From Candidatus Babelota bacterium (GTDB taxonomy: Bacteria; Babelota; Babeliae; Babelales; Vermiphilaceae): DNA of 64,000 nt. The stretch covers positions 62,001 to 126,000 of the forward strand of contig JAJCZB010000071.1 in NCBI GenBank assembly GCA_029262595.1, written 5' to 3'. Position 1 is the stretch's first letter. Every line of letters begins with the position of its first letter. The notes under the pieces were generated by a model, which had not been told where the DNA came from, searched no databases, and worked only from the letters and a program-made list of their open reading frames with translations. The position numbers and the translations under genes are program-made. This document shows positions 1 to 64,000 of the stretch, piece after piece.

Positions 1-1368
1 GATCCGATTTATGAAGACATCACGGACAGTTATATGTACGTGTACGTCATTCCGAAATTTGTGGTGGCACGTCTGAAATCTCAAAACCCCGTAGTGTCAA
101 AGACGTACATGTCGAAGATTCCTCTGGCGGTTATTGATGCGGTAAGAAAACAAGAGAATGTGAAGCTGGAAGAAGATCAGATTTTTCACTTCAAATGGGA
201 CTCACTTTCACGGGACGACAACTCCCTTGGCGAAGTTCCACTCATGCCTATTTTCAAGTACCTGTGGTTATTCCACACACAATGGAGAGCTCAAGAAGCT
301 CTAGCGGTCGAGAACATCAATCCTTGGTTGATGGTAAGTCCTGCTGCAGGTACTACTATTGATCCCATTAAGACGTACAACCTCCAACGTTGGAGGATTG
401 AGATGCAGCGTAACATTGTTGCCTGGCGTCGGGATCCAAACCATATTGCCTTAGCCCCATTCCCGGTGAACCAGGTTCAGCTGCGCGGTGAATATCGCAA
501 TCTAAACAATATGGATTCGATGAACATGATTGCGGACATGATGACCGTAGGTCTGGGCGTGACACCGTCTTTCCTCAAAGGTGGCGCATCATATTCGAGT
601 GCTAGCGTTGAACTCCGGGTGCTTGAGAATGATTTTCGGAATGTAACCCTTTTGCTGGATGAGTTTATAGATTGGCTTACCAATCTTCTTCGTCGTTTTT
701 ACAATCTTCCTGCTGAAAAAATACACCATCAAGAATTTAAGATGGCAGACGATATCCAGCAGAAGCAAACGGCAATGCAGGCGATGCAGGGTGGATTGAT
801 TTCAAAAGAAACTACAGTAGCTGAATTGGGCTATAATGCTGAAGTTGAAGAAAAGAAGATTAATGAAGAACTGAAGTCTGAGAATAAAAAGATCAAGGTG
901 CAAAATCTTGAGCAAATCAAAGCTCAGAATGAAGCGGCGCGTGAAAACTTCATTATGCAGACTGAGAGCATGGTTGTTCAGCAGCTTGCTCAGGAGAAAT
1001 TGACGGCCGGTGAAGTTCCTGATATTCGAGCTCTTTTTGAACAAGTCGGTAGAAATGAACATAAGAAAATAGCACCGGGTTCAGTAGATGTATCGGAAAT
1101 CGATATGGAACCTCAAGAGCAAGGACTATCCCCTGAACAAGTGGATATTCGAGCTCGCGCATTCCTTAGGGGTCGCGCATCTCCGACATTACGAGAAAAT
1201 GAGTTGATTCTGATGGAAGCGAATAACGCTACGCCTGAAGCGAAGCTGACGGCTAGACGGATTCGTGAACTTATGCGCGAGATGAAACAGCAAGCAGCAA
1301 ATACTGCAGCTCTTACTCCTGCGAAACAAAAACCAGGCAAACGCTCTGCCGGAACAGCGGTGGAGTAA
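1..1368 (+). CDS. Portal protein, C-terminal part (cut by window edge)
   Basis: The reading frame is open from base 1, so the true start lies outside the window; the first internal ATG is at 34. The portal forms the dodecameric ring at the head vertex through which DNA is packaged and ejected. The visible part has the portal crown/stem pattern: a stretch around residues 165-225 (numbered from ATG 34) with LGVTPSFL, GGASYSSASVELR and then a helical clip/stem region ending in a membrane-like LLDEFIDWLTNLLRRF. The C-terminal third is a charged, glutamine-rich helical tail. It heads the virion module, followed four bases later by the next gene. The assignment rests on this pattern and on its position in front of terminase and protease genes; another head-tail connector protein is less likely. 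Confidence 0.7.
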   Translation, partial: DPIYEDITDSYMYVYVIPKFVVARLKSQNPVVSKTYMSKIPLAVIDAVRKQENVKLEEDQIFHFKWDSLSRDDNSLGEVPLMPIFKYLWLFHTQWRAQEALAVENINPWLMVSPAAGTTIDPIKTYNLQRWRIEMQRNIVAWRRDPNHIALAPFPVNQVQLRGEYRNLNNMDSMNMIADMMTVGLGVTPSFLKGGASYSSASVELRVLENDFRNVTLLLDEFIDWLTNLLRRFYNLPAEKIHHQEFKMADDIQQKQTAMQAMQGGLISKETTVAELGYNAEVEEKKINEELKSENKKIKVQNLEQIKAQNEAARENFIMQTESMVVQQLAQEKLTAGEVPDIRALFEQVGRNEHKKIAPGSVDVSEIDMEPQEQGLSPEQVDIRARAFLRGRASPTLRENELILMEANNATPEAKLTARRIRELMREMKQQAANTAALTPAKQKPGKRSAGTAVE

Positions 1369-1371
1369 TGT

Positions 1372-1839
1372 ATGAATGGTATCACTCCAGAGATGGCAGA
1401 GGCCTTATCAGGGGACGACCTTGATGGTGTAGCCGGCCTTCGAATGATCGATCTAATCGATATCAGTACCGCTTGGGGAAAAGACAAGTGGGCTTATTAT
1501 CAAGCTTCTCATGAACTTAAGCTCATAACGATCATCAGTTGGGAACTCAAAGGGCGCACCGATATCGTCTTGCACTATCGAGATCCGCGGATAAGCAAAA
1601 ATCTATGGCATGCTCGGTATGAAGTCAATCTCCGGAAGGCATACACCGCATCGAAAGATATCAGTAAAAATGATTCGTTTGAAGAAGATGTGTTATCGGA
1701 TCTAGGAGACGCTACCCCGCCTAAGAAGGTCGCAAAGAAGGTAAAAAAGAAGCCCGCGTCTAAGAAAAAAACTACGACTAAGAAGGTTTCGGCTAAAAAG
1801 GTAGTAAAGAAGGTGACAAAAAGTGACGGGAGTGCCTGA
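1372..1839 (+). CDS. Unknown protein with histone H1-like lysine-rich tail
   Basis: A 155-residue protein, ATG start three bases after the portal stop. Residues 1-105 form a compact domain with no family I recognise (it contains TAWGKDKWAYY and TDIVLHYRDPRI). The last 40 residues are almost only K, A, V, T, S and P (KKVAKKVKKKPASKKK and similar), like bacterial histone H1-like or AlgP tails, which bind DNA without sequence preference. Lying between portal and the RNA polymerase gene it may be packaged or help hold DNA or the polymerase in the head; that is inference. Similar tails occur on four other proteins of this phage. Confidence 0.7.
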   Translation: MNGITPEMAEALSGDDLDGVAGLRMIDLIDISTAWGKDKWAYYQASHELKLITIISWELKGRTDIVLHYRDPRISKNLWHARYEVNLRKAYTASKDISKNDSFEEDVLSDLGDATPPKKVAKKVKKKPASKKKTTTKKVSAKKVVKKVTKSDGSA

Positions 1840-1871
1840 TTCTTTCTCCATCCAAACAGTTTCCCCAACTC

Positions 1872-4800
1872 TTGGAGAGTGTTCGCCGTGCGGTGGAACG
1901 TTCATTCCCTATTCAATCGAATAAATATCGACTGGAAGTAACAAATCTTAAGTATTCCAATCTTGGACAAGCCAATTCTGTTCGTCGATATGCTCAAGCA
2001 AAATTGAAAGATGGCAGTCATACTGTCACGCTTACAGGCGACGTCAAGATGGTGGATCAGGCTGGAAAAGTCATTGACCAAAAAAGAGATAAGGCTATTG
2101 CCGTAGTTCCAGCTGTTACAAAGTTGGGAACATTCATGCTGAACGGTAAGGATGTTCAGATTGTAAATCAGGTCCGTCGTCGTCCAGGTGTTTATACGGG
2201 TCCACAAATGGACGGCAATGTTTCAGCTCGGATAACCACAGCAGGTGGTGAATATAGGATCATAGTTGATCGTGAGAAATCCAGAATGCTGGTAAAGATC
2301 CGATCAAGACACTTTCCGCTTTACACGTTGCTCCAAGCATTAGGTGCAACAGAACAACAACAGAAGGAGGCATTGGGAGACTATTACGAGCAAACAAAAA
2401 GTGAATCTAATCCGAATATACAGATGCCCGAAATGCGGAACCTCTTACGTAGGACAGAAGCTATCGAGGATCCTGCAACCGAGATACGTGAATTCTTTGA
2501 ATCAAAACCTATGGATGCTGGAGTGAACCAGCAAACACTAGGTGGTAAGTACGGAAATATTTCTCTGGATGCAGTAATCGCGGCAGCCAGAAAAGCAAGA
2601 GACGTAACCAAAGGAGAACGCGAACCGGATGATATGGAATCAATGGCCTTCAAAACCATTCATTCCGCTGAGGACCATATTGCCGAGCGTCTTGAAAAGA
2701 TTCGCCCGCAAATCCAAGGTCGTATCAAGTATATGATGGAAAAGACTGGTACAGTTGACCGAGCCTTGCCCATCTCTATGTTTAGTCAGCCGATAATTGG
2801 TTTTTTCACTGCAAGCTCGTTGTCCCGCTATTCGGGCCAGATGAGTCCTCTCTCTATCCTGTCTCAAAACCTACAAACCACAGTTATGGGTGAGGGTGGC
2901 ATCCAATCTGATAGAGCTATATCAGATTCCCTCCGTACTGTGCATCCATCCCATATGGGAGTCTATGATCCCTCTGCTACGAGCGAATCGTCTCAGATCG
3001 GAATCACGAACCATCTGGCATTAGGAGCCTCGAAAGAGGGCAACGAGATTGTAGTGGAAGTAATCGATGCGAAGACTGGTAAACGCATCAAGGCCTCAAC
3101 AGTCGAATTAGGTAAGTCTGTGTTGGCATTTAGTGATTCTTACCAAGACGGAAAGTGGAACACGGATGATGATGGTAAAGTTTCAGCGATCGGTGAATCG
3201 CGTCGTCAGTTACTTGTCGATCCTAAGGAAGTGGATTACATACTTCCCGCGGCAGCTAATATGTTTTCTGCGGTCAGCGCTCAAATTCCTTTCATTCAAA
3301 ATAACTCAGCTAACCGAGTATTGATGGCGGGACGGCACATGGAACAAGCATCGCCTTTGGTGGATCCTGATGCGCCAGGTGTTGTGGCTACAGTAAATGG
3401 AAAACCTGTAAACAAGATTCTCCATGATGAATTTCAAGAGAAGTCTCCGGTAGATGGTGTTGTCGAACAGGCGCGCACCGATAAAATAATTATACGTGGA
3501 TTAGACGGCGGTAAACACGTCGTAGAGATCCATGATTCGTACCCTCTCAATGATGGAACTTGGTTGAAGCAGCGGCCATCTGTTGCTGCAGGTCAACGTA
3601 TCAAGAAGGGTCAATCTCTAACAACAGATAACTTCTCGGCCAAAGGCCAGTATTCAACTGGTAAGAATCTTAGGACGGCTTTCATGCCCTGGAAAGGATT
3701 GACGTTCGAGGATGCGATGGTAGTCAGTGAGACTGCGGCCAAGAAGCTCACCTCGGAGCACATGTATGAATTACGAATCGATAAAGAACCAGGTATCAAG
3801 GTCGGATTCGCAGGACTTGCACCTCTTCATGTCAGTGGACTTGGAAACATCTCCGCCTTCAAAGGAGATCTTCCTCGTGTGGGATCGAAGTTCAAAGAAG
3901 GGGATGTTGTTATCCCTGCAGTCGCCGAACGACACGTTGATGCCACAACAGCTGAGGCTCGTGGAGCAGCTAAGCTTAGACGCCCTTTCACAGATGCATC
4001 TGTAAGATGGAAAGAACCGTATTCAGGAATCGTAAAGCAAGTTGTTGACACGCCCAGATTTGTCAAGGTTCTCATGGAGACCAATGAGGCTCTTCAGTCG
4101 GGTGACAAATTGAGCGGGCGCGCGGGAAATAAGGGCATTGTGAGTGCCGTGCTCCCCGACTCAGAGATGCCGAAAGATTCTAAGGGTAAACCTTTCGAAG
4201 TTTTATTCAATCCAATGGGGACGGTTGGAAGAGTAAATCCAGGTCTGATGTACGAAGCTGCAGCTGGTAAATTAGCAGAACAAACAGGTAAACAATACGC
4301 GATAGAAAGTTTCGATCCTGAATCCAGTTTAGACAAGGTGCGTAAAGATCTTCGATGGCATCGAATGAACGATACGGAAACCGTAACTGATCCAAATACC
4401 GGTGATGTACATGAGGACGTCGGTGGAGGGGTAGTCAATTGGATAAAGTTGAAACATTCGATTCACAAGAAATGGTCTGCTAGATCAAACGACGGATATA
4501 CTCGTGAGGAACGTCCTGCCAAGGGGCGTCCTACCTCAGCTCAGTCCGTCGGCCCTATGGAGATGTATTCTTTATTATCCAACGGATCAACGGAATTCGT
4601 AAAGGATGTATCTCGATTGACCTCAAATCGGAATGATAAATATTGGACAGCTTTACAACTAGGTCAACCTACACCACCACCTGAAACACCCTTTGTGTTT
4701 GACAAGTTCAAGGCCCACCTTGCAGGTGCAGGTATCAATGTGGAGCAAGATGGAAACAATGTCAAAGCTACACCTTTTACCGATCATCAAGTTATGAAAA

Positions 4801-7800
4801 TGTCGAAAGGTGAGATAACAAGCCCACACACGGTTCGTGCGAAAGATCTGGAGCCCGAAAAGGGAGGCTTGTTTGATGAGCAGCTAACCGGTGGATTTCA
4901 GGGAGATCATTTCAACCATATCACATTGGGTGAGCGGATTCCTAATCCTCTTTATGAGCGTCCGATCGCGTCCATTCTTGGACTCACAGCTAATAAGTAT
5001 CAGGCTTTGGTTACGGGAGCTGCCTCGATCGAGAACACGTTTGAAAACTATTCTGGGGCAAAAGGGAATCTTACTGGTGGTCCTGCGGTGGAATATTTGC
5101 TTTCTAAAGTTGACGCCAAGAACATGACACAGCGTCTGCAACGGAAACTTTCCGGTGCTAACAAGACAGAGAAGCCAAAGATCCTCAAGCAGCTCCGCTA
5201 TCTAGGTGGTCTCAATAGACTTGGTATGAAGGCTGATGAAGCCTACATGACAAAGAACCTGCCGGTTATCCCTGCCCGCTTCCGACCGGTCTACAACAAC
5301 AATAGCGGTCAACTCGTAGTATCTGACCCCAACCACGTATATAGAGAGGTCATGCTAGTAAATGACCAGCTCAAGAATCTCAAGAACCTGGAGGTAGACG
5401 ATGAAGGTTTGCAGAATTCAAGGGAAGGTCTTTACTCTGCCGTCTCTGGAGCCGTCGGTATATCAGAACCCCTTACCCGGAATAGAGAGTTTAAGGGTTT
5501 CATCTCAACGATCGCCGGCAAGCGGAACAAGACCGGACTCTTTCAAGGCAAAGTCATTCACCGCCCAGTTGACCTGTCAGGCAGGTCCACCACCATCCCT
5601 GACCATAAGCTTGGGCTCGACGAAGTCGGGCTTCCTAAGAACATGGCTTTCAAACAGTATTCGCCTTTTATCATCCGTCGCCTGGTACGTGCTGGGATGG
5701 ACCCGTCTAGTGCCAAAAAGAACGTTACGGATCAAACTGACGCCGCACTAAGAGCTCTTCAAGAAGAGATGAAGGAACGCCCGGTAATCATGAACCGTGC
5801 GCCCTCCCTCCATAAATTCTCTACCGTCAGTCTTATGCCGAAGCTTACGGATGGCCTTGCCATCAAGTCGAATCCATTGATTGTCTCAGGTTTGAACATG
5901 GATCACGATGGAGACACCGTAGCCGTGCATGTACCGGTGAGTGAGAAAGCGCGTGTTGAGGCTTTAGGAAAATTACCGTCAAAGAACTTTATGGCGCCTC
6001 GTACAAAATCGGTAATGCATACTCCGTCAAAAGAAATGCTCCTAGGTATTTATCTCATTACCAAGCCTCGTAAGATGACAAGCGTTGTGGTAAAGAGTGC
6101 AACCGAAGCCCTACAACTTTTCCGAGATAAAAAGATCAGGATCAATGACGGTATTATTTACCGAGGAAACCGAACCACGGCCGGACAGTTCCTCATGCGC
6201 GGTGTATTTCCTCCAGATATTCAGTGGGATTTTTCTAAGCCGTTGGACGGCGGTACAGTTCAGAATCTCATAAACCAAACTGGAGAGAAGCATCCAGAGG
6301 CGTTAGGCGCTGTCCTAAATCAAATTAAGGACATCGGTTTCAATTACGTCACAGCTCTTGGGTTCTCGGTATCTCTAAAGGATCTAGATTTTGGAAAGAG
6401 TCATCGTCAGAGAATTCTTCGTAATCTGGTAAAGAACGTTCGACGGTTTGGACCGGATGAAGCTTACAAACGCGGAATTAGTGATCTAGAAAAACTTATG
6501 GATGACAACAAAGAAGGTAACCGCTTTGTTGAGATGTCTGTCGACGCTAAGGCGATCGGTAAGAAAGACGCTGTTCGTCAGCTGATTCTTGCCCCAGTGG
6601 CCTTTCAAGATAATAAAGGCAAACCTGTTCCGGTGCCGATTGATAGATCCTACGCCGAGGGATTGAAACCTTCACAGTATTTCGCTTCTTTCGCAGGTGC
6701 CCGAACAGGTCTCGCTGGTAGAGCTTTAGGTACACGCGATACAGGAGCTTTCTCTAAAGAATTGCTCAATACCACTCTGGACGTGAAGGTTACCATACCC
6801 GATTGCAAAACTCGTAAAGGCATTATGTTACCTATCACTCATAACGATGTGCTCGATCGTTACGGTATTGATGCGCCTTATCATAATAAATTGATCACAA
6901 CAGAAGTTATCAGTTCTCTCCGTAAGAAACACCAATCGATGATTAGGGTTAGATCTCCGATGTACTGTGAAGCCTCAGATGGTGTTTGCCAGATGTGCTC
7001 AGGTCTCAATGAAAACGGTAATAAACATTCTCTTGGGTATCATATAGGTGCAATGGCAGGACAAGCTATTGCTGAGCCTACTATGCAGAGTGTGATGCGT
7101 GCTTTCCATTCAGGAGGGGCCGTTGGTGGTCAGGAATTAGGGTTCAAGCGAATCTATCAAGTTATGTCTTTACCCAATCAGATGAAGGGTCAGGCTCCGA
7201 TCGCTGAGAAAAGCGGTATCGTGACGAATATCCAGAATGCACCTGGACATGGTTGGAATGTGGAAATTGAGGGTAAGAAATATTTCATCCCGAAAGAATT
7301 AGGGATATCCGTCAAAAACGGCCAGCATGTAACCGCAGGTACTAAGTTGTCCAAAGATGGAGTCGTTCATCCAGTGAAACTTACCGAAGTGGCAGGTATT
7401 GACAAGGGTCGAACTCAACTCATAAGTGATTTAAACGAAGCTTATCAGGATTCTGGCATAAGTGTACGTCAAAGAATTTTTGAAACTGTAGCTAAACCGA
7501 TGACGGATAAAGTGAAAATAATAGACCCTGGTGCGGCTTCTTGGAAGTATGGTGTAACTGACGGAGAAGTCCTGTCAGCTAATGTGGTCGCAAAGTACAA
7601 TCGTAATCTGCCGGCAGGCCAACGTATAAAAGCAGATCCGGTAATGCTGGGCATAAAACAGGTACCATTTGCTAGAGGGGACTTTATTTCTCCTTTGATG
7701 CATCAACGTCTACCTAAGCACCTATCAGAAAGTGCTGCGCTTGGTAAGACCACTGATGTTTCGAAGGGTAGTCCTATAGCACAATTTGCTTTTGGATTTC

Positions 7801-7823
7801 CCGGTGAAAAGGCTAAGACGTAA
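1872..7823 (+). CDS. Single-chain RNA polymerase, fused beta and beta-prime subunits
   Basis: A 1983-residue multisubunit-type RNA polymerase core in one chain. Beta part (about 1-960): GTFMLNGK...RRRPGVYTG near 86-110, FFTASSLSRYSGQMSPLS near 311, the HPTHYGR-equivalent HPSHMGVYDP at 358, NSANRVLM near 476, FEDA with E613/D614, and GDKLSGRAGNKG at 744. Beta-prime part (about 970-1983): GLFDEQLTGG, PVIPARFRPV, VIHRPVDLSGRS near 1228, NRAPSLHKF, and catalytic NMDHDGD at 1342-1348, which keeps the three Mg-binding aspartates of NADFDGD. The bridge-helix/trigger-loop region GARTGLAG starts at 1609, and zinc ligands are C1645, C1699, C1706 and C1709. It is much shorter than E. coli beta plus beta-prime. 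TTG at 1872 is a weak start: no good ribosome site precedes it, and in-frame CTG 1836 or ATT 1839 follow GGGAG at 1828-1832. No alpha or omega homologue was seen. Confidence 0.95.
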   Translation: MESVRRAVERSFPIQSNKYRLEVTNLKYSNLGQANSVRRYAQAKLKDGSHTVTLTGDVKMVDQAGKVIDQKRDKAIAVVPAVTKLGTFMLNGKDVQIVNQVRRRPGVYTGPQMDGNVSARITTAGGEYRIIVDREKSRMLVKIRSRHFPLYTLLQALGATEQQQKEALGDYYEQTKSESNPNIQMPEMRNLLRRTEAIEDPATEIREFFESKPMDAGVNQQTLGGKYGNISLDAVIAAARKARDVTKGEREPDDMESMAFKTIHSAEDHIAERLEKIRPQIQGRIKYMMEKTGTVDRALPISMFSQPIIGFFTASSLSRYSGQMSPLSILSQNLQTTVMGEGGIQSDRAISDSLRTVHPSHMGVYDPSATSESSQIGITNHLALGASKEGNEIVVEVIDAKTGKRIKASTVELGKSVLAFSDSYQDGKWNTDDDGKVSAIGESRRQLLVDPKEVDYILPAAANMFSAVSAQIPFIQNNSANRVLMAGRHMEQASPLVDPDAPGVVATVNGKPVNKILHDEFQEKSPVDGVVEQARTDKIIIRGLDGGKHVVEIHDSYPLNDGTWLKQRPSVAAGQRIKKGQSLTTDNFSAKGQYSTGKNLRTAFMPWKGLTFEDAMVVSETAAKKLTSEHMYELRIDKEPGIKVGFAGLAPLHVSGLGNISAFKGDLPRVGSKFKEGDVVIPAVAERHVDATTAEARGAAKLRRPFTDASVRWKEPYSGIVKQVVDTPRFVKVLMETNEALQSGDKLSGRAGNKGIVSAVLPDSEMPKDSKGKPFEVLFNPMGTVGRVNPGLMYEAAAGKLAEQTGKQYAIESFDPESSLDKVRKDLRWHRMNDTETVTDPNTGDVHEDVGGGVVNWIKLKHSIHKKWSARSNDGYTREERPAKGRPTSAQSVGPMEMYSLLSNGSTEFVKDVSRLTSNRNDKYWTALQLGQPTPPPETPFVFDKFKAHLAGAGINVEQDGNNVKATPFTDHQVMKMSKGEITSPHTVRAKDLEPEKGGLFDEQLTGGFQGDHFNHITLGERIPNPLYERPIASILGLTANKYQALVTGAASIENTFENYSGAKGNLTGGPAVEYLLSKVDAKNMTQRLQRKLSGANKTEKPKILKQLRYLGGLNRLGMKADEAYMTKNLPVIPARFRPVYNNNSGQLVVSDPNHVYREVMLVNDQLKNLKNLEVDDEGLQNSREGLYSAVSGAVGISEPLTRNREFKGFISTIAGKRNKTGLFQGKVIHRPVDLSGRSTTIPDHKLGLDEVGLPKNMAFKQYSPFIIRRLVRAGMDPSSAKKNVTDQTDAALRALQEEMKERPVIMNRAPSLHKFSTVSLMPKLTDGLAIKSNPLIVSGLNMDHDGDTVAVHVPVSEKARVEALGKLPSKNFMAPRTKSVMHTPSKEMLLGIYLITKPRKMTSVVVKSATEALQLFRDKKIRINDGIIYRGNRTTAGQFLMRGVFPPDIQWDFSKPLDGGTVQNLINQTGEKHPEALGAVLNQIKDIGFNYVTALGFSVSLKDLDFGKSHRQRILRNLVKNVRRFGPDEAYKRGISDLEKLMDDNKEGNRFVEMSVDAKAIGKKDAVRQLILAPVAFQDNKGKPVPVPIDRSYAEGLKPSQYFASFAGARTGLAGRALGTRDTGAFSKELLNTTLDVKVTIPDCKTRKGIMLPITHNDVLDRYGIDAPYHNKLITTEVISSLRKKHQSMIRVRSPMYCEASDGVCQMCSGLNENGNKHSLGYHIGAMAGQAIAEPTMQSVMRAFHSGGAVGGQELGFKRIYQVMSLPNQMKGQAPIAEKSGIVTNIQNAPGHGWNVEIEGKKYFIPKELGISVKNGQHVTAGTKLSKDGVVHPVKLTEVAGIDKGRTQLISDLNEAYQDSGISVRQRIFETVAKPMTDKVKIIDPGAASWKYGVTDGEVLSANVVAKYNRNLPAGQRIKADPVMLGIKQVPFARGDFISPLMHQRLPKHLSESAALGKTTDVSKGSPIAQFAFGFPGEKAKT

Positions 7824-9118
7824 TGTTTGACGGTAAAATAGGAACGATACGTCAATATCTCTCAGATGAGAATTCTTACATCGTAGATATTTTCAACGGC
7901 CCAAAAGGAGGGACAGCTCGTGCTGTGCAGCCCTGCGGTATATTTACACCATATCCTTCTGGTTCCCAAGTAGTTTTGCAACGATACAACACAACAACAT
8001 GGGTAATTCTCGGAGAGCTTCCTCGTCCAAATACTACCGGAGAATCACCACCTACGGATGCTACAGATGCAGCCATATCATCTATATTGAAGCTTGCTCT
8101 CGATCAGAATGTATTACCCCCTGAGGTTGCATCTTATCGAACACTTAAACGTTTATTGCAACCTGGGGATATTTTCCTCGGTGATAATGATACCCACGTC
8201 CATAAATTACGGAATGGTTCGCTTATAATGCGTGCAGGAGCTTCAGCGCTTCGCTTCTTTAGTGCGCCAGGTAGGACAATCACGGACGTTTGTCGTAAGT
8301 TTGGTATTTTAACGCCAGGTGTTACCTTCAACGCTGGTGTAGAAGACCCCGATATAACAGAGCCTTTGAATTCTTTCAAAAGGCCTATTCCCTTTTTTCG
8401 ATTTACACACAGTTCCAAACCCAAAGACGTTACCGATGCTACAAAAACAACGGTTCAATCGTTTGAAACGGGCGGTGTAGATATTACGGTCGGTCTCTTC
8501 ATAAAAATGCTGGCGGATGCGCTCGCAGGTAAAATTCAATTTGATTCCTTACCAGGTGAACTGGCAGATTCTGAAAATTTTAACATCATCGATGCCCTGA
8601 ACGGTCTGAATATAAATCCAACCGGAATATCTCTGGAAAGAAAACTTTCAGAGCTGGGTTTCAGCGTGCGAATAACAGATGCTGGGATTCAACTCGCTGC
8701 TGGAGAAACAGGGATCACAATTACGCCAGTTGGGGTAACACTGAATTCACCTTTGTTGACTCGAGGTGGTGATGTTTCGGCAGTTGATCCGGCTACAGGT
8801 GCGATAACTCGTACAGTATCGGCGTCTTTATTGGAGCAAATAGATGGGGAGACCCGAAATTCCGTAGAGAATGCTTCTGCAAACATTTTGAAGGCTGAAA
8901 CGGCCGGCGGGAACATATCAAAGACAGAAAAAGCACCGATTATCACCAAATTGATCGATGGTCAGCTTGTTTTGACCCTGAATATACCTACGGGAGCAGC
9001 TCCTATTGTCGTGATAAACACAGCAGATGGGCAGCCTGCCTCCATAAGAGGGGATATTGATGTACTAGGTAAGTTGACGGTTGGGAAAGTGCCGGTGAAA
9101 CTGGAAGGCACACCATAA
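7823..9118 (+). CDS. Baseplate spike-like protein (gpV-type OB-fold candidate)
   Basis: A 431-residue protein whose ATG overlaps the polymerase stop codon by one base (TAATG). The first 75 residues look like the OB-fold that opens phage puncturing spikes: a start of the type GKIGTIRQY, then IFTPYPSGSQVVLQRY and WVILGELP. The remainder is rich in beta strands, and the end repeats short strands typical of spike or needle tips (AGETGITITPVGVTL; ASIRGDIDVLGKLTVG). Such proteins sit at the tip of the contractile tail and pierce the host envelope. No lysozyme domain is visible. Its place next to the RNA polymerase, far from sheath and tube genes, is unusual. A different beta-rich virion protein is possible. 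Confidence 0.45.
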   Translation: MFDGKIGTIRQYLSDENSYIVDIFNGPKGGTARAVQPCGIFTPYPSGSQVVLQRYNTTTWVILGELPRPNTTGESPPTDATDAAISSILKLALDQNVLPPEVASYRTLKRLLQPGDIFLGDNDTHVHKLRNGSLIMRAGASALRFFSAPGRTITDVCRKFGILTPGVTFNAGVEDPDITEPLNSFKRPIPFFRFTHSSKPKDVTDATKTTVQSFETGGVDITVGLFIKMLADALAGKIQFDSLPGELADSENFNIIDALNGLNINPTGISLERKLSELGFSVRITDAGIQLAAGETGITITPVGVTLNSPLLTRGGDVSAVDPATGAITRTVSASLLEQIDGETRNSVENASANILKAETAGGNISKTEKAPIITKLIDGQLVLTLNIPTGAAPIVVINTADGQPASIRGDIDVLGKLTVGKVPVKLEGTP

Positions 9119-9134
9119 CGTATACCGTTAGCAG

Positions 9135-10895
9135 ATGGATGTGAGGAATGACGATATGACCAAACAATCAATTTTTCTTAAACCTGCGGAAGTGCTCACC
9201 AAGTTGGCGGGCATAGAGATGGGCGATGATTCGTTAAAGTGGGAACAAGAGATAATTGGGCATCTTCATGAGGCTCATCCATATTTGCAGTCCGATACCA
9301 TCCAAGTGAAGTTCAACAAACGAAATGAGCCTGAGAAGACTGCTACGGGTGATATTTTCATCGATAACAAGATCGATATTCCGTTCGTTATCGACAAAGG
9401 AGAACTCCAACCTCTGGATATGTTCATGCACGGTGGAGACCTCTTACCGATGAACAGACGGACAGTCATGCAGGCTCTCCAGGATACGAACTTTGGGACA
9501 TCTATCCCTGCGGGTTCTGGCGAGACAGCTGATGTATTCAATACGAATGCGATTCCACCCTTTGATGGGAAATATACTTTTGCCAGTTTACTTACGTACG
9601 GTCAGCTGAAAGAGGCTGAAGCCATTGTGTTGCAAAAGGGTCGAAAATACCATATGGACCCCGAGACCGGTGAGAGTGAGCTCGAGGAAATAATCAAGAA
9701 TCATATGGATGAACTCAGTGATCCTGAATTACAAACCATGCGCCGATATGATTTACAGAAAGAATCCACTGCATTACCTGTAGCCAAAGCTATTTACGAC
9801 GATGTTGTGGAAGATCTGGAACCGGGTTCTTACACAATAAAGACGGCTTTCGGAAGTAGTGTTAGCGGTATTGTTTTTGCCAAGGCCTATGATCCTTTCA
9901 CGGGATATGAGTCAGATTCCCCGATATTCCACGAAGCTGAAGGAAAAGGGCACGCGATTTCAAGTAAAGCTGTGAAAACAGCGAATAAGTCTCCTGCCCT
10001 GAAAAAGGCGGAACCCTCTGAGGGCATGATTGGGAGTTTTTGTTGGGCAGAAGGAACAACGTATCCTGTAAAAATTGCTCAAGTTCTCAGTGATGGTTTT
10101 GTTATTCAAAGCTTGGAATCTGAAATACAGTTTATTGTCCGACCAACTGTGAATCTAAAAACCGCTTCTCGATCTGTGGACACTTTTTACATTCCAGAGA
10201 AGTATATTTTCCATCCATGCGTGAATGCTGAAATAGATCTTTCAGCACCGGATGTGAAAGTAGCCCATATCACGCTGACTCATAATAATGGACGATATAT
10301 TGCGACTGGAGATTCGAGTTTTAGCCGAGAGCCTATTTCAGGACCTCGTATGCGACGTGAGCTATGCCAGCATTTCGAACCAGAATCCGTAGGTGAAGTT
10401 CTTAAGGTGGCAACCCACCGAGGGTTTATGCGCATCAAGGCGCCCGTAAAGCTAACTGAGAAAACGGCTTCTGTTGATGCGGACTTTATTAAGTCCGCTG
10501 GTGTTAGCTTTCCTGACCTCGATGTGGCTCTGGACGCTATACCATTTATTAGGCGTGCAGACATTGAGCCGTTCAGAGGGTTGACACCAGCCCAGTTGAA
10601 AAGCGCTCCAGATGTGTTCGCAAAAGTTGCGATCGAATTGAGCGAAGAAATGAAGGCGGATACCGTAGACGGGATCTTAGGCGCACACTTCTTGACGGAG
10701 GAAACCGTTTCGAAGTTTATGGACCAAATAGATTTGTTCCGCAAGGCACGACGCGCAGCACTTGAACTGCTACTGGCGGCACGCCTTGGGTTAGAAATAC
10801 CACAAGGGCCAATTCGAGCGGCTGCATTTGCGCTCGACGATGTAGTAAATAGCCTCCATCAACTCCGACGTTTGATGGTGGCTAGTGAAGTTTAA
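9135..10895 (+). CDS. Unknown virion-module protein, 586 aa
   Basis: A 586-residue protein of no family I recognise. ATG at 9135 is the longest start; a second ATG eight codons on (MTKQSIFLKPAEVLTKLAG) fits a short leader equally well. The N-terminal half is mixed alpha/beta with PFVIDKGELQPLDMFMHGGDLLPMNRRT in pieces; the last 130 residues look purely helical (FRKARRAALELLLAARLGLEIP). The tripeptide K-[TVL]-A recurs (LTKLAG, EKTATG, VKTANK, LKTASR, EKTASV, AKVAIE). The gene lies between the spike candidate and the terminase region, three bases ahead of the next gene, and is probably a structural or assembly protein. Confidence 0.6.
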   Translation: MDVRNDDMTKQSIFLKPAEVLTKLAGIEMGDDSLKWEQEIIGHLHEAHPYLQSDTIQVKFNKRNEPEKTATGDIFIDNKIDIPFVIDKGELQPLDMFMHGGDLLPMNRRTVMQALQDTNFGTSIPAGSGETADVFNTNAIPPFDGKYTFASLLTYGQLKEAEAIVLQKGRKYHMDPETGESELEEIIKNHMDELSDPELQTMRRYDLQKESTALPVAKAIYDDVVEDLEPGSYTIKTAFGSSVSGIVFAKAYDPFTGYESDSPIFHEAEGKGHAISSKAVKTANKSPALKKAEPSEGMIGSFCWAEGTTYPVKIAQVLSDGFVIQSLESEIQFIVRPTVNLKTASRSVDTFYIPEKYIFHPCVNAEIDLSAPDVKVAHITLTHNNGRYIATGDSSFSREPISGPRMRRELCQHFEPESVGEVLKVATHRGFMRIKAPVKLTEKTASVDADFIKSAGVSFPDLDVALDAIPFIRRADIEPFRGLTPAQLKSAPDVFAKVAIELSEEMKADTVDGILGAHFLTEETVSKFMDQIDLFRKARRAALELLLAARLGLEIPQGPIRAAAFALDDVVNSLHQLRRLMVASEV

Positions 10896-10897
10896 GT

Positions 10898-11980
10898 ATG
10901 CTGTCACAAGTCGAACTAGAGAATAAGTTCGGGCTTAGTCCTGAAGCTTGCACATACGTCCTCGATTTTCTTATTGAGGATATCGAAACTGACGTATTTT
11001 TCGGTCAGCAGACATACGAAATCACCGAACACCTAGTCCCTTATTTCAAGATCATGAAGTGCCATCCGATTCAGCTACGCGCAGCGGGGAAGCTTGATTG
11101 GATTAGACCCTTCATGCCCTACGTAATTTACAGACGGATTACGGGGTACGATAAAACACGTATATTCAAGGATGTTTCAGACAAGAAGTTGACGATCGGG
11201 AAGAATCATCATTTATCGGACGGTTTGATAAGTGAAAAGAAGATTGCGACCTTTTGGAATGTTTTCTGGGCAGCAGTTCCCAAGTCCATCAAAGACATAT
11301 TGAAATCTAAGAAACTCATAAAGAATCCACTTTGGGTTCCATTTTTGGAGCTTTTGGGGCTTGATGGTGTGTTCAATGATCCAACCACTATCCCAGAGCA
11401 TATGTTCAAGCATGTGCATCATCGTATAAAATTAGAAGCGATGCTCGAAAGCGCGTTGTTACAAGATCAAATTGTGGAAATTTGCGAGGTGGGTTTTGGA
11501 TGGAAGATGAGTCGGGGAAATCTGAAAACTTATACAGATCTATTTTACCGTCGGGATTGGATGAGCACGCGCGACACAGCGCTATATTTTCATTCGCTCA
11601 CAGGCGGTGAATCGGCAATGAAGCAATCTGCGTTTTCTTTACCCGGTGAAGATTTCTGTAGTAAGTACAATTTGCCTGTGGCTGAAAAGTATCTAAATTC
11701 CATGCGAACAATGGTGGACAAGCTGGAAGATTCAATACAAGCTAACACCACATCCGGTACCCAGGAAAAGAAAGATTTCCGTGATGATGTAAAACTTTAC
11801 TTGCAAGCTCTGGCTCAGATGGAAAATATGGGTGTGACGACCACAGATACGGCAATACCATTCGATGCTATGAAACTGCAAGAAACTAGAGCCCTGACAG
11901 GTGAAGATGCTGAAATCAAAGGAATCGAAATCCCGGCTCTCTCCGAAGCAGTTGACGGTAATACCAGCAAGGCAGGATAA
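10898..11980 (+). CDS. Unknown protein upstream of terminase, 360 aa
   Basis: A 360-residue largely helical protein, ATG start three bases after the preceding stop. It begins with a small helical unit (LENKFGLSPEACTYVLDFLIEDI) and has several aromatic-rich segments (TFWNVFWAAVPKSIKDILKSKK; FYRRDWMSTRDTALYFHSL). The last 60 residues are acidic and polar. Its 3' end overlaps the terminase frame by up to 80 bases, so the two are probably translated together. Position just ahead of the large terminase is where many phages keep the small terminase, but length and sequence do not support that name, so no function is assigned. Confidence 0.55.
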   Translation: MLSQVELENKFGLSPEACTYVLDFLIEDIETDVFFGQQTYEITEHLVPYFKIMKCHPIQLRAAGKLDWIRPFMPYVIYRRITGYDKTRIFKDVSDKKLTIGKNHHLSDGLISEKKIATFWNVFWAAVPKSIKDILKSKKLIKNPLWVPFLELLGLDGVFNDPTTIPEHMFKHVHHRIKLEAMLESALLQDQIVEICEVGFGWKMSRGNLKTYTDLFYRRDWMSTRDTALYFHSLTGGESAMKQSAFSLPGEDFCSKYNLPVAEKYLNSMRTMVDKLEDSIQANTTSGTQEKKDFRDDVKLYLQALAQMENMGVTTTDTAIPFDAMKLQETRALTGEDAEIKGIEIPALSEAVDGNTSKAG

Positions 11981-13577
11981 AAGCGGGCTTTTACGAACCA
12001 AGCAGCGTTTCTCCCAAATTGCGACTCAACATTTCCGTGTTTCTGTAGGAGCGGGTCCCGAGCCGGTCAATTTCTCTCAGCGACCTTACATGACGGCGTT
12101 CATGGATATGGACGCTGAGGAAACTGTTGTTCTCGGGGGTCGTCAGTTTGGTAAATCCACCTGGGGTGGGTTGAACTTAGCCATAAAAAACGCTTCATCT
12201 CCTGGATATAGAACACTTTACACCGCTCCAACTGGAAAACAGGTATCTGTTTTTAGTAATGACGTCTACGCATCGCTTTGCACGATGAGTCCTGCTATTA
12301 AGAAGATCTGCGATTTCAAGAATGAATGGCAGATGGGCGCTCGATCCTTTACGACTGGATCTAAGTGCTATTTTCGATCAGTTTTCCATTCAGCTGATTC
12401 AGCTCGTGGTATTTCTGCAGGTTGGATTCAGTTTGATGAATTTCAGGACATGATCATGGACGTTGTTGGCGTTCTGAAACAGTCCGCCACCAATTATCCA
12501 GATAGACGATTCTTCTACACAGGGACTCCCAAGACATTCTCCAATCAAATCACAACGTATTTTGATCATAGTTGTGGTTACGAATGGATGGTGAAGTGCA
12601 AAAGTTGCAATCATTACAATTATATGGATGAATCCATTCTTGGGAAAAAAGGATACATCTGTCAAAAGTGCGGCAAACCTATAAATATACAAACCGGTGT
12701 TTGGGTTCCACGTAAACCTAAACAGATAGGGATATTCAACGGTTTTAGGGTTCCGAAATTTCTCAATCCGAATATCTCTTTCACTGACGTAATCCGCGAG
12801 CGTGACAATCCCTTCATGACGCGAGCCGCGTTCTACAATGAGGTATTAGGGCTACCTTACGCTCAGGGTGAGTTGGCTTTGACTGTGGGGGACATGAAAG
12901 CCGCTTGCGATGGTAAGCGGGATATGGGCCGTATAGGTACTAAATACCCTTTTCCTTTGGTTGCCGGAGTTGACTGGGGAACAGGGGATCAAGCGGCCAT
13001 CGGGAAAGCAGGAGCTAGAGTTCGAAGTTTCACAGTCGTGACTATAGGTGGTTGGTACAAGGACAAGTTTCGTGTCGTATACATGCGGAAGCTGATAGGT
13101 GAGGAAGCCGATATATACCGTCAACCCGCCGTTGTGAACCACATATTGCGTTCATTTGGTGTCGAAACAGTTGTTTGTGATTGGGGTTTTGGAGCTTCTC
13201 AAAATGCACGACTCATAAATGAATTCGATTGGAGTCCAGATCAGCTTTATGAAGTTCAGTATGGCAGCATGGTGAACCTGGTTAAGTGGAACAGAGAGGC
13301 TCAAAGGTATATCGTAGACCGCACTGAGCAGCATCATAAGCTGATCGATGATATCAAGAGAAGACGAATAACTTTCCCCAAATGGGGGGATACAGGCCCT
13401 TTTCATGAAGATTTCACCTGTATTTTTGTCGAATTTGACGCTATTCGAGGAACAATGCGCTTCGATCATCCGTCTGGTAAGCCCGACGACACTTTTCAAT
13501 CCTTGGTCTATGCGAAATTCGCGTTGGACATCAATCGGGGACATACGAGTAAGTTCTCGCGCGGCCTAGTTGAATAA
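11901..13577 (+). CDS. Terminase large subunit (packaging ATPase and nuclease)
   Basis: The DNA-packaging motor that docks on the portal, pumps DNA and cuts the concatemer. The N-terminal ATPase shows Walker A GGRQFGKST (about 79-87), Walker B IQFDEFQD (about 176-183) and the coupling motif FFYTGTP. A zinc-ribbon insertion CKSCNHYN...CQKCGK (about 235-265) follows. The C-terminal RNase H-like nuclease carries aspartates in AGVDWGTGDQ (about 355), VVCDWGFGAS (about 424) and KPDDTFQS (about 527). Length (up to 558 aa) is normal for the family. The start is uncertain: GTG 11901 and ATG 11907 lie within the upstream gene, and TTG 11952 is also in frame; the first recognisable domain sequence begins near residue 40. 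Confidence 0.93.
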   Translation: MKMLKSKESKSRLSPKQLTVIPARQDKSGLLRTKQRFSQIATQHFRVSVGAGPEPVNFSQRPYMTAFMDMDAEETVVLGGRQFGKSTWGGLNLAIKNASSPGYRTLYTAPTGKQVSVFSNDVYASLCTMSPAIKKICDFKNEWQMGARSFTTGSKCYFRSVFHSADSARGISAGWIQFDEFQDMIMDVVGVLKQSATNYPDRRFFYTGTPKTFSNQITTYFDHSCGYEWMVKCKSCNHYNYMDESILGKKGYICQKCGKPINIQTGVWVPRKPKQIGIFNGFRVPKFLNPNISFTDVIRERDNPFMTRAAFYNEVLGLPYAQGELALTVGDMKAACDGKRDMGRIGTKYPFPLVAGVDWGTGDQAAIGKAGARVRSFTVVTIGGWYKDKFRVVYMRKLIGEEADIYRQPAVVNHILRSFGVETVVCDWGFGASQNARLINEFDWSPDQLYEVQYGSMVNLVKWNREAQRYIVDRTEQHHKLIDDIKRRRITFPKWGDTGPFHEDFTCIFVEFDAIRGTMRFDHPSGKPDDTFQSLVYAKFALDINRGHTSKFSRGLVE

Positions 13578-13618
13578 AACTGTACAACGCTATCAGGAAC
13601 CTTGAGTAAAGGATACTG

Positions 13619-15181
13619 ATGGCCGGAACACTTACGCTCGACCCACCTAAGTCGACACCCAAAATCTCACCAGAGCAACAGATGGCTGTTCCTGCGGTTG
13701 CTGGAGCAGCGGGTTTAATGGATCCGCAGATTATGCGGGCGCTTACTTTGCATTCGGCTGCAAATCCTGAAACTTTCAAAAAAATGATCCATTCGCTGTT
13801 TAATTACGGCGGTACTGGAGGTCGTGAGGGTACAGCCTCTCGAATCAAGTTAGCATTTCCGGGTTTGGACCTACGCAAGCTCATGGAGGGTGGATCTCCT
13901 CTACCTGCAGAGACTAGAACAATCAGTCCGCAGCATCAGAAAGCTATCGAAAATCTCATTTCAGGGATGCCTATAACAGGTCGTGCCCAGCTGAAGATGA
14001 CAAAAGATCCCGATAAGATAAGAAAGCTCATCGAGAAGCATATCGGTCCTCAACTTCATCGCAAAGCTCAAATTATGGGTGAAGGTGATCCAGTTGTTGG
14101 TCGAACTATGTTGGAACAATCACTGAAAGGCTCCAGATCTGGAACCGATCTACCCTTCAATGAAGCGTTAACTCATGGAGTCGGAGACGCTGCACGTTCT
14201 GGCAGAGCTCAAGGTTTGAAACGTCTCGGTATGGGTGCTGGCGCCGGTCTGCTCGGATACATGTTGTTGAAAAGAATAATGGGGCGTAAGCCGGATTACC
14301 AAAAATTGGTGCAACAACAGCAACCCCAGTTCTCTTTCACCATGCCTCAACAAAAAGCAGCTGCACTCATGGAAAAATGGGCAGATGTCGGTTCAGGCTG
14401 GGATGGATCTATGGACTTTTTGACCGGTGGTGGTTTTGATGCCGGCCGTCAGTTAGCTACTGATGTTGGCATACAAGCCGGTAAAGTAATAAATCCCATA
14501 GCCCATGGCGCTGCAAATATGGCCCGAGGGCTAGGAGGATTAGCCGTTGGTGGCGCTGAAACATCACTTGGTAGATTATTACCGTTATTGGGTGCAACCG
14601 CTCCAGCTACCTTTGCATATCACGGACTTAAACGACCAACAACTCCTGTATCAATGCCTGAATTGACGCGCGCCGACGAAAGCGGTTCACAGGTACCCAC
14701 TCAGATTGGATCTGCGAAGGAACTGGCCAAAGTATTGAGTTCAGACAAAATGCGAGAGTCTCTTAGCGCTTTGGCTCCAGAGGAAATTCAGCGTGGAACT
14801 CGAGCTCGTTTAGGTGGGCCTGGTCGATTCGGAATACAACGGATTAAAGATTACCTAACCGGTCGACGATTGGTTGGCGGTGGATCTGTTGGGAAGTTCA
14901 TTTCTCAGCTAGGTAAGAATATCGAGGGACCGGGTTCAGCTACGCATAAGTTGCTGCGCATGCTCCCCGATTCAAACAAAGAAACACTCCATAAGGATGT
15001 GGCGAATCTTTTGACAAGAGCGGGTAAGGGTACATCTGGAGATGTTGAACAAGCTCTAGGTCAAAGCGGGGAACTGAGCGGAGTGCCTGTAGGGGCGCCT
15101 GGCTTGGCAAGAAAATATGGACCGATGGCGGCAGCCGGAGGATTAGGCGCGTTACTATTATCAAGATTAGCGCGAAGGTAG
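13619..15181 (+). CDS. Glycine-rich, membrane-active-looking virion protein (ejection candidate)
   Basis: A 520-residue protein, ATG at 13619 behind a weak AAAGGAT site. It is built of polar, helical stretches separated by glycine/alanine-rich hydrophobic segments: GMGAGAGLLGYMLLKR (about 200-216), a segment near 300-330 (GLGGLAVGG; LLPLLGATAPATFAY) and the C-terminal MAAAGGLGALLLSRLARR. There is no signal peptide. Such glycine-zipper segments are typical of internal head proteins that enter the host membrane during DNA ejection. With the next two genes it forms a run of similar proteins ahead of the protease. No family is recognised, and the ejection role is inference from composition and place. 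Confidence 0.6.
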   Translation: MAGTLTLDPPKSTPKISPEQQMAVPAVAGAAGLMDPQIMRALTLHSAANPETFKKMIHSLFNYGGTGGREGTASRIKLAFPGLDLRKLMEGGSPLPAETRTISPQHQKAIENLISGMPITGRAQLKMTKDPDKIRKLIEKHIGPQLHRKAQIMGEGDPVVGRTMLEQSLKGSRSGTDLPFNEALTHGVGDAARSGRAQGLKRLGMGAGAGLLGYMLLKRIMGRKPDYQKLVQQQQPQFSFTMPQQKAAALMEKWADVGSGWDGSMDFLTGGGFDAGRQLATDVGIQAGKVINPIAHGAANMARGLGGLAVGGAETSLGRLLPLLGATAPATFAYHGLKRPTTPVSMPELTRADESGSQVPTQIGSAKELAKVLSSDKMRESLSALAPEEIQRGTRARLGGPGRFGIQRIKDYLTGRRLVGGGSVGKFISQLGKNIEGPGSATHKLLRMLPDSNKETLHKDVANLLTRAGKGTSGDVEQALGQSGELSGVPVGAPGLARKYGPMAAAGGLGALLLSRLARR

Positions 15182-15185
15182 GCTT

Positions 15186-16445
15186 ATGGATTTGACAAAA
15201 GAAAAGCTCCAAAAAAATGCGAAAGAGGCGGTCATATCGATGCTTCGAAAAGAAGCCTCGTTAGATGAAGGTATCGCTAAGGTCGCAGAGGCAGAGGACA
15301 TGAATCGATTCCAGATTCAACGTCTCGTGGAAGCTTCAAATAACTTTGCTAATGCCAGCTTGCGTAAGCTCGCCAAAGACAAACGTTTCACGTTTGATAT
15401 GGCCAGTTTGGGCGGGGTGTTGTCTCATCTGGATGAGGTTCCAGAAGAATTACCGGTAAAGACAGCTTCTTTGTCTTCAGCTATGCAGACACAGGCTAAG
15501 CATGCTTCTTTCTCAACGCGTCGGAATCCTAATCCGATTGAGCAGGAGCAAATGGTCAAGCAAGCATTGCATCACTTGGGAATGATCCAAACCCATCTGA
15601 ATATATTTTCCCGTGAGCTTCAGGGCAAAGTTGATTCAGTAGATGTACGTCGAATGGACAACTTGGAAAAGTATGCGGCCTACATAAAGGAGTCGATTCT
15701 TTCCAACACTCCAGATATCGATGAAGTCATTCAGCTGATGCAGATCGAAGAAAATGAGTCAATGCGGAATGTATTGGTCAAAGGCGCCGCATTGATTGCT
15801 GAAGAGTTTCGAGAGAAGGTTGCGGCTTGGGAACCTGAACGTGTGCAACGACTCAATAAATATGCGAATCTTACGAAGACTGCAGAAGATTGGCCTGTTG
15901 TAAATACGACACCTGAGGATGATCCAGCTTATAAGGATCTCAAGAAACCTACTTACACAGATAAACAGCATGGTCTGGTTATCCTCGTAGACGATATGAA
16001 AAGTACCGAATACGATCGACGTCGTCTTATGGGCGGAGCGGATGATTACCGTGCGGCCAATTTTGGAGTCGCTAGAGCAATCAAGGACATCAGCGACAGT
16101 AAGAAAGTCGATCGCTTCGTGATGGACGAAATTTTTGGATTGAGTCGCTCTGCCGAGAAGGGGATTGAACCAACTACTAAGAAGGTAGCTTTCATGGTGA
16201 AAGAGGGCAACGCGTTACTGAGCAAATTGCTGCGAGAAGCAGTGGGAAAAGCAGGTAAGGGTTTTTCTGGCCTCCTAGGCCCTATCCTGGCAGGTACGGA
16301 GGCTTTACGTTTTGGCGCTGATGTTGGCGGCAGAACTATCCAAAACGCAATGAGAGTTCCGGCGAATGCTTTGGGTAGAGTTACCCCTGGCGAGCCGTCG
16401 ATGGGTATTGTTCCGCACGGAACCCCGGTAAGGCAATCAATATAA
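15186..16445 (+). CDS. Helical virion protein with glycine-rich C-terminus (ejection candidate)
   Basis: A 419-residue protein, ATG four bases after the previous stop. Residues 1-230 are strongly helical and charged; the middle holds an acidic, proline-containing linker (VNTTPEDDPAYKDLKKP); the C-terminal 90 residues include a glycine/alanine-rich hydrophobic part (GKGFSGLLGPILAGTEALRFG). K-[TVL]-A tripeptides recur (AKVAEA, RKLAKD, VKTASL, EKVAAW, TKTAED, KKVAFM). Together with its neighbours it may be an internal virion protein. No homologous family is recognised. Confidence 0.55.
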   Translation: MDLTKEKLQKNAKEAVISMLRKEASLDEGIAKVAEAEDMNRFQIQRLVEASNNFANASLRKLAKDKRFTFDMASLGGVLSHLDEVPEELPVKTASLSSAMQTQAKHASFSTRRNPNPIEQEQMVKQALHHLGMIQTHLNIFSRELQGKVDSVDVRRMDNLEKYAAYIKESILSNTPDIDEVIQLMQIEENESMRNVLVKGAALIAEEFREKVAAWEPERVQRLNKYANLTKTAEDWPVVNTTPEDDPAYKDLKKPTYTDKQHGLVILVDDMKSTEYDRRRLMGGADDYRAANFGVARAIKDISDSKKVDRFVMDEIFGLSRSAEKGIEPTTKKVAFMVKEGNALLSKLLREAVGKAGKGFSGLLGPILAGTEALRFGADVGGRTIQNAMRVPANALGRVTPGEPSMGIVPHGTPVRQSI

Positions 16446-17020
16446 TGTTGTTCGAGAAGTACAATATTTTCCATACCGGTGTCCAACCTGAAAAAATTGC
16501 TCAGGCTCGGGCGAATGTCAAATTAGCCGCCGTTAAAGGAAATCTTGATGTTTACATCAAGGAGACTTTTGAAGGATTCTCCAAAGAAGCTATGGAGCGT
16601 GTGGCGATACACCTGCAGGGTATTCAGATGATTGAAAAGAATGCCCAGGTAAAAGAAGCCATTGGAGATGTACTAAAAGGAATGGGCGCCGCTTTTGGTC
16701 TGGCTCCATTGTTTTCAAACGCGGCTAGAGGTTTGGGAAGAAACAGTCGTTTGAAGCAATCCTTAGCTTCAGCTGTACGTCTTAGCCCAGAGTTAGCGCA
16801 AGATCCCGATCAGACAGCTCGTAACTTCGAGTTGATTGCTCATTTTGCGCCCGATATTGCGGAAGATTCGAATGCAGTCGGTCCTTTGTTGAAACAATTA
16901 CACGCACTAGGGCCATCTGCCATAACGTTAGACCAGATAAAGAAATTGATAGAGGCACAAAAGTTGATGCGCCCTTCAAGTTTTGACCTGATGTCCGGAG
17001 CAGCTAAGTCACTAAGGTAA
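16445..17020 (+). CDS. Small helical virion-module protein, 191 aa
   Basis: A 191-residue protein whose ATG overlaps the preceding stop (TAATG). It is helical throughout, with a glycine/alanine-rich segment near residues 75-100 (LKGMGAAFGLAPLFSNAARGLG) like those in the two genes before it, and a C-terminal SSFDLMSGAAKSL. It belongs to the same candidate internal-protein group. Function unknown. Confidence 0.5.
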   Translation: MLFEKYNIFHTGVQPEKIAQARANVKLAAVKGNLDVYIKETFEGFSKEAMERVAIHLQGIQMIEKNAQVKEAIGDVLKGMGAAFGLAPLFSNAARGLGRNSRLKQSLASAVRLSPELAQDPDQTARNFELIAHFAPDIAEDSNAVGPLLKQLHALGPSAITLDQIKKLIEAQKLMRPSSFDLMSGAAKSLR

Positions 17021-17022
17021 TT

Positions 17023-19020
17023 ATGAACGTGAAAGATTTCAGCGATCGTGTCCTTAAGCTTGCGGCCAACGCCACACTCGAAGGTGACGTGCAGCATCGT
17101 ACTCGTTACGAACGTCCTGCTCTCGTCGCTCAAGAAACGCCGTCCAATTTTGGAGCTGACGATCCCTCGATCGCTACAATTGAAGAACCCAAAGAGATGG
17201 CTTCTGGTGCTGAAAAGGCGCAGGAGGATCAGCAAGCACCTTACAATTCTCAAGTCGAAGATGATGAAAACTCTCAAACGGATAATGTAAACAAAGAAAC
17301 AGGTAGTCAAGCGACACCTCATCCGGCTCCAGATATGGAGTTGGACCATCCCGATGAAAGTAATAAAGAAGTCGATGAAAATCTCCTCGACGGTTACAAC
17401 CACGACATCAATATCGATGCACCCCTTTTAGGTGGTGCTGATGAAGGTGAATTTTTGCTAGATGGTTCTGACATGGAAGGCGCTCCACTTTTGGAAGGCG
17501 CTTACGGTCAGGAAACTTTCCTGGATGGTGCTGCTACGGATACACATCACTTGCTTGGTGATTATCGTTCTGGCCTTGTCGACCCGGTAAAGAATAAATC
17601 GGTATCTTCTCCACGAATGCAGAACAAGATGGCCAAAGCCAAAAAGTTGGCTGTGAAAATTGCAGAACAAGCTTTGCCAAAAGGTATGTACGGTATGACT
17701 TCTCCGGCGATGTCCAATTCTGGACAAGCTCCGGTTGTGGATGAAGATGCCGAAGGTGCTCCAAAGTTGGACGGTCCAGAATCAATTACGCAAACATTAG
17801 GTGGTGGCGAGGCCTCAACATTCGATTTTGGTCCAATTTTGGATCGCGCTCGTAAAGAATCCGGGGAGTCCGATAATGGACACGCCTCTGCTGCAGAAGT
17901 TGAGGATTCTCCTTTCTCTAATGAGAATGACGACGCCCCGTTATTGAAAGGTGCCAGGATCGCATCTCTGTTGAGTAAGGATGCAGCCCGTATTCCGATT
18001 TCTCACCGATTACCTGCTCCGGGTCCAAAAATGGAAGCTGGACCACGTTCAGCCAGGAAGCCGGGCGCCGGTCAATCAGAAGCTGTAACTTCTCCCACAC
18101 CGAAACCTACAGTATCAGGAAAGCCTACGCATACTATGGCTGACCTACAGGCCGCCGCAGGTAAAGGACCTACTCAATATCCTACACCTGCTGGGGATCC
18201 GCGTGCATTACAACAGCCTAAAATTAGATCAATGATGGGTGCAGAAGCTCCGCGTCCAGCGACAGGAACTGCGTCCAGCACGCCAGGTGCGGCATCGATG
18301 ACTGGGCGGGAAAGAGCTATTGCTCGTGAGAAATCCCAACAGAATTTAGAGCTGGCTAAGCGCCAGGAATATCTTACCGATACGGCAGGGACGCCACGCA
18401 GTGCTCGTAGACCTGAAACGCGAGCCGGTCGAGCTATGCAAAATTTGAAACTTCGAGCAGGTGGTTTACTACATCCTTTTGAACCACAAGAAGTGAAGCG
18501 TGTTCGTAAGGGCATGGCCCCTGAAGAATCGCAGGCCATGGCTCGTGCTGAACGTGCTGGTGTCGATGCTAAACTTTACCAAGATCTCAAGTCTCGTGGA
18601 TTATCCGATAGAGATCTTCAAGGACTAATGTCCACGCGTGGATCGCGGGAAGCACTTTCTCGTGGAGGGAAAGCTATTCTTTCCCAAAGTGAAGGTGCTC
18701 TCACTCAAAAGGACATGATGGACATGTTGAGTGGGGATCCGGCTAAAACACTGGAAAATGTTTACGATTTGAAATCTGGTAAGGGACGCCGTTTTGCGCA
18801 ATCAGCAGCTTCGGGACGTGGGGAAGATATCTTGAAGACCCAGGAAGAGGCAGCTGCTCGTGCGCCAGGTGACGAACTTATCGATATGCAGAAAGGTATT
18901 CCTAAGGGAATGTTGACGGCCATGATTATGGCCAACGCTCTTCGTCCGCCGAATACAGGTGGTGGTTTTGACCCAATGCAAATGATGATGATGCAAAACA
19001 TGATGAGGCAGCCAGCATAA
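17023..19020 (+). CDS. Low-complexity repeat protein ahead of the prohead protease
   Basis: A 665-residue protein, ATG two bases after the previous stop and overlapping the protease start by one base. The N-terminal 180 residues are very acidic and hold imperfect repeats of the type [AP]LL-x-GA followed by acidic residues (APLLGGADEGE, FLLDGSDMEGAPLLEGAYG, TFLDGAATD, APKLDGPES, APLLKGARI). The middle is proline/alanine-rich and probably disordered; the C-terminal 200 residues are helical and basic, ending in a methionine-rich QMMMMQNMM. Acidic, disordered, protease-adjacent proteins are often scaffolds or internal head proteins trimmed during maturation. That role is inferred; no family is recognised. 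Confidence 0.55.
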   Translation: MNVKDFSDRVLKLAANATLEGDVQHRTRYERPALVAQETPSNFGADDPSIATIEEPKEMASGAEKAQEDQQAPYNSQVEDDENSQTDNVNKETGSQATPHPAPDMELDHPDESNKEVDENLLDGYNHDINIDAPLLGGADEGEFLLDGSDMEGAPLLEGAYGQETFLDGAATDTHHLLGDYRSGLVDPVKNKSVSSPRMQNKMAKAKKLAVKIAEQALPKGMYGMTSPAMSNSGQAPVVDEDAEGAPKLDGPESITQTLGGGEASTFDFGPILDRARKESGESDNGHASAAEVEDSPFSNENDDAPLLKGARIASLLSKDAARIPISHRLPAPGPKMEAGPRSARKPGAGQSEAVTSPTPKPTVSGKPTHTMADLQAAAGKGPTQYPTPAGDPRALQQPKIRSMMGAEAPRPATGTASSTPGAASMTGRERAIAREKSQQNLELAKRQEYLTDTAGTPRSARRPETRAGRAMQNLKLRAGGLLHPFEPQEVKRVRKGMAPEESQAMARAERAGVDAKLYQDLKSRGLSDRDLQGLMSTRGSREALSRGGKAILSQSEGALTQKDMMDMLSGDPAKTLENVYDLKSGKGRRFAQSAASGRGEDILKTQEEAAARAPGDELIDMQKGIPKGMLTAMIMANALRPPNTGGGFDPMQMMMMQNMMRQPA

Positions 19021-20558
19021 TGAAATTTGAAGACTTCTCAGCCAGCGGCAAACAGGTACCTCCCACGCTCTTAAACGACGAGCCGTGGTATTTCCCAATT
19101 CATGGACGTGAGTTTGAAAAATCTGCCTCACAGATATTTATCCCGGAAAGGATAAAAATTGCGATCGCAAACATCAAACCCCGTGACGACGGTATTCATC
19201 TTCTTGTTCATGGGCTTGGTGGTGCTGAGTATTGGGGTGATAATGCTAATGGTGACGCGTTCCCTGAGTACATCAATGGAGAACCCCACTTAGTAAAGAA
19301 TGGTGGAGATTACGGATACGGTACTTTTGAAAAGTTCGCTTATCCTTATCTCGAACACAAGAATCATGACCCCATTCACTCAATTGGCGAAAAGATAAAA
19401 TACGCAGCTTACAACGAACCGATGCACCGCGTCGAAGTTGTTGTTTTCTTAAAACATGCCAAGATTCCCGATTTGGTTGAAAAGGTTGCTCGTGGTGATG
19501 ATGTAGCTTTCTCAATGGGAACTCGCGTTCCTTACGATATTTGCTCGAAGTGTCACAATCAGGCAAAGAATCGTCATCAATATTGTGAACATCTAAAATA
19601 CGCAATGCGAAAGATTCACGATGACGGCACTAAGAATTTTGCAATCAATCCATTTGTTAAATTCTTCGATATGTCCCTGGTAGGGACACCGGCAGACCCT
19701 CAAGCAATGCATCTTTTCAAAATTGCCAAAACACAAACACCTCTCTTCAACGTTCCGGCTGTTCGCGCTTCGATTCTTATTCCAATCGATCTAAAAAAAG
19801 AATCAGATGACAAGCAGGCCGAAATGGATAAGAAAGTTCCACTCTCGATCGAGAAAGTGGACGATGATTTGGTCGGTTCAGCCTCTAAAGTCGTTCCCCA
19901 TGATTTAGAAGATCAGAAACCCCATAAGTCTGTAGTCATCATTCTGAAGAAGAGCAAACCCATTGAGCATAAGCTTTCAGACTTGATGCATTCTGGGATA
20001 TTCCCAATGCAAGAGGAATTGGATGAAGCTGGAATCAAAGACGAGGATATTCCTGAAAAAATGTCGGAGTGCCCTGCACCAGACATGGGCAGCCTAAAGG
20101 AACTTGCTCCGGCCATGACTCACAGGTCTATGCACGGACCTTATTTGACGGTAAGGATCATGAAAAGGGCTTCAGAGTGCCCTGAGAAGCAAATAAAGGT
20201 ATCCAACTTCAATACGAAGCTGGCTCACTTATTCTCCGAAGCAATGCTCGATAATGATTGGCAGGAGAGATACATCGAAAATCTCTCCCGTCCGGAGATT
20301 CTGTATACCGTTATTCCAGAGCAGTTGCATGAGAAACGTGCAGCTCCTTATGGGTTGAAACAGGTAGCGATGGATGTTTCGGCGCCGGCGATTCTTTCTG
20401 CCTTCTTTAGGGGGAAAGCACAACGCGGGCAGGAGCTGAATCCGCTACAGAGTTTCATAGCGAAACATCCTTTGTTGAGTGGGGGCTTGGCCGCCTTCCT
20501 TCACTCGAAAGCGAGCGGTTGGGCGGATAGTTTGAAAGGTCTCACAAAACGCCGTTAA
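19020..20558 (+). CDS. Prohead protease with zinc-finger-like insertion
   Basis: The serine protease that processes the prohead during maturation. The N-terminal 235 residues match the HK97/gp21-type fold in order: GDNANGDAFP near 74-82, catalytic His in HKNHD (H113/H116), catalytic Ser in DVAFSMGTRV (S165), and FFDMSLVGTPADP near 215-226. Between the last two lies an insertion CSKCHNQAKNRHQYCEH with C175, C178, C189 and nearby histidines that could hold zinc. The C-terminal 280 residues are an extension with acidic and helical parts, probably scaffold-like and itself a substrate. It lies directly before the scaffold-like genes and the capsid gene. Confidence 0.85.
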   Translation: MKFEDFSASGKQVPPTLLNDEPWYFPIHGREFEKSASQIFIPERIKIAIANIKPRDDGIHLLVHGLGGAEYWGDNANGDAFPEYINGEPHLVKNGGDYGYGTFEKFAYPYLEHKNHDPIHSIGEKIKYAAYNEPMHRVEVVVFLKHAKIPDLVEKVARGDDVAFSMGTRVPYDICSKCHNQAKNRHQYCEHLKYAMRKIHDDGTKNFAINPFVKFFDMSLVGTPADPQAMHLFKIAKTQTPLFNVPAVRASILIPIDLKKESDDKQAEMDKKVPLSIEKVDDDLVGSASKVVPHDLEDQKPHKSVVIILKKSKPIEHKLSDLMHSGIFPMQEELDEAGIKDEDIPEKMSECPAPDMGSLKELAPAMTHRSMHGPYLTVRIMKRASECPEKQIKVSNFNTKLAHLFSEAMLDNDWQERYIENLSRPEILYTVIPEQLHEKRAAPYGLKQVAMDVSAPAILSAFFRGKAQRGQELNPLQSFIAKHPLLSGGLAAFLHSKASGWADSLKGLTKRR

Positions 20559-20590
20559 ATGCGGCAACCTTAAAGAAGAGGAAACTGAAT

Positions 20591-21100
20591 ATGGATATGC
20601 AAGGCATTTTCAACAACCTGTTTGAGAAAAAAGCAGGAGCCGACGCGTCCGAATCAGAGGCCACTGCGACGAAAGATCCCGCATCTGAGAAGACCGCGGG
20701 CATGTCCAAGTTGGCTGAAGACTCAGAGACGCTTTATGCGGCGGGTCAGATTATGGGCATGGGCTACGTACACGGAGCTATCAAAGAAGCAGCAGAGGTT
20801 GCTGGTAGCGGTGGTGGTTCTGCGGACGACAAAATTGAATCTGGTGTGGACAGCCGTGGTGGTGATGGTTCGATTCATTCGAGCACTCATATTCCAGCTG
20901 CGGACTCACCAGGTCCAAAACCCGGTGCTGAAAGCTCAGTCAAGCACATCACGAAGACGAACCCCACGACCAGTGGAACGTCTCCTGATGACGTTGGCGA
21001 CGGCGAAGCTACGGAAGGTGGCGCGAATGGTAAACCCCATCCTGGCATTCAGAATAGTCTGAAGTCCAAGAAGGATTCATTCGCAGCTGAGGTTCAATAG
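20591..21100 (+). CDS. Acidic, disordered scaffold-like protein, 169 aa
   Basis: A 169-residue protein, ATG preceded by AAGAGGAAACTGA. Apart from a helix near 40-70 (MSKLAEDSETLYAAGQIMGMGY) it is glycine, serine, aspartate and proline rich and looks disordered. It carries EKTAGMSKLAED, one of the K-[TL]-A sites common in this module. Place between protease and capsid genes suggests a scaffold or core protein. No family recognised. Confidence 0.5.
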   Translation: MDMQGIFNNLFEKKAGADASESEATATKDPASEKTAGMSKLAEDSETLYAAGQIMGMGYVHGAIKEAAEVAGSGGGSADDKIESGVDSRGGDGSIHSSTHIPAADSPGPKPGAESSVKHITKTNPTTSGTSPDDVGDGEATEGGANGKPHPGIQNSLKSKKDSFAAEVQ

Positions 21101-21140
21101 ACAGGCAAGCCCATAAGGGTAATTTTGAAAGGAGCGGGCC

Positions 21141-21662
21141 ATGAGCCTACTTATTGCAGGTCTAGCGAATACCTCTCAAACGGCTAAGACTGCTAACGAA
21201 GAGGAAGGATATGAAAATGTCGATTCCTTTGAGGAAAACAAAGCGCAGGTAGAGGCCGGGCAGGATCCGTCAAAAAAGAATGATGGTGACACCAAGGACG
21301 AAAAGGCTGCTGAGAAAGAAAAGAAAGACGATGACGGCGACGACAAGAAGAAGGAAGCCGGTCTTTCAATTGCTCAGCGTATGGGGAAAGTTGCATCTCG
21401 AGGGCTTCAGGGCCAACGAGCTGAAAACTTCTCCAATCTGAAGAATGCTGTTCTGAAAACAGCCGCTTCTCAGGCCGCTTCTCTTTCCGCTTCGGAAAAG
21501 GAAATCGTCGGTTGCACTCTGAACGCTGCTTTGACGAAGATCGCCTGTGAGGTGGACTTCGCAGACGTTACAGCCGACGAGGCTACTGTGGATTACATTG
21601 TGAAGGTCGCTTCCGAAATGGCAGATGATCTTCATAACAACTTTTCGAAACCAAGGGAATAA
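21141..21662 (+). CDS. Highly charged scaffold-like protein, 173 aa
   Basis: A 173-residue protein with a good ribosome site (GAAAGGAGCGGGCC before ATG). Residues 20-75 are almost all K, D and E; residues 80-173 form a helical domain (AQRMGKVASRG; LKTAASQAASLSASEKE). The layout, a charged disordered arm and a helical C-terminal domain next to protease and capsid, resembles phage scaffolding proteins. This is inference. Confidence 0.5.
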   Translation: MSLLIAGLANTSQTAKTANEEEGYENVDSFEENKAQVEAGQDPSKKNDGDTKDEKAAEKEKKDDDGDDKKKEAGLSIAQRMGKVASRGLQGQRAENFSNLKNAVLKTAASQAASLSASEKEIVGCTLNAALTKIACEVDFADVTADEATVDYIVKVASEMADDLHNNFSKPRE

Positions 21663-21667
21663 GAATC

Positions 21668-21991
21668 ATGACGACCAAACTAGCCACAATGGCCCGAGAG
21701 GTGAATCGTCAGCTAGACACTTCCCTCTATGATCAGGAGGCTCTCCTTCTGCATCAATCTGTCGATGAGGAAACTTTCGACAAGATTGCTGCTGTTGAAG
21801 AAGAGCTTCAGAACACTGAAGAGATCAAGGCGAATCACATCCCAAGTATAACCATCCTAAAGATGGCTGAGCAGATTGTTTTGGAAGAAAAGCTGGCTGA
21901 AAATCCAGAGCTCGTAAAGAGCGCTTCCGCAGCAGCTGCACTTGGACGTGACGCCGCAGAAGAAGTGATTAGGCGTAATAGCGGTGCGTAG
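21668..21991 (+). CDS. Small helical virion-module protein, 107 aa
   Basis: A 107-residue, acidic, helical protein, ATG six bases after the previous stop. Its last codons overlap a GTG-started small gene. It contains DKIAAVEEE and ITILKMAEQIVLEEKLAE. No family recognised; probably a small head or assembly protein. Confidence 0.5.
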   Translation: MTTKLATMAREVNRQLDTSLYDQEALLLHQSVDEETFDKIAAVEEELQNTEEIKANHIPSITILKMAEQIVLEEKLAENPELVKSASAAAALGRDAAEEVIRRNSGA

Positions 21992-22151
21992 CCTGCGTGA
22001 AACTATCCTCCAGGCTGGTGGAAAGATATCCGATGAGGATGTCGTGAAGCAGGCCAAGCTGGAAGCCCGCCAAGACCTCGAAGATGAGGTGTCCGAAGGG
22101 ATGGCGAAGGCTTTGACATTGGTAGATGGCATTTATGCGACAGGAAACTAA
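21984..22151 (+). CDS. Small protein, 55 aa (GTG start)
   Basis: A 55-residue reading frame starting at GTG 21984, eight bases inside the end of the preceding gene, and stopping at TAA 22149-22151, three bases before the next start. The product is helical and charged (SLRETILQAGGKISDEDVV; ARQDLEDEVSEGMAKAL). It fills the only space between two genes and keeps the tight operon spacing, which supports it as real. Function unknown. Confidence 0.55.
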   Translation: MRSLRETILQAGGKISDEDVVKQAKLEARQDLEDEVSEGMAKALTLVDGIYATGN

Positions 22152-22153
22152 TC

Positions 22154-22594
22154 GTGAAGACGATAGCACAAGAAGACCTCGAGAAGATCGCAGCTGCGGT
22201 TAAATCGATTGGTCCGCTGAAAGAGGCGAATAAACGCCTCAAGAAGCTGATTGAGGTGGATACACCTCGTCTTCTGAAGCTGGCGAATGTTCAGGACTTT
22301 GTTCTCCAGCAGATCGCTGATGAACAATTGGATCCTTCAAGAGCTCGAGCTGAAACGGTCAGGCTTCTTGGATCTGAAGATTTCGAAGTTGAGAAGATAG
22401 CTTACGAGCGAGGCTTTTCGACAACTAGCTATAACGGTTTTAAGGAGCCGGTGGAATCCGGGACTTTGGACCACATGGAAAAGTCAGCCCGAGGATGGGC
22501 AATGTACAACGGCGAGGAAGTGGACCCAGTTACAGAATTTCTACTCGAAGTACGAGAAGAAGTGTACGGAACACCGAATCCACTGAGTCACTAA
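22154..22594 (+). CDS. Helical virion-module protein, 146 aa (GTG start)
   Basis: A 146-residue protein starting with GTG 22154. The N-terminal half is a long charged helix (LEKIAAAVKSIGPLKEANKRLKKLIE written here in parts: LEKIAAAVKSIG, LKEANKRLKKLIE); the C-terminal half contains a small mixed region SARGWAMYNGEEVDP. It is separated from the next gene by 18 bases holding an AAGAAAGG site. Unknown function. Confidence 0.5.
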   Translation: MKTIAQEDLEKIAAAVKSIGPLKEANKRLKKLIEVDTPRLLKLANVQDFVLQQIADEQLDPSRARAETVRLLGSEDFEVEKIAYERGFSTTSYNGFKEPVESGTLDHMEKSARGWAMYNGEEVDPVTEFLLEVREEVYGTPNPLSH

Positions 22595-22612
22595 TAAGAA
22601 AGGTAAGTCATC

Positions 22613-23236
22613 ATGGCCAACGAGTCTACACTCAATACCACATCCGGTCTGGAATTCACTGCAGATCCAGTGCGTATTGATGCGAATCGCCAAGCCTATA
22701 AGCTGATGCCAGTTGATAAGGGGCCTGACAATATTCCTGTCGGTATTCCTTTCGTGGTTGACGCTACGGGTAAAGGCGCGGAAGTTCCTGTTGCAGGTAA
22801 TCAACTCCATGTACGCGAGATTCTTCTTCGCGTATCTTTGGATAACACCACTTCAGGTAATCCAACGCAGGGAATTTTTGAAACGGGCGGAGCAGTATTC
22901 AACACGAACCTCCCTGTCGCGGCCTTCACAGGCTTGAAAGGCAGCGGTCTTCGTGTGGGTCTTCCGTTCAATAACAACTTCTTCGATGAAGCCGACCTTG
23001 CAAGTGGAGATCTTTCACTGCCTGGCCAGTATCTCATTCTGAAGATTGAGACGGCAGGTGCGACAATTCCGCGTAACGGCTTGATCAAGTTTGGAGCAGC
23101 CACCGGTGCGGCTAATCCACTCGGTGTAAACGCTCTAGCAGCCAGCGAAAAGTTCTTCGGTGTGGTTGAGCGTCTCGAAGGTGGCCAGATTCTCTGGTTC
23201 AACTTCTCCAATGTTGGAGCCGGTAACCTTACGTAA
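22613..23236 (+). CDS. Candidate capsid decoration/stabilisation protein, 207 aa
   Basis: A 207-residue beta-rich, glycine/asparagine-rich protein directly upstream of the capsid gene. Segments such as NIPVGIPFVVDATGKG, LHVREILLRVSLD and GQYLILKIETAGATI alternate beta strands and loops. No cysteine, signal peptide or membrane segment is seen. Small beta-rich proteins in this position commonly coat or clamp the capsid lattice, but no specific family could be named. AAGAAAGGTAAG lies before the ATG. Confidence 0.45.
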   Translation: MANESTLNTTSGLEFTADPVRIDANRQAYKLMPVDKGPDNIPVGIPFVVDATGKGAEVPVAGNQLHVREILLRVSLDNTTSGNPTQGIFETGGAVFNTNLPVAAFTGLKGSGLRVGLPFNNNFFDEADLASGDLSLPGQYLILKIETAGATIPRNGLIKFGAATGAANPLGVNALAASEKFFGVVERLEGGQILWFNFSNVGAGNLT

Positions 23237-23250
23237 GTCGTAGAGCTGCG

Positions 23251-23278
23251 TATTGAAATTGAATGTTAGTCTTCAATA
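23251..23278 (+). other. Inverted repeat in the leader of the capsid gene
   Basis: TATTGAA at 23251-23257 is repeated inverted as TTCAATA at 23272-23278, giving a 7-bp stem with a 14-base loop just 15 bases before the capsid ATG and ahead of its AGAAGGA site. It could steady the capsid mRNA 5' end or bind a regulator. Confidence 0.35.
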
Positions 23279-23293
23279 GAAGAAGGAAAAAAT

Positions 23294-24418
23294 ATGTCTG
23301 TAGTCTCATCCGCTGAGTTCAACGGGCTCCTTCTCACGAGTCTTAAAGCCGGCCCTGCCATGGAGCATAAGCTGGCCGCTCGCCTGGGTGATTACATCCA
23401 GGAAAAGATTCGCGAGGCAGGAAATGCCCGTAAGATTTTCGACGTCCAAACAGTGACGCCCGAGCAATGTGTCACCAGCACGCAACACGACGAGCTGGAA
23501 TACCACATGCCTCTCGAGCCTCAAACTGTGGCGGTATCTTCGGATATCAAGGGCGGTCCTCCAAATACATGGATGGGTGGCAAGCGCTTCCCAATCCGTT
23601 TCCGCAAGTACCAGACTCACTCGTTGCGTAAAAACGAGACTGAGCTTCTGGCGCACCACGAGCCATTCCTTAAGATCATTGAGCAGAACAGCTTGAAGGA
23701 TCTTCAGGAAGTTGAAGATTTGTTCTTCATCGAGATCGTCAAAGCCAGTATCTGGCTTGCGACTCTCCGTTTGAACAACTCTCCTGCGGCTTCCGGTGGG
23801 TTGCTTGACATCCCTGGTGCAGTTGGTGATGAAGGCACCTACGTTGACAATTTCTTTGCCAACGCAACGCCTTCGAGCTCCAACATCTTCTTGTCGAACT
23901 CACCTGCTCTGTTCCGTGATACCCTCACTGAGCTCAAGCAGATGATTCACAACCGTGAGCTTGAGATTCGCGTCTTCTTGATGCACGTCTCGAACTTCGA
24001 TGACACGCTTCGCTGGTTCTCCAGTGAGGTAGGTCTGACCACGGCTGACAAGATCACCACCGAGGGCTACAAGTGGGCCACAATTGGTGGTATCGAGTAC
24101 GTCACGACTATCAAGGGTAATCTCCGCTACGTTCGACCTGGTCATATCTATGGCTTCGCGAACAAGGAAGCTCTTGGTAAGTTCCTCATCCTTGAAGGTG
24201 TACAGTTCTACATCAACAAGTGGAGAGATGAAGTCGAGCTCTGGGCGAAGGAAACAGTTGGAATGGGTATTGGTAACGTCAATGCTTGCGCCTTGCTGCT
24301 TCTTTCAGGTTCAGCGCCTGTTGACTTCCCAGTGCCGACTCAGTCGCACCCAGCGCAGGTCATCCGGATCTACGCTAACCTTACTACCCGTCCTGATCCA
24401 ACTGACGCAACTCAGTAG
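23294..24418 (+). CDS. Major capsid protein (HK97-fold candidate)
   Basis: A 374-residue protein that best fits the major capsid subunit: right length, right place (after protease, scaffold and decoration candidates, before neck genes), a strong AGAAGGA ribosome site and its own hairpin terminator. The N-terminal 90 residues are helical and polar; the centre holds a long helix (PFLKIIEQNSLKDLQEVEDLF) and the region VFLMHVSNFDDTLRW...GGIEYVTTIKG as in HK97-fold A domains; the end is hydrophobic and beta-rich. Its codons end in C or G more often than its neighbours, as expected for a very highly expressed gene. A structural comparison would settle it. Confidence 0.75.
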   Translation: MSVVSSAEFNGLLLTSLKAGPAMEHKLAARLGDYIQEKIREAGNARKIFDVQTVTPEQCVTSTQHDELEYHMPLEPQTVAVSSDIKGGPPNTWMGGKRFPIRFRKYQTHSLRKNETELLAHHEPFLKIIEQNSLKDLQEVEDLFFIEIVKASIWLATLRLNNSPAASGGLLDIPGAVGDEGTYVDNFFANATPSSSNIFLSNSPALFRDTLTELKQMIHNRELEIRVFLMHVSNFDDTLRWFSSEVGLTTADKITTEGYKWATIGGIEYVTTIKGNLRYVRPGHIYGFANKEALGKFLILEGVQFYINKWRDEVELWAKETVGMGIGNVNACALLLLSGSAPVDFPVPTQSHPAQVIRIYANLTTRPDPTDATQ

Positions 24419-24453
24419 GTCTCGGAGAGTAGTTGGTAAGTTATGGAAGGATG

Positions 24454-24478
24454 GAGGGCGCTTAGGCGCCCTCTTTCC
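24454..24478 (+). terminator. Hairpin terminator after the capsid gene
   Basis: GAGGGCGC (24454-24461), loop TTAG, GCGCCCTC (24466-24473) form a perfect 8-bp stem, followed by a short T-rich CTTTCC. The tract runs almost directly into the AAGGAGG ribosome site (24485-24491) of the next gene, so termination is probably partial and sets capsid mRNA above the genes downstream. Confidence 0.65.
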
Positions 24479-24495
24479 GCTTTCAAGGAGGTAGA

Positions 24496-24909
24496 ATGAA
24501 CGTTCGATTGACCAATATGTCACGAGCTCCTCTTCATTTGAGGATCCACAGCATCAATCCGATTCAACCCGGAAAGAGCGTAGTGGTTACTGAATTTGAA
24601 GCACGTCGAGCTCAGCTTCAGTCGGAAGCCCGCACGGGACGGCTTCTTTTATCTGATGCGGACACCGGTAAAGAAATAGATTACCGCCATTTTCGGCCAA
24701 CATCTTTTGTGGGTGTCCCTAATCTTCTCTCAGGCCGGGTGCATATTCCTGTTGCTTACATTAAATCTGATCGAGACAAGTATCTTGGTGATTTTTACGA
24801 ATTTGAGGACACCATTCCGGAAAAGATTGAAGTTGATATCTCAGAAGATACGGAAAACTTCGAAGATGTTGAGGTCTCAGAGGATGATCTTGTTCTTGTA
24901 GAGGACTAG
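24496..24909 (+). CDS. Unknown protein with acidic tail, 137 aa
   Basis: A 137-residue protein with a near-consensus AAGGAGG ribosome site five bases before ATG. Residues 1-100 are beta-rich (LHLRIHSINPIQPGKSVVV; VGVPNLLSGRVHIPVAYI); residues 105-137 are very acidic. Located just after the capsid gene, it may be a head-completion or decoration protein. No family recognised. Confidence 0.5.
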   Translation: MNVRLTNMSRAPLHLRIHSINPIQPGKSVVVTEFEARRAQLQSEARTGRLLLSDADTGKEIDYRHFRPTSFVGVPNLLSGRVHIPVAYIKSDRDKYLGDFYEFEDTIPEKIEVDISEDTENFEDVEVSEDDLVLVED

Positions 24910-24912
24910 CCT

Positions 24913-25437
24913 ATGTCCGAAGCACCCAATAAAAGCAATCAACCAGATCTCGGAGCTGCAGAGAAGTTTTCATTCTTTCCAGAGCCTCCTCAGAGATGGA
25001 TTGATGGCTTGCGCGATTATCTTCGCGATCTACCAGAGTTGAATATCCTGTTGGAAGGAAACTTCGAATCAACAGATGAACAACTAGGCCAAGCCTGGGG
25101 TAGAGCGCTTGGAGATTGGAATAGGACTGAACCTATTATAACCGATGCAAGTTTTCAGAATCACCCATCGAAAATATTGTTGTTTCAAAAAGCTATTGCC
25201 GAAGCATTGAAGTCGATATCGATCTTTCATGCACGGAATAACTTGCAATATACAGATGCTGGGAACTCGTACAGCATAAATGATAAGCATCGAGAGTTTC
25301 AGCCTTTGATCGATCGTTATGAAAATGCGTATGAACTTGCAAAAGTAAATGTGAAAGCACATATCAATATGGATGCGGCATGGGGCCATGTTCACACCGA
25401 TTTCAATCGTGGAGCTAATTTCCTGAGTGGATTCTAA
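24913..25437 (+). CDS. Head-tail connector candidate, 174 aa
   Basis: A 174-residue protein overlapping the next start by one base. It is mostly helical with a conserved-looking core (PQRWIDGLRDYLRDLPELNI; AWGRALGDWN; LLFQKAIAEALKSISIF). Place between capsid and neck/tail genes suggests a connector or adaptor; this is inference only. Confidence 0.45.
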   Translation: MSEAPNKSNQPDLGAAEKFSFFPEPPQRWIDGLRDYLRDLPELNILLEGNFESTDEQLGQAWGRALGDWNRTEPIITDASFQNHPSKILLFQKAIAEALKSISIFHARNNLQYTDAGNSYSINDKHREFQPLIDRYENAYELAKVNVKAHINMDAAWGHVHTDFNRGANFLSGF

Positions 25438-26237
25438 TGGCAATCCAATTTGAAGAGCTTCGTGTCCAGGCCATCAGCTTGTCTAATCAAGTTGTCTGGT
25501 GGACGGTACTGCCTACAAATGAGGATCTCCCAAATACCGAATTTATTATCGAAAGGGCTCCTACAGAAAATCCGTCAACCTTTGACGAGGTAGGTAGGGT
25601 CACTGGCCAATTCTACTTTGTGGATAAAAATGGCGTACCTGTGTCCAAATGGCGGGAAATTTTCTATAGAATTCGTGTGACTGATTCCACAGGTAGGGAA
25701 CAGGTTACTAGGCCTTTCACAATAGCCCACAAACCGACTGCAATAGCCTTACAGATCATTAAACACAAGAATATCGTATTCTCGTCCACAAATAAGGGGC
25801 GTGAGACACTGATTTATAGCTATCCCTCGGCAAAAGGACGCTGTCCCGACTGTTGGGATCCCATTGGGAAGGTTGTGGAGCGGGGTGATTGCAAAACGTG
25901 CATGGGTACCGGGAGAATAGGCGGATATTTCCCTCCAGTGCGTGTGAAGGCGGCCTATCAGCCCTCTACAAAGCAGAATCAAGTGGCGGATACTACCTCT
26001 GAGGTAGAGTACACCACTGTCGAGATGATGAATTTCCCTAAAGTGGCCCCTAAGGATGTCTTACACGAGGTAGGAACAGGTCGCTGGTGGATTGTGAATA
26101 CTGTTGGCCAAACGGAAGATGGTCGAGTTCTTATCAGTCAGACTCTGCAATGTAAACGTTTGGATCCAACACGGGTCGAAAATGATCTTCCACTACCAGA
26201 TTTATCGAAAAGTGAAGGACTCCAACTTGTCGCATAA
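25437..26237 (+). CDS. Virion protein with Fn3-like domain and zinc-ribbon-like motif
   Basis: A 266-residue protein. Residues 1-105 have the strand pattern of a fibronectin type III/Ig-like domain (VVWWTVLP, FIIERAP, WREIFYRIRVTDSTGRE). Residues about 140-165 hold CPDC...GDCKTCMGTGRIGG, four cysteines as in DnaJ-type or rubredoxin-like knuckles. The C-terminal part is beta-rich (GRWWIVNTVGQTEDGR). Ig-like domains are common on phage neck and tail proteins. The function, probably neck or tail completion, is inferred from place. Confidence 0.5.
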   Translation: MAIQFEELRVQAISLSNQVVWWTVLPTNEDLPNTEFIIERAPTENPSTFDEVGRVTGQFYFVDKNGVPVSKWREIFYRIRVTDSTGREQVTRPFTIAHKPTAIALQIIKHKNIVFSSTNKGRETLIYSYPSAKGRCPDCWDPIGKVVERGDCKTCMGTGRIGGYFPPVRVKAAYQPSTKQNQVADTTSEVEYTTVEMMNFPKVAPKDVLHEVGTGRWWIVNTVGQTEDGRVLISQTLQCKRLDPTRVENDLPLPDLSKSEGLQLVA

Positions 26238-26284
26238 GTTACAACGCTTATGTAAATCTTCGGTTATCGAGAAAGGATAGTTTA

Positions 26285-26887
26285 ATGGATGCTGTATCAG
26301 ATTTTCTTAACGGGGTCAAAGGCGACCTCGAAAAGGTAGCCTCCGATGAGAGCACAGCTCTCAAAGAAGCAGGCTTAGTTACTGAGGAAGGCGATGACGA
26401 GTACGGCGCGTATGACGCAGTCGAAAAGTTGGCCAGTTTCCTCGAGTCCGAAACCGACATTGTCCGTGCAAAAAACGACGGTACGGCTCCAGACTTGGAC
26501 AAGACCGCCGCGGAAAAGAAAGCCCTAGAAGAAGGGGAAGCGGACCCAACATCACTTGAAGGCGATGACGAAGCGGGTGAAGGTGCCGTTGCTCAAGTCC
26601 TTGAAGCTCTCGAAGAGGGTAAGGACGGCGAAGGCAGTGTCGCTTCCGAAGAGGATATGGGTGATGACGGTTCTCCTGCAGCTATGGCTGAGGAAGAGTA
26701 CGGTGAAGAAGGTGAACCTTACAAGATGGCTTCCGTAGAAAACGGATTGCTGGTCTTTGGTGTTCCGATCGAGCAACTTATGGAAAAGGAAGCTTTTGCT
26801 AAAGGTTTCCAAAGCGTGATTCAACGCTACAAGCCTGTTCTCGATGATGTCACTTTCTCGACGATTCAATCAACCCAGGTAGCGTAA
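26285..26887 (+). CDS. Very acidic protein, 200 aa
   Basis: A 200-residue protein, ATG after GAGAAAGGATAG. Residues 1-150 are dominated by E, D, G and A with three K-[TVL]-A sites (LEKVASD, VEKLASF, LDKTAAE); residues 150-200 form a small folded region (ENGLLVFGVPIEQLMEKEAF). It is probably an assembly protein or an internal acidic protein cut by the prohead protease; it lies between neck and tail genes. Confidence 0.45.
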   Translation: MDAVSDFLNGVKGDLEKVASDESTALKEAGLVTEEGDDEYGAYDAVEKLASFLESETDIVRAKNDGTAPDLDKTAAEKKALEEGEADPTSLEGDDEAGEGAVAQVLEALEEGKDGEGSVASEEDMGDDGSPAAMAEEEYGEEGEPYKMASVENGLLVFGVPIEQLMEKEAFAKGFQSVIQRYKPVLDDVTFSTIQSTQVA

Positions 26888-26890
26888 ACA

Positions 26891-27502
26891 ATGGCAATTC
26901 GCGTCGATTACATTGATCTCGATTTCTTACAGACGGATTCCACTCCGCCAATGTTGCCTTCTACGGCAGCGAGTGCTGCTTTGCAACGAATGGCAGCCAC
27001 AGCTGTCGGGACTCTTACGGGTTTCGATTTAGTAGCCGATGGTGAAACTTTCGACATTGATGATGGTGGTGGTGGCGGGGCTGTAACTTTCGAATTTGAT
27101 GATGACGGATCTGTCGGCGTTGGGAATATTCCTATTCCAATTGGCAAACGATTGAAAGATTTGATGCTCAAGGGGGCTCTGCATGCACCAGGTGTTGTCG
27201 GTACATCCGCAGGCCAAGGTGAGAACCTTTTTAAGCTTATTCAAATTACAGCATCCTTAATAAATTCGAATGTACCTAGCAAAAATTTCAGCGCTACTCT
27301 AACCGAAGATAGAGCAGGGTTGATTCTCAGGAATGTGAATTCCGGGGTTGCAGGGAATGTACCAATAGTTGAAACAAGTGCGTTAACTGCGTCAGGTATG
27401 GATGGCGCCTTAGCGACTCTTGCGGCAGTAGACATTATTGATATTGATGAACTTTCTAGTGAATCTCACAAGATGAGAGTCATTTGGGATGACGGTACAT
27501 AA
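26891..27502 (+). CDS. Beta-rich virion protein sharing the sheath insert domain, 203 aa
   Basis: A 203-residue protein, ATG three bases after the previous stop. Residues about 45-85 (VADGETFDIDDG... VTFEFDDDG...GNIPIPI) have the same pattern as the inserts in the tail sheath gene downstream (ADGDTITITDG...YEFDPASDG). The rest is also beta-rich (FSATLTEDRAGLILRNVNSG). This suggests a tail or neck surface protein related to the sheath decorations. Confidence 0.5.
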   Translation: MAIRVDYIDLDFLQTDSTPPMLPSTAASAALQRMAATAVGTLTGFDLVADGETFDIDDGGGGGAVTFEFDDDGSVGVGNIPIPIGKRLKDLMLKGALHAPGVVGTSAGQGENLFKLIQITASLINSNVPSKNFSATLTEDRAGLILRNVNSGVAGNVPIVETSALTASGMDGALATLAAVDIIDIDELSSESHKMRVIWDDGT

Positions 27503-28251
27503 TGGCAGGTGGCGATGATGAGCTGGTACTCCTGGATGACGGGACAGACCCGACACACGTCGAATCCACAACCCTGAACACAAGCGTTTTTGAAGCGCCA
27601 GGGGATACAGGCCTCGATCAGTTGGCGACACCGTCTTTATTGGCACGCCGGCTTCTAATGGACATTTTCATGAGTATTTTCAGCCAGGAGGAGATCTCTC
27701 CTGGTTGTGCCAATCCTTTCAGATTTTTCCCAGAAGGTTCGGAAGGGGAGAGTGAGGGTTCATTACTGATTGCTGAGAATTTTGTCGAAGAAAATGACCC
27801 AAAGGATCCCAGACACGCCATCATTGTTAGTCGAACAGATATGAACACTCAACGTTTGGCTATAAATAATAATCGCGCCTTGTCTTCAAACCCAAATATA
27901 AAGGATTTCACGACTTTTATTCAATCTGGTGTCCAGATCTCTTGTTACGGACAAAAAGCGCGTGAATCAGAATTCTTAGCAGATCTTGTATTTCGTATAA
28001 CGCTTTCGTTGAGGGATGAGATCAAGAATGCTTCGAGATTACATACCCTTACTGAACCAGCAATGGGTGCAACTATAAAGGCCGAGGAAGGTGATTCACG
28101 AGGGCTCAAGTACGTAACGAATCTGAATATGACAGCGTTATTTTCTTGGGCTTGGCAGGTTGAAAAACTAGTTGATGCAGATAACGGCAAAGTTTTCAAA
28201 GCCGCGAACATCAAACTCATTCTGAAGCCCGAATTATTAGATTGTCCGTAG
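27502..28251 (+). CDS. Tail completion/terminator candidate, 249 aa
   Basis: A 249-residue protein overlapping the previous stop by one base and ending 12 bases before the sheath start. The N-terminal third is polar and acidic; a mixed alpha/beta domain follows (LADLVFRITLSLRDEIKNAS; LKYVTNLNMTALFSWAWQ). In myoviruses the gene just upstream of the sheath often encodes the tail terminator or neck protein. That role is inferred only from position and size. Confidence 0.4.
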   Translation: MAGGDDELVLLDDGTDPTHVESTTLNTSVFEAPGDTGLDQLATPSLLARRLLMDIFMSIFSQEEISPGCANPFRFFPEGSEGESEGSLLIAENFVEENDPKDPRHAIIVSRTDMNTQRLAINNNRALSSNPNIKDFTTFIQSGVQISCYGQKARESEFLADLVFRITLSLRDEIKNASRLHTLTEPAMGATIKAEEGDSRGLKYVTNLNMTALFSWAWQVEKLVDADNGKVFKAANIKLILKPELLDCP

Positions 28252-28263
28252 AGGAGTTAAGAT

Positions 28264-31200
28264 ATGGCTGTTCCAGGACCCGTAAAACCGCCAAGAAACA
28301 CGATCTTGCAGATCATCCAGACGGCTCAGCCTTTGCTGCCTCAAGCCGTGTTGCCTGCTGCGTATACTGGGCTTCATCGATTTGTAAGCTACCGAGAAGA
28401 GTTAGGCACTTTTACCAGTGGTGAACCTGACGATGCAGTCTTCATCGTTAATTCGGTATTACCTTTCGCTGCAGAGATTTTGGTGGATTACCAACCGCCT
28501 TCAGCTGTGAGTGTTGAGACCGGTCAGACAGTGACACCTCCGTTGACACCGGACGTTCTTTACGAAGATGCCCAATTTGGAGAAATCACGGTCCCCCGTA
28601 CGGAGTTTACCGTAGATCCTAATGCTGGAACTATCACTCTTTCGAAAACCTATGCGCCTGTCTTTACCATTGAAAGTGGCAGCACTGGAACCTTTTCAAA
28701 GGCCATCCATGAGCTTCTTACTTTCGGTACTCCGGACGGCACGGATACGAATCTACCTGCGGATGGTGATACGATCACTATCACAGACGGTACAATTACG
28801 AATATCTACGAGTTTGATCCCGCATCTGACGGTGTAGGTGTTCAGGCAACGTTATCTGTGACCATTGGCGATCCAACAGTTGGCGGTGTGGCCGATGACG
28901 GTGACTTATGGGCCATGACGGATGCCGATGGAACTTCGGTAACTTTCGAAATGGATATCTCAGGTACCAATGTACCGGCGCCGGGTAATGTTGAAATAGA
29001 TTTGAGTACAGCTGTAGATGATATCACCGCAGCTGATTTGATTCGTACGGCAATTGGTGTGTCAGCTTTGAATATGACAACTGATGCTCCTGGTTCAGCT
29101 ACCTTGGTGATCACTCAGGTCACGCCAGGTACAGCTGGAAATACGGCACAACTTTACACACCGGTTATTGCCGGTACGTTGATTGCGCCTGCATCTAGCA
29201 GCTTCGGTAGTGGTGAAGACCGTTTCAATATCGATACCTCAGCTTCTGTAACAATGAACGATGCCCTTACGGCCTTCATTACTGCGGTAACAAACTTCGG
29301 TACTATCCCGAACATCACTCTCCATCGTACGCCTGGCGATAACCGGGTTGTGATCGAGAGCGGTGCGGGTTTGACATTGACGGTTACGTTGTCCATTACT
29401 GGACCCGCTGTAATCACGCAAGCTGACTTGAGAATCTTTGGGGATACTCAAGCGGATTTCTTACAGAATAATGTTTCTGTCGGTGATCCTATCACTATCA
29501 ATCCTGCACTTGACGTGATGAACGTTGTTTTCATCAAGAATGATATTGAAGTTTTTGCGATTGACGTGCTTCCAACGTCGCTTTCTCCAACTGAAGATTC
29601 TCTGACGGGAATTGAAAACTATATCATTCAGAAAACATTGACAGGTTCTTTCAGTGGAACGGTTCGAGCAACTATTGTTGCTGAAAGAACCGATCGAGCC
29701 ACAGAAGTTATCAACATCAGTCCTGGTACCTTTGATACAGAACTCGGATTTGGTACAGCTAACCCTACCAGTCCATTGAGTTTGATGGTTGCTATTGGTT
29801 TACCGAATACGGGTCGTCAGGTTAAAGCTGTCCAGCTTATGGGCGGCGATACGCTTGCAGGCCACCAAGATGCTATCGATATTCTGGCTGGTGATGATAT
29901 TGCCTACGGTATTACACCGGGCACTACGATCGAGTCGGCATTGGCTGCATACAAAGCGCATGTATTGCTTGCATCAGATCCAGAGAAAGAATCAGAACGC
30001 TATCTCTGGCGTACTGCGCGTTTGGTCATTCAAGAGAACAAGGTAGAAGATCTTGTCAATTGGGAGACGCCTGTTGTGGCTCTTCCGAATGTTACATTCA
30101 ACGTAGATGTCGGTGCTGCCGGCGATAATGATGAATTCCAAGATGTTGTAGTCGGCGATGAGGTCATCAACCTCACCACCGGTGTTGCAACTAGGGTCAT
30201 CAGTATTTCCACATTCCTTACAAACACGGATCCGGTAACTTTGACACTGGCCCAGCCGAATGCTCAGGTTGGAAACCTTGTGGTAAACTTCACCGGTGTA
30301 CCTGTTGATAATGCAATCATTACTGTTACTGACGGTGTGGATACGGATATATTCGAATTCCTCGACAGTCTTGGTGGTGGATCTCAAAGTGTTTCAGGTT
30401 CCATTCTTATTGACACCAATGGGATGTCTTCCGGAACAGATGCGGCTACAGGCTTTATTGGCGCAGTCGGTAGTGCGACTGTAACTTTCTCAGCCTCAGC
30501 TGTGGCAGGCGCTGTGACTCTCACCGAGTTTGTTGATAGTCGTATTGTGTCCGTCACTGATACGGCAGACTCTTCAGGAGTCATTGGGATCACAGGCGAT
30601 GCTTGGAATAATTGGAGAGTGCAGTCATCTGCCCTCAGTAGAGATGAACAAGCTACAGCGATCGCTCAAAATACTGACGATATCGGTTGTCGTCGCGTAT
30701 CCAATGTCTGGACAGATGAAGTGCAGATTAGGTTTACGGATCAAACGGCGGGACTGAATGCTTCAGACGGCGAAGGTCTCTGGGGCGGCGGCGATCTGAT
30801 CTGGGAAGATGCGCCAGGCTACTTCTTGAATGCGGTCTTTTCGGCTATGCGTAGCGGAACCTCGACAGGTCTTCCTCTCGCCGGCCGTCAAGGTGTAGGT
30901 ATCTACAAGTTGGAGAAGACACAGCCGTATTTCACACGCGAGCAGCGTGATCGAATTCTTTCTACCGGAACCTTCTTGGTGCGCCAACCTAGCGCGGGCG
31001 GTCCTGTTATCGCAGTTCGAGGTGTCACTTCAGACGATCGAAATGCGACCACAGTAGAGGAAATGGTCACGGCCGCAGTAGATGAGTTTACGAAAACTCT
31101 GCGTTTGGCTACGGCCGAACTGTTCAATGGATCCAGAATATTGGATCCTGACGGTAACTTCCTGCAGGACTTCTCGATAGCAGTTCAGAGTGTTGTCAAT

Positions 31201-31365
31201 GCGTTCACCAACCCTGTTCAACGGAGAGCGCGGTCAATTACCATCCTTCGCACATTCGAGGATCCAAATGTGGCGGATCGTGTGATTATGGAAATAGATT
31301 ACGAACACTTGAGTCCAGCAAATGATGGTCAGACAAGAATCTTCGTACGCTCGCGCACGGGGTAA
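28264..31365 (+). CDS. Tail sheath protein with inserted beta domains
   Basis: A 1033-residue contractile sheath subunit. The C-terminal 180 residues carry the conserved sheath core (FTREQRDRILSTGTFLVRQ, VIAVRGVTS, MVTAAVDEFTKTLR, and RSITILRTFEDPN). The N-terminal 120 residues form the other half of the core. Between them lie beta-rich inserts with a repeated pattern DG-[DT]-x-[IV]-T-[IV]-x-DG...[FY]-EF-D near residues 164, 219 and 681 (ADGDTITITDG, DADGTSVTFEMD, DNAIITVTDGVDTDIFEF). These make the protein about twice the usual sheath length and probably decorate the tail surface. This gene is the main proof of a contractile tail. Confidence 0.88.
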   Translation: MAVPGPVKPPRNTILQIIQTAQPLLPQAVLPAAYTGLHRFVSYREELGTFTSGEPDDAVFIVNSVLPFAAEILVDYQPPSAVSVETGQTVTPPLTPDVLYEDAQFGEITVPRTEFTVDPNAGTITLSKTYAPVFTIESGSTGTFSKAIHELLTFGTPDGTDTNLPADGDTITITDGTITNIYEFDPASDGVGVQATLSVTIGDPTVGGVADDGDLWAMTDADGTSVTFEMDISGTNVPAPGNVEIDLSTAVDDITAADLIRTAIGVSALNMTTDAPGSATLVITQVTPGTAGNTAQLYTPVIAGTLIAPASSSFGSGEDRFNIDTSASVTMNDALTAFITAVTNFGTIPNITLHRTPGDNRVVIESGAGLTLTVTLSITGPAVITQADLRIFGDTQADFLQNNVSVGDPITINPALDVMNVVFIKNDIEVFAIDVLPTSLSPTEDSLTGIENYIIQKTLTGSFSGTVRATIVAERTDRATEVINISPGTFDTELGFGTANPTSPLSLMVAIGLPNTGRQVKAVQLMGGDTLAGHQDAIDILAGDDIAYGITPGTTIESALAAYKAHVLLASDPEKESERYLWRTARLVIQENKVEDLVNWETPVVALPNVTFNVDVGAAGDNDEFQDVVVGDEVINLTTGVATRVISISTFLTNTDPVTLTLAQPNAQVGNLVVNFTGVPVDNAIITVTDGVDTDIFEFLDSLGGGSQSVSGSILIDTNGMSSGTDAATGFIGAVGSATVTFSASAVAGAVTLTEFVDSRIVSVTDTADSSGVIGITGDAWNNWRVQSSALSRDEQATAIAQNTDDIGCRRVSNVWTDEVQIRFTDQTAGLNASDGEGLWGGGDLIWEDAPGYFLNAVFSAMRSGTSTGLPLAGRQGVGIYKLEKTQPYFTREQRDRILSTGTFLVRQPSAGGPVIAVRGVTSDDRNATTVEEMVTAAVDEFTKTLRLATAELFNGSRILDPDGNFLQDFSIAVQSVVNAFTNPVQRRARSITILRTFEDPNVADRVIMEIDYEHLSPANDGQTRIFVRSRTG

Positions 31366-31390
31366 CACGTCTAGTATAGGGATATAAGAT

Positions 31391-32185
31391 ATGGCAAACG
31401 TCCTAAGAGATTGGAAATGGAGCGGGAACAACGTTCAGACCGCTATTGTTGATGGAGAGCATCTATCAGCAGAATCGGCGTTGATCCTTGCTGCACCTCC
31501 AAGATTGGAACAATTGAGTCTCCGTGAGGCTCAGATTGCGCAAGGTAATACCGTTGGCGCAAACGTAACACCGGAAGCCCACTCGCAGTTGGTGCCGATC
31601 GGTCTTCTTCAGGACTTCACCGTAGGTCAGACGAAGCCTCAGCAGGAGATCTTCGAAATCGGATCTCGGCTGCGATACTTTGTCGATGGCCGTATGAGAG
31701 CTAGCTTCCAGGTAAGCCGAATCATGTATTTCGGACCATCCTTGATGCGGTTACTCTATGCATATGTTCCCGCGTCAAAGATCAGTCGTTTCGCTCAGCA
31801 GCTTAACGCTGGTACTTTGGACAATGACGCTCTTGCCGGTTTGGATCAGTTTCCTGAGATCGAAGACTTCGATGCTCCGGGTTATGGCAATAACGCAGGT
31901 TTTGGTATCGATCAAAACGCTTTGGTACAAAACTCGATCGATAACAACCGTGACTTCTGGATCAACCTACTATCCCTAGTCTTCAATCAGCCGACGGGTC
32001 TTGTGGTTATCCTCAAGGGAGCCAATAACCGGGCTTACGGTTCATTCTATATGGAATCGGTCAAGGTTGAGAACCACGGATTCAATGTAAGTTCAGGAGC
32101 TGTTATTATCTCCGAAACATTGAGTGGTCAATTCAAGAGGGTTATACCTATTCGCGTACAGCAGTTCTCGCTGACGGGAGGCTAG
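31391..32185 (+). CDS. Tail tube protein
   Basis: A 264-residue protein directly downstream of the sheath, the usual place of the tube subunit. Features fit the tube fold: an N-terminal strand region, VPIGLLQDFTVGQTKPQQ, a long loop with FEIGSRLRYFVDGRMRASFQ, and a final strand set (GSFYMESVKVENHGFNVSSG; VIISETLSGQFKRVIPI). It forms the inner channel of the tail. The TAG stop shares bases with the stop of the convergent sigma gene. No terminator is visible at the junction. Confidence 0.8.
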   Translation: MANVLRDWKWSGNNVQTAIVDGEHLSAESALILAAPPRLEQLSLREAQIAQGNTVGANVTPEAHSQLVPIGLLQDFTVGQTKPQQEIFEIGSRLRYFVDGRMRASFQVSRIMYFGPSLMRLLYAYVPASKISRFAQQLNAGTLDNDALAGLDQFPEIEDFDAPGYGNNAGFGIDQNALVQNSIDNNRDFWINLLSLVFNQPTGLVVILKGANNRAYGSFYMESVKVENHGFNVSSGAVIISETLSGQFKRVIPIRVQQFSLTGG

Positions 32186-32883
32186 GTCAGCTTTTTGTAA
32201 AGCTTTCTGAGAGCGGAATTTTCTATTTCAGTTATCGCCTTCGGACTCTTATGGAGCACGGAGGCGATTTCGTCTGTGGTATGTTCATGCCCGCCGATGC
32301 CATATCGTGATTTGAGAACGTATTTCTCGGTGTAATCAAGAGCGCCGTTGTTCAGGGCTGCGCGAAGACGACTTTTCATTTCAGTGTTGGGTTCATAGTT
32401 GTTGCTGTCTATTACGTCTTCTGCATCTTCCACGGGTACAAAGCCCGCTTCAGTCTTATCTGCGATGTTGTTTATCGGTCGCATCTGCTTTGCATCAGCT
32501 TCGATCTCTTTTCGGATTCCGAGTTTTATCCAGCTCATAGCATACGTGATAAAATACACATCGTATTTTGTGTCAAATCTGCGGATGGCTTCGAAGAGAC
32601 GTTCCACAGCGGCGTGGAAACAGGAGAAAAACAGATCTTCGGCATTTGCTCGGCCGAAACGATGTTTGTCCACGGCGTTTGTAGCTTCTTTGGTGATCAC
32701 CCGGTAACAGGATTGAACTAATCGATGCACAGCTACTTCACAACCGTCTTGAGCGGCGATCAGAAGGATTCTCTCCTCCTTCTTGGTCAGACGCTTGCCG
32801 GCATCAGTCTCTTCGAGAAACTTTTTAATGCTCTCGGAGTTGAAGTTGGCTAGTCCAAATATGGATTTACTCGGATTTTGCAT
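32182..32883 (-). CDS. Sigma-70 family RNA polymerase sigma factor
   Basis: A phage sigma factor of about 233 residues (up to 245 from ATG 32919). Region 2 is clear: RANAEDLFFSCFHAAVERLFEAIRRFD, then FITYAMSWIKLGIRKEIE, the -10 recognition and melting helix, given here as adjacent pieces. Region 4 is also clear: DYTEKYVLKSRYGIGG, HTTDEIASVLHKSPKAITEI, NSALRKLYKK, a helix-turn-helix for the -35 element. There is no long region 1.1, so it is of the alternative-sigma type. ATG 32883 is preferred because it overlaps the upstream stop by only 17 bases. It may direct the phage-encoded polymerase, host polymerase, or both to late promoters. Confidence 0.88.
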   Translation of the reverse strand: MQNPSKSIFGLANFNSESIKKFLEETDAGKRLTKKEERILLIAAQDGCEVAVHRLVQSCYRVITKEATNAVDKHRFGRANAEDLFFSCFHAAVERLFEAIRRFDTKYDVYFITYAMSWIKLGIRKEIEADAKQMRPINNIADKTEAGFVPVEDAEDVIDSNNYEPNTEMKSRLRAALNNGALDYTEKYVLKSRYGIGGHEHTTDEIASVLHKSPKAITEIENSALRKLYKKLT

Positions 32884-33274
32884 CAATCTCTGATATCCCA
32901 AATGATTTATCAAGAGCATTCATCACTTGTTCGAACACAGTAGGTACGATGGCCGAGTCGATGTAATTGAAGCTTACATCGCTGTTAGACATGTACTTGT
33001 TGCGTTCAAACGTTACTTCATAGTCCGGCCTATACTTCCGTACCCAGCTTTGGAAAAACAGGCTGAGATCATCGTGGAATTTGTAGGACGTCTTCTCGAA
33101 GTGCAGGATGAAATACTTGAGCTTTGGATCAGAGTGATAATTCGAAGATATATCGATTATGGAACGTCCGATTTTGAACTTCAATCGACCGTCGGCAGTC
33201 ATACCCTTAGAGGATATTCCCTCTTGAGAGTATTTGTTCCACCATTTTCCACCGGGTGTCTTGGAAGTTACCAT
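32867..33274 (-). CDS. Unknown protein, 135 aa
   Basis: A 135-residue protein overlapping both neighbours (TAATG at its start; 17 bases with the sigma gene at its end). It begins with TPGGKWWNKYSQEG and is mixed alpha/beta with many aromatic residues (YFILHFEKTSYKFHDD). No family recognised. Tight coupling to the sigma gene may mean shared regulation. Confidence 0.5.
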   Translation of the reverse strand: MVTSKTPGGKWWNKYSQEGISSKGMTADGRLKFKIGRSIIDISSNYHSDPKLKYFILHFEKTSYKFHDDLSLFFQSWVRKYRPDYEVTFERNKYMSNSDVSFNYIDSAIVPTVFEQVMNALDKSFGISEIDAKSE

Positions 33275-33696
33275 TACTGGATCCGCCGTTTTCTGCGTTT
33301 AGGATTAAAAAGTCTGCAGATAACTTGCCGCAGGTCCAAGTCCCGGTTCTTGAAATATTCAATACCCCATCCGAGGTATTTCGATCGTGGAGCGTGATTG
33401 GCTCTGGATAAAGATCTAAGATCGTATGCTTGGCAGTTTCCTACCAGATTACAATGTCGCTCTTCGAGTTTTACCGGTGGGCATTCGACTTGCATTTCCA
33501 ATAAGAGGGTAACAATAGCGCGAATACCCCATGCTGCAGGGAAAGGTTTGCTGGCCTTTTCCAACCATTCATATCCGGATTTGGTGGTGTGAAACTTTAC
33601 GTCTCTGAAGAATCGTCGGGTTGGCCTTCCCCGATAGGATTTGGGTTCGTCGCCGTCCTGGTGCGGAAACCGCATTGGCATGCTCGATTCTCCCAT
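33274..33696 (-). CDS. Unknown basic protein, 140 aa
   Basis: A 140-residue protein with several basic patches (SYRGRPTRRFFRDVK; FNPKRRKRRIQ at the C-terminus) and a cysteine/histidine cluster (CPPVKLEERHCNLVGNC). Starts at ATG 33696, 33681 or 33675 are possible, each overlapping the zinc-ribbon gene upstream by about 80-100 bases in another frame. The basic ends suggest nucleic-acid binding; no family recognised. Confidence 0.45.
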   Translation of the reverse strand: MGESSMPMRFPHQDGDEPKSYRGRPTRRFFRDVKFHTTKSGYEWLEKASKPFPAAWGIRAIVTLLLEMQVECPPVKLEERHCNLVGNCQAYDLRSLSRANHAPRSKYLGWGIEYFKNRDLDLRQVICRLFNPKRRKRRIQ

Positions 33697-33785
33697 TCTC
33701 TTCCCTCTTCATCTGCAACTTTTTCTATTTGCAAATCGTGACGCTTACACTCCGGACAGATAGTCGTGACACCGTACTTTTCCAT
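33597..33785 (-). CDS. Small zinc-ribbon protein, 62 aa
   Basis: A 62-residue protein with two cysteine pairs (CPECKRHD; ACQCGFRT) as in zinc ribbons, and a polar C-terminal tail. It starts one base after the previous stop, which supports it despite overlapping the following gene by about 100 bases. Probably binds nucleic acid or acts as an adaptor. Confidence 0.5.
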   Translation of the reverse strand: MEKYGVTTICPECKRHDLQIEKVADEEGREWENRACQCGFRTRTATNPNPIGEGQPDDSSET

Positions 33786-33786
33786 G

Positions 33787-34431
33787 TCATTCTTTCCGCG
33801 TTGGCCCAGAAAACGGTAAAGGTTGCTTTGCCAAGTTTTCTAGAGCCTTCGGCACATCAGGAATCACTTTAGCGGTATCAAACATTTCATTCAACAACTT
33901 TGTTGCCGATACGATATCTATCTTTTCTGGATTTACGTTTCTTTCCAAATAATTCAAGGGAATTGTTACATCGAAGAGATCAGAAATTGGAATAACTTGG
34001 ACACACGGACGAACACCACCTTCCGGTAAAGTCATATCATACTCAACCATGCAGGCAAGTCGGACAGATGCTGTAATTTTCGGCATCAACGGCGAAAACT
34101 CATCATAAATAGTAGATCCACACCGGATCTCGTCTACCAACACAGTCATAGATTTCTTGCCCGTGAAGAGTTCATTCGCAACATCGAACTCTGGGCGTTC
34201 AGCAGCTTGTTTACGGGATGCATCTATATCATCCGCCAATGATTTTTGGGCTGCACGGACGACCGCAGGATCCACCGCAGGCGAACTGCGGCCAAAAGCA
34301 GGTTCCGAGCTCGCGGCGTTCATCCGTTCATTCTCACCAAAAGCGGGTAATGTGTTCGGATCATCAAATTCACCCATGTGACCTTTCATGCCACTGGGTA
34401 GTTCATCGTCATCTAAAAAGTCGTCAGCCAT
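33787..34431 (-). CDS. Unknown protein, 214 aa
   Basis: ATG 34431 is chosen because TTGGAG lies eight bases ahead; an ATG 42 bases further out would run into the terminator. The first 80 residues are acidic and polar (MADDFLDDDELPSG), the rest is a folded domain with beta strands (SMTVLVDEIRCGS; SVRLACMVEYDMTLPEGG; VQVIPISDLFDVTIPLNYL). No family recognised. Confidence 0.55.
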   Translation of the reverse strand: MADDFLDDDELPSGMKGHMGEFDDPNTLPAFGENERMNAASSEPAFGRSSPAVDPAVVRAAQKSLADDIDASRKQAAERPEFDVANELFTGKKSMTVLVDEIRCGSTIYDEFSPLMPKITASVRLACMVEYDMTLPEGGVRPCVQVIPISDLFDVTIPLNYLERNVNPEKIDIVSATKLLNEMFDTAKVIPDVPKALENLAKQPLPFSGPTRKE

Positions 34432-34444
34432 GGTGTCTCCAATT

Positions 34445-34483
34445 CGAAGTAAAAATAAAGGGGTTTGTCTCAAACCCCTTTAT
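34445..34483 (-). terminator. Intrinsic terminator (12-bp stem)
   Basis: On the minus strand ATAAAGGGGTTT, loop GAGAC, AAACCCCTTTAT form a 12-bp stem, then TTTTACTT. It ends the 507-residue gene upstream. The T-tract lies about 10 bases before the GGAG site of the next gene, leaving no room for a separate promoter. The A-rich flank also allows termination on the plus strand. Confidence 0.8.
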
Positions 34484-34497
34484 TAATGCTGCAGCTG

Positions 34498-36021
34498 TTA
34501 GCTGCGGCGTCTTGTCTTCTTTTTCGCTGCCTTCTTTCGTGTTTTCTTTTTACTTGGAGCAGGCGAGCCATCTGCCAAGCGTTGGCATTCTTTGGTCAAG
34601 AAAGCTTGATACTTCATATCCGTATTGTACTCAGCATCAATGTAATCCATAAGTTTGCGCCAGCGTGGATCATCTTTATCCTCGAGCTGTTCAAGATCAT
34701 CGACAATGAGAACATTGGAAAGGACATTCTTCATGAATTCAGCATCTGCTGGGACTTGATTTTTGATGTATTGTATACGCTGAGCAACATTCAAATGATG
34801 AATCAGTTGGTAAGGATGGAAATTCTCTCTTGAAACCGCCACCGAGTCCTTTTCTTCAACTTTCGGTTCTTCTGCCGCTTTGCTTTCTTTGAAGAGCTCA
34901 AGGTTGCCTACATAAGCTCCTTGTAAGGCTGAGGTATCAATAGGGACAATCTCGACCTCTTTCTGGGCACATCCGTAAAATTGAGCCAGTTGCTTCTTAC
35001 TTGTTCCCAGAGCTGCAACCTTCCCTCCGGCCGTCGGTACTTTGGCCAAGGTGAGCTGTGGCAGCGTCTCTGAGACCAAATCAGGGTCTTTTAGGCTCAG
35101 TACCATGATGTCAATGCCGAAGGTGTTTCTGAGGCCCTCTAGGAGCCTATTTAGCCCTATAGCCTGAGCTGCTCCAGATGAAACAGCATCAAAACTACTC
35201 ATCCACGCACCGGCCATATTGACATAGCACTCTCCATCGCTTCCTACACCCACGTAGGTGCGTTTGATAGCCGATAGACAGTCTTTGACAACTTGGCCGG
35301 CAGGGCCTGGTATTTTGAAACCTCGAAACTTGTGAACTTCTTCGTCTGTATTGGAATCGTCCTCTTTCTCGACATTTTCCCGACGAAGTTCGTGGCGCAG
35401 TTTTTCTACACTGTGATCTGAACCTTCATCTAACCAAGGCATCCACTGCGGGATGATATTGTCATCATTGATCAAACCCTTCTTTATGAGCGATCGAGCT
35501 TCTAACGCACGCCGGAAGCTTATCTTTTCGAAGGTGTCATCATTGATATTTAGCAGGGTAAGTGCCATGAATGTATCTGCGTAATCGTAGAATTGACTTT
35601 TAGACGTATTGGGCAGATATTGATCGATGAAGTCTTTGAGGTGTTCAACGTTGTGTTTGGCAAGAAATTCTTGACTCAAACCGCGTGTCTTTATTTGGTG
35701 ATAACGAAAGGCCTTTTCTTTCCGAAGGCCGTTATCCGATACTTCAAGTGTATTGACTCGGTCAATAAGCTCTTCATCATTGAGATAAAGCTTATCGACC
35801 GAGTTTTCCATGAGCTTCGCAGCTTGCATTTCTGCGTCATGAACTCGTTCAGCTTCAGAGGCAGTTCCTTCACCTTTCGCGGCGGAGGATTTACTCATAG
35901 TGGTGACAGGAGCATCTATGGCCTTTTTCTTGGCCGTCTTCTTGGCCGTCTTCTTGACTGATTTTTTGACTACCTTCTTGGCAAGTGTATTCTTCTTAAC
36001 CTTCTTCTTGGCAATAGGCAT
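34498..36021 (-). CDS. Unknown protein with lysine-rich tails at both ends, 507 aa
   Basis: A 507-residue protein with a near-perfect ribosome site (AAGGAGG before ATG 36021). Residues 1-36 (AKKKVKKNTLAKKVVKK; KTAKKTAKKKA) and the last 18 (SKKKTRKKAAKKKTRRRS) are histone H1-like. The body is helical in its first half and mixed later (GPAGQVVKDCLSAIKRTYVG; FGIDIMVLSLKDPD). No enzyme motif is seen. Strong initiation site and a strong terminator behind it suggest high expression. A DNA-coating or replication-associated role is inferred from the tails and from its place beside the nuclease. Confidence 0.65.
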   Translation of the reverse strand: MPIAKKKVKKNTLAKKVVKKSVKKTAKKTAKKKAIDAPVTTMSKSSAAKGEGTASEAERVHDAEMQAAKLMENSVDKLYLNDEELIDRVNTLEVSDNGLRKEKAFRYHQIKTRGLSQEFLAKHNVEHLKDFIDQYLPNTSKSQFYDYADTFMALTLLNINDDTFEKISFRRALEARSLIKKGLINDDNIIPQWMPWLDEGSDHSVEKLRHELRRENVEKEDDSNTDEEVHKFRGFKIPGPAGQVVKDCLSAIKRTYVGVGSDGECYVNMAGAWMSSFDAVSSGAAQAIGLNRLLEGLRNTFGIDIMVLSLKDPDLVSETLPQLTLAKVPTAGGKVAALGTSKKQLAQFYGCAQKEVEIVPIDTSALQGAYVGNLELFKESKAAEEPKVEEKDSVAVSRENFHPYQLIHHLNVAQRIQYIKNQVPADAEFMKNVLSNVLIVDDLEQLEDKDDPRWRKLMDYIDAEYNTDMKYQAFLTKECQRLADGSPAPSKKKTRKKAAKKKTRRRS

Positions 36022-36032
36022 CAGGCCCCTCC

Positions 36033-36968
36033 TTAGATCATTTTGAAATTTTTCTCAGCAAAGCATTCTGTCACCCACGGACAGTCTTTTGCTTTCCAAC
36101 AAGTGCTATTGACGCATCCGCGAGGTACGTCTAACGGTTCATTGGTTTTGTTTACCAAGTCGAGTTCGGTCTGAATCCATTTAGCATACTTGGCATCCAT
36201 CTGGAACCAGAAAGGTTTATATTCGAAATTTTCATTTACGTACAGGACAATCCCTACACGAATCTTACCCATCCACTTGTAGGTGGAAAGTTGAGCGATA
36301 TGCTTAGGCTCGGCACTGTTTTGAAAGCGCCACATTTTATTGTCCAGAGACTTTATCTCAATGATGATGAGCATATCCTCCCAGAGAACTATGCAATCAA
36401 CGTGTCCCGCTACGACAATACCTTTGTGGGTTCGTTTTAGTATGACCTCTCTGTATTTCAGGCGACCTTCATAGCCGCATTGGGAGCAATGGGTTGGCGC
36501 TTCCGTACAAAGAGTCTTTTCAGCTTCAACATGTTCGCAATTCGGACATTCCCAATCGCCCCAAAGAATACCATCTTCATATAAGGCATCCCGAACGACG
36601 TCATGGTAAATATTCCCACGATGCCATTTCTTACGCATCGGGATATCTTTCATAAGGATATCGGATTCAGGCCATTGACTTTCGGGTATCTCTTCCTTTT
36701 CGTAAGGAATACCTCCAGGGTTGTCTCGCTTAGCATATACGAATTTTCGCGGACACCAATCGGCAAGTTCACTGCTGTGCAAGTGAGCTATTCGCGGCCG
36801 TTCACGTTGGATCTGTGTGAATATTTTTTGGAAGCCCCTATCCAAATGTTTTTGAAGCGAGAATAGTTCTCGCTTCGGTTTTGGAATAGGAGCTGCATTA
36901 GCCAGGCCGCCGACAGATTCTTCAAATTTGCCAACGGCCTTGGACTTGAACTTTATCTTTTTTGCCAT
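36033..36968 (-). CDS. Cas4/RecB-like PD-(D/E)XK nuclease
   Basis: A 311-residue nuclease with all landmarks of Cas4-like exonucleases: first iron-sulphur cysteine C72 in SSELADWCPRKF, H122 in GNIYHDVV, D191 in VAGHVDCIVL, E204 and K206 in IIIEIKS, Q226 in IAQLSTYKW, and the C-terminal cysteines C285, C290, C296 and C302. An extra zinc-ribbon-like insertion with C141, C144, C161 and C164 (CPNC...CSQC) sits before the catalytic core. It likely degrades or trims DNA ends in replication and recombination. A candidate promoter lies just upstream. No CRISPR array is present, so the Cas4 likeness refers to fold only. Confidence 0.82.
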   Translation of the reverse strand: MAKKIKFKSKAVGKFEESVGGLANAAPIPKPKRELFSLQKHLDRGFQKIFTQIQRERPRIAHLHSSELADWCPRKFVYAKRDNPGGIPYEKEEIPESQWPESDILMKDIPMRKKWHRGNIYHDVVRDALYEDGILWGDWECPNCEHVEAEKTLCTEAPTHCSQCGYEGRLKYREVILKRTHKGIVVAGHVDCIVLWEDMLIIIEIKSLDNKMWRFQNSAEPKHIAQLSTYKWMGKIRVGIVLYVNENFEYKPFWFQMDAKYAKWIQTELDLVNKTNEPLDVPRGCVNSTCWKAKDCPWVTECFAEKNFKMI

Positions 36969-36995
36969 TCCCAGTTCTTTCGTCTACTGCGGTGT

Positions 36996-37024
36996 AAGAT
37001 ACGTTCGGAGAGGGAACACGTCAA
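36996..37024 (-). promoter_or_regulatory. Candidate sigma-70-type promoter before the Cas4-like gene
   Basis: On the minus strand TTGACG (37019-37024) and TATCTT (36996-37001) are 17 bases apart, so transcription would start about 27 bases before ATG 36968. It is in the gap between the small gene at 37,040 and the nuclease gene. Confidence 0.45.
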
Positions 37025-37039
37025 TCTTTCGGAAAGTAT

Positions 37040-37174
37040 TCATTTTATTTGTATCGGAGCTTTGCGTACGTAGTCAGCTACCTTCGTTCCATTTTGGCGC
37101 ACATACGTGCTTACGTGTTGAGTTGCTACCTGTGCAGTAGGTTTGGTAAGTAATGCTTTTATAGCTGCAAACAT
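37040..37174 (-). CDS. Small protein with YVRxNGTxV motif, 44 aa
   Basis: A 44-residue reading frame with a GAGGACACC site before ATG 37174. The product contains HVSTYVRQNGTKVADYVRKA, which follows the pattern H-V-x-x-Y-x-R-x-[DN]-G-T-x-V-x-x-Y-x-R seen in many small phage and bacterial proteins of unknown function. Too short for most gene callers, but start site, motif and fit in the gap support it. Confidence 0.6.
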   Translation of the reverse strand: MFAAIKALLTKPTAQVATQHVSTYVRQNGTKVADYVRKAPIQIK

Positions 37175-37195
37175 TTAGGTGTCCTCTTTATCAGT

Positions 37196-37651
37196 TTAGG
37201 GGTGCCACGGAATATCCCCGGCACCTATTTCGTATTGAAGCATATCGACGGCTCGATCGAATATGCTCCAAAATTTGTGAGCCAGCTCCAAAGATCCTGA
37301 AGCTAATTGACCACAACGATGTAGTTCTACAGCAGGACCAACATTTCCACAGTGCGAAAGCATTGGGGCTGAACACCATTCTTTCCCGTCTGATGCAAAA
37401 CAATAAGCATCATAGGTATGCGAACTCCCATGGGAGCCGATGAATGCTATATTGAGTCTGTCTAGCCGTTGTTCAATTTCATGGATTCCTGAGATCTCTT
37501 CAAAATCTATTTCTACACAGGGTCCAGAATTGGATACGGGATATTTTTTGAGCAGTTCACTGTCAGATGTTTCGCATGCATCAAAAACTGCTTCCACAAG
37601 AGGAGCATCAGCTTTTGAACAAACGATTTTTACTCCACAACGATCACTCAC
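37196..37651 (-). CDS. Unknown protein, 151 aa
   Basis: A 151-residue cysteine- and histidine-containing protein (YCFASDGKEWCSAPMLSHCG; VELHRCGQLASG). It overlaps the gene upstream by eight bases. First of a run of short, closely packed genes of unknown function. No family recognised. Confidence 0.5.
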   Translation of the reverse strand: MSDRCGVKIVCSKADAPLVEAVFDACETSDSELLKKYPVSNSGPCVEIDFEEISGIHEIEQRLDRLNIAFIGSHGSSHTYDAYCFASDGKEWCSAPMLSHCGNVGPAVELHRCGQLASGSLELAHKFWSIFDRAVDMLQYEIGAGDIPWHP

Positions 37652-37904
37652 TGGTACACACTACCTTTACTGTACCTTCTTGGTCAGTGCATATCGTTCC
37701 AAAAGCATCATTGGTCGCGTCTACCCATTGGAGAACACCGAAATTGTTTCCCTCAGAATCTGAGGTTGCGTAGATAGTTGAGCCGTCAGTGAATTCAATG
37801 ATGACAGGGTAGCCTATGCTGAAATCCTTTTCCCAGCCGTAGACTTTCATGTCACGATCATCCATGCGGTACATTTTTGCTATTGTTTTACCGATTAGAT
37901 TCAT
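37644..37904 (-). CDS. Unknown small protein, 86 aa
   Basis: An 86-residue beta-rich protein (GYPVIIEFTDGSTIYATSD) that overlaps both neighbours by 8-17 bases. The strand pattern resembles small SH3-like folds, but no family can be named. Confidence 0.5.
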   Translation of the reverse strand: MNLIGKTIAKMYRMDDRDMKVYGWEKDFSIGYPVIIEFTDGSTIYATSDSEGNNFGVLQWVDATNDAFGTICTDQEGTVKVVCTSE

Positions 37905-38088
37905 GTTTGGCTTTCTCTTCGTGAAGATCTAATTTTTCTTCTTTGGAGGCGGCTCCGATATACATGAAGTGAGGTTTGTCCCCCGCTTGGATGTTGTCGT
38001 GGTCGATAACCAAGATGTCCATCTCCGTATCAGAGCGTACGTCCTGCAGGACACCGCCGCTTATTTCAAGAACCACTTTGGGCTTCAT
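37888..38088 (-). CDS. Unknown small protein, 66 aa
   Basis: ATG 38088 is preferred, with TGGAGGAAATCA before it. The 66-residue product starts MKPKVVLEISGGVLQDV and has TEMDILVIDHDN, as in small phage proteins of unknown role; its end is charged. It overlaps the upstream gene by 23 bases. Confidence 0.5.
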   Translation of the reverse strand: MKPKVVLEISGGVLQDVRSDTEMDILVIDHDNIQAGDKPHFMYIGAASKEEKLDLHEEKAKHESNR

Positions 38089-38263
38089 TGATTTCCTCCA
38101 CAGACCAGTGCTCCTTGTCGAGCGTGTGACTGTATTCGCACATGATTTCATGGGAGAGATCTATCTCTCCGGCTTTTTCCAAAGCTTCTTCTGGTGAAGT
38201 CGCTTCTACTTCACGGGTAGACACATGGACTTCCCGCACACCTACGTGAAATTTAGGCATCAA
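38066..38263 (-). CDS. Unknown small protein, 65 aa
   Basis: A 65-residue protein with two adjacent ATG codons at its start. PKFHVGVREVHVSTREVEA followed by SPEEALEKAGE is a pattern often seen in small phage proteins: one strand pair, then a helix. Function unknown. Confidence 0.5.
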   Translation of the reverse strand: MMPKFHVGVREVHVSTREVEATSPEEALEKAGEIDLSHEIMCEYSHTLDKEHWSVEEINEAQSGS

Positions 38264-38702
38264 GGTCCACTCCTACGATCGTTAGAAGTTCTGTGGGTTT
38301 GACGTTACTTTCAGCCCAGTAGACACCATCACGCATATCGCCTTGAGAATGATTCACTTCTCGGATGGCTTCGATCATTAAGTCATAGGTGTCAAATGGG
38401 CCAGTCCATTCCTGCGGCTCAACGTCGCCATAAATATGGATGAACCAGAAGTATTTTTGGGATGTCTTTTCTCGGAGAATGAGTTGGTCGGTATTGAATT
38501 CCTCGCAAAGAACGTCAAGTTCCTTAGCGAATTCTTTGCTACGTTCATCAATACCATGATCTCCGAGTATCAGCTCTGCAGATTTACCATGAGAGATGTC
38601 TCCTGAGGCATAGGATTGTAATTCACGCATGCCGGCCAACATTATGGCTTCTATCCGAAGCATTTCTTCTTCGGAACGCGGTGTAACTTTTTGTGTAGTC
38701 AT
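38253..38702 (-). CDS. Unknown protein, 149 aa
   Basis: A 149-residue protein, ATG 38702 after AAGAGAAAACAAA. Helical first half, mixed second half with FWFIHIYGDVEPQEWTGPFD, an aromatic patch. Overlaps the next gene by 11 bases. No family recognised. Confidence 0.5.
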   Translation of the reverse strand: MTTQKVTPRSEEEMLRIEAIMLAGMRELQSYASGDISHGKSAELILGDHGIDERSKEFAKELDVLCEEFNTDQLILREKTSQKYFWFIHIYGDVEPQEWTGPFDTYDLMIEAIREVNHSQGDMRDGVYWAESNVKPTELLTIVGVDLDA

Positions 38703-38713
38703 TTTGTTTTCTC

Positions 38714-39211
38714 TTAAAAGGGCGTGGGCGCCCGTAACTCATTTTTTGCATGGATAGGGCCAAATTGGCCTTCATATGATCGTCGCTTGTTCAAGATGTA
38801 TTGAACATCTTCTTTATGTTCCAAGAGTATAGTCACGGCATCCTCAGGTTTTATTTGTCCATAAATGACCTGAGGTTGTAACAATTCAGCCAATTCCGCC
38901 TTGGTGTCAATAACGGCTTGGTGATTGGCCCCTTTATGCACATCTTGAAACAACTTCCCATCTGTAGTTCGGAAAGCTTCAATTGAGCCTTTGTATATCT
39001 CAAGTGAAGATGCGGGTACGAATCCCAGAACGGGATGTTTCGGGTAGTAAAGATTGGAGAGATGGTAGGTGGTTGGGTCTTCATTGATTCGAAAAATGAT
39101 GAAAACTTTGCCTATATCTTCTTCACCTGTCACTACTGTTTCTTCGTTCATGGAGCAATAATACTCGTAAGTTTTTACGAATTTTACTACATCTGATTTT
39201 TCGAAAGTCAT
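38714..39211 (-). CDS. Unknown protein, 165 aa
   Basis: ATG 39211 overlaps the upstream stop in the ATGA manner and is preferred to the ATG ten codons earlier. The protein is mixed alpha/beta (KVFIIFRINEDPTTYHLSNL; VLGFVPASSLEIYKG) and ends with NKRRSYEGQFGPIH. Function unknown. Confidence 0.5.
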   Translation of the reverse strand: MTFEKSDVVKFVKTYEYYCSMNEETVVTGEEDIGKVFIIFRINEDPTTYHLSNLYYPKHPVLGFVPASSLEIYKGSIEAFRTTDGKLFQDVHKGANHQAVIDTKAELAELLQPQVIYGQIKPEDAVTILLEHKEDVQYILNKRRSYEGQFGPIHAKNELRAPTPF

Positions 39212-39432
39212 TTTACTTCCCATGCAGTAACAGCTCCCCAACCTGCAACCGTACCTTCAAGGACAATCACATCCTCAGGGTTGCGATCGGCGTTGGCTTC
39301 TGCTTGAAATTGCTTTCTTTGGACCACACCAAACACCTGGCTTTCAGTAGGATGGCGTGGTTGTGTCATAAGTGTCACCTGAGAATCCGGTGGCTGTTGT
39401 GATAACAAGTTTATAAGTTCTTGTACTGTCAT
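39208..39432 (-). CDS. Unknown small protein, 74 aa
   Basis: A 74-residue protein beginning MTVQELINLLSQQPPDSQV, a pattern (helix, then PxDxxV and a strand) found in small phage proteins of unknown role. Overlaps both neighbours by four bases. Confidence 0.55.
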   Translation of the reverse strand: MTVQELINLLSQQPPDSQVTLMTQPRHPTESQVFGVVQRKQFQAEANADRNPEDVIVLEGTVAGWGAVTAWEVK

Positions 39433-39680
39433 TTCTTTTCTCCATTTTTTGGGTTTTTACAATCTTCAGGAAGAGCCCTGTCGATCGATATTTCATGTGT
39501 TGGATCTTCATCTCCTGTCCAAACACGGACTTGCAGTTTTCCCTCTGCTACGAAGATGAGAATCTGAGTTGGGTCTATGTCAGCGTATGAGTTTGATTGT
39601 CCTTTGAAGTTCAAAGCACTTACCCATACACCTCCACCCTTTTCCAAATTCAATTCATCTTCAGTTACACGTATATCCAT
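39429..39680 (-). CDS. Unknown small protein, 83 aa
   Basis: An 83-residue beta-rich protein (GGGVWVSALNFKGQ; ILIFVAEGKLQVRVW) with a polar, lysine-containing end. Coupled to both neighbours by 1-4 base overlaps. Unknown function. Confidence 0.5.
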   Translation of the reverse strand: MDIRVTEDELNLEKGGGVWVSALNFKGQSNSYADIDPTQILIFVAEGKLQVRVWTGDEDPTHEISIDRALPEDCKNPKNGEKK

Positions 39681-40012
39681 TATTTACCGTCCAAGAATTC
39701 TTGGAGGGCTATTTGCGTGTCCTCAACTTTGTTACTGGGTGTGATAGGAGTGTAAACATCATAACCCATGTTTAGCGGTGCTTCGTCGATATCGTGTTCC
39801 ATATTTGTTTGAATGAGGAGTAATCCCTTTTTGGTCGCCCAGTATTCTAGTCGTATACCTCGACCGCCGTATTCTTCGGGATCCCACATTTCATTTTCCC
39901 GGATGTTTTTAGCACCGCTGTCGATAAGCAAATTTCGAAGGGCATCTACGTTCTTTTTACGCGCCTCTGACCATTCACGACGCTCTTTATCAGCTTCAGT
40001 TGATTTTCTCAT
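39680..40012 (-). CDS. Unknown protein, 110 aa
   Basis: A 110-residue protein with a charged helix at the N-terminus (EADKERREWSEARKKNVDAL) and a mixed domain (IRLEYWATKKGLLLIQTN). Stop overlaps the next start by one base. Unknown function. Confidence 0.5.
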   Translation of the reverse strand: MRKSTEADKERREWSEARKKNVDALRNLLIDSGAKNIRENEMWDPEEYGGRGIRLEYWATKKGLLLIQTNMEHDIDEAPLNMGYDVYTPITPSNKVEDTQIALQEFLDGK

Positions 40013-40018
40013 ATTTAC

Positions 40019-40312
40019 TTACCACGAATTATAGAAACGAATGTGAGTGATATTTTTAGGAATTTTAGATACTTCAACCTCGTAACCTTCAGCGTTAGCA
40101 TTACTCCATTCTGTACAGCATTCATGCGAATCGTCTGAGAGTGCTGAAAGTTTGATTTCTATCCCTTTTTCGTCAGGATCTGATTCAAAGAAGTCTTCAA
40201 CTTCTTCAGGCGGATCAATTCCGGCTTCTTTGCAACTGTCCCAAATGGCTTTCATTTTCTTCCATTGGTCATCCGGTGGTCGAAAGCCGATGACGTTAGT
40301 GCTCATACCCAT
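40019..40312 (-). CDS. Conserved-looking small phage protein, 97 aa
   Basis: A 97-residue acidic protein that starts MGMSTNVIGFRPPDDQWKKM; MSTNVIGFRPPD followed by WxxMKxxWDxC is a pattern I associate with small phage proteins of unknown function. The initiator overlaps the previous stop (TAATG). ATG two codons in is also possible. Confidence 0.55.
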   Translation of the reverse strand: MGMSTNVIGFRPPDDQWKKMKAIWDSCKEAGIDPPEEVEDFFESDPDEKGIEIKLSALSDDSHECCTEWSNANAEGYEVEVSKIPKNITHIRFYNSW

Positions 40313-40677
40313 TAATTTACCTTCCTGTATCTATCTGGTTCGTTAGCTATTTGACTTGGAGTCAACCATTGGTTAGGCCCACCTGTGTAATCTTTTTGGT
40401 GCGTAACGGTGCGTACCAGCATTCTGTAAGGCTCTCCGAAGAGTCCCTCACCAGCGCTGAGGTACCAATTGTTTGTGTGTAGTGTTGTATCCCCAAGAAT
40501 GGCAATCCCACCTGGATTGGTGCTGAGCGTATAATCGCCCTTTTTCAATCCGAGTTGGTCTGCCAACTTCTTGAAGAATGCTTTTGCAGCTTTGTGAAAG
40601 CGCTTCTTTGTTTTTTCGTCGTAGGATGCGTGTTCCGCGTGAGCTCGTTCAAGAGCGTGTGCTAATTTAATCAGCAT
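40312..40677 (-). CDS. Unknown protein, 121 aa
   Basis: A 121-residue protein: a helical, basic N-terminal half (KKRFHKAAKAFFKKLADQLG) and a beta-rich second half (NPGGIAILGDTTLHTNNWYL). An AAAGAGAACC site precedes ATG. Function unknown. Confidence 0.5.
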   Translation of the reverse strand: MLIKLAHALERAHAEHASYDEKTKKRFHKAAKAFFKKLADQLGLKKGDYTLSTNPGGIAILGDTTLHTNNWYLSAGEGLFGEPYRMLVRTVTHQKDYTGGPNQWLTPSQIANEPDRYRKVN

Positions 40678-40692
40678 AAGGTTCTCTTTCTT

Positions 40693-40878
40693 TCAATTTC
40701 GTTCATAAGGCTGCATGGTGATGTTTGACGGACGCTTCTTTGCGAAACATTCGACAAGGACGTCTTCGAGATTAACTCGTTCTTTTTGCGTCATGGGGAC
40801 TCCATCTCGGGAATACCATACGTCATGTACATATTTAGCTGATTGTTTGATGAAACGTTCAAATTCTAGGTCTGTCAT
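40693..40878 (-). CDS. Unknown small protein, 61 aa
   Basis: A 61-residue protein, MTDLEFERFIKQSAKYVHD followed by DGVPMTQKERVNLEDVLVEC, likely three helices. Keeps the tight spacing of the block. Unknown function. Confidence 0.45.
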   Translation of the reverse strand: MTDLEFERFIKQSAKYVHDVWYSRDGVPMTQKERVNLEDVLVECFAKKRPSNITMQPYERN

Positions 40879-40911
40879 TAGAACTTTCTTAGTGAAGGGG
40901 AAAATTCCTAT

Positions 40912-41148
40912 TTAACTTCGCGGGGGATAACTTTTTCCCGGATATCGGAACTGCACATAGCAGATACATTCTCTGTGATAATAACAATCATGCCCTAGTG
41001 CCTTCCAAATTTTGAAGAACGCATTGTTGTATTCCGGACGACCATTTTTGCAGGAACACCCGGAGGCATGCATCGCATTTTCCCAATCGTCGTTATGATC
41101 ACATGCACTACCTCTGGGTGTTTTGTGATGGATACTTTTCGTTATCAT
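40912..41148 (-). CDS. Cysteine-rich small protein, 78 aa
   Basis: A 78-residue protein with six cysteines and several histidines (ACDHNDDWENAMHASGCSCK; GHDCYYHRECICY), probably metal-binding. It overlaps the methyltransferase stop by four bases, so it is translated after that gene. Unknown function. Confidence 0.5.
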   Translation of the reverse strand: MITKSIHHKTPRGSACDHNDDWENAMHASGCSCKNGRPEYNNAFFKIWKALGHDCYYHRECICYVQFRYPGKSYPPRS

Positions 41149-42713
41149 GCAACTTTGACTCCTTCAACAGGGTCGAGAAGATTATTTTCAACAAGACGTT
41201 GGGCCATTATGGGGCAAACAGAATTACCAATCTTTGCAATTTGGTTTGCCTTTGTTCCAGTCAATTCGTACGAATCAGGAAAGCCCTGAGCGCGTGCAAG
41301 TTCACGAGGTTGTAACATCCTTAGACCAATATCAGTGATCTGATAATCGGCACCATTGATAGTCACAACACCCAAACGGGCTTTTGTTGTTATTGTGTGG
41401 AGAGGCTCAGCGGCACGTTGACCTGTGGCTGTACCATAATATTTGATCAAGAAAGCTCGAACCATTTCTGTGTTGTTAAATTCGCCAACAGCTGCAGCTT
41501 TAACTGTTGAGAGTTTATTCATGGAAGCAGTCACCTTGGCAAATTTATTCCCTTGAGCGGTCACAGTTTTTAGCGGTTCCTTCATGTCCGAACCGATACC
41601 TGTCCCATAATATCGGCTGACGAAAGCCGCTATGAGAGCGTTGTGATCCCAAGACGTCACTGTAGGTAATGGCGCATCTGCACGTTTACCAACCATACCT
41701 CCATAGAATTGACTGATGTGTGGAATCACAATAGCCTTTTCAGCAGTATGAGATACCACAGTACCTAGGGGCTTCTTCAGGTCTTGACCGCGTAATTTAC
41801 CATCTTTGGTGTAATGCGCGATATCTACAGCATATGGAACCACGAGAGCTTTGTCATTTCCTTGGGCACATACAGTTCCTAATGGATCTTGAGTGCTTTG
41901 GCCTCGGAAGTAGACAGGCTTATCTTTATTGTAGTGCCCTGTCCTGACAATGAACGGTTCAGGATCCTCAAAGACAAACTTCTTGAGTCCCTTAGCAATC
42001 CGCTTCATGGTGTTTTCTGCCAACGGCCGTTTACGGTTAAAGATAGAATTCGTAGGTATCGACCAATCAATACAATCGGCTGCCGTATTGTAAGGGAGTT
42101 TCCCCGGACCATGAGTAGGTTCAGGCCAGGTAATAGGTGCTCCATCACACCTAGCTATAAGGAATAACCTCCGTCTGTGTGTAGGAGCTCCGTAGTCGGC
42201 CGCATTGAGATCTCGTTCTTCAATAGCATATCCCAGCTCAGCTAACTGTCGTTTCCATGAACGATATGTTTCACCCATTCGTTCTTTATCTGGGCGCTCA
42301 TTCTTCAATGGTCCCCACTCACGAAACTCTCTTACGTTTTCAAGCATGATGATTCGAGGTCGAACCAGCTTTGCCCATTTTATGACGATCCAAGAAAGAG
42401 CGCGTTGTTGTTTCTTTACAGGTTTCGCCCCTCTTGCTCGAGAGAAGTGAAGGCACGCTGGAGAAAACCAAGCCAGTCCGATAGGTCTTCCATCAGATAT
42501 AGCTCTGGGATCAACTTGCCAGATGTCTTCACACATATGTTTTGAATCAGGATGATTCTTAGCGTGCATCTCAAGGGCAGATGCATCATGATTGATTGCG
42601 ACATCTGGATCTCGTCCGATCGCCCACGCGATTCCGGTACTCGCACCGCCTCCACCTGCGAAGTTATCGACCACAAGTTCACCAGACAGAGCGGTTTTAT
42701 TACATAGCATCAT
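41145..42713 (-). CDS. DNA (cytosine-5) methyltransferase
   Basis: A 522-residue C5 cytosine methyltransferase that transfers a methyl group from S-adenosylmethionine to DNA. Motif I VVDNFAGGGGASTG (14-27), motif IV FSPACLHFS with catalytic C87 (SPAC in place of the usual PPC), motif VI LENV (124-127), motif VIII YGAPTHRRRLF (174-184) and motif X-like QIAKIGNSV (491-499) are all present. Between VIII and X lies a target-recognition region of about 190 residues with five internal repeats of P-L-x-T-[VI] (prolines at 277, 315, 348, 380, 437). No restriction enzyme partner is seen, so it probably protects phage DNA from host nucleases or marks it for other ends. Confidence 0.9.
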   Translation of the reverse strand: MMLCNKTALSGELVVDNFAGGGGASTGIAWAIGRDPDVAINHDASALEMHAKNHPDSKHMCEDIWQVDPRAISDGRPIGLAWFSPACLHFSRARGAKPVKKQQRALSWIVIKWAKLVRPRIIMLENVREFREWGPLKNERPDKERMGETYRSWKRQLAELGYAIEERDLNAADYGAPTHRRRLFLIARCDGAPITWPEPTHGPGKLPYNTAADCIDWSIPTNSIFNRKRPLAENTMKRIAKGLKKFVFEDPEPFIVRTGHYNKDKPVYFRGQSTQDPLGTVCAQGNDKALVVPYAVDIAHYTKDGKLRGQDLKKPLGTVVSHTAEKAIVIPHISQFYGGMVGKRADAPLPTVTSWDHNALIAAFVSRYYGTGIGSDMKEPLKTVTAQGNKFAKVTASMNKLSTVKAAAVGEFNNTEMVRAFLIKYYGTATGQRAAEPLHTITTKARLGVVTINGADYQITDIGLRMLQPRELARAQGFPDSYELTGTKANQIAKIGNSVCPIMAQRLVENNLLDPVEGVKVA

Positions 42714-42907
42714 GGATTGAGTCCCTTCGATAACTTTTCAATTATCAACTCGAGTAATTTAGTTTTTGAGCTGGCTGAGAGGTTGAGTTCCTCTACCCAC
42801 CATCTATCCATTCCGTTGTTGGTTTGGATTGTATTTATGTCAAAGCCTAAGCTTTTGGCCTGTTTAGCCGAAGCCATTTGTTTTCTAAGAGTCATTACGT
42901 TAACCAT
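42710..42907 (-). CDS. Unknown small protein, 65 aa
   Basis: A 65-residue protein overlapping the methyltransferase start by four bases (ATGA). Helical, with LRKQMASAKQAKSLGFDI and LSASSKTKLLELIIEKLSKG. ATG four codons in is an equal start. Unknown function. Confidence 0.5.
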   Translation of the reverse strand: MVNVMTLRKQMASAKQAKSLGFDINTIQTNNGMDRWWVEELNLSASSKTKLLELIIEKLSKGLNP

Positions 42908-43101
42908 GCTTTTCTTGTGTTACCGCATTCAACGCAGGTGTACATTTTCCTGCGCTTGGAGTATTGCATCACTCCGCGACAGACACCGCCCATAGGACTG
43001 CAATCTGTTTCTCGGCATATTACCCGGTACTGTCCAGATTTATCAAAATTGAGAGGTGACAAAGGCCATCTCTTAGGAAAGTATTCGCGTATCGTTATCA
43101 T
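42895..43101 (-). CDS. Small zinc-binding protein, 68 aa
   Basis: A 68-residue protein with two cysteine groups (CRETDCSPMGGVCRG; YTCVECGNTRKAW), the second a zinc-ribbon knuckle. Likely nucleic-acid or protein binding. It sits one base after the upstream stop. Unknown function. Confidence 0.5.
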   Translation of the reverse strand: MITIREYFPKRWPLSPLNFDKSGQYRVICRETDCSPMGGVCRGVMQYSKRRKMYTCVECGNTRKAWLT

Positions 43102-43102
43102 A

Positions 43103-43333
43103 TTACAAACCCTCTTGTTCCGCTTCGAAATGATCGGTTGCTATACGTAGGGCTTCTTCAAAGTCGACATCGAAGCCTTCACAATAGTGCATGACATCGG
43201 TAAGAAGGTCTACGGCTGAGGTATGTTGATCAAAAGGGTCATCGGGCCAATGTATAGCCACACAAGCTGTGACTTTGGCTTTACCCATTTCACATTTTTC
43301 ACGCATCTGTTTCTTTGATCTCTTCTTCGCCAC
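43103..43333 (-). CDS. Unknown small protein, 76 aa
   Basis: A 76-residue protein: basic start (AKKRSKKQMREKCEMGKAK), then an acidic helical domain (DLLTDVMHYCEGFDVDFEEA). Overlaps the gene upstream by 35 bases; ATG 43306 would reduce this to eight. Unknown function. Confidence 0.5.
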   Translation of the reverse strand: MAKKRSKKQMREKCEMGKAKVTACVAIHWPDDPFDQHTSAVDLLTDVMHYCEGFDVDFEEALRIATDHFEAEQEGL

Positions 43334-43859
43334 AGCGATCCTCCGTTAGTGTATCTACTAGCTCAAATAACCCCTTTTCGGGCATAACGGTGTCGTATTC
43401 TTGAACGTTTCGAACATGGACTCGACCGTCTTGCCAGTAATAGGTTAGGCTTATGAAGCCATCTTCATATTTTTCAAAGTGCATTTGAACGATGGCATTT
43501 CGAGCACCTTCAACCATATCGCGTAGTTGGTTGACTGGAACACGCCAGGTTTCTTTCAATGCTTGTTTCAATCCCTCTTCTTGTGTTCGGGTTAAATTCA
43601 AGCATTGAAGAAATCTCTGACGGTTCATGAACTCATTTATTTTTTGAAGAATTCTACTGGCTCGGTTGTTTACGAAAATGAAGGCATTTGAGAGGGAAGG
43701 TTCTTCAATATCATCTTTCCACGTCAATAATGCCAAAGCGCCCTTTCCACTTATCCTTTCTACTTTTGGAAGGTCAGCTGCATTTAGGATAAGAGGCACC
43801 CATACTCCATCGTCGGTTTGAGCAGTTAGTTCGCATTCCTCAATATTAATGTCTTGCAT
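43299..43859 (-). CDS. Unknown protein, 186 aa
   Basis: A 186-residue protein with mixed first half (WVPLILNAADLPKVERISG), a helical basic centre (FMNRQRFLQCLNLTRTQEEG) and a beta-rich end (DGFISLTYYWQDGRVHVRN). Overlaps the previous gene by 14 bases. No family recognised. Confidence 0.5.
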   Translation of the reverse strand: MQDINIEECELTAQTDDGVWVPLILNAADLPKVERISGKGALALLTWKDDIEEPSLSNAFIFVNNRASRILQKINEFMNRQRFLQCLNLTRTQEEGLKQALKETWRVPVNQLRDMVEGARNAIVQMHFEKYEDGFISLTYYWQDGRVHVRNVQEYDTVMPEKGLFELVDTLTEDRCGEEEIKETDA

Positions 43860-44451
43860 GTTTTTTCCCTAGTTTGGCCAAGGCTGCCAGATCTATGGTC
43901 AGTGGCTGCGATGAATTAGTGTTGATGAAACAATGTCTGCAGACGGCACAGTTTATACCGGGATCCTTTTCGCCATTTTCTGTTGGACAAACAATCGATT
44001 TGCCAAAGGTCTTTTTCACGGTCTTTCTGTGATGCTGCAATCTGAATACTACGTCAGCAAGTGGATCCTCCTCTTCATTGTTTTCGGCCATGTACGCTGT
44101 TCTGAAATCATCGTATCCTTGATCATGAGGATGGGGCATTTGATGATCATGGCTGAGCATTATCTCTACATTAGGTAGGTTGTTCAGTCGTCTCAAATCC
44201 CGTATGAATCCTTTCACAGCCCATGAGCGGGTATATGCCCAGGCTGTAACATCTGGTCTATCTCGTAAGATGTACCACCAGTCTCGAGCATACTTGGGTG
44301 TGTAGAAATCTCCCCCTCCGTGTAATCGTAACAGTCCGCCGAGAGGGATTGACAGCTTCATGTCGTCTACGAATTTTGAATTCTTTGAAATTTTCAAATT
44401 TAGGAACGCTAAGTCTTTCAGATGACCTCTGAAAGTTTCCAGATTTGACAT
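43846..44451 (-). CDS. Gp88-like phage protein
   Basis: A 201-residue protein whose core LLRLHGGGDFYTPKYARDWW followed by RPDVTAWAYTRSW follows the pattern [RI]-[IL]-H-x-x-G-D-F-[FY]...NPDV-x-[FW]-[FY]-A-Y-T-[RK]-S of the Gp88 family of phage proteins, whose role is not known. C-terminal cysteines (IVCPTENG; INCAVCRHCF) suggest a metal or iron-sulphur site, also seen in that family. Length is somewhat short for it. The match is from memory of the pattern. Confidence 0.6.
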   Translation of the reverse strand: MSNLETFRGHLKDLAFLNLKISKNSKFVDDMKLSIPLGGLLRLHGGGDFYTPKYARDWWYILRDRPDVTAWAYTRSWAVKGFIRDLRRLNNLPNVEIMLSHDHQMPHPHDQGYDDFRTAYMAENNEEEDPLADVVFRLQHHRKTVKKTFGKSIVCPTENGEKDPGINCAVCRHCFINTNSSQPLTIDLAALAKLGKKHARH

Positions 44452-44576
44452 ATAGCATCGATAGCTACAGAAATCTGTTTTTCCAGGTCAGGTGTATCGA
44501 CTCGGTATGCTCCAACAGTATGTTAGTCCAAGTTTGGAATTACTTGTACCTATATGGGCGCCAAGTAATTTTGTTT
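44452..44576 (-). other. Intergenic 125 bases without a supported gene
   Basis: On the minus strand 44,418-44,522 is an open stretch of 34 codons ending inside the next gene, with protein-like composition (AYRVDTPDLEKQISVAIDAI) but no ATG, GTG or TTG start. It could be a gene remnant. No terminator or promoter is clear. Confidence 0.3.
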
Positions 44577-44882
44577 TCAACGTACGATCCTGAGTTTATT
44601 CACTGAATGTTTCCTCCTGTCATCAGCTATAATATTTATGAGTCTGTTCCATAGACCTTCACGACGAGCTATTTTTCCACAATCTGTGCCCTCCACGTAT
44701 AACCGGTAATAGCCTCCGGCTTCTTCAGCTTCAGGTGTGAATATGAGGACACAGACAGCTACAACATCACCCTCGTATTCGATGTTGTACATGTAATGAT
44801 TCGGGTTTTTGTCGTCAATCTGGTGTGGAGCTATCGTTAGCTTCGTCAGATCCAGATTCTTCTTCCGAAGATACGGATTCAT
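44577..44882 (-). CDS. Unknown protein, 101 aa
   Basis: A 101-residue mixed protein (YMYNIEYEGDVVAVCVLIFT; EAGGYYRLYVEGTDCGKIAR) ending RKHSVNKLRIVR. The strand-helix order with RREGLWNRLINIIADDRRKH resembles small acetyltransferase-like folds, but this is too weak to name. Overlaps the gene upstream by 68 bases. Confidence 0.45.
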   Translation of the reverse strand: MNPYLRKKNLDLTKLTIAPHQIDDKNPNHYMYNIEYEGDVVAVCVLIFTPEAEEAGGYYRLYVEGTDCGKIARREGLWNRLINIIADDRRKHSVNKLRIVR

Positions 44883-45153
44883 CCGATGTCTCCTCTTTTA
44901 GGATAGGTACAGTTCCAGCGAATGCGCTAGAGGATTTTGAATCCACTGCACCTCCACAGAATTCACCGTATGTGCCTTCGTGTAGACATTTCCGGCAGCT
45001 CATATATTCAGCGGCATCTGACCAATCAACATTGGACGTATGTTCAACGCCGGCATCTCGGATGATAAAGACAGCACGACCTGTGACTTGGAATTCCTCT
45101 TCATAGCCGCATGATGGGCAAGCCACATTTTTCAAACAGTTTGTGTTAGGCAC
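44815..45153 (-). CDS. Zinc-ribbon protein with acidic tail, 112 aa
   Basis: A 112-residue protein: residues 12-65 form a zinc ribbon with CPSCGYEEEF and YMSCRKCLHEG; residues 80-112 are acidic and serine-rich (SDESVSSEEESGSDEANDSS), probably disordered. It overlaps the next gene by 68 bases in the tail-coding part. May bind nucleic acid or a host protein. Confidence 0.55.
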   Translation of the reverse strand: MPNTNCLKNVACPSCGYEEEFQVTGRAVFIIRDAGVEHTSNVDWSDAAEYMSCRKCLHEGTYGEFCGGAVDSKSSSAFAGTVPILKEETSDESVSSEEESGSDEANDSSTPD

Positions 45154-45604
45154 GACGATTCTCCATATGTTTTATTTCATTTATTGGGCATACAATTGTC
45201 CGAGGACTTGTAGCGAATGCGGGGTCGAATATTTTCGGAGTAGCTCGCATTTCCACAAAGCCATTGGCTACATCCAATATCTCCGCATCCATATAGTACA
45301 TGCTCCCAATTTTTACCAAACCCCAAAACTGTTTGGGGTTTATAAAAGGGAAGATACCTTCACGAGTCGTTCTTTCATCAAAAAGTGTTTTGTCGCCCTC
45401 AGCAACGGAAATGTATCCCGTAGGTCCTTTTTCTGAATTATGACAAGGAAGCAGGTGGACCTCCACACCATCTGTGTTTTCCACAATATCTTTGGATAGG
45501 TTTAACACGGCGGTATCAAGATCATCTTTATTGGGGAGGGCTACCGCAAAGTGTAGGATGCGGTAAAACTCTCCGTCTTCTTTCCCGGTTCTTTTCTTCG
45601 GCAC
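45146..45604 (-). CDS. Unknown protein, 152 aa
   Basis: A 152-residue protein, ATG directly after the upstream stop. Mixed fold (FYRILHFAVALPNKDDLDTA; GLVKIGSMYYMDAEILDVAN) with a C-terminal TIVCPINEIKHMENRR. No family recognised. Confidence 0.5.
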   Translation of the reverse strand: MPKKRTGKEDGEFYRILHFAVALPNKDDLDTAVLNLSKDIVENTDGVEVHLLPCHNSEKGPTGYISVAEGDKTLFDERTTREGIFPFINPKQFWGLVKIGSMYYMDAEILDVANGFVEMRATPKIFDPAFATSPRTIVCPINEIKHMENRRA

Positions 45605-45889
45605 TTATTTTCCTCCGATAAGTCTTTTCAATAATGAAGGTTTAGAAACCTTTGTGTCGCCTACGGTAATACCGTTGAGCGCCTGATTTATTGCTTGCGT
45701 ATCCTTGTTGTCAATATGGATAGCAGGGATGTCGATAATGTTCTTTTCTCGGTTTTCACCCTCGAATTCAACTTTGTATTCTGTAGGGTTTCCACGCTCA
45801 TCTATCCGACTTGTGGTAACTGTGAATTTCCACTTGTCACCAAAGAACATTCGCTGCAGTAGCATTGCTGTATCACTTAGTGTCGCCAT
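45605..45889 (-). CDS. Unknown protein, 94 aa
   Basis: A 94-residue protein with a helical start (LSDTAMLLQRMFFGDKW), strands (FTVTTSRIDERGNPTEYKV) and a basic end SLLKRLIGGK. Overlaps the helicase stop by 17 bases. Unknown function. Confidence 0.5.
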   Translation of the reverse strand: MATLSDTAMLLQRMFFGDKWKFTVTTSRIDERGNPTEYKVEFEGENREKNIIDIPAIHIDNKDTQAINQALNGITVGDTKVSKPSLLKRLIGGK

Positions 45890-47255
45890 TTTTCATCACT
45901 TTCTTTTTCTTAGGTATCCATTTTATTTGGTCATCGGTGAATTCTTGGATTACATCCCAACCTCGACCATTTACATCTTCAGTATTGTAATAATGCATAC
46001 GTCCGTAAGCCTGACGCGCCATGCTCCCAATACCGATATCGACCGGATCCAACCAAACGGGTTGTTCCCCCTCAGGACGCATGGATCTGCCAATCAGTTG
46101 TCGCGAGTCCAGAATTGGAAGGAGCATTACGCCCGCATCGATATCGCGGATGTCCAATCCTCGACCACCTTTTTTTGCCGTTGCTAGTATGATTTTGGAT
46201 TTTGCCGCTAACGCCAGCTTTCGTCCATAATCGATTTTAGATTCACCTGGTTTTTTCCCGATGAATAACATTGCCTTCAAGCCGTAATCCAAGTCCAGGT
46301 AATATTGCACCTGTTCCAATTGATTGATGAATTTGGATATGCCAATGACTTTTCGACCACGAGATGCAACGCGATATATTTGTTTAGCCAACCAACGATT
46401 TCGCGTCTTTGATTTCGCGACAATTCTCGGAACCACAAAAGGGGCTTCGATGTCGTTCATTCCTTCCGCAAAAGACCGGTTATGCACGTAGGGCCGCATA
46501 AGAATTGTCGGAACCTGACTGTTACTTCCCAACTTTATTTCCATTGGAGCCGCTAACATTCGGTAAACAACGTCTAGATTATCAGATCTATCCGGTGTTG
46601 CCGTGAGCGCTAGCGATAACCTAAAATTAGTTCCGAAGATACAGTTCACGAATTTAGCCGCAGCTGCTACGTCTGCCTCATCAAGGATAAGAAGTTCACA
46701 GTCGTGGAAGATGTCCGGATGTTTCGTCATGGCCGAATATGTTGTTACATATACGCCTTGTTCGATTTTCTTTTTGAAGGTCAGCTTCTGGATTTTTATG
46801 CCCAGGAATTTATGGCCGCCAGCGATCCATTGCTCTCTTACGATATCTGTATCCACTACGACAATGACGCGACGTGGACAAAGTTCATGGATCATGTTAA
46901 GCCCCACGACTGTTTTACCAGATCCCGGAGGGGCTACACCAACTGCACCCTTGTGCTTCTTCAAGGCCGCTTTTAGCTCTAGCGCTGGGCCTTTCTGATG
47001 CTCGTACAAGGGCAATTGAAACGGGTAGTTACAGTCAAAAGAAATTGGTTCAAGACTTTTGAACTTCCGAGGAGTGTCTGTCCAATACCTCGGGAGTCGG
47101 AGAATCTTCCGATCGTCGTCCCACTGGAACGCTTTTACAATCTTCTCCTTGTCGTGTTTGCTCTTGAACGTCAGTTTCTTTTGAGCCTTCGCTACCAGTT
47201 CCAGCGGCGGGTTCTTTAGGAATATCGTTCCCCTCGCTGTTATTGTCGAAGTCAT
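45873..47255 (-). CDS. UvsW-like superfamily 2 DNA helicase
   Basis: An ATP-dependent SF2 helicase for branch migration or replication restart. Motifs in order: PLYEHQKGPALE (Q-like region), Walker A APPGSGKTVVG, VVVDTDIVREQW (Ia), VYVTTYSAM (Ib), Walker B LLILDEADVA (DEAD-type), LALTATPDRSD (III), VIGISKFINQ (IV), ILATAKKGGRGLDIRDID (V) and DSRQLIGRSMRP (VI). ATG 47255 is preferred because AGGAAG precedes it; an upstream ATG at 47330 also exists. Even the shorter form overlaps the UvrD-like gene by 206 bases in another frame. Length about 460 residues, normal for UvsW-like proteins. Confidence 0.85.
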   Translation of the reverse strand: MTSTITARGTIFLKNPPLELVAKAQKKLTFKSKHDKEKIVKAFQWDDDRKILRLPRYWTDTPRKFKSLEPISFDCNYPFQLPLYEHQKGPALELKAALKKHKGAVGVAPPGSGKTVVGLNMIHELCPRRVIVVVDTDIVREQWIAGGHKFLGIKIQKLTFKKKIEQGVYVTTYSAMTKHPDIFHDCELLILDEADVAAAAKFVNCIFGTNFRLSLALTATPDRSDNLDVVYRMLAAPMEIKLGSNSQVPTILMRPYVHNRSFAEGMNDIEAPFVVPRIVAKSKTRNRWLAKQIYRVASRGRKVIGISKFINQLEQVQYYLDLDYGLKAMLFIGKKPGESKIDYGRKLALAAKSKIILATAKKGGRGLDIRDIDAGVMLLPILDSRQLIGRSMRPEGEQPVWLDPVDIGIGSMARQAYGRMHYYNTEDVNGRGWDVIQEFTDDQIKWIPKKKKVMKNGDTK

Positions 47256-48804
47256 CTTCGTCTTCCTGTGCTTGTTCATCTGGAATGATATATAGGTTTT
47301 CTTGAGCGCGTGTATAGGCCACGTATTCAAGGTTCTTTTCTTGAACCAGATCTTCAGGGTTTTTGGATCTGAAGGCGTATGGGTGAGGAAGTAACTTCCG
47401 CATCACATATACGTTTTTTGCCTCGAGACCCTTAGCTTTGTGAATAGAGGAAAGTATTACAGCCTCTTTCTCAGAGTCGTTGGTAAACGCCTCTTCGATA
47501 AAGGTCACAATCTCGGATACCGTTTTGGCTACACCTGTAAGTTCCAAAAGGCAATAGCCCTTATCCCGAATGGCAGCTGCACGACCATGTTTGTTCTGCG
47601 CAATCATTTCCTCGGTGTTTATTTTGATCCATTCTTGGGTGGCCACTTTTAGGGCGTGGACATCTTGATCCAGAACGGGTTTCTTGTCCCATGTACGTTC
47701 ACCTGTATCCGCCAGTTGCTCAATGAGCTTGATGAGGTTTCGACCTACATCGTGTCCTAGTACAACTGCCTTTTTACCGGATCGGATAAGCTTAAACGCG
47801 ACACTCATGAGAGAGGCGTTTATGCGGCTCAGGATGAAATCATGAGGTTTGGCATCCCGAATTACCTCCGAAAGGCTCTTCGCGCTCACATGGCCCTCTG
47901 GAGCGTTCTCAAAGGTCTCTATTTCAGGCGCTAGAGTCTGGGCCAGACGCACTACTTCTTTAGGGCACCTGTAACATATGCTCAAAGGTAGCTCAATGGC
48001 GTTTGTAGCCTGTTTTAGCTTATCCATAGCCTTGCTATCAGCACCTCGAAAGGCATAGATAGCCTGTCGCCGATCACCAACGGCAACCATTCGACCATTT
48101 GGAGCCAGAATAGACGTTACCATCTTTATTTGGGCGATATTGAGATCCTGCGCTTCATCAACGAACACATAATCGTACTCCGGACGTAACCAATTGTAGG
48201 CCGTTGGTAAGAAGATCATGTCGTCGAAATCAATGACATCAGTATCGGTCATTGCGGTATGGTAAATATCTTGCAGTAACTCAATGTCCGAATCGCCATT
48301 CAAGGTGACTTCCAGATCTTCAGCTATGGCTGCTAGAATGTTTCCACGGTTTGGATGAACGAGATTGCTTTTTGCAAAAGAGATAATTCTTGCAAAGTCT
48401 GTTCCTTTTTCCGCCATGATCGCACTGATCTCACGTTTTATTTTGAACTCATTGCCGCCATACTCACCTTCGAAAGACTCGAAAAGTTTGTCACGCATGA
48501 TGTCCCTGGTTTTGCTGTTTTCCAGCTTTGGTTTTCCACGTTCTCGATATAGTGTTCGAGCGCCTAAGCTATGTAATGTTCTAACATCTACATGCTTTGG
48601 CGTATGTTTAGCCAGTTCTTCTGCGATGCGTTTATTGAATGCGCAGAAGACGATATGCATGTCTTCAGGAATGAGTTTGAGAGCTTGTACGATTGTGGTT
48701 GTTTTCCCACTGCCGGCGCAAGCTTCAACTACAGCAGAACCTTCGCCTTCGGATATAAAGTCGAATACGCTCCGCTGATACTTAGATGGTTCAAAATTTG
48801 ACAT
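47050..48804 (-). CDS. UvrD/Rep-like superfamily 1 helicase
   Basis: A 584-residue SF1A helicase. Walker A ACAGSGKTTT (28-37), VFCAFNKRIAEEL (Ia), TLHSLGAR, DFDDMIFLP, Walker B YVFVDEAQDL, GDRRQAIYAFRGAD (III), LSICYRCP (IV), SSIHKAKGLEAKNVYV (V) and YVAYTRAQENLYII (VI) are all present. After motif VI an acidic, disordered tail of about 70 residues overlaps the start of the next helicase gene. It likely unwinds DNA in repair or recombination. A terminator hairpin lies directly before its GAGG ribosome site. Confidence 0.9.
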   Translation of the reverse strand: MSNFEPSKYQRSVFDFISEGEGSAVVEACAGSGKTTTIVQALKLIPEDMHIVFCAFNKRIAEELAKHTPKHVDVRTLHSLGARTLYRERGKPKLENSKTRDIMRDKLFESFEGEYGGNEFKIKREISAIMAEKGTDFARIISFAKSNLVHPNRGNILAAIAEDLEVTLNGDSDIELLQDIYHTAMTDTDVIDFDDMIFLPTAYNWLRPEYDYVFVDEAQDLNIAQIKMVTSILAPNGRMVAVGDRRQAIYAFRGADSKAMDKLKQATNAIELPLSICYRCPKEVVRLAQTLAPEIETFENAPEGHVSAKSLSEVIRDAKPHDFILSRINASLMSVAFKLIRSGKKAVVLGHDVGRNLIKLIEQLADTGERTWDKKPVLDQDVHALKVATQEWIKINTEEMIAQNKHGRAAAIRDKGYCLLELTGVAKTVSEIVTFIEEAFTNDSEKEAVILSSIHKAKGLEAKNVYVMRKLLPHPYAFRSKNPEDLVQEKNLEYVAYTRAQENLYIIPDEQAQEDEDDFDNNSEGNDIPKEPAAGTGSEGSKETDVQEQTRQGEDCKSVPVGRRSEDSPTPEVLDRHSSEVQKS

Positions 48805-48817
48805 TGTCTACCTCGCA

Positions 48818-48855
48818 TATAGAAATAAGGGGGTGGGTTGAAAGCCCACCCCCTC
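48818..48855 (-). terminator. Intrinsic terminator after the 496-aa gene
   Basis: On the minus strand AGGGGGTGGG, a short loop TTTCA, and CCCACCCCCT form a 10-bp GC-rich stem, followed by TATTTCTATAT. The T-rich tract lies a few bases before GAGG and the start of the UvrD-like gene at 48,804. Confidence 0.8.
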
Positions 48856-48861
48856 TTTATT

Positions 48862-50352
48862 TCAGGACGCAATGAGCTCTTTAGAGATCTTTGTGTCTCC
48901 TGTCACAAGAGAACCCGCGAAGCGCTCCATACGATCGGCGTTCTCGGGTAACTGGTCTTGAGCCACGTCTGTGAGAGCACGTTGCACATCCATGAGCGTA
49001 TCTTGACCTTGGGTCATTTGCTCATATTTGCCAAGTAAGTCGTCGAGGATACCCTCCATACCGACAGCCTTAGCAACGAATTCAAGAGTGTCTTTCTTAT
49101 CTTTCACCTTGATAGATTGTAGGTTGTAAAACCCAACAGCCAATTCAAGGAACTTTTCCGGATCGAAGGCAGCGGCAATCGCATCAGCCATCTCACACAT
49201 GATGAGTTTTTTACGAGCTTCATGTGTCTTAGACGAATCTTTACCTTCGAGTTGTTTGCTGGAGGAATGGGATTTCTTCATGGCTTCATACTCAGCTGTG
49301 CAACCGTTGTTACACCATTGTTCCATGAAACCAGAAGATGCGCGAGCGCTCCCACCGCCACCTTCATCATTTTCAATAGATACTTTGGGGAAGATCATAT
49401 TGTAGGGTTGTTCTTTACCCATACCTTCTCCGTGAGTCGTGCCGTTGGGATTTACCGTGTAAGATACGCCATCGGCATATGTGTACTTTGTTGATCCGCC
49501 ACCTAGATCTTCAATTTGGCGCGCATGAATAACGCCGGCATCTGGATCATTCAGATTGAAGGCCATTTTTGGATTCAACAGGGTGAGTCGAACTTTGTAA
49601 GGGTCGACAAAGTAATCTGTGAGTTTCGCACCTTCATGGCCGTCGTGATCGGGACGAGCGGCAACATCTTCGTGCATATAGAAATCCCCACTGACCACTT
49701 GAAGGGCGGTAGCTAGCATTTCTGCACTTGGGATGCTCAAATAACTATCGGACATCAATGCTGTAACGATATATCCGGTAGGGACGTCACTGATTGATGT
49801 TCCTGGTTCGAAATCTTTTCGAGCATTCAAGAGACGGACAAAAACGCGTTTGTCACCTAAGCGCTTTTGATCCTTGCCTCGGCTGTAATGGCTTTCGCCA
49901 CTACGCTTGTTCATCCAATGCGTTAGATTCGTTGCTGCCATTTTCACATCTTCATTATCAGAATTATCATCTAGTAAGACATCCAAATAATGTTTACCTA
50001 TTGTTGTCTTCGTGCCGTTGTCTTCAGAACAATGACGAACTAGGTGAGCGATGACACGATCCGCAACGGGGAAGGTCCCCAGATGCATATTGTCGGAATC
50101 TGTGATGGACAAAAGGATGCACCGTTTTGTGATGCCTTTATCACAGGCGATAACACCTGTTGTGAATGTAATTTTCGAATAGGGAACAAGTACGTCAACC
50201 ATTCGTTGAGCTTGGTCATTTAGTTCTGCAGCTAATGCACGCAGAGTGATGTTTTCACCTTCTCGACGTGAACGACGAGTAGATCCTTTTTTGGACAAAT
50301 CAATGTAAGCTTTGCCATTGTAGAATTCGCGTAATGAATCAACAGTTTGCAT
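48862..50352 (-). CDS. Unknown protein, 496 aa
   Basis: A 496-residue protein with no recognised family. N-terminal residues 20-35 are basic (KKGSTRRSRREG); the middle is mixed alpha/beta (IGKHYLDVLLDDNSDNEDV; VFVRLLNARKDFEPGTSISD); a glycine-rich loop near 330 (NDEGGGGSARASSGFM) and a helical C-terminal third follow. It sits in the replication block between recombinase and helicases and has a strong terminator of its own, which suggests abundant product. A DNA-associated role is plausible but not shown. Confidence 0.6.
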   Translation of the reverse strand: MQTVDSLREFYNGKAYIDLSKKGSTRRSRREGENITLRALAAELNDQAQRMVDVLVPYSKITFTTGVIACDKGITKRCILLSITDSDNMHLGTFPVADRVIAHLVRHCSEDNGTKTTIGKHYLDVLLDDNSDNEDVKMAATNLTHWMNKRSGESHYSRGKDQKRLGDKRVFVRLLNARKDFEPGTSISDVPTGYIVTALMSDSYLSIPSAEMLATALQVVSGDFYMHEDVAARPDHDGHEGAKLTDYFVDPYKVRLTLLNPKMAFNLNDPDAGVIHARQIEDLGGGSTKYTYADGVSYTVNPNGTTHGEGMGKEQPYNMIFPKVSIENDEGGGGSARASSGFMEQWCNNGCTAEYEAMKKSHSSSKQLEGKDSSKTHEARKKLIMCEMADAIAAAFDPEKFLELAVGFYNLQSIKVKDKKDTLEFVAKAVGMEGILDDLLGKYEQMTQGQDTLMDVQRALTDVAQDQLPENADRMERFAGSLVTGDTKISKELIAS

Positions 50353-50354
50353 AG

Positions 50355-50549
50355 TTATTCCTTGTTCGTGTACTGTTTGAATATAGCTGTTGCAGCCGTC
50401 GAATTGATGGCAAGCTCTTGTTGCATCAATTGAATGGCGTATAAACCCATTTCATGTGGTGTGATCCACTCATTACGGGCTTCCTCTATTATCGAGATGA
50501 TCTCAAGACCATATGTTTCAGTAAGTACGTCAATCTCGTGTTGGTTCAT
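50355..50549 (-). CDS. Unknown small protein, 64 aa
   Basis: A 64-residue acidic helical protein starting MNQHEIDVLTETYGLEII. ATG 50549 overlaps the upstream stop by 20 bases; the frame extends further upstream, but that part is the shadow of the resolvase-like gene. Unknown function. Confidence 0.5.
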   Translation of the reverse strand: MNQHEIDVLTETYGLEIISIIEEARNEWITPHEMGLYAIQLMQQELAINSTAATAIFKQYTNKE

Positions 50550-50946
50550 GCAACTTCTTTCGTAATTCTTTCTCCTCCATATAGATCCAATTACCTGATT
50601 CCAATACATATCCGGTGATACGGTCTTCTTCAATTTCAAACACCGCGATGAAAGGTGAGCAGTTATGGAAACGGGCATCTTGGATTGCTTTTTCATACAT
50701 ATCTTCTGTGATACGTGGAACATCCATTGTTTTCACAGATCCCACATACCTATCATTTTTGAGATCACCTTTGTGCCATTGACCGGCTCCACTTCTTAGC
50801 TGGAGTGGAACGTCTAATCGAGCGCTGACAATCTCTTCTCCACGATCACCTTTATCCTTTGGATCGTGTCTTTTTCTTGATACTTTTCTTTTTGCTGCTT
50901 TTCTTTTTCGGTTTCCCTGTGCTTCCTCCAGATCCGGACCCAACAT
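50530..50946 (-). CDS. Holliday-junction-resolvase-like protein
   Basis: About 138 residues from ATG 50946 (longer forms to 50991 or 51129 lie wholly inside the recombinase gene). DKGDRGEEIVSARL followed by LQLRSGAGQWHKGDLKNDRY resembles Hjc/RusA-independent PD-(D/E)XK resolvases: an early glutamate, then S-G-A-G and a catalytic aspartate in KGD. The usual third motif E-x-K is read here as S-V-K (GSVKTMD), so one acidic ligand seems replaced. The N-terminus is very basic. Coupling to the recombinase supports a recombination role. Confidence 0.5.
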   Translation of the reverse strand: MLGPDLEEAQGNRKRKAAKRKVSRKRHDPKDKGDRGEEIVSARLDVPLQLRSGAGQWHKGDLKNDRYVGSVKTMDVPRITEDMYEKAIQDARFHNCSPFIAVFEIEEDRITGYVLESGNWIYMEEKELRKKLHEPTRD

Positions 50947-52396
50947 CGAGTCCAGCCCCGGATTCGACAACTTCAATTCCCGAAGTCTCATCGCTTCCCT
51001 CTGTTTCTGCTTCTTCCGAGTTTTCGCTAGTCTTCGTTGATACGGACTTTCGTCGGACGAGTTTCCATTTGGGAAGTCCCTTGTTGTCATTTCCATCGCT
51101 TTCAATTTTATAGAAGGGGTTATAATCATATGATTCCAGGCTTATTTTTTCACCGGAACGCAACATGTACCGTGTAGTGAACACAAAGCGGGCGAACCAC
51201 TGAAGCCCCCGATTATGTAAAGCTGCCAAAAGTTCTTTACGCGTTTTGAATGTGATGCCGAAGTAGTCATAACCCTTGATCGTTTTTCCCTTCATGATTT
51301 TCGTTATCAGACCGGCATCTTCGAAGACTGTGAAGATGCGCTGAGCTTCATTATCATGGCCGGGCTCATTATCTTTCCAATCTGCGGAATAGATGCGGTA
51401 TGAACCAATTCCACCCTTCACGCCGTCAAAGTTCTTGACTACTTTGAATTTGAATTCGGATACCACTGTAGTAGGTGCGTCCTTGATTCCGGGATTGTTG
51501 GCCGGAGCATGTATTTGAACTGTTTGGGATCGTAAGTGCTTGAGCATATAGCCGCCTGGTGTGGAATACTTAGGTGCGTATTTACCCGTACCTCCTACAT
51601 TGGCTCTTACTTGATTCGTCCCGAAAGCTGTAGTCCGTAACAATGGAGGGGCGTCATTTGGTCGAAATTTCTTGAATGTCTCAGCTACTTCTTCGCTTAC
51701 TTCTACTCCAGTAGCCATGTTTGAAGACATGAAACGTGAAAGGTAGTTGGTGATACCTCGAGCATCTGTTCCCGGTCGTGCATCGCCCATATCGCGACCA
51801 ATCTTCTCTTCCGCTTGGAAGGCTGCGAAGGAGTCTATACATATGAGATCCGCTGCTTTGCTGAATACGACCTTTTCTGAGAAGGCAGCACCTTGTTCCA
51901 ATGTATTTGGAAACATGGGAAAGAACGTTTCACCTGTATCCACACCATTACGTTCGGCCCAGTATTCATCGAATCTATCTTCGCTGAAAATAACCAAAAC
52001 TGTCCCGCCCTCGCACTTACCACAAAGACAAGTGCGCTCCGCCTCTCCTGTGTCGAAATCAACGAAGTCAATGATAGGTGTGAAACACAGATGGCAGAAG
52101 TTTTGCACCGATTCAATCACATTGTACATCAGCGTAGTTTTACCCGCATGATCAGGCCCCCATGCTTCGAACAATTTACCATACACCACACCGCCCCGGA
52201 GTTTCATATCCAAGTCCAAGAACCAGGTGGGATACTTGATTACCGTAGCGAGAGATTGTTTGCTGTCTTCCCGTATGAAGTTGAAGCCCTTCTTCGCCTT
52301 TGATGTTTCATTAGCAGCTTTGGCCATGTTTTTCAAAGCACTCGGATTTCTGCTTTTTGCGGCTACAGCTTTTGCTTGTTTTTCTTTGTCAGCCAT
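50852..52396 (-). CDS. RecA/UvsX-like recombinase with lysine-rich tail
   Basis: A 514-residue RecA-family ATPase. Walker A GPDHAGKTTLMYN (about 80-92, RecA has GPESSGKTT), Walker B DLICIDSFAAF, L2-like segment TTAFGTNQVRANVG, then STPGGYMLKHLRSQTVQI as in RecA. A cysteine insertion between the Walker motifs (CHLCFTP; TCLCGKC) may bind zinc. The C-terminal 80 residues are acidic/serine-rich and end in a lysine-rich tail KPKKKSSKKKSIKKKTRSKG. It carries out strand exchange in phage recombination-dependent replication and repair. Start ATG 52396 is preceded by AGGAGAATC. Confidence 0.85.
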   Translation of the reverse strand: MADKEKQAKAVAAKSRNPSALKNMAKAANETSKAKKGFNFIREDSKQSLATVIKYPTWFLDLDMKLRGGVVYGKLFEAWGPDHAGKTTLMYNVIESVQNFCHLCFTPIIDFVDFDTGEAERTCLCGKCEGGTVLVIFSEDRFDEYWAERNGVDTGETFFPMFPNTLEQGAAFSEKVVFSKAADLICIDSFAAFQAEEKIGRDMGDARPGTDARGITNYLSRFMSSNMATGVEVSEEVAETFKKFRPNDAPPLLRTTAFGTNQVRANVGGTGKYAPKYSTPGGYMLKHLRSQTVQIHAPANNPGIKDAPTTVVSEFKFKVVKNFDGVKGGIGSYRIYSADWKDNEPGHDNEAQRIFTVFEDAGLITKIMKGKTIKGYDYFGITFKTRKELLAALHNRGLQWFARFVFTTRYMLRSGEKISLESYDYNPFYKIESDGNDNKGLPKWKLVRRKSVSTKTSENSEEAETEGSDETSGIEVVESGAGLDVGSGSGGSTGKPKKKSSKKKSIKKKTRSKG

Positions 52397-52403
52397 GATT
52401 CTC

Positions 52404-54785
52404 CTATGCGGTAGCTAAAGCTAATCTGTCCGTTTTGAACAGATGGCCTTCATTGAACATTTGATAGCCATATTCCGTGAGCTCAGCATCATTTATGACC
52501 GGAGCTTGTTTTGCATAATGGAATATAGATTCTTTGATGGGAAGCTCGTCTGCGAACATTGCCTTTAAGTTTTCGTCGTAGTCTATATCAGGAGCGTCAT
52601 CATCTTTTCCAATTCCCCATGTATCTCCTACTTTCACATCGGCCTTCAAGGGTAATGGAAGATCCCACCACGCGAATTCCATAACATATTTCAGTGCGTG
52701 GGCTGCTTCGTTTGCATATTCTTCTTTCACCTCGATAACCACTTCATCGTGGACCTGCATGAGGAATTTTGCACCCCATTCAGGATGATTGGCAACGAAG
52801 TAGTAGAAGAAGAAATATATCTGAGCCTTGAGCACATCGGCCGCACTTCCTTGAACCATTGTATTCAAGATGGTGCCGGGTGAGAGACTTCTGCGCTTTT
52901 TGTTCCAGTGACGCTTACGTCCAGAGAATGGAATAACGAATGAGCGGAGTCCGTGAACGAATTTCTCGGTGGATTCATCGTATCCTGATTCCCACAGAAA
53001 TTTCAGCTCATCAATTTTCGGTAGTAGCCCTGCATAGTGATCAAAGAAATTGTTTCGAATTTCCACACATTCTTCAAGAGGCAAACCCGTCATATGGTGC
53101 AGGAGCTTTGCAGATCCTCCGTAAAGCAGACCAAAGTTACAATTCTTGGCCAACCAGCGGAATTTCTTCGATCGCTTGATAGCATCATTGGTTTCCTGGT
53201 GGATATCCCCGTCGTCATTGTAGATCTGAATCATCTTCTTCTCTTCAGCGATGACTGCAGCTACGCGGAGTTCAATCTGGCTCAAGTCAGCTACTATGAG
53301 TTTTTGCCCGTCGCGCTTGACGAAGGCGTCTCGTATAGCCTGGGCCATTTCATCTCTTGAGGGGATCTGCTGGACAGAACGTGTCCCCATTACGTGGCCA
53401 GGCGCGTCGATCTTATAGGATGTGAAACGCCCTGTGTCCGTTCCTGTGGAGTCGAAGCGGGCGAATTGTATCTCTGTAGGGTAATCTTCACTCAATGGCT
53501 TCAGAAAGCTATTACGTATTGTTTTCAACGAATTGTAGTAAAGATACTTTCCAATAAACGGCGTACCCTTATAGTTCTCAAGAATCTTCTTACTGACGGA
53601 ATAAAATTTCTTGGGTTCTGTTTCTCCCTTTTCCCGAGCTTTCTCACGTCGACTGAAGGATGTTTTATTCTCCAATCGATCGTGTTCGTCAATGGTATTG
53701 AGGACATCGTATACAATTCGACTTACGTGTTCAGGACTGTTCGGATTGAAATCTGTAGATAGGGAAGGCACATCAGGATGATCTTCGTCTAACATGAACG
53801 CCATATTTCGAAGTTCGGTAGCATGATCCTCGATCATGATCTGAACTTTATCATGGAGATGCCCCATCTTAGGTCGATCGATTTTTATACCGGTTAGCTC
53901 GCAATCCATCAGAATTTGACGAACGCCTTGCTCGATCGTAGTCCACCACCCAAGTTTACGATTGTTCCACAATACTCTGCGGAGTTTCTTATATAGGTCA
54001 AACATCCATTTGGCTGTTATCTTTTCGAGCTTCACTTCGAAAGCCAATAGGGTCTTGGCATCGGTTTCCATACGTTTGAGTCTGTTCTCTAAGTGCTTTT
54101 TGAAAGCCGCTGCTGGTATCTCAAAACGTAGAAATTTTTCCCTAAGTTGTTTCTTCTTCTCAGTGAACTGCTTTTTGGTTTCATAATTCTTCGTCTCTTC
54201 CATCCATTTGAAGAGATTGTCCAAGCGTTTCTTGCGGCGTTTCCGGATTCTTACTTCCAGTTGAGTCTTCGCAGTTTTGAGCTTGTTGTTCTTTATTTTC
54301 TGAGCTAGCTTCTTGATCTTTTGCCACTGGTCTACGGGACGATTTATACGACCGTCTTCACGCGCCCTTTCTCGTTCCTCTTTGAGACTGATCTTCATAT
54401 GCTGTCGTAATAGATCATCAAAATCGAATTTAGATTCAGATTCATCGCCGGCGCCCCGGTTGTGATACATCCAAGCCATTACCTGAATATCGAATAACTG
54501 AATACGCCACGCTTCCATGGGCAGGACATAACGATCCAATATCTTGGTAACAGCGCTGGCGTTGTACATCACGCAGCGAAGGTTGCTTTGAAGAAAAGGT
54601 ACGAACATTTTTATACTATGAGCCGAAGGCGAAAAATGGAAAGTTTGACCGTTCATGTGTACTGATATTTGAAGTAGTTCACATGTAAGATCACCTTCTG
54701 CACGATTCTGCAACATGTCCTTATCACAGGTGACATGTACAGTGAAAGCATTAGTGCTCTTGAATAATTTGTTGTAATCAATCAC
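52404..54785 (-). CDS. Family A DNA polymerase, degenerate exonuclease region
   Basis: A 793-residue replicative polymerase of the Pol I family. Polymerase motifs: TGRFTSYKIDAPGHV and QQIPS (fingers/T-motif), motif A IVADLSQIELRVAA (about 496-509), motif B KNCNFGLLYGG (about 546), motif C MQVHDEVVIEV (about 675). The N-terminal region lies where a 3'-5' exonuclease is expected, but the D-x-E signature is not seen (FTVHVTCDKDM instead), so proofreading may be lost. Residues about 150-270 are a lysine-rich coiled-coil-like insertion. Start is GTG 54785 after TTTGGAG. It lies between the ssDNA-binding candidate and the recombinase. Confidence 0.92.
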   Translation of the reverse strand: MIDYNKLFKSTNAFTVHVTCDKDMLQNRAEGDLTCELLQISVHMNGQTFHFSPSAHSIKMFVPFLQSNLRCVMYNASAVTKILDRYVLPMEAWRIQLFDIQVMAWMYHNRGAGDESESKFDFDDLLRQHMKISLKEERERAREDGRINRPVDQWQKIKKLAQKIKNNKLKTAKTQLEVRIRKRRKKRLDNLFKWMEETKNYETKKQFTEKKKQLREKFLRFEIPAAAFKKHLENRLKRMETDAKTLLAFEVKLEKITAKWMFDLYKKLRRVLWNNRKLGWWTTIEQGVRQILMDCELTGIKIDRPKMGHLHDKVQIMIEDHATELRNMAFMLDEDHPDVPSLSTDFNPNSPEHVSRIVYDVLNTIDEHDRLENKTSFSRREKAREKGETEPKKFYSVSKKILENYKGTPFIGKYLYYNSLKTIRNSFLKPLSEDYPTEIQFARFDSTGTDTGRFTSYKIDAPGHVMGTRSVQQIPSRDEMAQAIRDAFVKRDGQKLIVADLSQIELRVAAVIAEEKKMIQIYNDDGDIHQETNDAIKRSKKFRWLAKNCNFGLLYGGSAKLLHHMTGLPLEECVEIRNNFFDHYAGLLPKIDELKFLWESGYDESTEKFVHGLRSFVIPFSGRKRHWNKKRRSLSPGTILNTMVQGSAADVLKAQIYFFFYYFVANHPEWGAKFLMQVHDEVVIEVKEEYANEAAHALKYVMEFAWWDLPLPLKADVKVGDTWGIGKDDDAPDIDYDENLKAMFADELPIKESIFHYAKQAPVINDAELTEYGYQMFNEGHLFKTDRLALATA

Positions 54786-54793
54786 ATGAACTC

Positions 54794-54829
54794 CAAAGTA
54801 AAGGGGTCGACAACGATTGCCGACCCCTT
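54794..54829 (-). terminator. Intrinsic terminator before the DNA polymerase gene
   Basis: On the minus strand AAGGGGTCG, an 11-base loop and CGACCCCTT form a 9-bp stem followed by TACTTTGG. The TTTGGAG of the tract is also the ribosome site of the DNA polymerase gene at 54,785. Confidence 0.75.
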
Positions 54830-54838
54830 ATTTGGTCT

Positions 54839-56551
54839 TTAATCCATAGCCGCCAATTCTTCAGCCGTTGGATCGAAAGCGGATTTACCGCTTGTTTTCT
54901 TTACTGTTTTTTTGGCAACCGTCTTCTTGGCAGCCGTTTTGGGTTTTGACACCGTTTTCTTAGCTACCTTCTTAGAAGCCTTTTTGGCGACCTTCTTTGA
55001 GGCTTTCTTCGGAGAAGACTTAGGTGCTGACGCCCATTGCTTCTTATGAATGGTCTTCATAGCAGGTGTCATTTCATAAGCATCGTGATCACCGTCCTCG
55101 TCAAGCACAGGCTCACCGGTTTCGGCATCATAAATATGCCCTTCTATGTCTACGAAGTTACCTTCACAATCTGTAAGCTTTACAATGGGCTCACGAGTAC
55201 CATTGTCAAAGTTTACGTAACGCAGATCCTCATTGGCCGGATCCACATCAATACCTGTAACTTTGTTTCCAGGAGATACTACTTCGGCATCGATGACCTT
55301 TTCGTCGGGTTCTTCTTCGATAATCTCGGCTTCAACCTCCTCGACTTCAGATTCTCCTTCGACTTCAGCTTCAGCCGAAACAATATCGTCTTCCAACGAC
55401 CCGCTTTCAACTTCTTCAAAAGCTTTATCTCCGAAAACAGAATCTTCGTCATCAAATCGAGCCGTATCTTCCTCGGTCATTTGTACGGTTTCACCGGTAG
55501 GTTCTCCGTCTTCGTTGTATTGGTTGCCTTCAGCGTCAAGTAGTCCGTATTCTCCAAAATCGAGAACCTTTGGTGTTTCTTCAACGGCTTCAGCTTCAAC
55601 CGAAGCGATTTCATCTTCAAGACCGCTACCGCTGTCGGCTCCAAAGATGTCGTCACCATATCCGCCATCACCGAGATCAATGTCGCTGAGATCTGTTGCG
55701 TTGGACATAGCAGCCCCTGCAGGCAGACCTGTTTCTTTCCAACTTGAGTGCGCTTGGGCAATTTGGCAATGCGCCTTGATAACCTTATCCGCATCCGTTG
55801 CGTCCATTGCTGGATACAAAGTCATTGCGTTTTTCGGTACAAGATTATTTTTCTCAGCGTCGTTGTTTTTCTTCAGATACCCCATAAGGAGGTTCTTCGG
55901 CATGAGTGGTTTCTCAGCATTCAACACCCAAGCGTTACCTATACTCTTAGCGTCCGTTTTGTAACGTTTGGCTGTAAACTGTGTTCCAATCGCTGTGCCA
56001 TGCTTCTTGAAGTGTGAAACGATAACCGGAAGAATCATTTCTTCCATGACATTTTGTTGATGTCCGTAGGGCCGTAACTCTAGGAGATTGAGATATGGTC
56101 CTTTTACCTCTTCCCCGTTTTTACCAACACCTTGGTATGGACGAATGAGTAATGGGACGATTAGAACGGCGTCCAACTTATTTATCGCATAGCCGGTATT
56201 GGCGTCAATGTCAGAATCGCAGAAAGAGCACTTTCCACCTTTGATGGGTAAGGGCTCATCGGACATCTCTTCCTTTTTGAAATCAAAACCGTAGGCGAAT
56301 TTACCACAGCGATGAATTACTTTGTCCGCAAAGGTTTGACCATTACCTTTTGCTATTGATCCAACAATTGTCGAATGTGCTGTCAGGAAGAAGGGTTCAC
56401 CACAGACAACAACATCACGATGCATCTGTCCTGTTCCCGGTTTCCCAATATAAAAGTTGAAACGATGTTCATGCCCTGGATATTTCACCCCGTAAGCATT
56501 CTCAGCGTTCTTTTCACCAATGGCGCGTACTGCGCTCAACATCTTAGCCAT
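54839..56551 (-). CDS. Candidate ssDNA-binding protein with acidic and lysine-rich tails
   Basis: About 570 residues from ATG 56551, chosen because GAGGAG lies nine bases ahead. Residues 1-300 form a globular domain with a cysteine knuckle (GGKCSFCDSDI) and strands (LDAVLIVPLLIRPYQGVG; LLELRPYGHQQNVMEEM). Residues 300-500 are very acidic; the last 70 are KKASKKVAKKASKKVAKK-like, as in histone H1 or AlgP. Position between primase and DNA polymerase, expected high level and a terminator behind it fit a phage ssDNA-binding protein (a domain with zinc, then an acidic arm). No specific family match can be claimed; a structural comparison with gp32 or gp2.5 would decide. Confidence 0.5.
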   Translation of the reverse strand: MAKMLSAVRAIGEKNAENAYGVKYPGHEHRFNFYIGKPGTGQMHRDVVVCGEPFFLTAHSTIVGSIAKGNGQTFADKVIHRCGKFAYGFDFKKEEMSDEPLPIKGGKCSFCDSDIDANTGYAINKLDAVLIVPLLIRPYQGVGKNGEEVKGPYLNLLELRPYGHQQNVMEEMILPVIVSHFKKHGTAIGTQFTAKRYKTDAKSIGNAWVLNAEKPLMPKNLLMGYLKKNNDAEKNNLVPKNAMTLYPAMDATDADKVIKAHCQIAQAHSSWKETGLPAGAAMSNATDLSDIDLGDGGYGDDIFGADSGSGLEDEIASVEAEAVEETPKVLDFGEYGLLDAEGNQYNEDGEPTGETVQMTEEDTARFDDEDSVFGDKAFEEVESGSLEDDIVSAEAEVEGESEVEEVEAEIIEEEPDEKVIDAEVVSPGNKVTGIDVDPANEDLRYVNFDNGTREPIVKLTDCEGNFVDIEGHIYDAETGEPVLDEDGDHDAYEMTPAMKTIHKKQWASAPKSSPKKASKKVAKKASKKVAKKTVSKPKTAAKKTVAKKTVKKTSGKSAFDPTAEELAAMD

Positions 56552-57566
56552 CGTTGCTATCTCCTCGTCGAATAAAGGTTTGGGCACTATCCACCGTGGA
56601 TACGAGTCCCATTATTTCTTCTTTTGACATTTCTTTTGGATCCTTTGTCATTAGCACATGTAAAGAATGGCACTTGACTCCGTATTCCGCCAGAAGGGGT
56701 TTTGCTTGCATTGCCAACTTTAAACCTGCTCCATCTGGATCAGGCAATGCATAAACTTTTTCGGTAAAGCTGGAAAGGAAGTTTGCTTGTAACGGGGACA
56801 TAGAAGATCCCGCACAAGCTATTCCGAATAGTCCAATCATACTTAGATGCATCACGTCCAGCTCTCCCTCACATAAGAACACATGTGTGTCCTCATCAAT
56901 CTCAGGAAGAAACCAGGAGCCATACAGATGCGCTGTTTGACTAAGCGGGCATGGGTACCAATATTTCGGCCCTTGGGTATGTACCAAGGGTCGGTATTTG
57001 ATTCCTACGCACGTTTTACCATCCAGTGCGAAGTATGGTATGAGGATCCCGGTTCTTCTAATTCCCAGTTCTATTGCACACTCAGCAGGTTCGGCGTTAG
57101 AGCGTATGCCGTACTTTAGGGCAGTTGCAAGATCTACGCCTTTGCTCTCAATAAATTGTTTGTTGGGTGGCAATTTGAACTGAGCTAACGTCTCAGTGTA
57201 ATCCTTGTCATCCTCTGCCTCTTCGGCCTTATTTTCCTTTTTTCTACCTAAGAGCCCTATTCTGGGCGTTTCTTTATTTTCGCTATCTGCGAAGTCTTCT
57301 ATCAGGCTATCTGCCTGCGTGAATCGTACCAGCTCATCTAAGAATTTCAAGAGCGGATAGGGTTTTTCTGAGCAGGTATAACACCTTGCAAAACTGATCC
57401 CTTCCTCATCTACCGATATTGTCAATGAGGGGCTTGAGTCCACATTGTTTGAGTGCGCTTCTGTGTAAGGAGCCATGGGGCACTTACACTTCAGCCACTT
57501 ACCGGAACCTTTTGGGCGGAATCCAAAGTGTCTCTCCCAGAGATCTTTGAGTTTATCCCGCTCCAT
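56544..57566 (-). CDS. DnaG-type DNA primase (zinc and TOPRIM domains)
   Basis: A 340-residue primase that makes RNA primers for replication. The N-terminal zinc domain is CHC2-like: C27/C29, H38, C62 and C65 (CKCPMAPYTEAH; FARCYTCSEK). The TOPRIM domain has the glutamate in VFLCEGELDVMHL and the aspartates in YALPDPDGAGLKLA. A charged linker lies between. It overlaps the helicase stop by one base and the next gene by eight, so helicase, primase and ssDNA-binding candidate are coupled. The protein is shorter than bacterial DnaG (no helicase-binding domain visible). Confidence 0.9.
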   Translation of the reverse strand: MERDKLKDLWERHFGFRPKGSGKWLKCKCPMAPYTEAHSNNVDSSPSLTISVDEEGISFARCYTCSEKPYPLLKFLDELVRFTQADSLIEDFADSENKETPRIGLLGRKKENKAEEAEDDKDYTETLAQFKLPPNKQFIESKGVDLATALKYGIRSNAEPAECAIELGIRRTGILIPYFALDGKTCVGIKYRPLVHTQGPKYWYPCPLSQTAHLYGSWFLPEIDEDTHVFLCEGELDVMHLSMIGLFGIACAGSSMSPLQANFLSSFTEKVYALPDPDGAGLKLAMQAKPLLAEYGVKCHSLHVLMTKDPKEMSKEEIMGLVSTVDSAQTFIRRGDSNDG

Positions 57567-58960
57567 TAGGCTAAGTCTTTTGCAAGTTTCTTAGCGTTGG
57601 GACTGAGCGGTGTTTGTTTACGTTCTTCATCTGATTTATCCTCCTTAGATTGAACTCCGATATATTTGAAGTCTGCATTTACAACGTCGAAATTGTATAC
57701 CAAACCTTCTTTCGAATTTGAGGCATCGCGGGCTTTGAAGCCTGTGAAAACAATACCTTCTTTGTGTTCTTTTCCTTCTTGTCGCATAGCCCACATGAAC
57801 GCGGACCATTTGAAAAAAGCATCACCATGAGCTATACCTGATCTGCGCTGTCCACCATATCGATTGAAGTGTGAGGTATAGAGACAGGCGCATCCTCTTC
57901 GAAATAGAACAGGTCGAAGATTCCGCATGAGGTTGTCCACTTGTGGAGCTGCAATATCCCCGGTTTCTTTACTCGGCATGGCTAAGTTTACGATGGTGTC
58001 AACACAGGCTACTTCAATACTGTGTTCTGCCAATACACGATCTAGATCAATCAGCGATGTGCAGCTTGTTGGACCACCGACAAATAGATTCTTCCGTAAA
58101 TTTTCAGCGGCTTCTCCTTTCATCCATCGCTTGTATTTTTTGAACTGTTCGTTTTCCAATTTTCCTTTGATTACACCGTCATAACTTACTCCAGCCAACA
58201 TGGCAGCAATACGCCGTCTGAGATCCAAGCTATCCATTTCACTAGAGTATAGGAAAGTAGGTACATTGGCATTAGCGGCCATATGAGCTGCACAGTACGC
58301 CAATACGAATGTTTTCTTCACACCCGGAGAACCGATCATCCCATAAGCATAGCCTTTTTGTAGGTGATTGAAGGGTTCTGATAGTTCGAAGAAAGGCAGT
58401 GGAATACCGCTCAGTTTTCCGTCTCGTAGATCGCGGTAATTTGCAAGAAGATCGTCTGTTTGAAATTCTTCCACACGATCAACGTCATCTGCGCTTAGCG
58501 CCGTTATCTCAGTAACGCAGTCGCGCATTATTTCAGCAATTCGAAGGACGTCTTTGTTTGAGCTGAGGATATCCCGCTCTTCAAGAATTCCTTCCATCTG
58601 CTGTAGTCCAACCATGGCGTGTTCAGCCCGCTTATGGTTGTGTAATTGTTCAACAATTTCTTCGGCTGAAAATGAAGTAGCTTTCTCGGCAGGAAGCCGG
58701 AAACTTTCGTACTCTTGTTGAATATGTGCCCAGGGAGGACCATTACCATGTCTGCTGACATAGTCTGTTATGGTTTGATACACCTCTCGATACATCTTCC
58801 GTCGTTTTTTCACCTGCTGTTTTTCGGCGTAGGTGCCGTCAGCTATGAAATAATTCTCTGATGGAAGTAGATCTTCTTTGAAACCAGACCGAATGATTTC
58901 GCTAGGATTGTTCGCTAGAGCGATCAATGCCGTAATGGCGAAGTCATCCACTAACGCCAT
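57566..58960 (-). CDS. DnaB-like replicative helicase with unusual P-loop
   Basis: A 464-residue RecA-fold helicase that likely moves with the primase at the fork. The C-terminal domain shows FLYSSEMDSLDLRRRIAAML (DnaB motif 1a), Walker B VACVDTIVNLAM, and CLYTSHFNRYGG (motif 3/4 region). The P-loop is GSPGVKKT (about 209-216), where the glycine before the catalytic lysine is replaced by lysine (codon AAG). The N-terminal 180 residues are helical, as in DnaB N-terminal domains. The gene begins the replisome set helicase-primase-ssDNA binder-polymerase. Confidence 0.82.
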   Translation of the reverse strand: MALVDDFAITALIALANNPSEIIRSGFKEDLLPSENYFIADGTYAEKQQVKKRRKMYREVYQTITDYVSRHGNGPPWAHIQQEYESFRLPAEKATSFSAEEIVEQLHNHKRAEHAMVGLQQMEGILEERDILSSNKDVLRIAEIMRDCVTEITALSADDVDRVEEFQTDDLLANYRDLRDGKLSGIPLPFFELSEPFNHLQKGYAYGMIGSPGVKKTFVLAYCAAHMAANANVPTFLYSSEMDSLDLRRRIAAMLAGVSYDGVIKGKLENEQFKKYKRWMKGEAAENLRKNLFVGGPTSCTSLIDLDRVLAEHSIEVACVDTIVNLAMPSKETGDIAAPQVDNLMRNLRPVLFRRGCACLYTSHFNRYGGQRRSGIAHGDAFFKWSAFMWAMRQEGKEHKEGIVFTGFKARDASNSKEGLVYNFDVVNADFKYIGVQSKEDKSDEERKQTPLSPNAKKLAKDLA

Positions 58961-59029
58961 CGGCGTCTCCCGTTTGGTAATTTATTTATTGCGTCTTTTG
59001 CCAGTACGCGGAAGGACGAAGATACGCGA

Positions 59030-59473
59030 TTACTCTTCGACGTCAACATCTTTTTCGGCTGTTGGCTGAGGAGACGTATTCTTACTGAAATTTGTTCGAA
59101 ATTTTTCTCTGATGTATTCGTGTGACCGGCCAAGAGCTTCGCACACATCATAATTATTGACAGCATCAGGCCACTCTATTTCCTTATGGGCGAAGAGCAT
59201 AGCTGTTTGCCGGATGATACGTTCAGGGAGCTCCGGATAGGTTTCTCGCAAGCTCGTCACATACAGCCGAACAAAGGCTACGTCCGCTGAGAAAGCTGTT
59301 TGTTCGCGTGGAGGGCACGCCTTGTGTAGTCGCTTCACCAACGCACTATATTGGGTAGGTGCGTCAGAACCGAGCGGATTGTTTTTGAGTGTGGGTTTCT
59401 TTTTACGTTTGGCAGCGCGTCTGGCGCTATTTTTCTCTTGTTCTGAATTGGATTCATTCAGTAGACCGGACAT
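59030..59473 (-). CDS. Unknown helical protein, 147 aa
   Basis: ATG 59473 follows AGGAAGAAG; an ATG 96 bases further out overlaps the previous gene. N-terminal 45 residues are basic (ARRAAKRKKKPTLKNN), the rest helical (RLYVTSLRETYPELPERIIR; EALGRSHEYIREKFRTNF). Place just before the helicase suggests a loader or replication accessory, but no family match supports a name. Confidence 0.5.
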   Translation of the reverse strand: MSGLLNESNSEQEKNSARRAAKRKKKPTLKNNPLGSDAPTQYSALVKRLHKACPPREQTAFSADVAFVRLYVTSLRETYPELPERIIRQTAMLFAHKEIEWPDAVNNYDVCEALGRSHEYIREKFRTNFSKNTSPQPTAEKDVDVEE

Positions 59474-59480
59474 CTTCTTC

Positions 59481-60131
59481 CTAAATGTTTCGGACAATGT
59501 GCAACCTCCAATCGGGGTGACTGAATATCCATGTTCGGTCAGTTGTTTCAAGATCCTGTTGTACGCCAAATGTAATGTATGGCGGGAATACTCGCATTAC
59601 ATCGAATATCCAAAGTACAGGTATACCGAAACTTCTATCTGAGCAGTATTTCCAACGACCCTCTTTGTGATCAAAGAATATGGAACTGGTTCTCTTATCC
59701 ATTTCTCGTGGAACAAAGGCCAGCATATCATCGGGATCTGCCATAATTTTGCTTTTATGATCAAAATTCTCGGCTTCGATATCAACCCATTCTTCACCTT
59801 CTTCTTCGATTTCTATGTTTACCATTTCTTTACGCCAGTAGATTGCGGATTCTAAGAAGGGATTGTCTTCTGGACCATAAGCGTAATTAGTCAACATCCA
59901 ATCAACCCCAGCGTTGATGTTCCTGGACGTGGCTCCGGTGCAACTGAAGGTATCTATTCCGAATAAAGCCCGCTGAGGGGGTTTGAGGGAAGTTTCACGT
60001 ATTTTTGTACGCTGCCCGGCCTTCGCTCTTTGATAGAGGTGGGCCAGGCTTCCACGTACAGTATTGATGTCGCAACAATAGAGATTAGAGAGCTTCTTCA
60101 GAAGTTTGTCATGTTCCGAATCAAAGCTCAT
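59481..60131 (-). CDS. Unknown protein, 216 aa
   Basis: A 216-residue protein: helical first third (KLLKKLSNLYCCDINTVRGS), then a mixed domain with acidic strands (MVNIEIEEEGEEWVDIEAE) and aromatic-rich C-terminus (FSHPDWRLHIVRN). It overlaps the small gene upstream by four bases. No family recognised. Confidence 0.5.
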   Translation of the reverse strand: MSFDSEHDKLLKKLSNLYCCDINTVRGSLAHLYQRAKAGQRTKIRETSLKPPQRALFGIDTFSCTGATSRNINAGVDWMLTNYAYGPEDNPFLESAIYWRKEMVNIEIEEEGEEWVDIEAENFDHKSKIMADPDDMLAFVPREMDKRTSSIFFDHKEGRWKYCSDRSFGIPVLWIFDVMRVFPPYITFGVQQDLETTDRTWIFSHPDWRLHIVRNI

Positions 60132-60322
60132 TCTTTACCTCTCTTTGCGATTTTTTCTTGTTCTACCCGGTTCAGAATATAGCGAACAAAATCAATCTGC
60201 AAACCGATTTCTTCCGCAATTTGTTCCGGTTCTTTTTTAGACCACATAGTGTGAAGCTTACGAGCTTCGACATGCCCTATTCTGTATACGCTACCGGTAG
60301 GGGATGTCCACCGAATTGCCAT
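60128..60322 (-). CDS. Small helix-turn-helix-like protein, 64 aa
   Basis: A 64-residue basic protein. Residues 24-58 (LHTMWSKKEPEQIAEEIGLQ then IDFVRYILNRVEQEKIAKRG) fit a helix-turn-helix with a second helix near EQIAEEIGL. Possibly a small regulator. Overlaps the next gene by four bases. Confidence 0.45.
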   Translation of the reverse strand: MAIRWTSPTGSVYRIGHVEARKLHTMWSKKEPEQIAEEIGLQIDFVRYILNRVEQEKIAKRGKE

Positions 60323-60325
60323 CCC

Positions 60326-60910
60326 TTATTTTTTGACCGTGACGCGCAAGTTATACTCATCATCCGCGACGGTAGCAATCTTCTTGTCAATCTTCTTATT
60401 CTTTACCGCAGCTTTGAGAGCAGTTTTGTTGATGTCAATTTTGAGGTATTCCTTACCTAGCTTACCGTAGTATTCCTCAGGTTTGATGTGTATCTCCAAA
60501 GGCGGTTGACCTTTCTTCACCATTCGGAATTGGACAACCAATCCGGTAGGACTCTCCAGATCAATTTCTGGGAAATCCTGACCCTTGCCACCGGCTGCAC
60601 GCATGATGCGTTCCATTTCGACACGGATTTTGTCACGATTGGTGCTGACCTCTTTGATCTGCTTTTTTATTTCATCTTGCTTGGTGTAGAGCTTTTCAAG
60701 TTTACTGCCTTTGAGCAACTTCTTGATCTCTACATCATTTTCCTGAAGCTGGTCCTCTAAGCGGGTTTCAGCGTCAACCAGAGCCCCAACTACGTCATCG
60801 CACGCTTCGGCTGCAGCTTGCGGATCTGATTTCTTCTTGGCCAATACGGCTAATGCTTTTTCAACATTGGGTAGTCCATTACCGTTGGACTTAACTACTT
60901 TCTTTCCCAT
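60326..60910 (-). CDS. Coiled-coil protein, 194 aa
   Basis: ATG 60910 follows GGAGGAATTTAAG. Residues 30-115 form a long charged coiled coil (ETRLEDQLQENDVEIKKLLK; QDEIKKQIKEVSTNRDKIRV); the C-terminal 70 residues are a mixed basic domain (LKIDINKTALKAAVKNKKID). It overlaps the upstream stop codon. Function unknown; the layout recalls small DNA-end-binding or structural adaptors, without a match. Confidence 0.5.
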   Translation of the reverse strand: MGKKVVKSNGNGLPNVEKALAVLAKKKSDPQAAAEACDDVVGALVDAETRLEDQLQENDVEIKKLLKGSKLEKLYTKQDEIKKQIKEVSTNRDKIRVEMERIMRAAGGKGQDFPEIDLESPTGLVVQFRMVKKGQPPLEIHIKPEEYYGKLGKEYLKIDINKTALKAAVKNKKIDKKIATVADDEYNLRVTVKK

Positions 60911-60912
60911 TC

Positions 60913-61452
60913 TTAAATTCCTCCAAACATCCAAAAACCGTCAGTGTACATCCCGACTTTTCTATTTATTGCGCCTTCGGTTACCCAGGTGGCAATCTTT
61001 GCCAATTCCTGAACACACGAGTCAGCGTCATCACGGAGTCCGGACTCCAATTTTGGATAAACTACCGTGTCATCGTTGTTTACTTTTTCACAGCGCCAAG
61101 CATTGGAGTTCCAGAGGGACTCGGGTAAGTGTTTGACTACCCATTTGATGTCCCAGACAACCTCATTGCCGAATATGGCTTCGATATCGGTACGCCCACG
61201 TTGAAAAGCCTTTCGTCTGTGTTTGATGAAATACACGATATCGTTTCCATCACCTGGCGCCATATGAAACATTTCATGAGTATCCCCTAACCAATCTGCT
61301 TGATTCTGGGTATTCGCGTAAAGTTTCATTAGAGCGGAATCGTATGCCGGAAGATCAATCAACATACCCGGCGTCTTCAACCATTCTTTCACGCTGAACC
61401 GAATACGCCCGTCATCTAAGTAATAAAGGTCAGGGCGTTGTTTCCGTCGCAT
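60913..61452 (-). CDS. Unknown protein, 179 aa
   Basis: ATG 61452 after GGGGAGG is preferred; an ATG seven codons earlier exists. The protein is rich in tryptophan and aspartate (LYANTQNQADWLGDTHEMF; VVWDIKWVVKHLPESLWNSN). Mixed fold, no family recognised. Overlaps the next gene's start by a few bases and the upstream gene by 23. Confidence 0.5.
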   Translation of the reverse strand: MRRKQRPDLYYLDDGRIRFSVKEWLKTPGMLIDLPAYDSALMKLYANTQNQADWLGDTHEMFHMAPGDGNDIVYFIKHRRKAFQRGRTDIEAIFGNEVVWDIKWVVKHLPESLWNSNAWRCEKVNNDDTVVYPKLESGLRDDADSCVQELAKIATWVTEGAINRKVGMYTDGFWMFGGI

Positions 61453-61696
61453 ATTCCTCCCCGTATTCACCATTTGCTATATTTCGGAGCATTTTATTTC
61501 GAACCGCGGCTCTCGTTTTTTCTGTTCCGGGAATCCCGATCGATGATGAATGCCGATTCTTCACTATTTTCCTTTCGGCGTCCTCGATGTAATAAGCATA
61601 AGCGACTTGCTCGATCGTGATATTCGGTAACCAACCCTCTAGAACTTTTCCTTCATGTCCGTACATGATTACATAATGCCGTTTTCGATAGTCCAT
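61430..61696 (-). CDS. Unknown small protein, 88 aa
   Basis: An 88-residue protein with a strong GGGAGGAAA site before ATG. It begins MDYRKRHYVIMYGHEGKV and has a helical second half. The upstream gap (61,697-61,814) holds a long hairpin. Unknown function. Confidence 0.5.
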   Translation of the reverse strand: MDYRKRHYVIMYGHEGKVLEGWLPNITIEQVAYAYYIEDAERKIVKNRHSSSIGIPGTEKTRAAVRNKMLRNIANGEYGEEYATETTP

Positions 61697-61745
61697 TTTC
61701 CTCCCAAAGTAAAAATGAAATACAATTCTGTTTCCTAGTCAACGG

Positions 61746-61801
61746 GCACGATGGCAAACTTGTATCCTTTATTTTTTGGATTTACAAGTTCGCCACCGTG
61801 C
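61746..61801 (-). other. Long RNA hairpin in the 61.7-kb gap
   Basis: The arms 61747-61764 and 61783-61800 pair over 18 positions with an 18-base A/T-rich loop. On the plus strand two positions mismatch (A-C), but in minus-strand RNA both become U-G wobbles, so the stem is complete only in minus-strand transcripts. No long U-tract follows, so it is not a standard terminator. A weak -35-like TTGACT (61737-61742) with TTCATT 17 bases on lies just after it. Possibly an RNA-processing or attenuation element. Confidence 0.6.
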
Positions 61802-61814
61802 GGTGTCGACCAGG

Positions 61815-62774
61815 TTATTTGGTTGGGAAAAGTAGGCGATGGAACATATCCACAGCCATTTTCGGATTAGGTACTTCGGTCTTTATCCTATCGGTGATCC
61901 GATAGAATTCAGAAGCGAAACCTGCAGCCAACGGTTCTGTTGTCAGAACACGTAAAAGCAACAGTCTTGCGTGAAGAGCTTCCTCACTCTCGAAGATAGA
62001 ACCCTTTGTATCTTCCGCAATGGAAAGCATCAAAGGAATGGCTTGGGCAACTACAGGTGATGCATCTTCTTTGATAGCATCGTGTAGTCGTTTGCCACCA
62101 ACACCAAAGTCGCTAAGCTGCTTGAACCATGGGGAATTCACTAATTCCTGAGTCAAAGACAATTCACGAGGGAATGTAATCAGACGCTTATTGCCTTTCT
62201 TGTCAGTATAGTATTCTCCACGGTTTGCCGCTGCAATTCGACTCCAACCGGCCTCTGCCATAAGTCTCGGCTTGCCGTTCGCTTTAGCTCCCATAACACC
62301 AAGCGACAGTAGTTCAGTCACAGCCATGTGAAGAACCAATGGTGGGTTCGAAGCTTCACTCAAACGCTGTACCACTAGAGCAAGCCACAGGGCAGCGTTG
62401 GCATTATTCACGTTGCCGCTTGCATTGACCGCGTCTCTCACAGACCCTCGGAGTGAAGCTTCGACTAGTCCGAAACTATGCTCGCATTTCGCAACGCGAG
62501 GTAATGGAAATTTGTTTGGCATCTGCTTAGCTTCATCGCAAAGGAGATCAAACAATTTGGGATGAGTGGTTTTCAGATGGTAAACATCTTGGCGCATGCG
62601 TTTGTCCCCATGAGGACACTCACCTGTTCCTAGCAAAACAGCGATGAGTTTTCGGCAAGCTTGAAAGGCCGCTGACTGTTCACGTCGTTTATTCGGCTTA
62701 CGCTTTTTACGTGCAGTTTTTGGAGCCGAATGGGAAAGAGCCTTGTTCTGTGAAATTTCTTGAACTGACGACAT
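61815..62774 (-). CDS. Unknown protein with basic N-terminus, 319 aa
   Basis: ATG 62774 is preceded by AAAGGAGACATT and preferred to ATG 62825. Residues 15-35 are basic (KTARKKRKPNKRREQ); the remainder is helical and leucine/alanine-rich (ALWLALVVQRLSEASNPPLV; ALHARLLLLRVLTTEPLAAG). No motif recognised. The basic arm suggests nucleic-acid contact. A long hairpin follows the gene. Confidence 0.55.
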   Translation of the reverse strand: MSSVQEISQNKALSHSAPKTARKKRKPNKRREQSAAFQACRKLIAVLLGTGECPHGDKRMRQDVYHLKTTHPKLFDLLCDEAKQMPNKFPLPRVAKCEHSFGLVEASLRGSVRDAVNASGNVNNANAALWLALVVQRLSEASNPPLVLHMAVTELLSLGVMGAKANGKPRLMAEAGWSRIAAANRGEYYTDKKGNKRLITFPRELSLTQELVNSPWFKQLSDFGVGGKRLHDAIKEDASPVVAQAIPLMLSIAEDTKGSIFESEEALHARLLLLRVLTTEPLAAGFASEFYRITDRIKTEVPNPKMAVDMFHRLLFPTK

Positions 62775-62817
62775 AATGTCTCCTTTGTTTATGAATGAGT
62801 GACTACCAATAGAAAAC

Positions 62818-62850
62818 GCCTGCATCTCTGCAGTCGAAAAGGTACAGGCA
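62818..62850 (-). other. Short inverted repeats before the 319-aa gene
   Basis: GCCTG at 62819-62823 returns inverted as CAGGC near 62845-62849, with an inner CTGCA/TGCAG pair, between the 28-residue gene and the gene at 62,774. In minus-strand RNA a TTTTCT follows, so weak termination is possible. Confidence 0.3.
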
Positions 62851-62864
62851 TATGATTGAGATAC

Positions 62865-62951
62865 TTAGTACGAGCCGTGCTTTATGGTCACGGTCAACTT
62901 AGAGGGAACGGTTCGCCTGGGGCGAAAGAGTGTGATGATCTTTTTGAACAT
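62865..62951 (-). CDS. Tiny basic peptide gene, 28 aa
   Basis: A 28-residue frame with AAAGGAGTATCC before ATG 62951, so initiation signals are good. The peptide is short and basic, MFKKIITLFRPRRT then a polar end. It lies 10 bases after the zinc-finger-like small gene. Phages use such small proteins to bind host proteins, but nothing here shows a target. It may also be chance. Confidence 0.4.
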   Translation of the reverse strand: MFKKIITLFRPRRTVPSKLTVTIKHGSY

Positions 62952-62961
62952 GGATACTCCT

Positions 62962-63099
62962 TTATAGAGAGTTGTCGATATCCTCATAAAGTAGTGCGTG
63001 GTCTTCAGAACAAAATATTCGACCTCTGGATACGTATGTGTTTTCCAGTAGCGAATTTTTGCAAAGCAGACATTGTTTCTTTTTAGATGAACTATGCAC
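62962..63099 (-). CDS. Small zinc-finger-like protein, 45 aa (GTG start)
   Basis: A 45-residue frame from GTG 63099, with GGAGG four bases before it. The product has CLLCKN near residue 10 and FCSEDHA near residue 31, a C-x2-C...C-x3-H arrangement as in small zinc fingers, and an acidic end. The frame lies directly after the T-tract of an intrinsic terminator, so its expression may depend on read-through. Too short for usual gene callers. Confidence 0.5.
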   Translation of the reverse strand: MHSSSKKKQCLLCKNSLLENTYVSRGRIFCSEDHALLYEDIDNSL

Positions 63100-63107
63100 T
63101 ATTCCTC

Positions 63108-63146
63108 CAAACAAAAAGGCCGGCACAAGTGAATGTGCCGACCTTT
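63108..63146 (-). terminator. Intrinsic terminator/attenuator before the 45-aa gene
   Basis: In minus-strand RNA AGGTCGGCACA, loop TTCACT, TGTGCCGGCCT form an 11-bp stem (one G-U pair), followed by TTTTTGTTT. The T-tract runs into the GGAGG site of the gene at 63,099. A promoter candidate lies only about 35 bases upstream. Confidence 0.8.
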
Positions 63147-63175
63147 GAATCGTCTCGCTATCCTGTCAAATAGCC

Positions 63176-63196
63176 TTTCAGTGTACCCCACTGAAA
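63176..63196. promoter_or_regulatory. Perfect 8-bp inverted repeat over the -10 region (operator-like)
   Basis: TTTCAGTG (63176-63183), five bases, CACTGAAA (63189-63196). It covers the -10 element and part of the spacer of the promoter candidate on the minus strand, a usual place for a repressor site. Confidence 0.4.
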
Positions 63197-63208
63197 TATC
63201 AGGGTCAA
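63180..63208 (-). promoter_or_regulatory. Candidate promoter with short leader ending in a terminator
   Basis: On the minus strand TTGACC (63203-63208) and TACACT (63180-63185) are 17 bases apart. The transcript would run about 60 bases to the intrinsic terminator at 63,108-63,146 without a reading frame of note. Confidence 0.45.
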
Positions 63209-63212
63209 TATC

Positions 63213-63362
63213 TTATGCTGCTTGTAATGCGGTTGGTAAAGTTCCTTCATGCATACGATTTACCACGATAGTGATTTCTGCCTCGATACAATCAGCCAGG
63301 GATTGATCTTGTTCATGCAGAGCTAGGGCGTGTTCTACGTAAAGATCTGATAGGTATTCCAT
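63213..63362 (-). CDS. Small acidic protein, 49 aa
   Basis: A 49-residue frame with ACAGGAGAAATTGA before ATG 63362. The product is helical and acidic (MEYLSDLYVEHALALHEQDQ; ADCIEAEITIVVNRM). Good start signal, and the frame fills the space between a hairpin cluster and a promoter candidate. Function unknown. Confidence 0.55.
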   Translation of the reverse strand: MEYLSDLYVEHALALHEQDQSLADCIEAEITIVVNRMHEGTLPTALQAA

Positions 63363-63397
63363 TTCAATTTCTCCTGTAACCAAATTGGATTTCAGCA

Positions 63398-63536
63398 GCC
63401 TGCCGGGTTACGTACGGCAGGCCACGAATTGAAAACCGGCTTGATACAACACGTACCGAGCCGGCTTCGTGTGTTCCTCGGGGCCTAGTGAGGAACACTG
63501 ATACTGTAAAATGAAAACAACCTCTTGTTAGGAGGT
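63398..63536. other. Cluster of four hairpins in a gene-free stretch
   Basis: Four inverted repeats follow each other: 63398-63422 (8-bp GCCTGCCG stem), 63436-63464 (6-bp CCGGCT), 63471-63498 (9-bp GTGTTCCTC) and 63520-63536 (5-bp ACCTC). The first three are perfect. No T-tract follows any of them. The stretch from 63,363 to 63,621 has no supported gene. In minus-strand RNA it would form the 5' leader of the 49-residue gene or a separate structured RNA. Confidence 0.55.
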
Positions 63537-63621
63537 CGCAGAGCATGAATGAAAAGAAGCCGAAACTCTATTATTTCGCTTCATAGTATTATGCCACAAA
63601 AACAGGTGTTTTTACACAGAT

Positions 63622-64000
63622 CTAAGCCGAAATGGCGTTCATGTGAGAGATGACGGAGTCCTTCAATTTGCCATGCATTCCACTGTCGGGAACACGTTCG
63701 GCCCCTCCTGACTCTGGAGCTTCAGCACTGTTCGGATTATGCTCTGCCGGTTTCTCTTGAAGATTATCTTGATACTGGCTTACGGCCGCGTTATCCATCA
63801 ATAATTGCACAGGATTTGTCCCGGTATCGCCCGCTCCAAAAGATTCAGGTCCACTACCAAGAGCTGCTATCTTAGCGATGAAGGCCGCCGCTTTTCTTCG
63901 ACCGCCCATTCCACCAAAACCGCCCATGAATCCAAGAGTGGACACCCCTTCACCTAATTGATTCGCACCCATATTGCCTAGGAAACTTCCTGCTTCATTG
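63622..64000 (-). CDS. Glycine-rich virion-like protein, C-terminal part (cut by window edge)
   Basis: The frame is open to the window edge, with ATG 63972 as only one internal option (upstream codons read NEAGSFLGN), so the gene probably starts outside. The visible 125 residues include GFMGGFGGMGGRRKAAAFIA, then a polar, proline- and glutamate-rich part and a short helical end. Composition resembles the candidate internal proteins of the virion module rather than its replication-module neighbours. Confidence 0.5.
   Translation of the reverse strand, partial: NEAGSFLGNMGANQLGEGVSTLGFMGGFGGMGGRRKAAAFIAKIAALGSGPESFGAGDTGTNPVQLLMDNAAVSQYQDNLQEKPAEHNPNSAEAPESGGAERVPDSGMHGKLKDSVISHMNAISA

Follow-up and report, generated by a model that had tools for sequence, protein, structure and literature searches.

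The 64,000-nt stretch analysed here (the window; positions 62,001 to 126,000 of contig JAJCZB010000071.1) belongs to a tailed phage whose 178,574-bp genome appears complete and carries terminal repeats of 141 bp. The window opens with the 3' part of a portal gene (1..1368, +; open frame from C71:61425; PHROG portal E=0.0023; phmmer match to Arash gp204, an annotated portal, at E=1.4e-56), followed by a small 155-aa gene (1372..1839, +) with no family match in Pfam or PHROG. The polymerase gene comes next. Further along the + strand are the terminase large subunit (11901..13577; PHROG 675 E=7.6e-62), a candidate head maturation protease (19020..20558; PHROG 18299 E=4e-7) and a candidate major head protein (23294..24418; PHROG 2522 E=2.3e-9; no Pfam match). 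The portal, terminase and head genes, together with the terminal repeats, bear out the phage origin assumed in the original prediction. The contig carries two sigma-like genes, including one for a 245-aa factor on the - strand (32182..32919; PHROG 351 E=3.5e-23; Pfam Sigma70_r4 E=6.4e-6, over the cut-off; Sigma70_r2 weak, under the cut-off).

The polymerase reading frame (1872..7823, +) comprises 1983 aa without an internal stop, with TTG as the first listed start. Residues are numbered from this TTG. The original prediction described one uninterrupted frame with beta motifs followed by beta-prime motifs, and all were located: GTFMLNGK at 86, HPSHMG at 358, FEDA at 612 and GDKLSGRAGNKG at 744, then VIHRPVDLSGRS at 1228, NMDHDGD at 1342, GARTGLAG at 1609 and zinc cysteines C1645, C1699, C1706 and C1709. 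The frame encodes beta and beta-prime, both complete and in that order, in one chain. It is open from 1827, and the 11 codons upstream of the TTG (ILSPSKQFPQL) align with the ATG-started MLNPSTQFPNLL of the relative L024 (64% identical). Because of this alignment, and of a GGGAG 6 bases before (1828..1832, +; a possible ribosome-binding site read from the sequence), the true start is probably the ATT at 1839, 11 codons 5' of the TTG, giving a gene of 1839..7823 (+) and a chain of 1994 aa.

Beta and beta-prime homology is joined by a linker of approximately 6 residues, EQDGNN (residues 958-963; 4743..4760, +), placed by aligning the region with the tails of beta and the heads of beta-prime sequences. 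The beta half (residues 1-957; 1872..4742, +) matches PF04565 and PF00562, with Rpb2_6 at E=3.4e-44, and over 916 positions shares 25.5% identity with E. coli RpoB. The beta-prime half (residues 964-1983; 4761..7820, +) matches PF04997, PF00623, PF04983 and PF04998 (Rpb1_5 E=1.9e-25, Rpb1_2 E=4.5e-21) and over 1024 positions shares 27.0% identity with E. coli RpoC. PDB beta-prime chains were matched with E down to 2.8e-96. All these matches are far above chance.

Active centre and predicted fold

Alignment with E. coli was used to place the catalytic elements, all on the + strand. In beta, the FED of residues 612-614 (3705..3713) corresponds to F812, E813 and D814, and the lysines K746 and K754 of GDKLSGRAGNKG (4101..4136) to K1065 and K1073. 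In beta-prime, D1344, D1346 and D1348 of NMDHDGD (5895..5915) correspond to D460, D462 and D464, and the zinc site C1645, C1699, C1706 and C1709 (6804..6998) to C814, C888, C895 and C898. GARTGLAG, in residues 1593-1631 (6648..6764), is the bridge helix, and MRAFHSGG at 1742 (7068..7121), with M1742, R1743 and H1746 equivalent to M932, R933 and H936, is the trigger loop; model pLDDT is <50 here. The three catalytic aspartates, both lysines, the bridge-helix arginine, the trigger-loop M/R/H and the zinc cysteines are all kept, and the protein combines the beta-prime DxDxD metal site with the beta lysine pair of a two-barrel bacterial-like core. Relative to E. coli, the chain lacks several insertions, the beta-prime N-terminal zinc ribbon and an extensive segment of the flap region.

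Two residue choices set the window protein apart from its relatives. The catalytic motif is NMDHDGD, versus NADFDGD in 30/35 one-chain rows, with all three aspartates retained, and in GRAGNKG an A occupies a position that is H in at least 28 of 35 aligned rows. The counterpart of the E. coli rifampicin pocket (2808..3014, +; by alignment) differs at positions 513, 516, 526, 529 and 531 (Q513->R, D516->G, H526->Q, R529->Q, S531->T), all positions that matter for this pocket, and the one-chain polymerase would be rifampicin-insensitive.

Structure prediction, proposed earlier as a check, was carried out as two overlapping parts, residues 1-955 and 570-1769. The first matched beta chain 8r6s_C (Z 30.3, 785 residues, rmsd 3.7). 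The second matched beta-prime chain 9ukt_D (Z 25.2, 643 residues, rmsd 4.0) over model range 391-1043, the end beyond model residue 1050 being scarcely covered. Both halves have the fold of bacterial chains in these part models; no single chain superposes on the 1200-residue model as a whole (Foldseek best TM 0.48, rmsd approximately 23), and the pTM values across the pair of models are 0.66 and 0.72. The catalytic alignment and fold predictions agree, contrary to the broken active centre that had been named as grounds for rejection.

Distribution, gene neighbourhood and phylogeny

A single-protein query against viral contigs gave no match, and relatives were recovered with alignment queries. 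The one-chain form was found in 36/80 loci of a first IMG/VR scan (33 clear of contig ends) and in 61/80 loci of a second (58 clear of contig ends), which also gave 3 with much of beta cut off. The count includes L125, in which the part after beta-prime position 882 sits in another frame. The frame is maintained across relatives 30-65% identical. Most other loci have a two-gene form, with beta and beta-prime N in one gene and beta-prime C in another; 7/39 such loci in the first scan and 1/10 in the second had no beta-prime C gene in the available sequence and were assumed to have one. Salmonella phage Arash and Vibrio phage D69 are examples of the two-gene form. The single gene proposed in the original prediction is confirmed; it is not an isolated case but belongs to a large one-chain family, and named phages carry the two-gene sister form. 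A scan of genome contigs gave three archaeal loci only, so no host range was derived from it. Two matching records, named Staphylococcus phage SA 1306 Kay (83% coverage) and Enterococcus phage Efs 1-1-1 (85%), carry separate cellular-type rpoB/rpoC genes and were set aside as cells.

Of 132 loci having at least 1.5 kb of upstream sequence, 85 carry a portal homologue in the 4 kb before the polymerase, and again in 85 when the search was seeded with the window portal and its own matches; no portal was found near by in 47/132. Polymerase matches tile one enzyme in all 18 records searched, and one enzyme was found on the contig. Absence of alpha and omega had been predicted. The alpha part holds, with no PF01000 match on the contig or in any of 26 related records; missing omega carries little weight, since the rest of the assembly has no match to the omega model either. 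A sigma profile was matched in 22/26 related records and not in the other 4. In 57 upstream regions (simple gene calls), a promoter search returned Shine-Dalgarno-like AGGAGGTAG elements and no clear promoter.

In a tree restricted to 121 phage rows and four cells, which covers part of the phylogeny proposed earlier, the phage rows lie on one side of a long branch from the cells (support 100). The single chain looks ancestral, because the two-gene form is one clade in combined trees, and appears to have split once near the cyanobacterial/phiKZ split site; the direction from fusion to split rests on parsimony with the unsplit cellular beta-prime. Against one split, a short beta-prime N tree needs 2 architecture changes (weak supports), versus 1 in the beta tree. 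A careful tree does not resolve the deepest branching of the phage clade, and 6% of its bootstrap trees separate the single-chain rows from all others by one branch.

Comparison with known polymerases

The closest named systems are Arash gp206 and its D69 counterpart (identity with the window protein 32% and 31%), in which beta and beta-prime N share one frame. In both phages the gene follows the portal and one small ORF, as in the window, and both have no alpha match and at least 2 sigma matches, much as the window phage has no alpha match and two sigma-like genes. They differ in that beta-prime C is a separate gene (gp216 in Arash; approximately 606-609 aa), whereas the window has one chain, and in that bridge-helix and trigger-loop motifs are altered in the two-gene form (Arash, Vibrio phages). 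In Vibrio phage D181, beta is further interrupted by a homing endonuclease. Vibrio phage D148 is also related and is known here as a search match only.

Phage polymerases of this general type are already known from the multi-subunit RNAP-encoding Caudovirales (mReC), where beta and beta-prime are treated as subunits (PMC7481178). As in the window's family, these have alignable beta and beta-prime and form a tailed-phage clade apart from cells; in the available text of that paper, words in fus- occur twice, both about crAssphage. The two groups probably overlap, because the one-chain locus L151 comes from metagenome 3300017989, the source also of mReC1 and mReC3. The NADxDGD filter of the mReC paper would drop the window protein, which has NMDHDGD. 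The eight capsids reported from 97 mReC contigs are all PF07068 (PMC7481178), which was matched in 0/28 records of the window's family at E<=0.01 (T4 as positive control, E=1.6e-122). PF07068 does occur in phages whose beta-prime is a gene of its own, scoring over the cut-off in Carin-5 and RHph_Y65 and under it in Va2.

The phiKZ-like and AR9 phages share with the window phage a bacterial-type core lacking alpha and omega, and are described as having virion and non-virion RNAPs, 4-5 polypeptides, two enzymes and no recognizable sigma (PMC7598289). The window phage has one chain, one enzyme and two sigma-like genes, in place of a core in at least 4 polypeptides, an enzyme pair and no sigma. 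CrAss phi14:2 gp66, YonO and P23-45 gp64/gp96 are described as having both barrels in one highly diverged polypeptide with limited similarity to cellular subunits (PMC10770324, PMC7281927); the window protein, in contrast, aligns along the whole of beta and beta-prime, at the identities to E. coli given above. Linear cytoplasmic plasmids have a fused RNAP (PMC7281927), and the available text of PMC10770324 mentions cellular derivatives with fused barrels, giving no names. Fused rpoBC and the linear-plasmid RNAP also join the two large subunits but are cellular or plasmid-borne, and are set apart from the window by description only. No mention of the one-chain layout was found in the portions of the phage polymerase literature available to us; an earlier report may exist.

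Interpretation and alternatives

We consider it likely that the gene encodes a working minimal bacterial-type RNA polymerase core as one polypeptide of a 178-kb tailed phage, most likely transcribing phage genes under sigma direction and possibly carried in the virion. With beta and beta-prime end to end, the tether would replace the alpha dimer that normally unites them, and the two barrels of the chain are predicted to make up the usual active centre. The enzyme would be directed to phage genes by one or both of the sigma-like factors, perhaps independently of host polymerase as first proposed; host alpha or sigma could also bind. Given its position in a head/packaging cluster directly after the portal, it may be synthesised late and travel in the virion, to transcribe the early genes of the next infection.

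The chances are about even that the enzyme is instead made after infection for middle or late genes, with host polymerase serving early genes and none carried in the virion. One polymerase per genome, against the virion/non-virion pair of phiKZ-like phages, and the presence of phage sigma-like genes fit this, packaging being deduced from gene position. Against it stands the place in the portal-terminase cluster, which suggests late expression alongside structural genes. Loss of RNA synthesis, leaving a virion structural or regulatory protein, would be compatible with a place among structural genes and two unusual residues in the catalytic motif, but is very unlikely given the retained aspartates, lysines, bridge-helix arginine, trigger-loop residues and zinc cysteines. 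Fused rpoBC genes occur in some bacteria (Helicobacter, Wolbachia), which keep alpha. Recent phage uptake of a diverged host or bacterial fusion of this kind is less probable still: rpoB and rpoC are two genes in the binned bacterium, with piecewise identities of 25-34%, and the long branch divides all phage rows from the four cells, in a tree whose cellular rows are those four. Mistaken joining of two genes in sequencing or assembly, conceivable in a source assembly of 71 contigs and raised in the original prediction, was rejected as next to impossible, since the same continuous frame occurs in dozens of separate contigs from both scans and the public Arash and D69 records have the beta/beta-prime junction within one frame.

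If active, the chain would represent a near-canonical core enzyme cut down to one polypeptide plus a sigma factor. It would offer a direct way to ask what alpha and omega do, and one gene would suffice to supply an enzyme for structural studies and in-vitro transcription. The tree gives a directional case, with one fusion common to the family and then, on the best reading, one later split, near a site from which a cyanobacterial origin of phiKZ-like enzymes had been argued. More tentatively, and as a possibility rather than a probability, a large tailed-phage lineage may descend from an ancestor with a one-chain, sigma-directed, alpha/omega-free, virion-carried core that split once near the cyanobacterial/phiKZ-like beta-prime split. 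That split would then be a recurrent weak point and not a mark of cyanobacterial ancestry. The two-gene form in Salmonella phage Arash, whose record gives a laboratory host strain (ATCC 14028), makes virion content and drug response testable.

A single-chain polymerase gene

The polymerase frame (window 1872-7823, + strand) was open throughout and encoded 1983 residues, numbered here from 1872. A family profile search returned RNA polymerase matches in the order beta then beta-prime, in agreement with the original prediction that one uninterrupted frame holds both subunits. PDB beta-prime chains matched the protein with E down to 2.8e-96. Beta homology ended at about residue 957 and beta-prime homology resumed at about residue 964, so the joint comprises approximately six residues. 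The start codon is probably ATT at 1839 (1839-1841), because the residues encoded in frame upstream of 1872 line up with the N-terminus of the closest relative, on contig L024, where the gene begins with ATG. ATT is a rare start codon in bacteria.

Comparison with E. coli

Identical residues were found at 234 of 916 aligned positions in the beta half and 276 of 1024 in the beta-prime half. E. coli residues E813/D814, K1065, K1073, R425, D460/D462/D464, R780 and M932/R933/H936 were kept in the alignment, and the second zinc site retained its four cysteines. Absent segments included E. coli beta 224-340, 937-1048 and 1125-1178 and beta-prime 943-1129 and 68-99, the last of which is the N-terminal zinc ribbon. 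The rifampicin-pocket positions D516, H526, S531 and R529 (E. coli) were altered, from which insensitivity to rifampicin would be predicted.

Predicted fold

Structure prediction against the bacterial core was carried out on two overlapping parts, and each matched its expected subunit. An AlphaFold2 model of residues 1-955, built with 25 relatives (pLDDT 80.3, pTM 0.72), aligned with a beta chain (Z 30.3, 785 residues, rmsd 3.7). Residues 570-1769 were modelled with 28 relatives (pLDDT 79.8, pTM 0.66), and model residues 391-1043 matched bacterial beta-prime over 643 residues (Z 25.2, rmsd 4.0). As a whole, this second model gave a poor superposition on individual chains (Foldseek E 5.5e-51, TM 0.48, rmsd 22.9), and its trigger-loop end had a pLDDT below 50.

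The phage contig

The contig carrying the window (C71, 178,574 bp; the window spans C71:62001-126000) has identical 141-bp ends and is therefore apparently a complete phage binned with the bacterium. The rpoB and rpoC of the assembly are separate genes on another contig, C60. One polymerase was found on C71 (E≤0.001), lying between portal and terminase in a long + strand gene run (simple gene calls). The sole alpha model used, PF01000, had no match on C71 and within the assembly matched contig C59 only; the omega model had zero matches in the whole assembly. Two sigma-like genes were present on C71, the second at about 1621-2055 of L018, another piece of the contig (C71:146521-146955, + strand, E=4.9e-10). 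In the best reading, which we consider likely, the one-chain core would work with phage sigma on phage promoters; its activity and independence we infer. Judged from gene position alone, the chances that the polymerase is carried in the virion are about even.

C71 also carries 26 tRNA genes and a tmRNA gene outside the window (4402-13888 of the piece L013), and a C5 cytosine methyltransferase lies at window 41145-42713 (- strand, Pfam E=2.4e-31). The 9-base sequence AGGAGGTAG precedes 5 of 57 spaced C71 genes (0.0 expected in shuffles).

Relatives and gene architecture

In the phage collection, at least 80% of the window protein was covered in Vibrio phages D69, D181 and D148, among others, and the strongest single match was Salmonella phage Arash. 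In Arash and D69, beta and the N-terminal part of beta-prime form one gene and the C-terminal part another, preceded by portal and a small ORF; in D181 the polymerase is more broken up. Bridge-helix and trigger-loop motifs are strongly altered in Arash gp216 (L003 17277-19097) and D69 (L001 11139-12968) and canonical in the window protein. Beta-prime is a separate gene in Carin-5, where it lies ahead of beta, and in RHph_Y65 and Va2, in which beta-prime alone was sought. Two records labelled phage, OR844998 and OR846602, contain separate rpoB and rpoC of cellular type and are probable contamination.

IMG/VR was searched twice. The first scan used beta patterns, and the best 80 of 206 relatives, ranked by match to the window protein, comprised 36 one-chain loci (33 of them away from contig ends), 39 two-gene loci (second gene present in the examined stretch for 32) and 5 cut by a contig end. 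Beta and the N-terminal part of beta-prime shared one frame in all 80. Because that scan relied on beta patterns and best window-protein matches, the second was run with an alignment of the beta-prime N-terminal part. Its best 80 of at least 411 comprised 61 one-chain loci (58 clear of contig ends), 3 further one-chain loci in which much of beta was truncated, 10 two-gene (second gene within the examined stretch for 9), 2 cut, and 4 others: 3 with in-frame stops and 1 contig starting inside the gene. In three of the 10 two-gene loci the beta part was interrupted by an in-frame stop. Six contigs were common to both scans.

In relatives L142, L144 and L145 (4306-10080), the frame was broken by single in-frame stops only, three per contig. 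The stops were read as TGA in L142 and L144, and the layout of L145 is alike; TGA may encode an amino acid here, or the genes may be split. LAGLIDADG intein-like inserts were seen at the HTSE motif in beta of L024 (8227-9252) and directly 3' of the catalytic DFDG in relatives L067 (14120-15700) and L083 (14153-15800).

Polymerase matches tiled one enzyme in 18 of 18 records. Among 26 related records, many of which may be fragments, the sigma profile matched 22 and the alpha model none. The T4-type capsid model PF07068 matched none of 28 records; T4 was positive, Carin-5 and RHph_Y65 exceeded the cut-off and Va2 fell under it.

Multi-subunit RNAP-encoding Caudovirales (mReC) with beta and beta-prime are described in PMC7481178, where the sections available mention fusion for crAssphage only. 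The one-chain layout was not described in the available sections of PMC7824862, PMC10770324, PMC7281927, PMC13282480, PMC12619734 or PMC9123017. Most likely the one-chain family overlaps with mReC and its layout had gone unremarked.

Phylogeny and probable direction of the split

In trees of 65 phage rows with 3 cells and 121 phage rows with 4 cells, a branch with support 100 set the phages apart from the cells, and the two-gene loci formed a single clade (99), giving one architecture change. A mixture-model tree built from a selection of 36 rows, 32 from phages and 4 from cells, recovered the two-gene clade at 100/100 and did not resolve the base of the phage clade. Of the separate-half trees, beta gave one change and the short beta-prime N-terminal part two, with weak supports. 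Beta-prime is unsplit in non-cyanobacterial cells; the most parsimonious reading is thus a one-chain ancestor, with the two-gene form arising by a later split.

In two-gene records, first-piece matches stopped at residues 1403-1438 and second-piece matches started at 1433 or later. Cyanobacterial RpoC1 (9dvs_D) aligned with the model up to window-protein residue 1452. According to the sections available of PMC7598289, the split in phiKZ-like beta-prime falls at the cyanobacterial position, and two hypotheses are given for it, cyanobacterial origin and independent splits. A separate split in the two-gene phages favours independent splits over cyanobacterial origin.

Follow-up and report, generated by a model that had tools for sequence, protein, structure and literature searches.

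A phage sigma-70 protein and its candidate partner, a fused beta-beta' RNA polymerase core, in a large, little-studied lineage of tailed phages

When a phage genome encodes both a multisubunit-type RNA polymerase core and a sigma-70 family protein, which core does the sigma factor use, that of the phage or that of the host? The question is raised by a stretch of 64,000 nucleotides (the window, C71:62001-126000) of a contig, C71, that is 178,574 bp long and belongs to a 1.45-Mb metagenome-assembled genome. An identical run of 141 bases stands at both ends of C71, as would be the case if the molecule were a circle of about 178,433 bp, and we take this circle (178.4 kb) to be an apparently complete phage genome. 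Its GC content is 46.7%, whereas four cellular loci in the bin have about 40%; the bin is thus only a possible host of the phage. A long plus-strand block, which starts near 134 kb, crosses the origin and ends at 94.2 kb, carries the virion genes, the core and the terminase, and a 40-kb minus-strand block, from about 134 to 94.2 kb, carries replication genes. The two blocks converge at the sigma gene, which we call sigmaA. The sequence-only reading had placed this gene at the end of the minus-strand module, and it is indeed the last gene of the 40-kb block. The main features of the window are as follows.

1..1368, plus strand: portal gene, 3' part (full gene C71:61437-63368; homologous to gp204 of phage Arash)
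1872..7823, plus strand: RNA polymerase core, a single 1983-aa ORF that joins beta and beta' (Pfam domains)
31391..32185, plus strand: convergent neighbour of sigmaA, probably a virion gene (same partner in the related contigs G001, G002 and G012)
32182..32883, minus strand: sigmaA, sigma-70 family, 233 aa, without sigma domain 3 (upstream ATG at 32919 possible)
32867..63972, minus strand: block upstream of sigmaA, with DNA polymerase A, UvsX-like recombinase, UvrD-type helicase and others; sigmaA is last

Several further features of the genome were recorded. At C71:4402-13888 (L004:2402-11888) the phage has 26 tRNA genes, together with a tmRNA gene whose tag peptide, GNVHNMSDYTRPLALVA, can be read. 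A large protein encoded in the replication block (window 41145-42713, minus strand) resembles a C5-cytosine DNA methyltransferase, as judged by eye. Lys/Ala-rich, histone-like tails with repeated KKVAKK-type motifs are encoded at window 1372-1839 (plus strand) and 54839-56587 (minus strand) and at C71:139280-139843; one of these ORFs sits between the portal and core genes, and the N-terminus of the bin's own RpoD is similarly lysine-rich.

The open frame of sigmaA extends from 32182 to 32919 on the minus strand, and the start at 32883 gives the best fit to the ortholog alignment. Its elements, named after those of cellular sigma factors, are placed as follows.

32479..32742, minus strand: sigma region 2, about aa 48-135 (phmmer alignment and contact-residue alignment)
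32389..32478, minus strand: sigma 3.2 finger/linker, about aa 136-165 (low model confidence here)
32182..32388, minus strand: sigma region 4, about aa 166-233, helix-turn-helix (Pfam and AlphaFold model)

The identification of sigmaA as a sigma-70 protein with regions 2 and 4, made in the sequence-only reading, is borne out by phmmer, by PHROG and by Pfam. Region 4 matches PF04545 with E 6e-6 and 26 bits (cut-off 24.1), and the protein matches the PHROG sigma family phrog_351 with E 3.5e-23. Against the PDB, phmmer aligns regions 2 and 4 to Thermus SigA (E 7e-9) and region 2 also to that of RpoS. Region 2 scores 16.6 bits against PF04542, below the cut-off of 24, but is Pfam-positive in the G012 ortholog (27.3 bits), which passes both Pfam cut-offs. 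An AlphaFold model built from a 12-sequence family alignment (pLDDT 76; a single-sequence model was poor, with pLDDT 51, and was left unused) retrieved E. coli sigma32, SigA and sigmaS as its top structural matches, with whole-chain TM-scores that are low because the model does not fix the relative position of the domains; region 2 has a helical fold in it. About 58 residues are skipped relative to Thermus SigA, corresponding to domain 3 (regions 3.0-3.1), and domain 3 is equally missing from the orthologs in G001 (48% identity, same syntenic place), G012 and G002, which have the same layout. The two-domain layout fits an ECF (group 4) sigma factor, but the best PDB matches are principal sigma factors, and no ECF family appears among the Pfam and PDB matches. 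On these comparisons, sigmaA is a real sigma-70 family gene and a chance ORF is ruled out.

That sigmaA has decayed or been repurposed, for example to regulate simply by binding DNA or to inhibit the host sigma factor, is suggested by the missing domain 3 and by an unusual region 2.2, where the core-contact segment DLIQEGNIGL of cellular sigma70 is replaced by CFHAAVERL. The pattern of conservation argues otherwise: region 2.3-2.4 is the best conserved part between the C71 and G001 proteins (60% identity), the finger/linker (43%, with a motif, PI-N--DKTEA, common to sigmaA and its closest ortholog) and region 4 (47%) are also kept, and the G012 ortholog retains Pfam-level matches to both domains. 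We regard decay or repurposing as highly improbable.

The fused core seen in the sequence-only reading is a single ORF that closely follows the portal gene within the block of virion genes. Three of its elements bear on catalysis and on sigma docking.

3924..4010, plus strand: beta flap/flap-tip helix region, the docking element for sigma region 4 in cellular RNAP; shortened
5319..5462, plus strand: beta' clamp helices, the docking element for sigma region 2 in cellular RNAP; V at the position of E. coli R275
5901..5915, plus strand: catalytic D-x-D-G-D (NMDHDGD) of the beta' part; the three Asp are invariant in the family

Scanning viral contigs with the sigmaA or core protein singly returned nothing, and alignments were needed as queries; a GTDB scan with the core gave one distant match only. 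In IMG/VR, 206 stretches were found to encode relatives of the core, and the best 80 loci were kept. None of these 80 has beta without at least the N-terminal half of beta' fused to it, and many have a single ORF of about 2000-2100 aa. At other loci (e.g. L007, L008, L048 and L072) we observed a break in beta' just after the active site, at about query residue 1430, and all of these split forms make up one clade on the core tree. The constant position of this break is reminiscent of the cyanobacterial rpoC1/rpoC2 split. Some core genes are over-long by 350-600 codons (L020:3968-10981 and L079:3887-11716; similarly in L057, L063 and L064). The two that were tested have LAGLIDADG-type insertions inside the polymerase, one with a weak intein-splicing match, so these insertions are likely to be inteins. 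The only match to the alpha subunit (PF01000) in the assembly is on a cellular contig, and C71 has none.

Among cultured phages, the same core family is found in Salmonella phage Arash (OQ632216; PMC10585845) and in the Vibrio phages D69, D181 and D148, at about 28-30% identity over nearly the full length. In these four phages beta' is divided between two ORFs, with the break after the active site, whereas the C71 core is one ORF. As in C71, the portal gene is next to the core, and it lies upstream of the core in both C71 and Arash. Fusion and splitting of this kind also occur in cells: beta is fused to beta' in the rpoBC genes of Helicobacter and Wolbachia, and cyanobacterial rpoC1/rpoC2 has a break inside beta'. 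These are cellular enzymes with alpha, omega and host sigma factors, and it is their layout that recalls the phage fusion and split. The crAss-like RNAP (phi14:2 gp66, YonO type) is a virion-associated single polypeptide. Both this enzyme and the tail-tape RNAP of P23-45 are highly divergent, minimal polymerases with no known sigma factor. The P23-45 enzyme is likewise single-polypeptide and virion-associated (PMC10770324), and the C71 core resembles both in its single-polypeptide form. Also comparable are the mReC metagenomic tailed phages (Weinheimer and Aylward 2020, PMC7481178), which, like the C71 relatives, are RNAP-encoding Caudovirales mined from IMG/VR, and whose beta and beta' are closer to the cellular enzymes than are those of phiKZ or crAss. 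The main text of that study never mentions sigma and mentions fusion for crAssphage only. With respect to the mReC markers, the C71 capsid gene has no PF07068 match and its terminase matches PF03237 weakly, below the cut-off.

With its own fused core and a sigma factor, the phage had been proposed to possess a complete two-protein transcription system. The sigma factor does occur with a fused core of the phage's own, as claimed, but the description simplifies too much: a second sigma-like protein, sigmaB, accompanies the core more constantly, and its ortholog is packaged in Arash virions. This gene lies outside the window.

C71:146278-146952 (L135:1498-2172), virion gene block: sigmaB (basis: sigma profile)

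The profile first placed sigmaB at C71:146521-146955, which was refined to the coordinates given. Region 3 is present in this protein, region 2 is degenerate and region 4 is weak. Orthologs are found in D69 and in Arash (gp10, i.e. gp010, by position and sequence), where it is a major protein of the virion; all four cultured phages, like C71, have sigmaB and a second sigma factor. That second sigma factor keeps a longer domain 3 region, which C71 sigmaA lacks.

We examined how regularly core and sigma factors occur together. Of 28 IMG/VR records picked for encoding the core, 16 are at least 150 kb long, and sigmaB is present in all 16. Conversely, 20 of 20 new large contigs (146-211 kb) picked by sigmaB alone carry an RNA polymerase beta gene, as tested with PF00562, a match that does not itself prove membership of the same subfamily. 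A 17-sequence alignment of sigmaB was too diverse for scanning, and two narrower alignments worked. Full-length sigmaB relatives among 50,697 phage records are confined to Arash, D69, D181 and D148, all of which carry the C71-type core and are its best matches among isolates. Although the sequences span great diversity, the contigs are mutually related, and these counts are therefore not independent events. SigmaA has a different distribution. It is found in three of the five core clades (those of C71, of Arash/D69 and of G005/G006/G013/G028), with no match in the remaining two, and the system can therefore exist without sigmaA. Within the clade of C71 it is present in all four members, mostly syntenically, and all three relatives have it in the corresponding position; absence of the sigma factor from close relatives with the same polymerase, which the sequence-only reading had named as evidence that would count against it, is thus not what is seen. 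Pairing of core and sigma is the rule in this large, little-studied phage lineage, and sigmaB is the core's more constant partner.

The same reading held that phage sigma factors and multisubunit-type cores are rarely seen together. For the phiKZ-type jumbo phages of the literature this stands; for the C71 lineage, where pairing is the rule, it does not. No sigma match was obtained in four phages whose multisubunit-type cores are of other kinds (GN1, RHph_Y65, Va2 and Carin-5). Cobetia phage Carin-5 was considered as a precedent on account of a protein annotated 'RNA pol sigma factor' (PV155638.1, L009:21255-21845) and was rejected, as this protein has no match to the PHROG sigma family; its gene adjoins the split core of that phage. 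The 'sigma' annotation of YerA41 was not relied on, its relative GN1 having no phrog_351 match. The non-virion RNAP of phiKZ and AR9, with gp68 and gp226, respectively, resembles the C71 system in joining a phage beta/beta' core to a phage specificity subunit. Structurally, these subunits contain counterparts of sigma2, the finger and sigma4 (PMC9209446). However, no sigma sequence can be recognised in AR9 gp226, which also has no sigma4 helix-turn-helix, whereas C71 sigmaA is clear by sequence, and phiKZ-type cores comprise four or more polypeptides, a layout that the one-ORF C71 core does not share.

We next consider which core sigmaA is likely to use. In E. coli, beta' residues R275, E295 and A302 matter for sigma binding, with R275 required; on the sigma factor, the contact with beta' involves residues 403, 406, 407 and 409 (PMC8321222). 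The R275 position is arginine in 30 of 30 cellular beta' sequences from the phylum of the metagenome-assembled genome and in none of 79 phage cores, where the structural neighbours N266 (77/79) and Y269 (79/79) are retained. Among the sigma factors, Q406 persists in 8 of 9 from other phages and in 1 of 14 sigmaAs (Fisher P 1.6e-4, with shared ancestry ignored; some of the nine control phages may themselves encode a core). E407 is less discriminating, since some host-dependent phage sigma factors have also lost it. Both host-core contact residues are changed in C71 sigmaA, to H at the Q406 position and to A at the E407 position. The phage core keeps recognisable clamp helices and flap, the two sigma-docking elements. 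Because the contact residues of sigmaA and core have diverged together, the phage core is favoured as the partner of sigmaA. This divergence is the pattern expected if sigmaA followed the phage core; it is our main argument, and an indirect one.

The obvious alternative is that sigmaA behaves like SPO1 gp28 or T4 gp55, directing the host core to phage middle or late genes, and that sigmaB alone serves the phage core. Those proteins and other host-directed sigma factors are, like sigmaA, phage-encoded members of the sigma-70 family, and they hijack the host enzyme. The phages that carry them are not known to have a core of their own. Such sigma factors are common, the closest BLAST matches of sigmaA in other phages are proteins of this type, and sigmaA is patchy where sigmaB is universal; in addition, the phage core is listed among the Arash virion proteins and sigmaA is not. 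This account must be set against the loss of Q406 in 13 of 14 sigmaAs compared with 1 of 9 control phage sigma factors, and against the docking site of the phage core, which has been re-modelled alongside. Host-type promoters are also not in excess: in the divergent region, the sole stretch tested, sigma-70 promoters occur at chance level. We consider host-directed action unlikely. The promoter motif check proposed in the sequence-only reading, run upstream of genes in this one genome, yielded only a ribosome-binding consensus, AGGAGGTAGACATG. This consensus is strong at many gene starts (e.g. C71:1615, 19884 and 139271). A promiscuous sigmaA, used with both host and phage core, would be in keeping with clamp helices and flap that host-type and phage cores keep alike and with a conventional sigma region 4, but it does not sit well with the divergence at the contact residues Q406 and R275, and we judge it distinctly less probable still.

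Published virion proteomics of Arash bear on the role of sigmaB. There gp206 (beta) is the most detected virion protein, with 3516 spectra, and gp216 (beta') and gp010 ('sigma') have 1210 and 467 (PMC10585845). Divided by length, these counts become 2.3, 2.0 and 2.0 spectra per residue for gp206, gp216 and gp010, within a range of 0.7 to 4.3 for the remaining virion proteins, although spectral counts are semi-quantitative and only a rough gauge of amounts. The similar per-residue values are compatible with a packaged holoenzyme of core and sigmaB. Arash sigmaA, gp196, is absent from the virion table, which goes from Gp194 to Gp197 (PMC10585845). The C71-clade sigmaA, without domain 3, and the Arash sigmaA are perhaps not strict orthologs, so this non-virion result may not transfer to C71. 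The part of that report drawn on here notes core and sigma in the virion and proposes neither a holoenzyme nor a switch to a second sigma factor (PMC10585845).

These observations suggest a model in which sigmaB acts first and sigmaA later, with sigmaA setting the promoter specificity of the phage's fused core rather than that of the host; we hold this to be the better-supported account and moderately probable. The core probably travels in the virion and is injected along with sigmaB. The delivered core and sigmaB would transcribe the first (early) genes, and the replication block would then be expressed. Unpackaged sigmaA would be made during infection, last, from the distal end of that block, and would replace sigmaB or act on newly made core, redirecting it to a further class of phage promoters. 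We infer from sequence that sigmaA physically binds the phage core, and we likewise infer the temporal switch from sigmaB to sigmaA and the existence of a sigmaA promoter class.

Reviews treat multisubunit-type RNAPs and sigma factors as separate strategies, found in different jumbo phages (PMC7598289, PMC7824862). Unlike the phages so described, the C71 lineage combines its own core and its own sigma as a rule. The elements are known singly; their constant pairing, the clade-patterned second sigma factor and the co-diverged interface appear to be new in the open-access literature searched. The pairing probably frees these viruses from the host transcription machinery. The broader proposal, on which we are evenly divided, is that transcription in a large lineage of tailed phages depends on a sigma-70 system of the phages' own, with a virion core preloaded with a dedicated sigma factor and, in some clades, a second sigma factor that acts as a switch. 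The existing Arash proteomics could then be re-read as evidence for a packaged holoenzyme, and the cultured hosts (Salmonella, Vibrio) make the lineage accessible. It would offer a testable case of sigma and core co-diverging after leaving the cell, and a natural small sigma-dependent RNAP, possibly delivered in the virion as holoenzyme. If the proposal is true, no sigma-dependent RNAP of cellular type simpler than that of the C71 clade would be known: it would consist of two polypeptides, with no phage alpha subunit.
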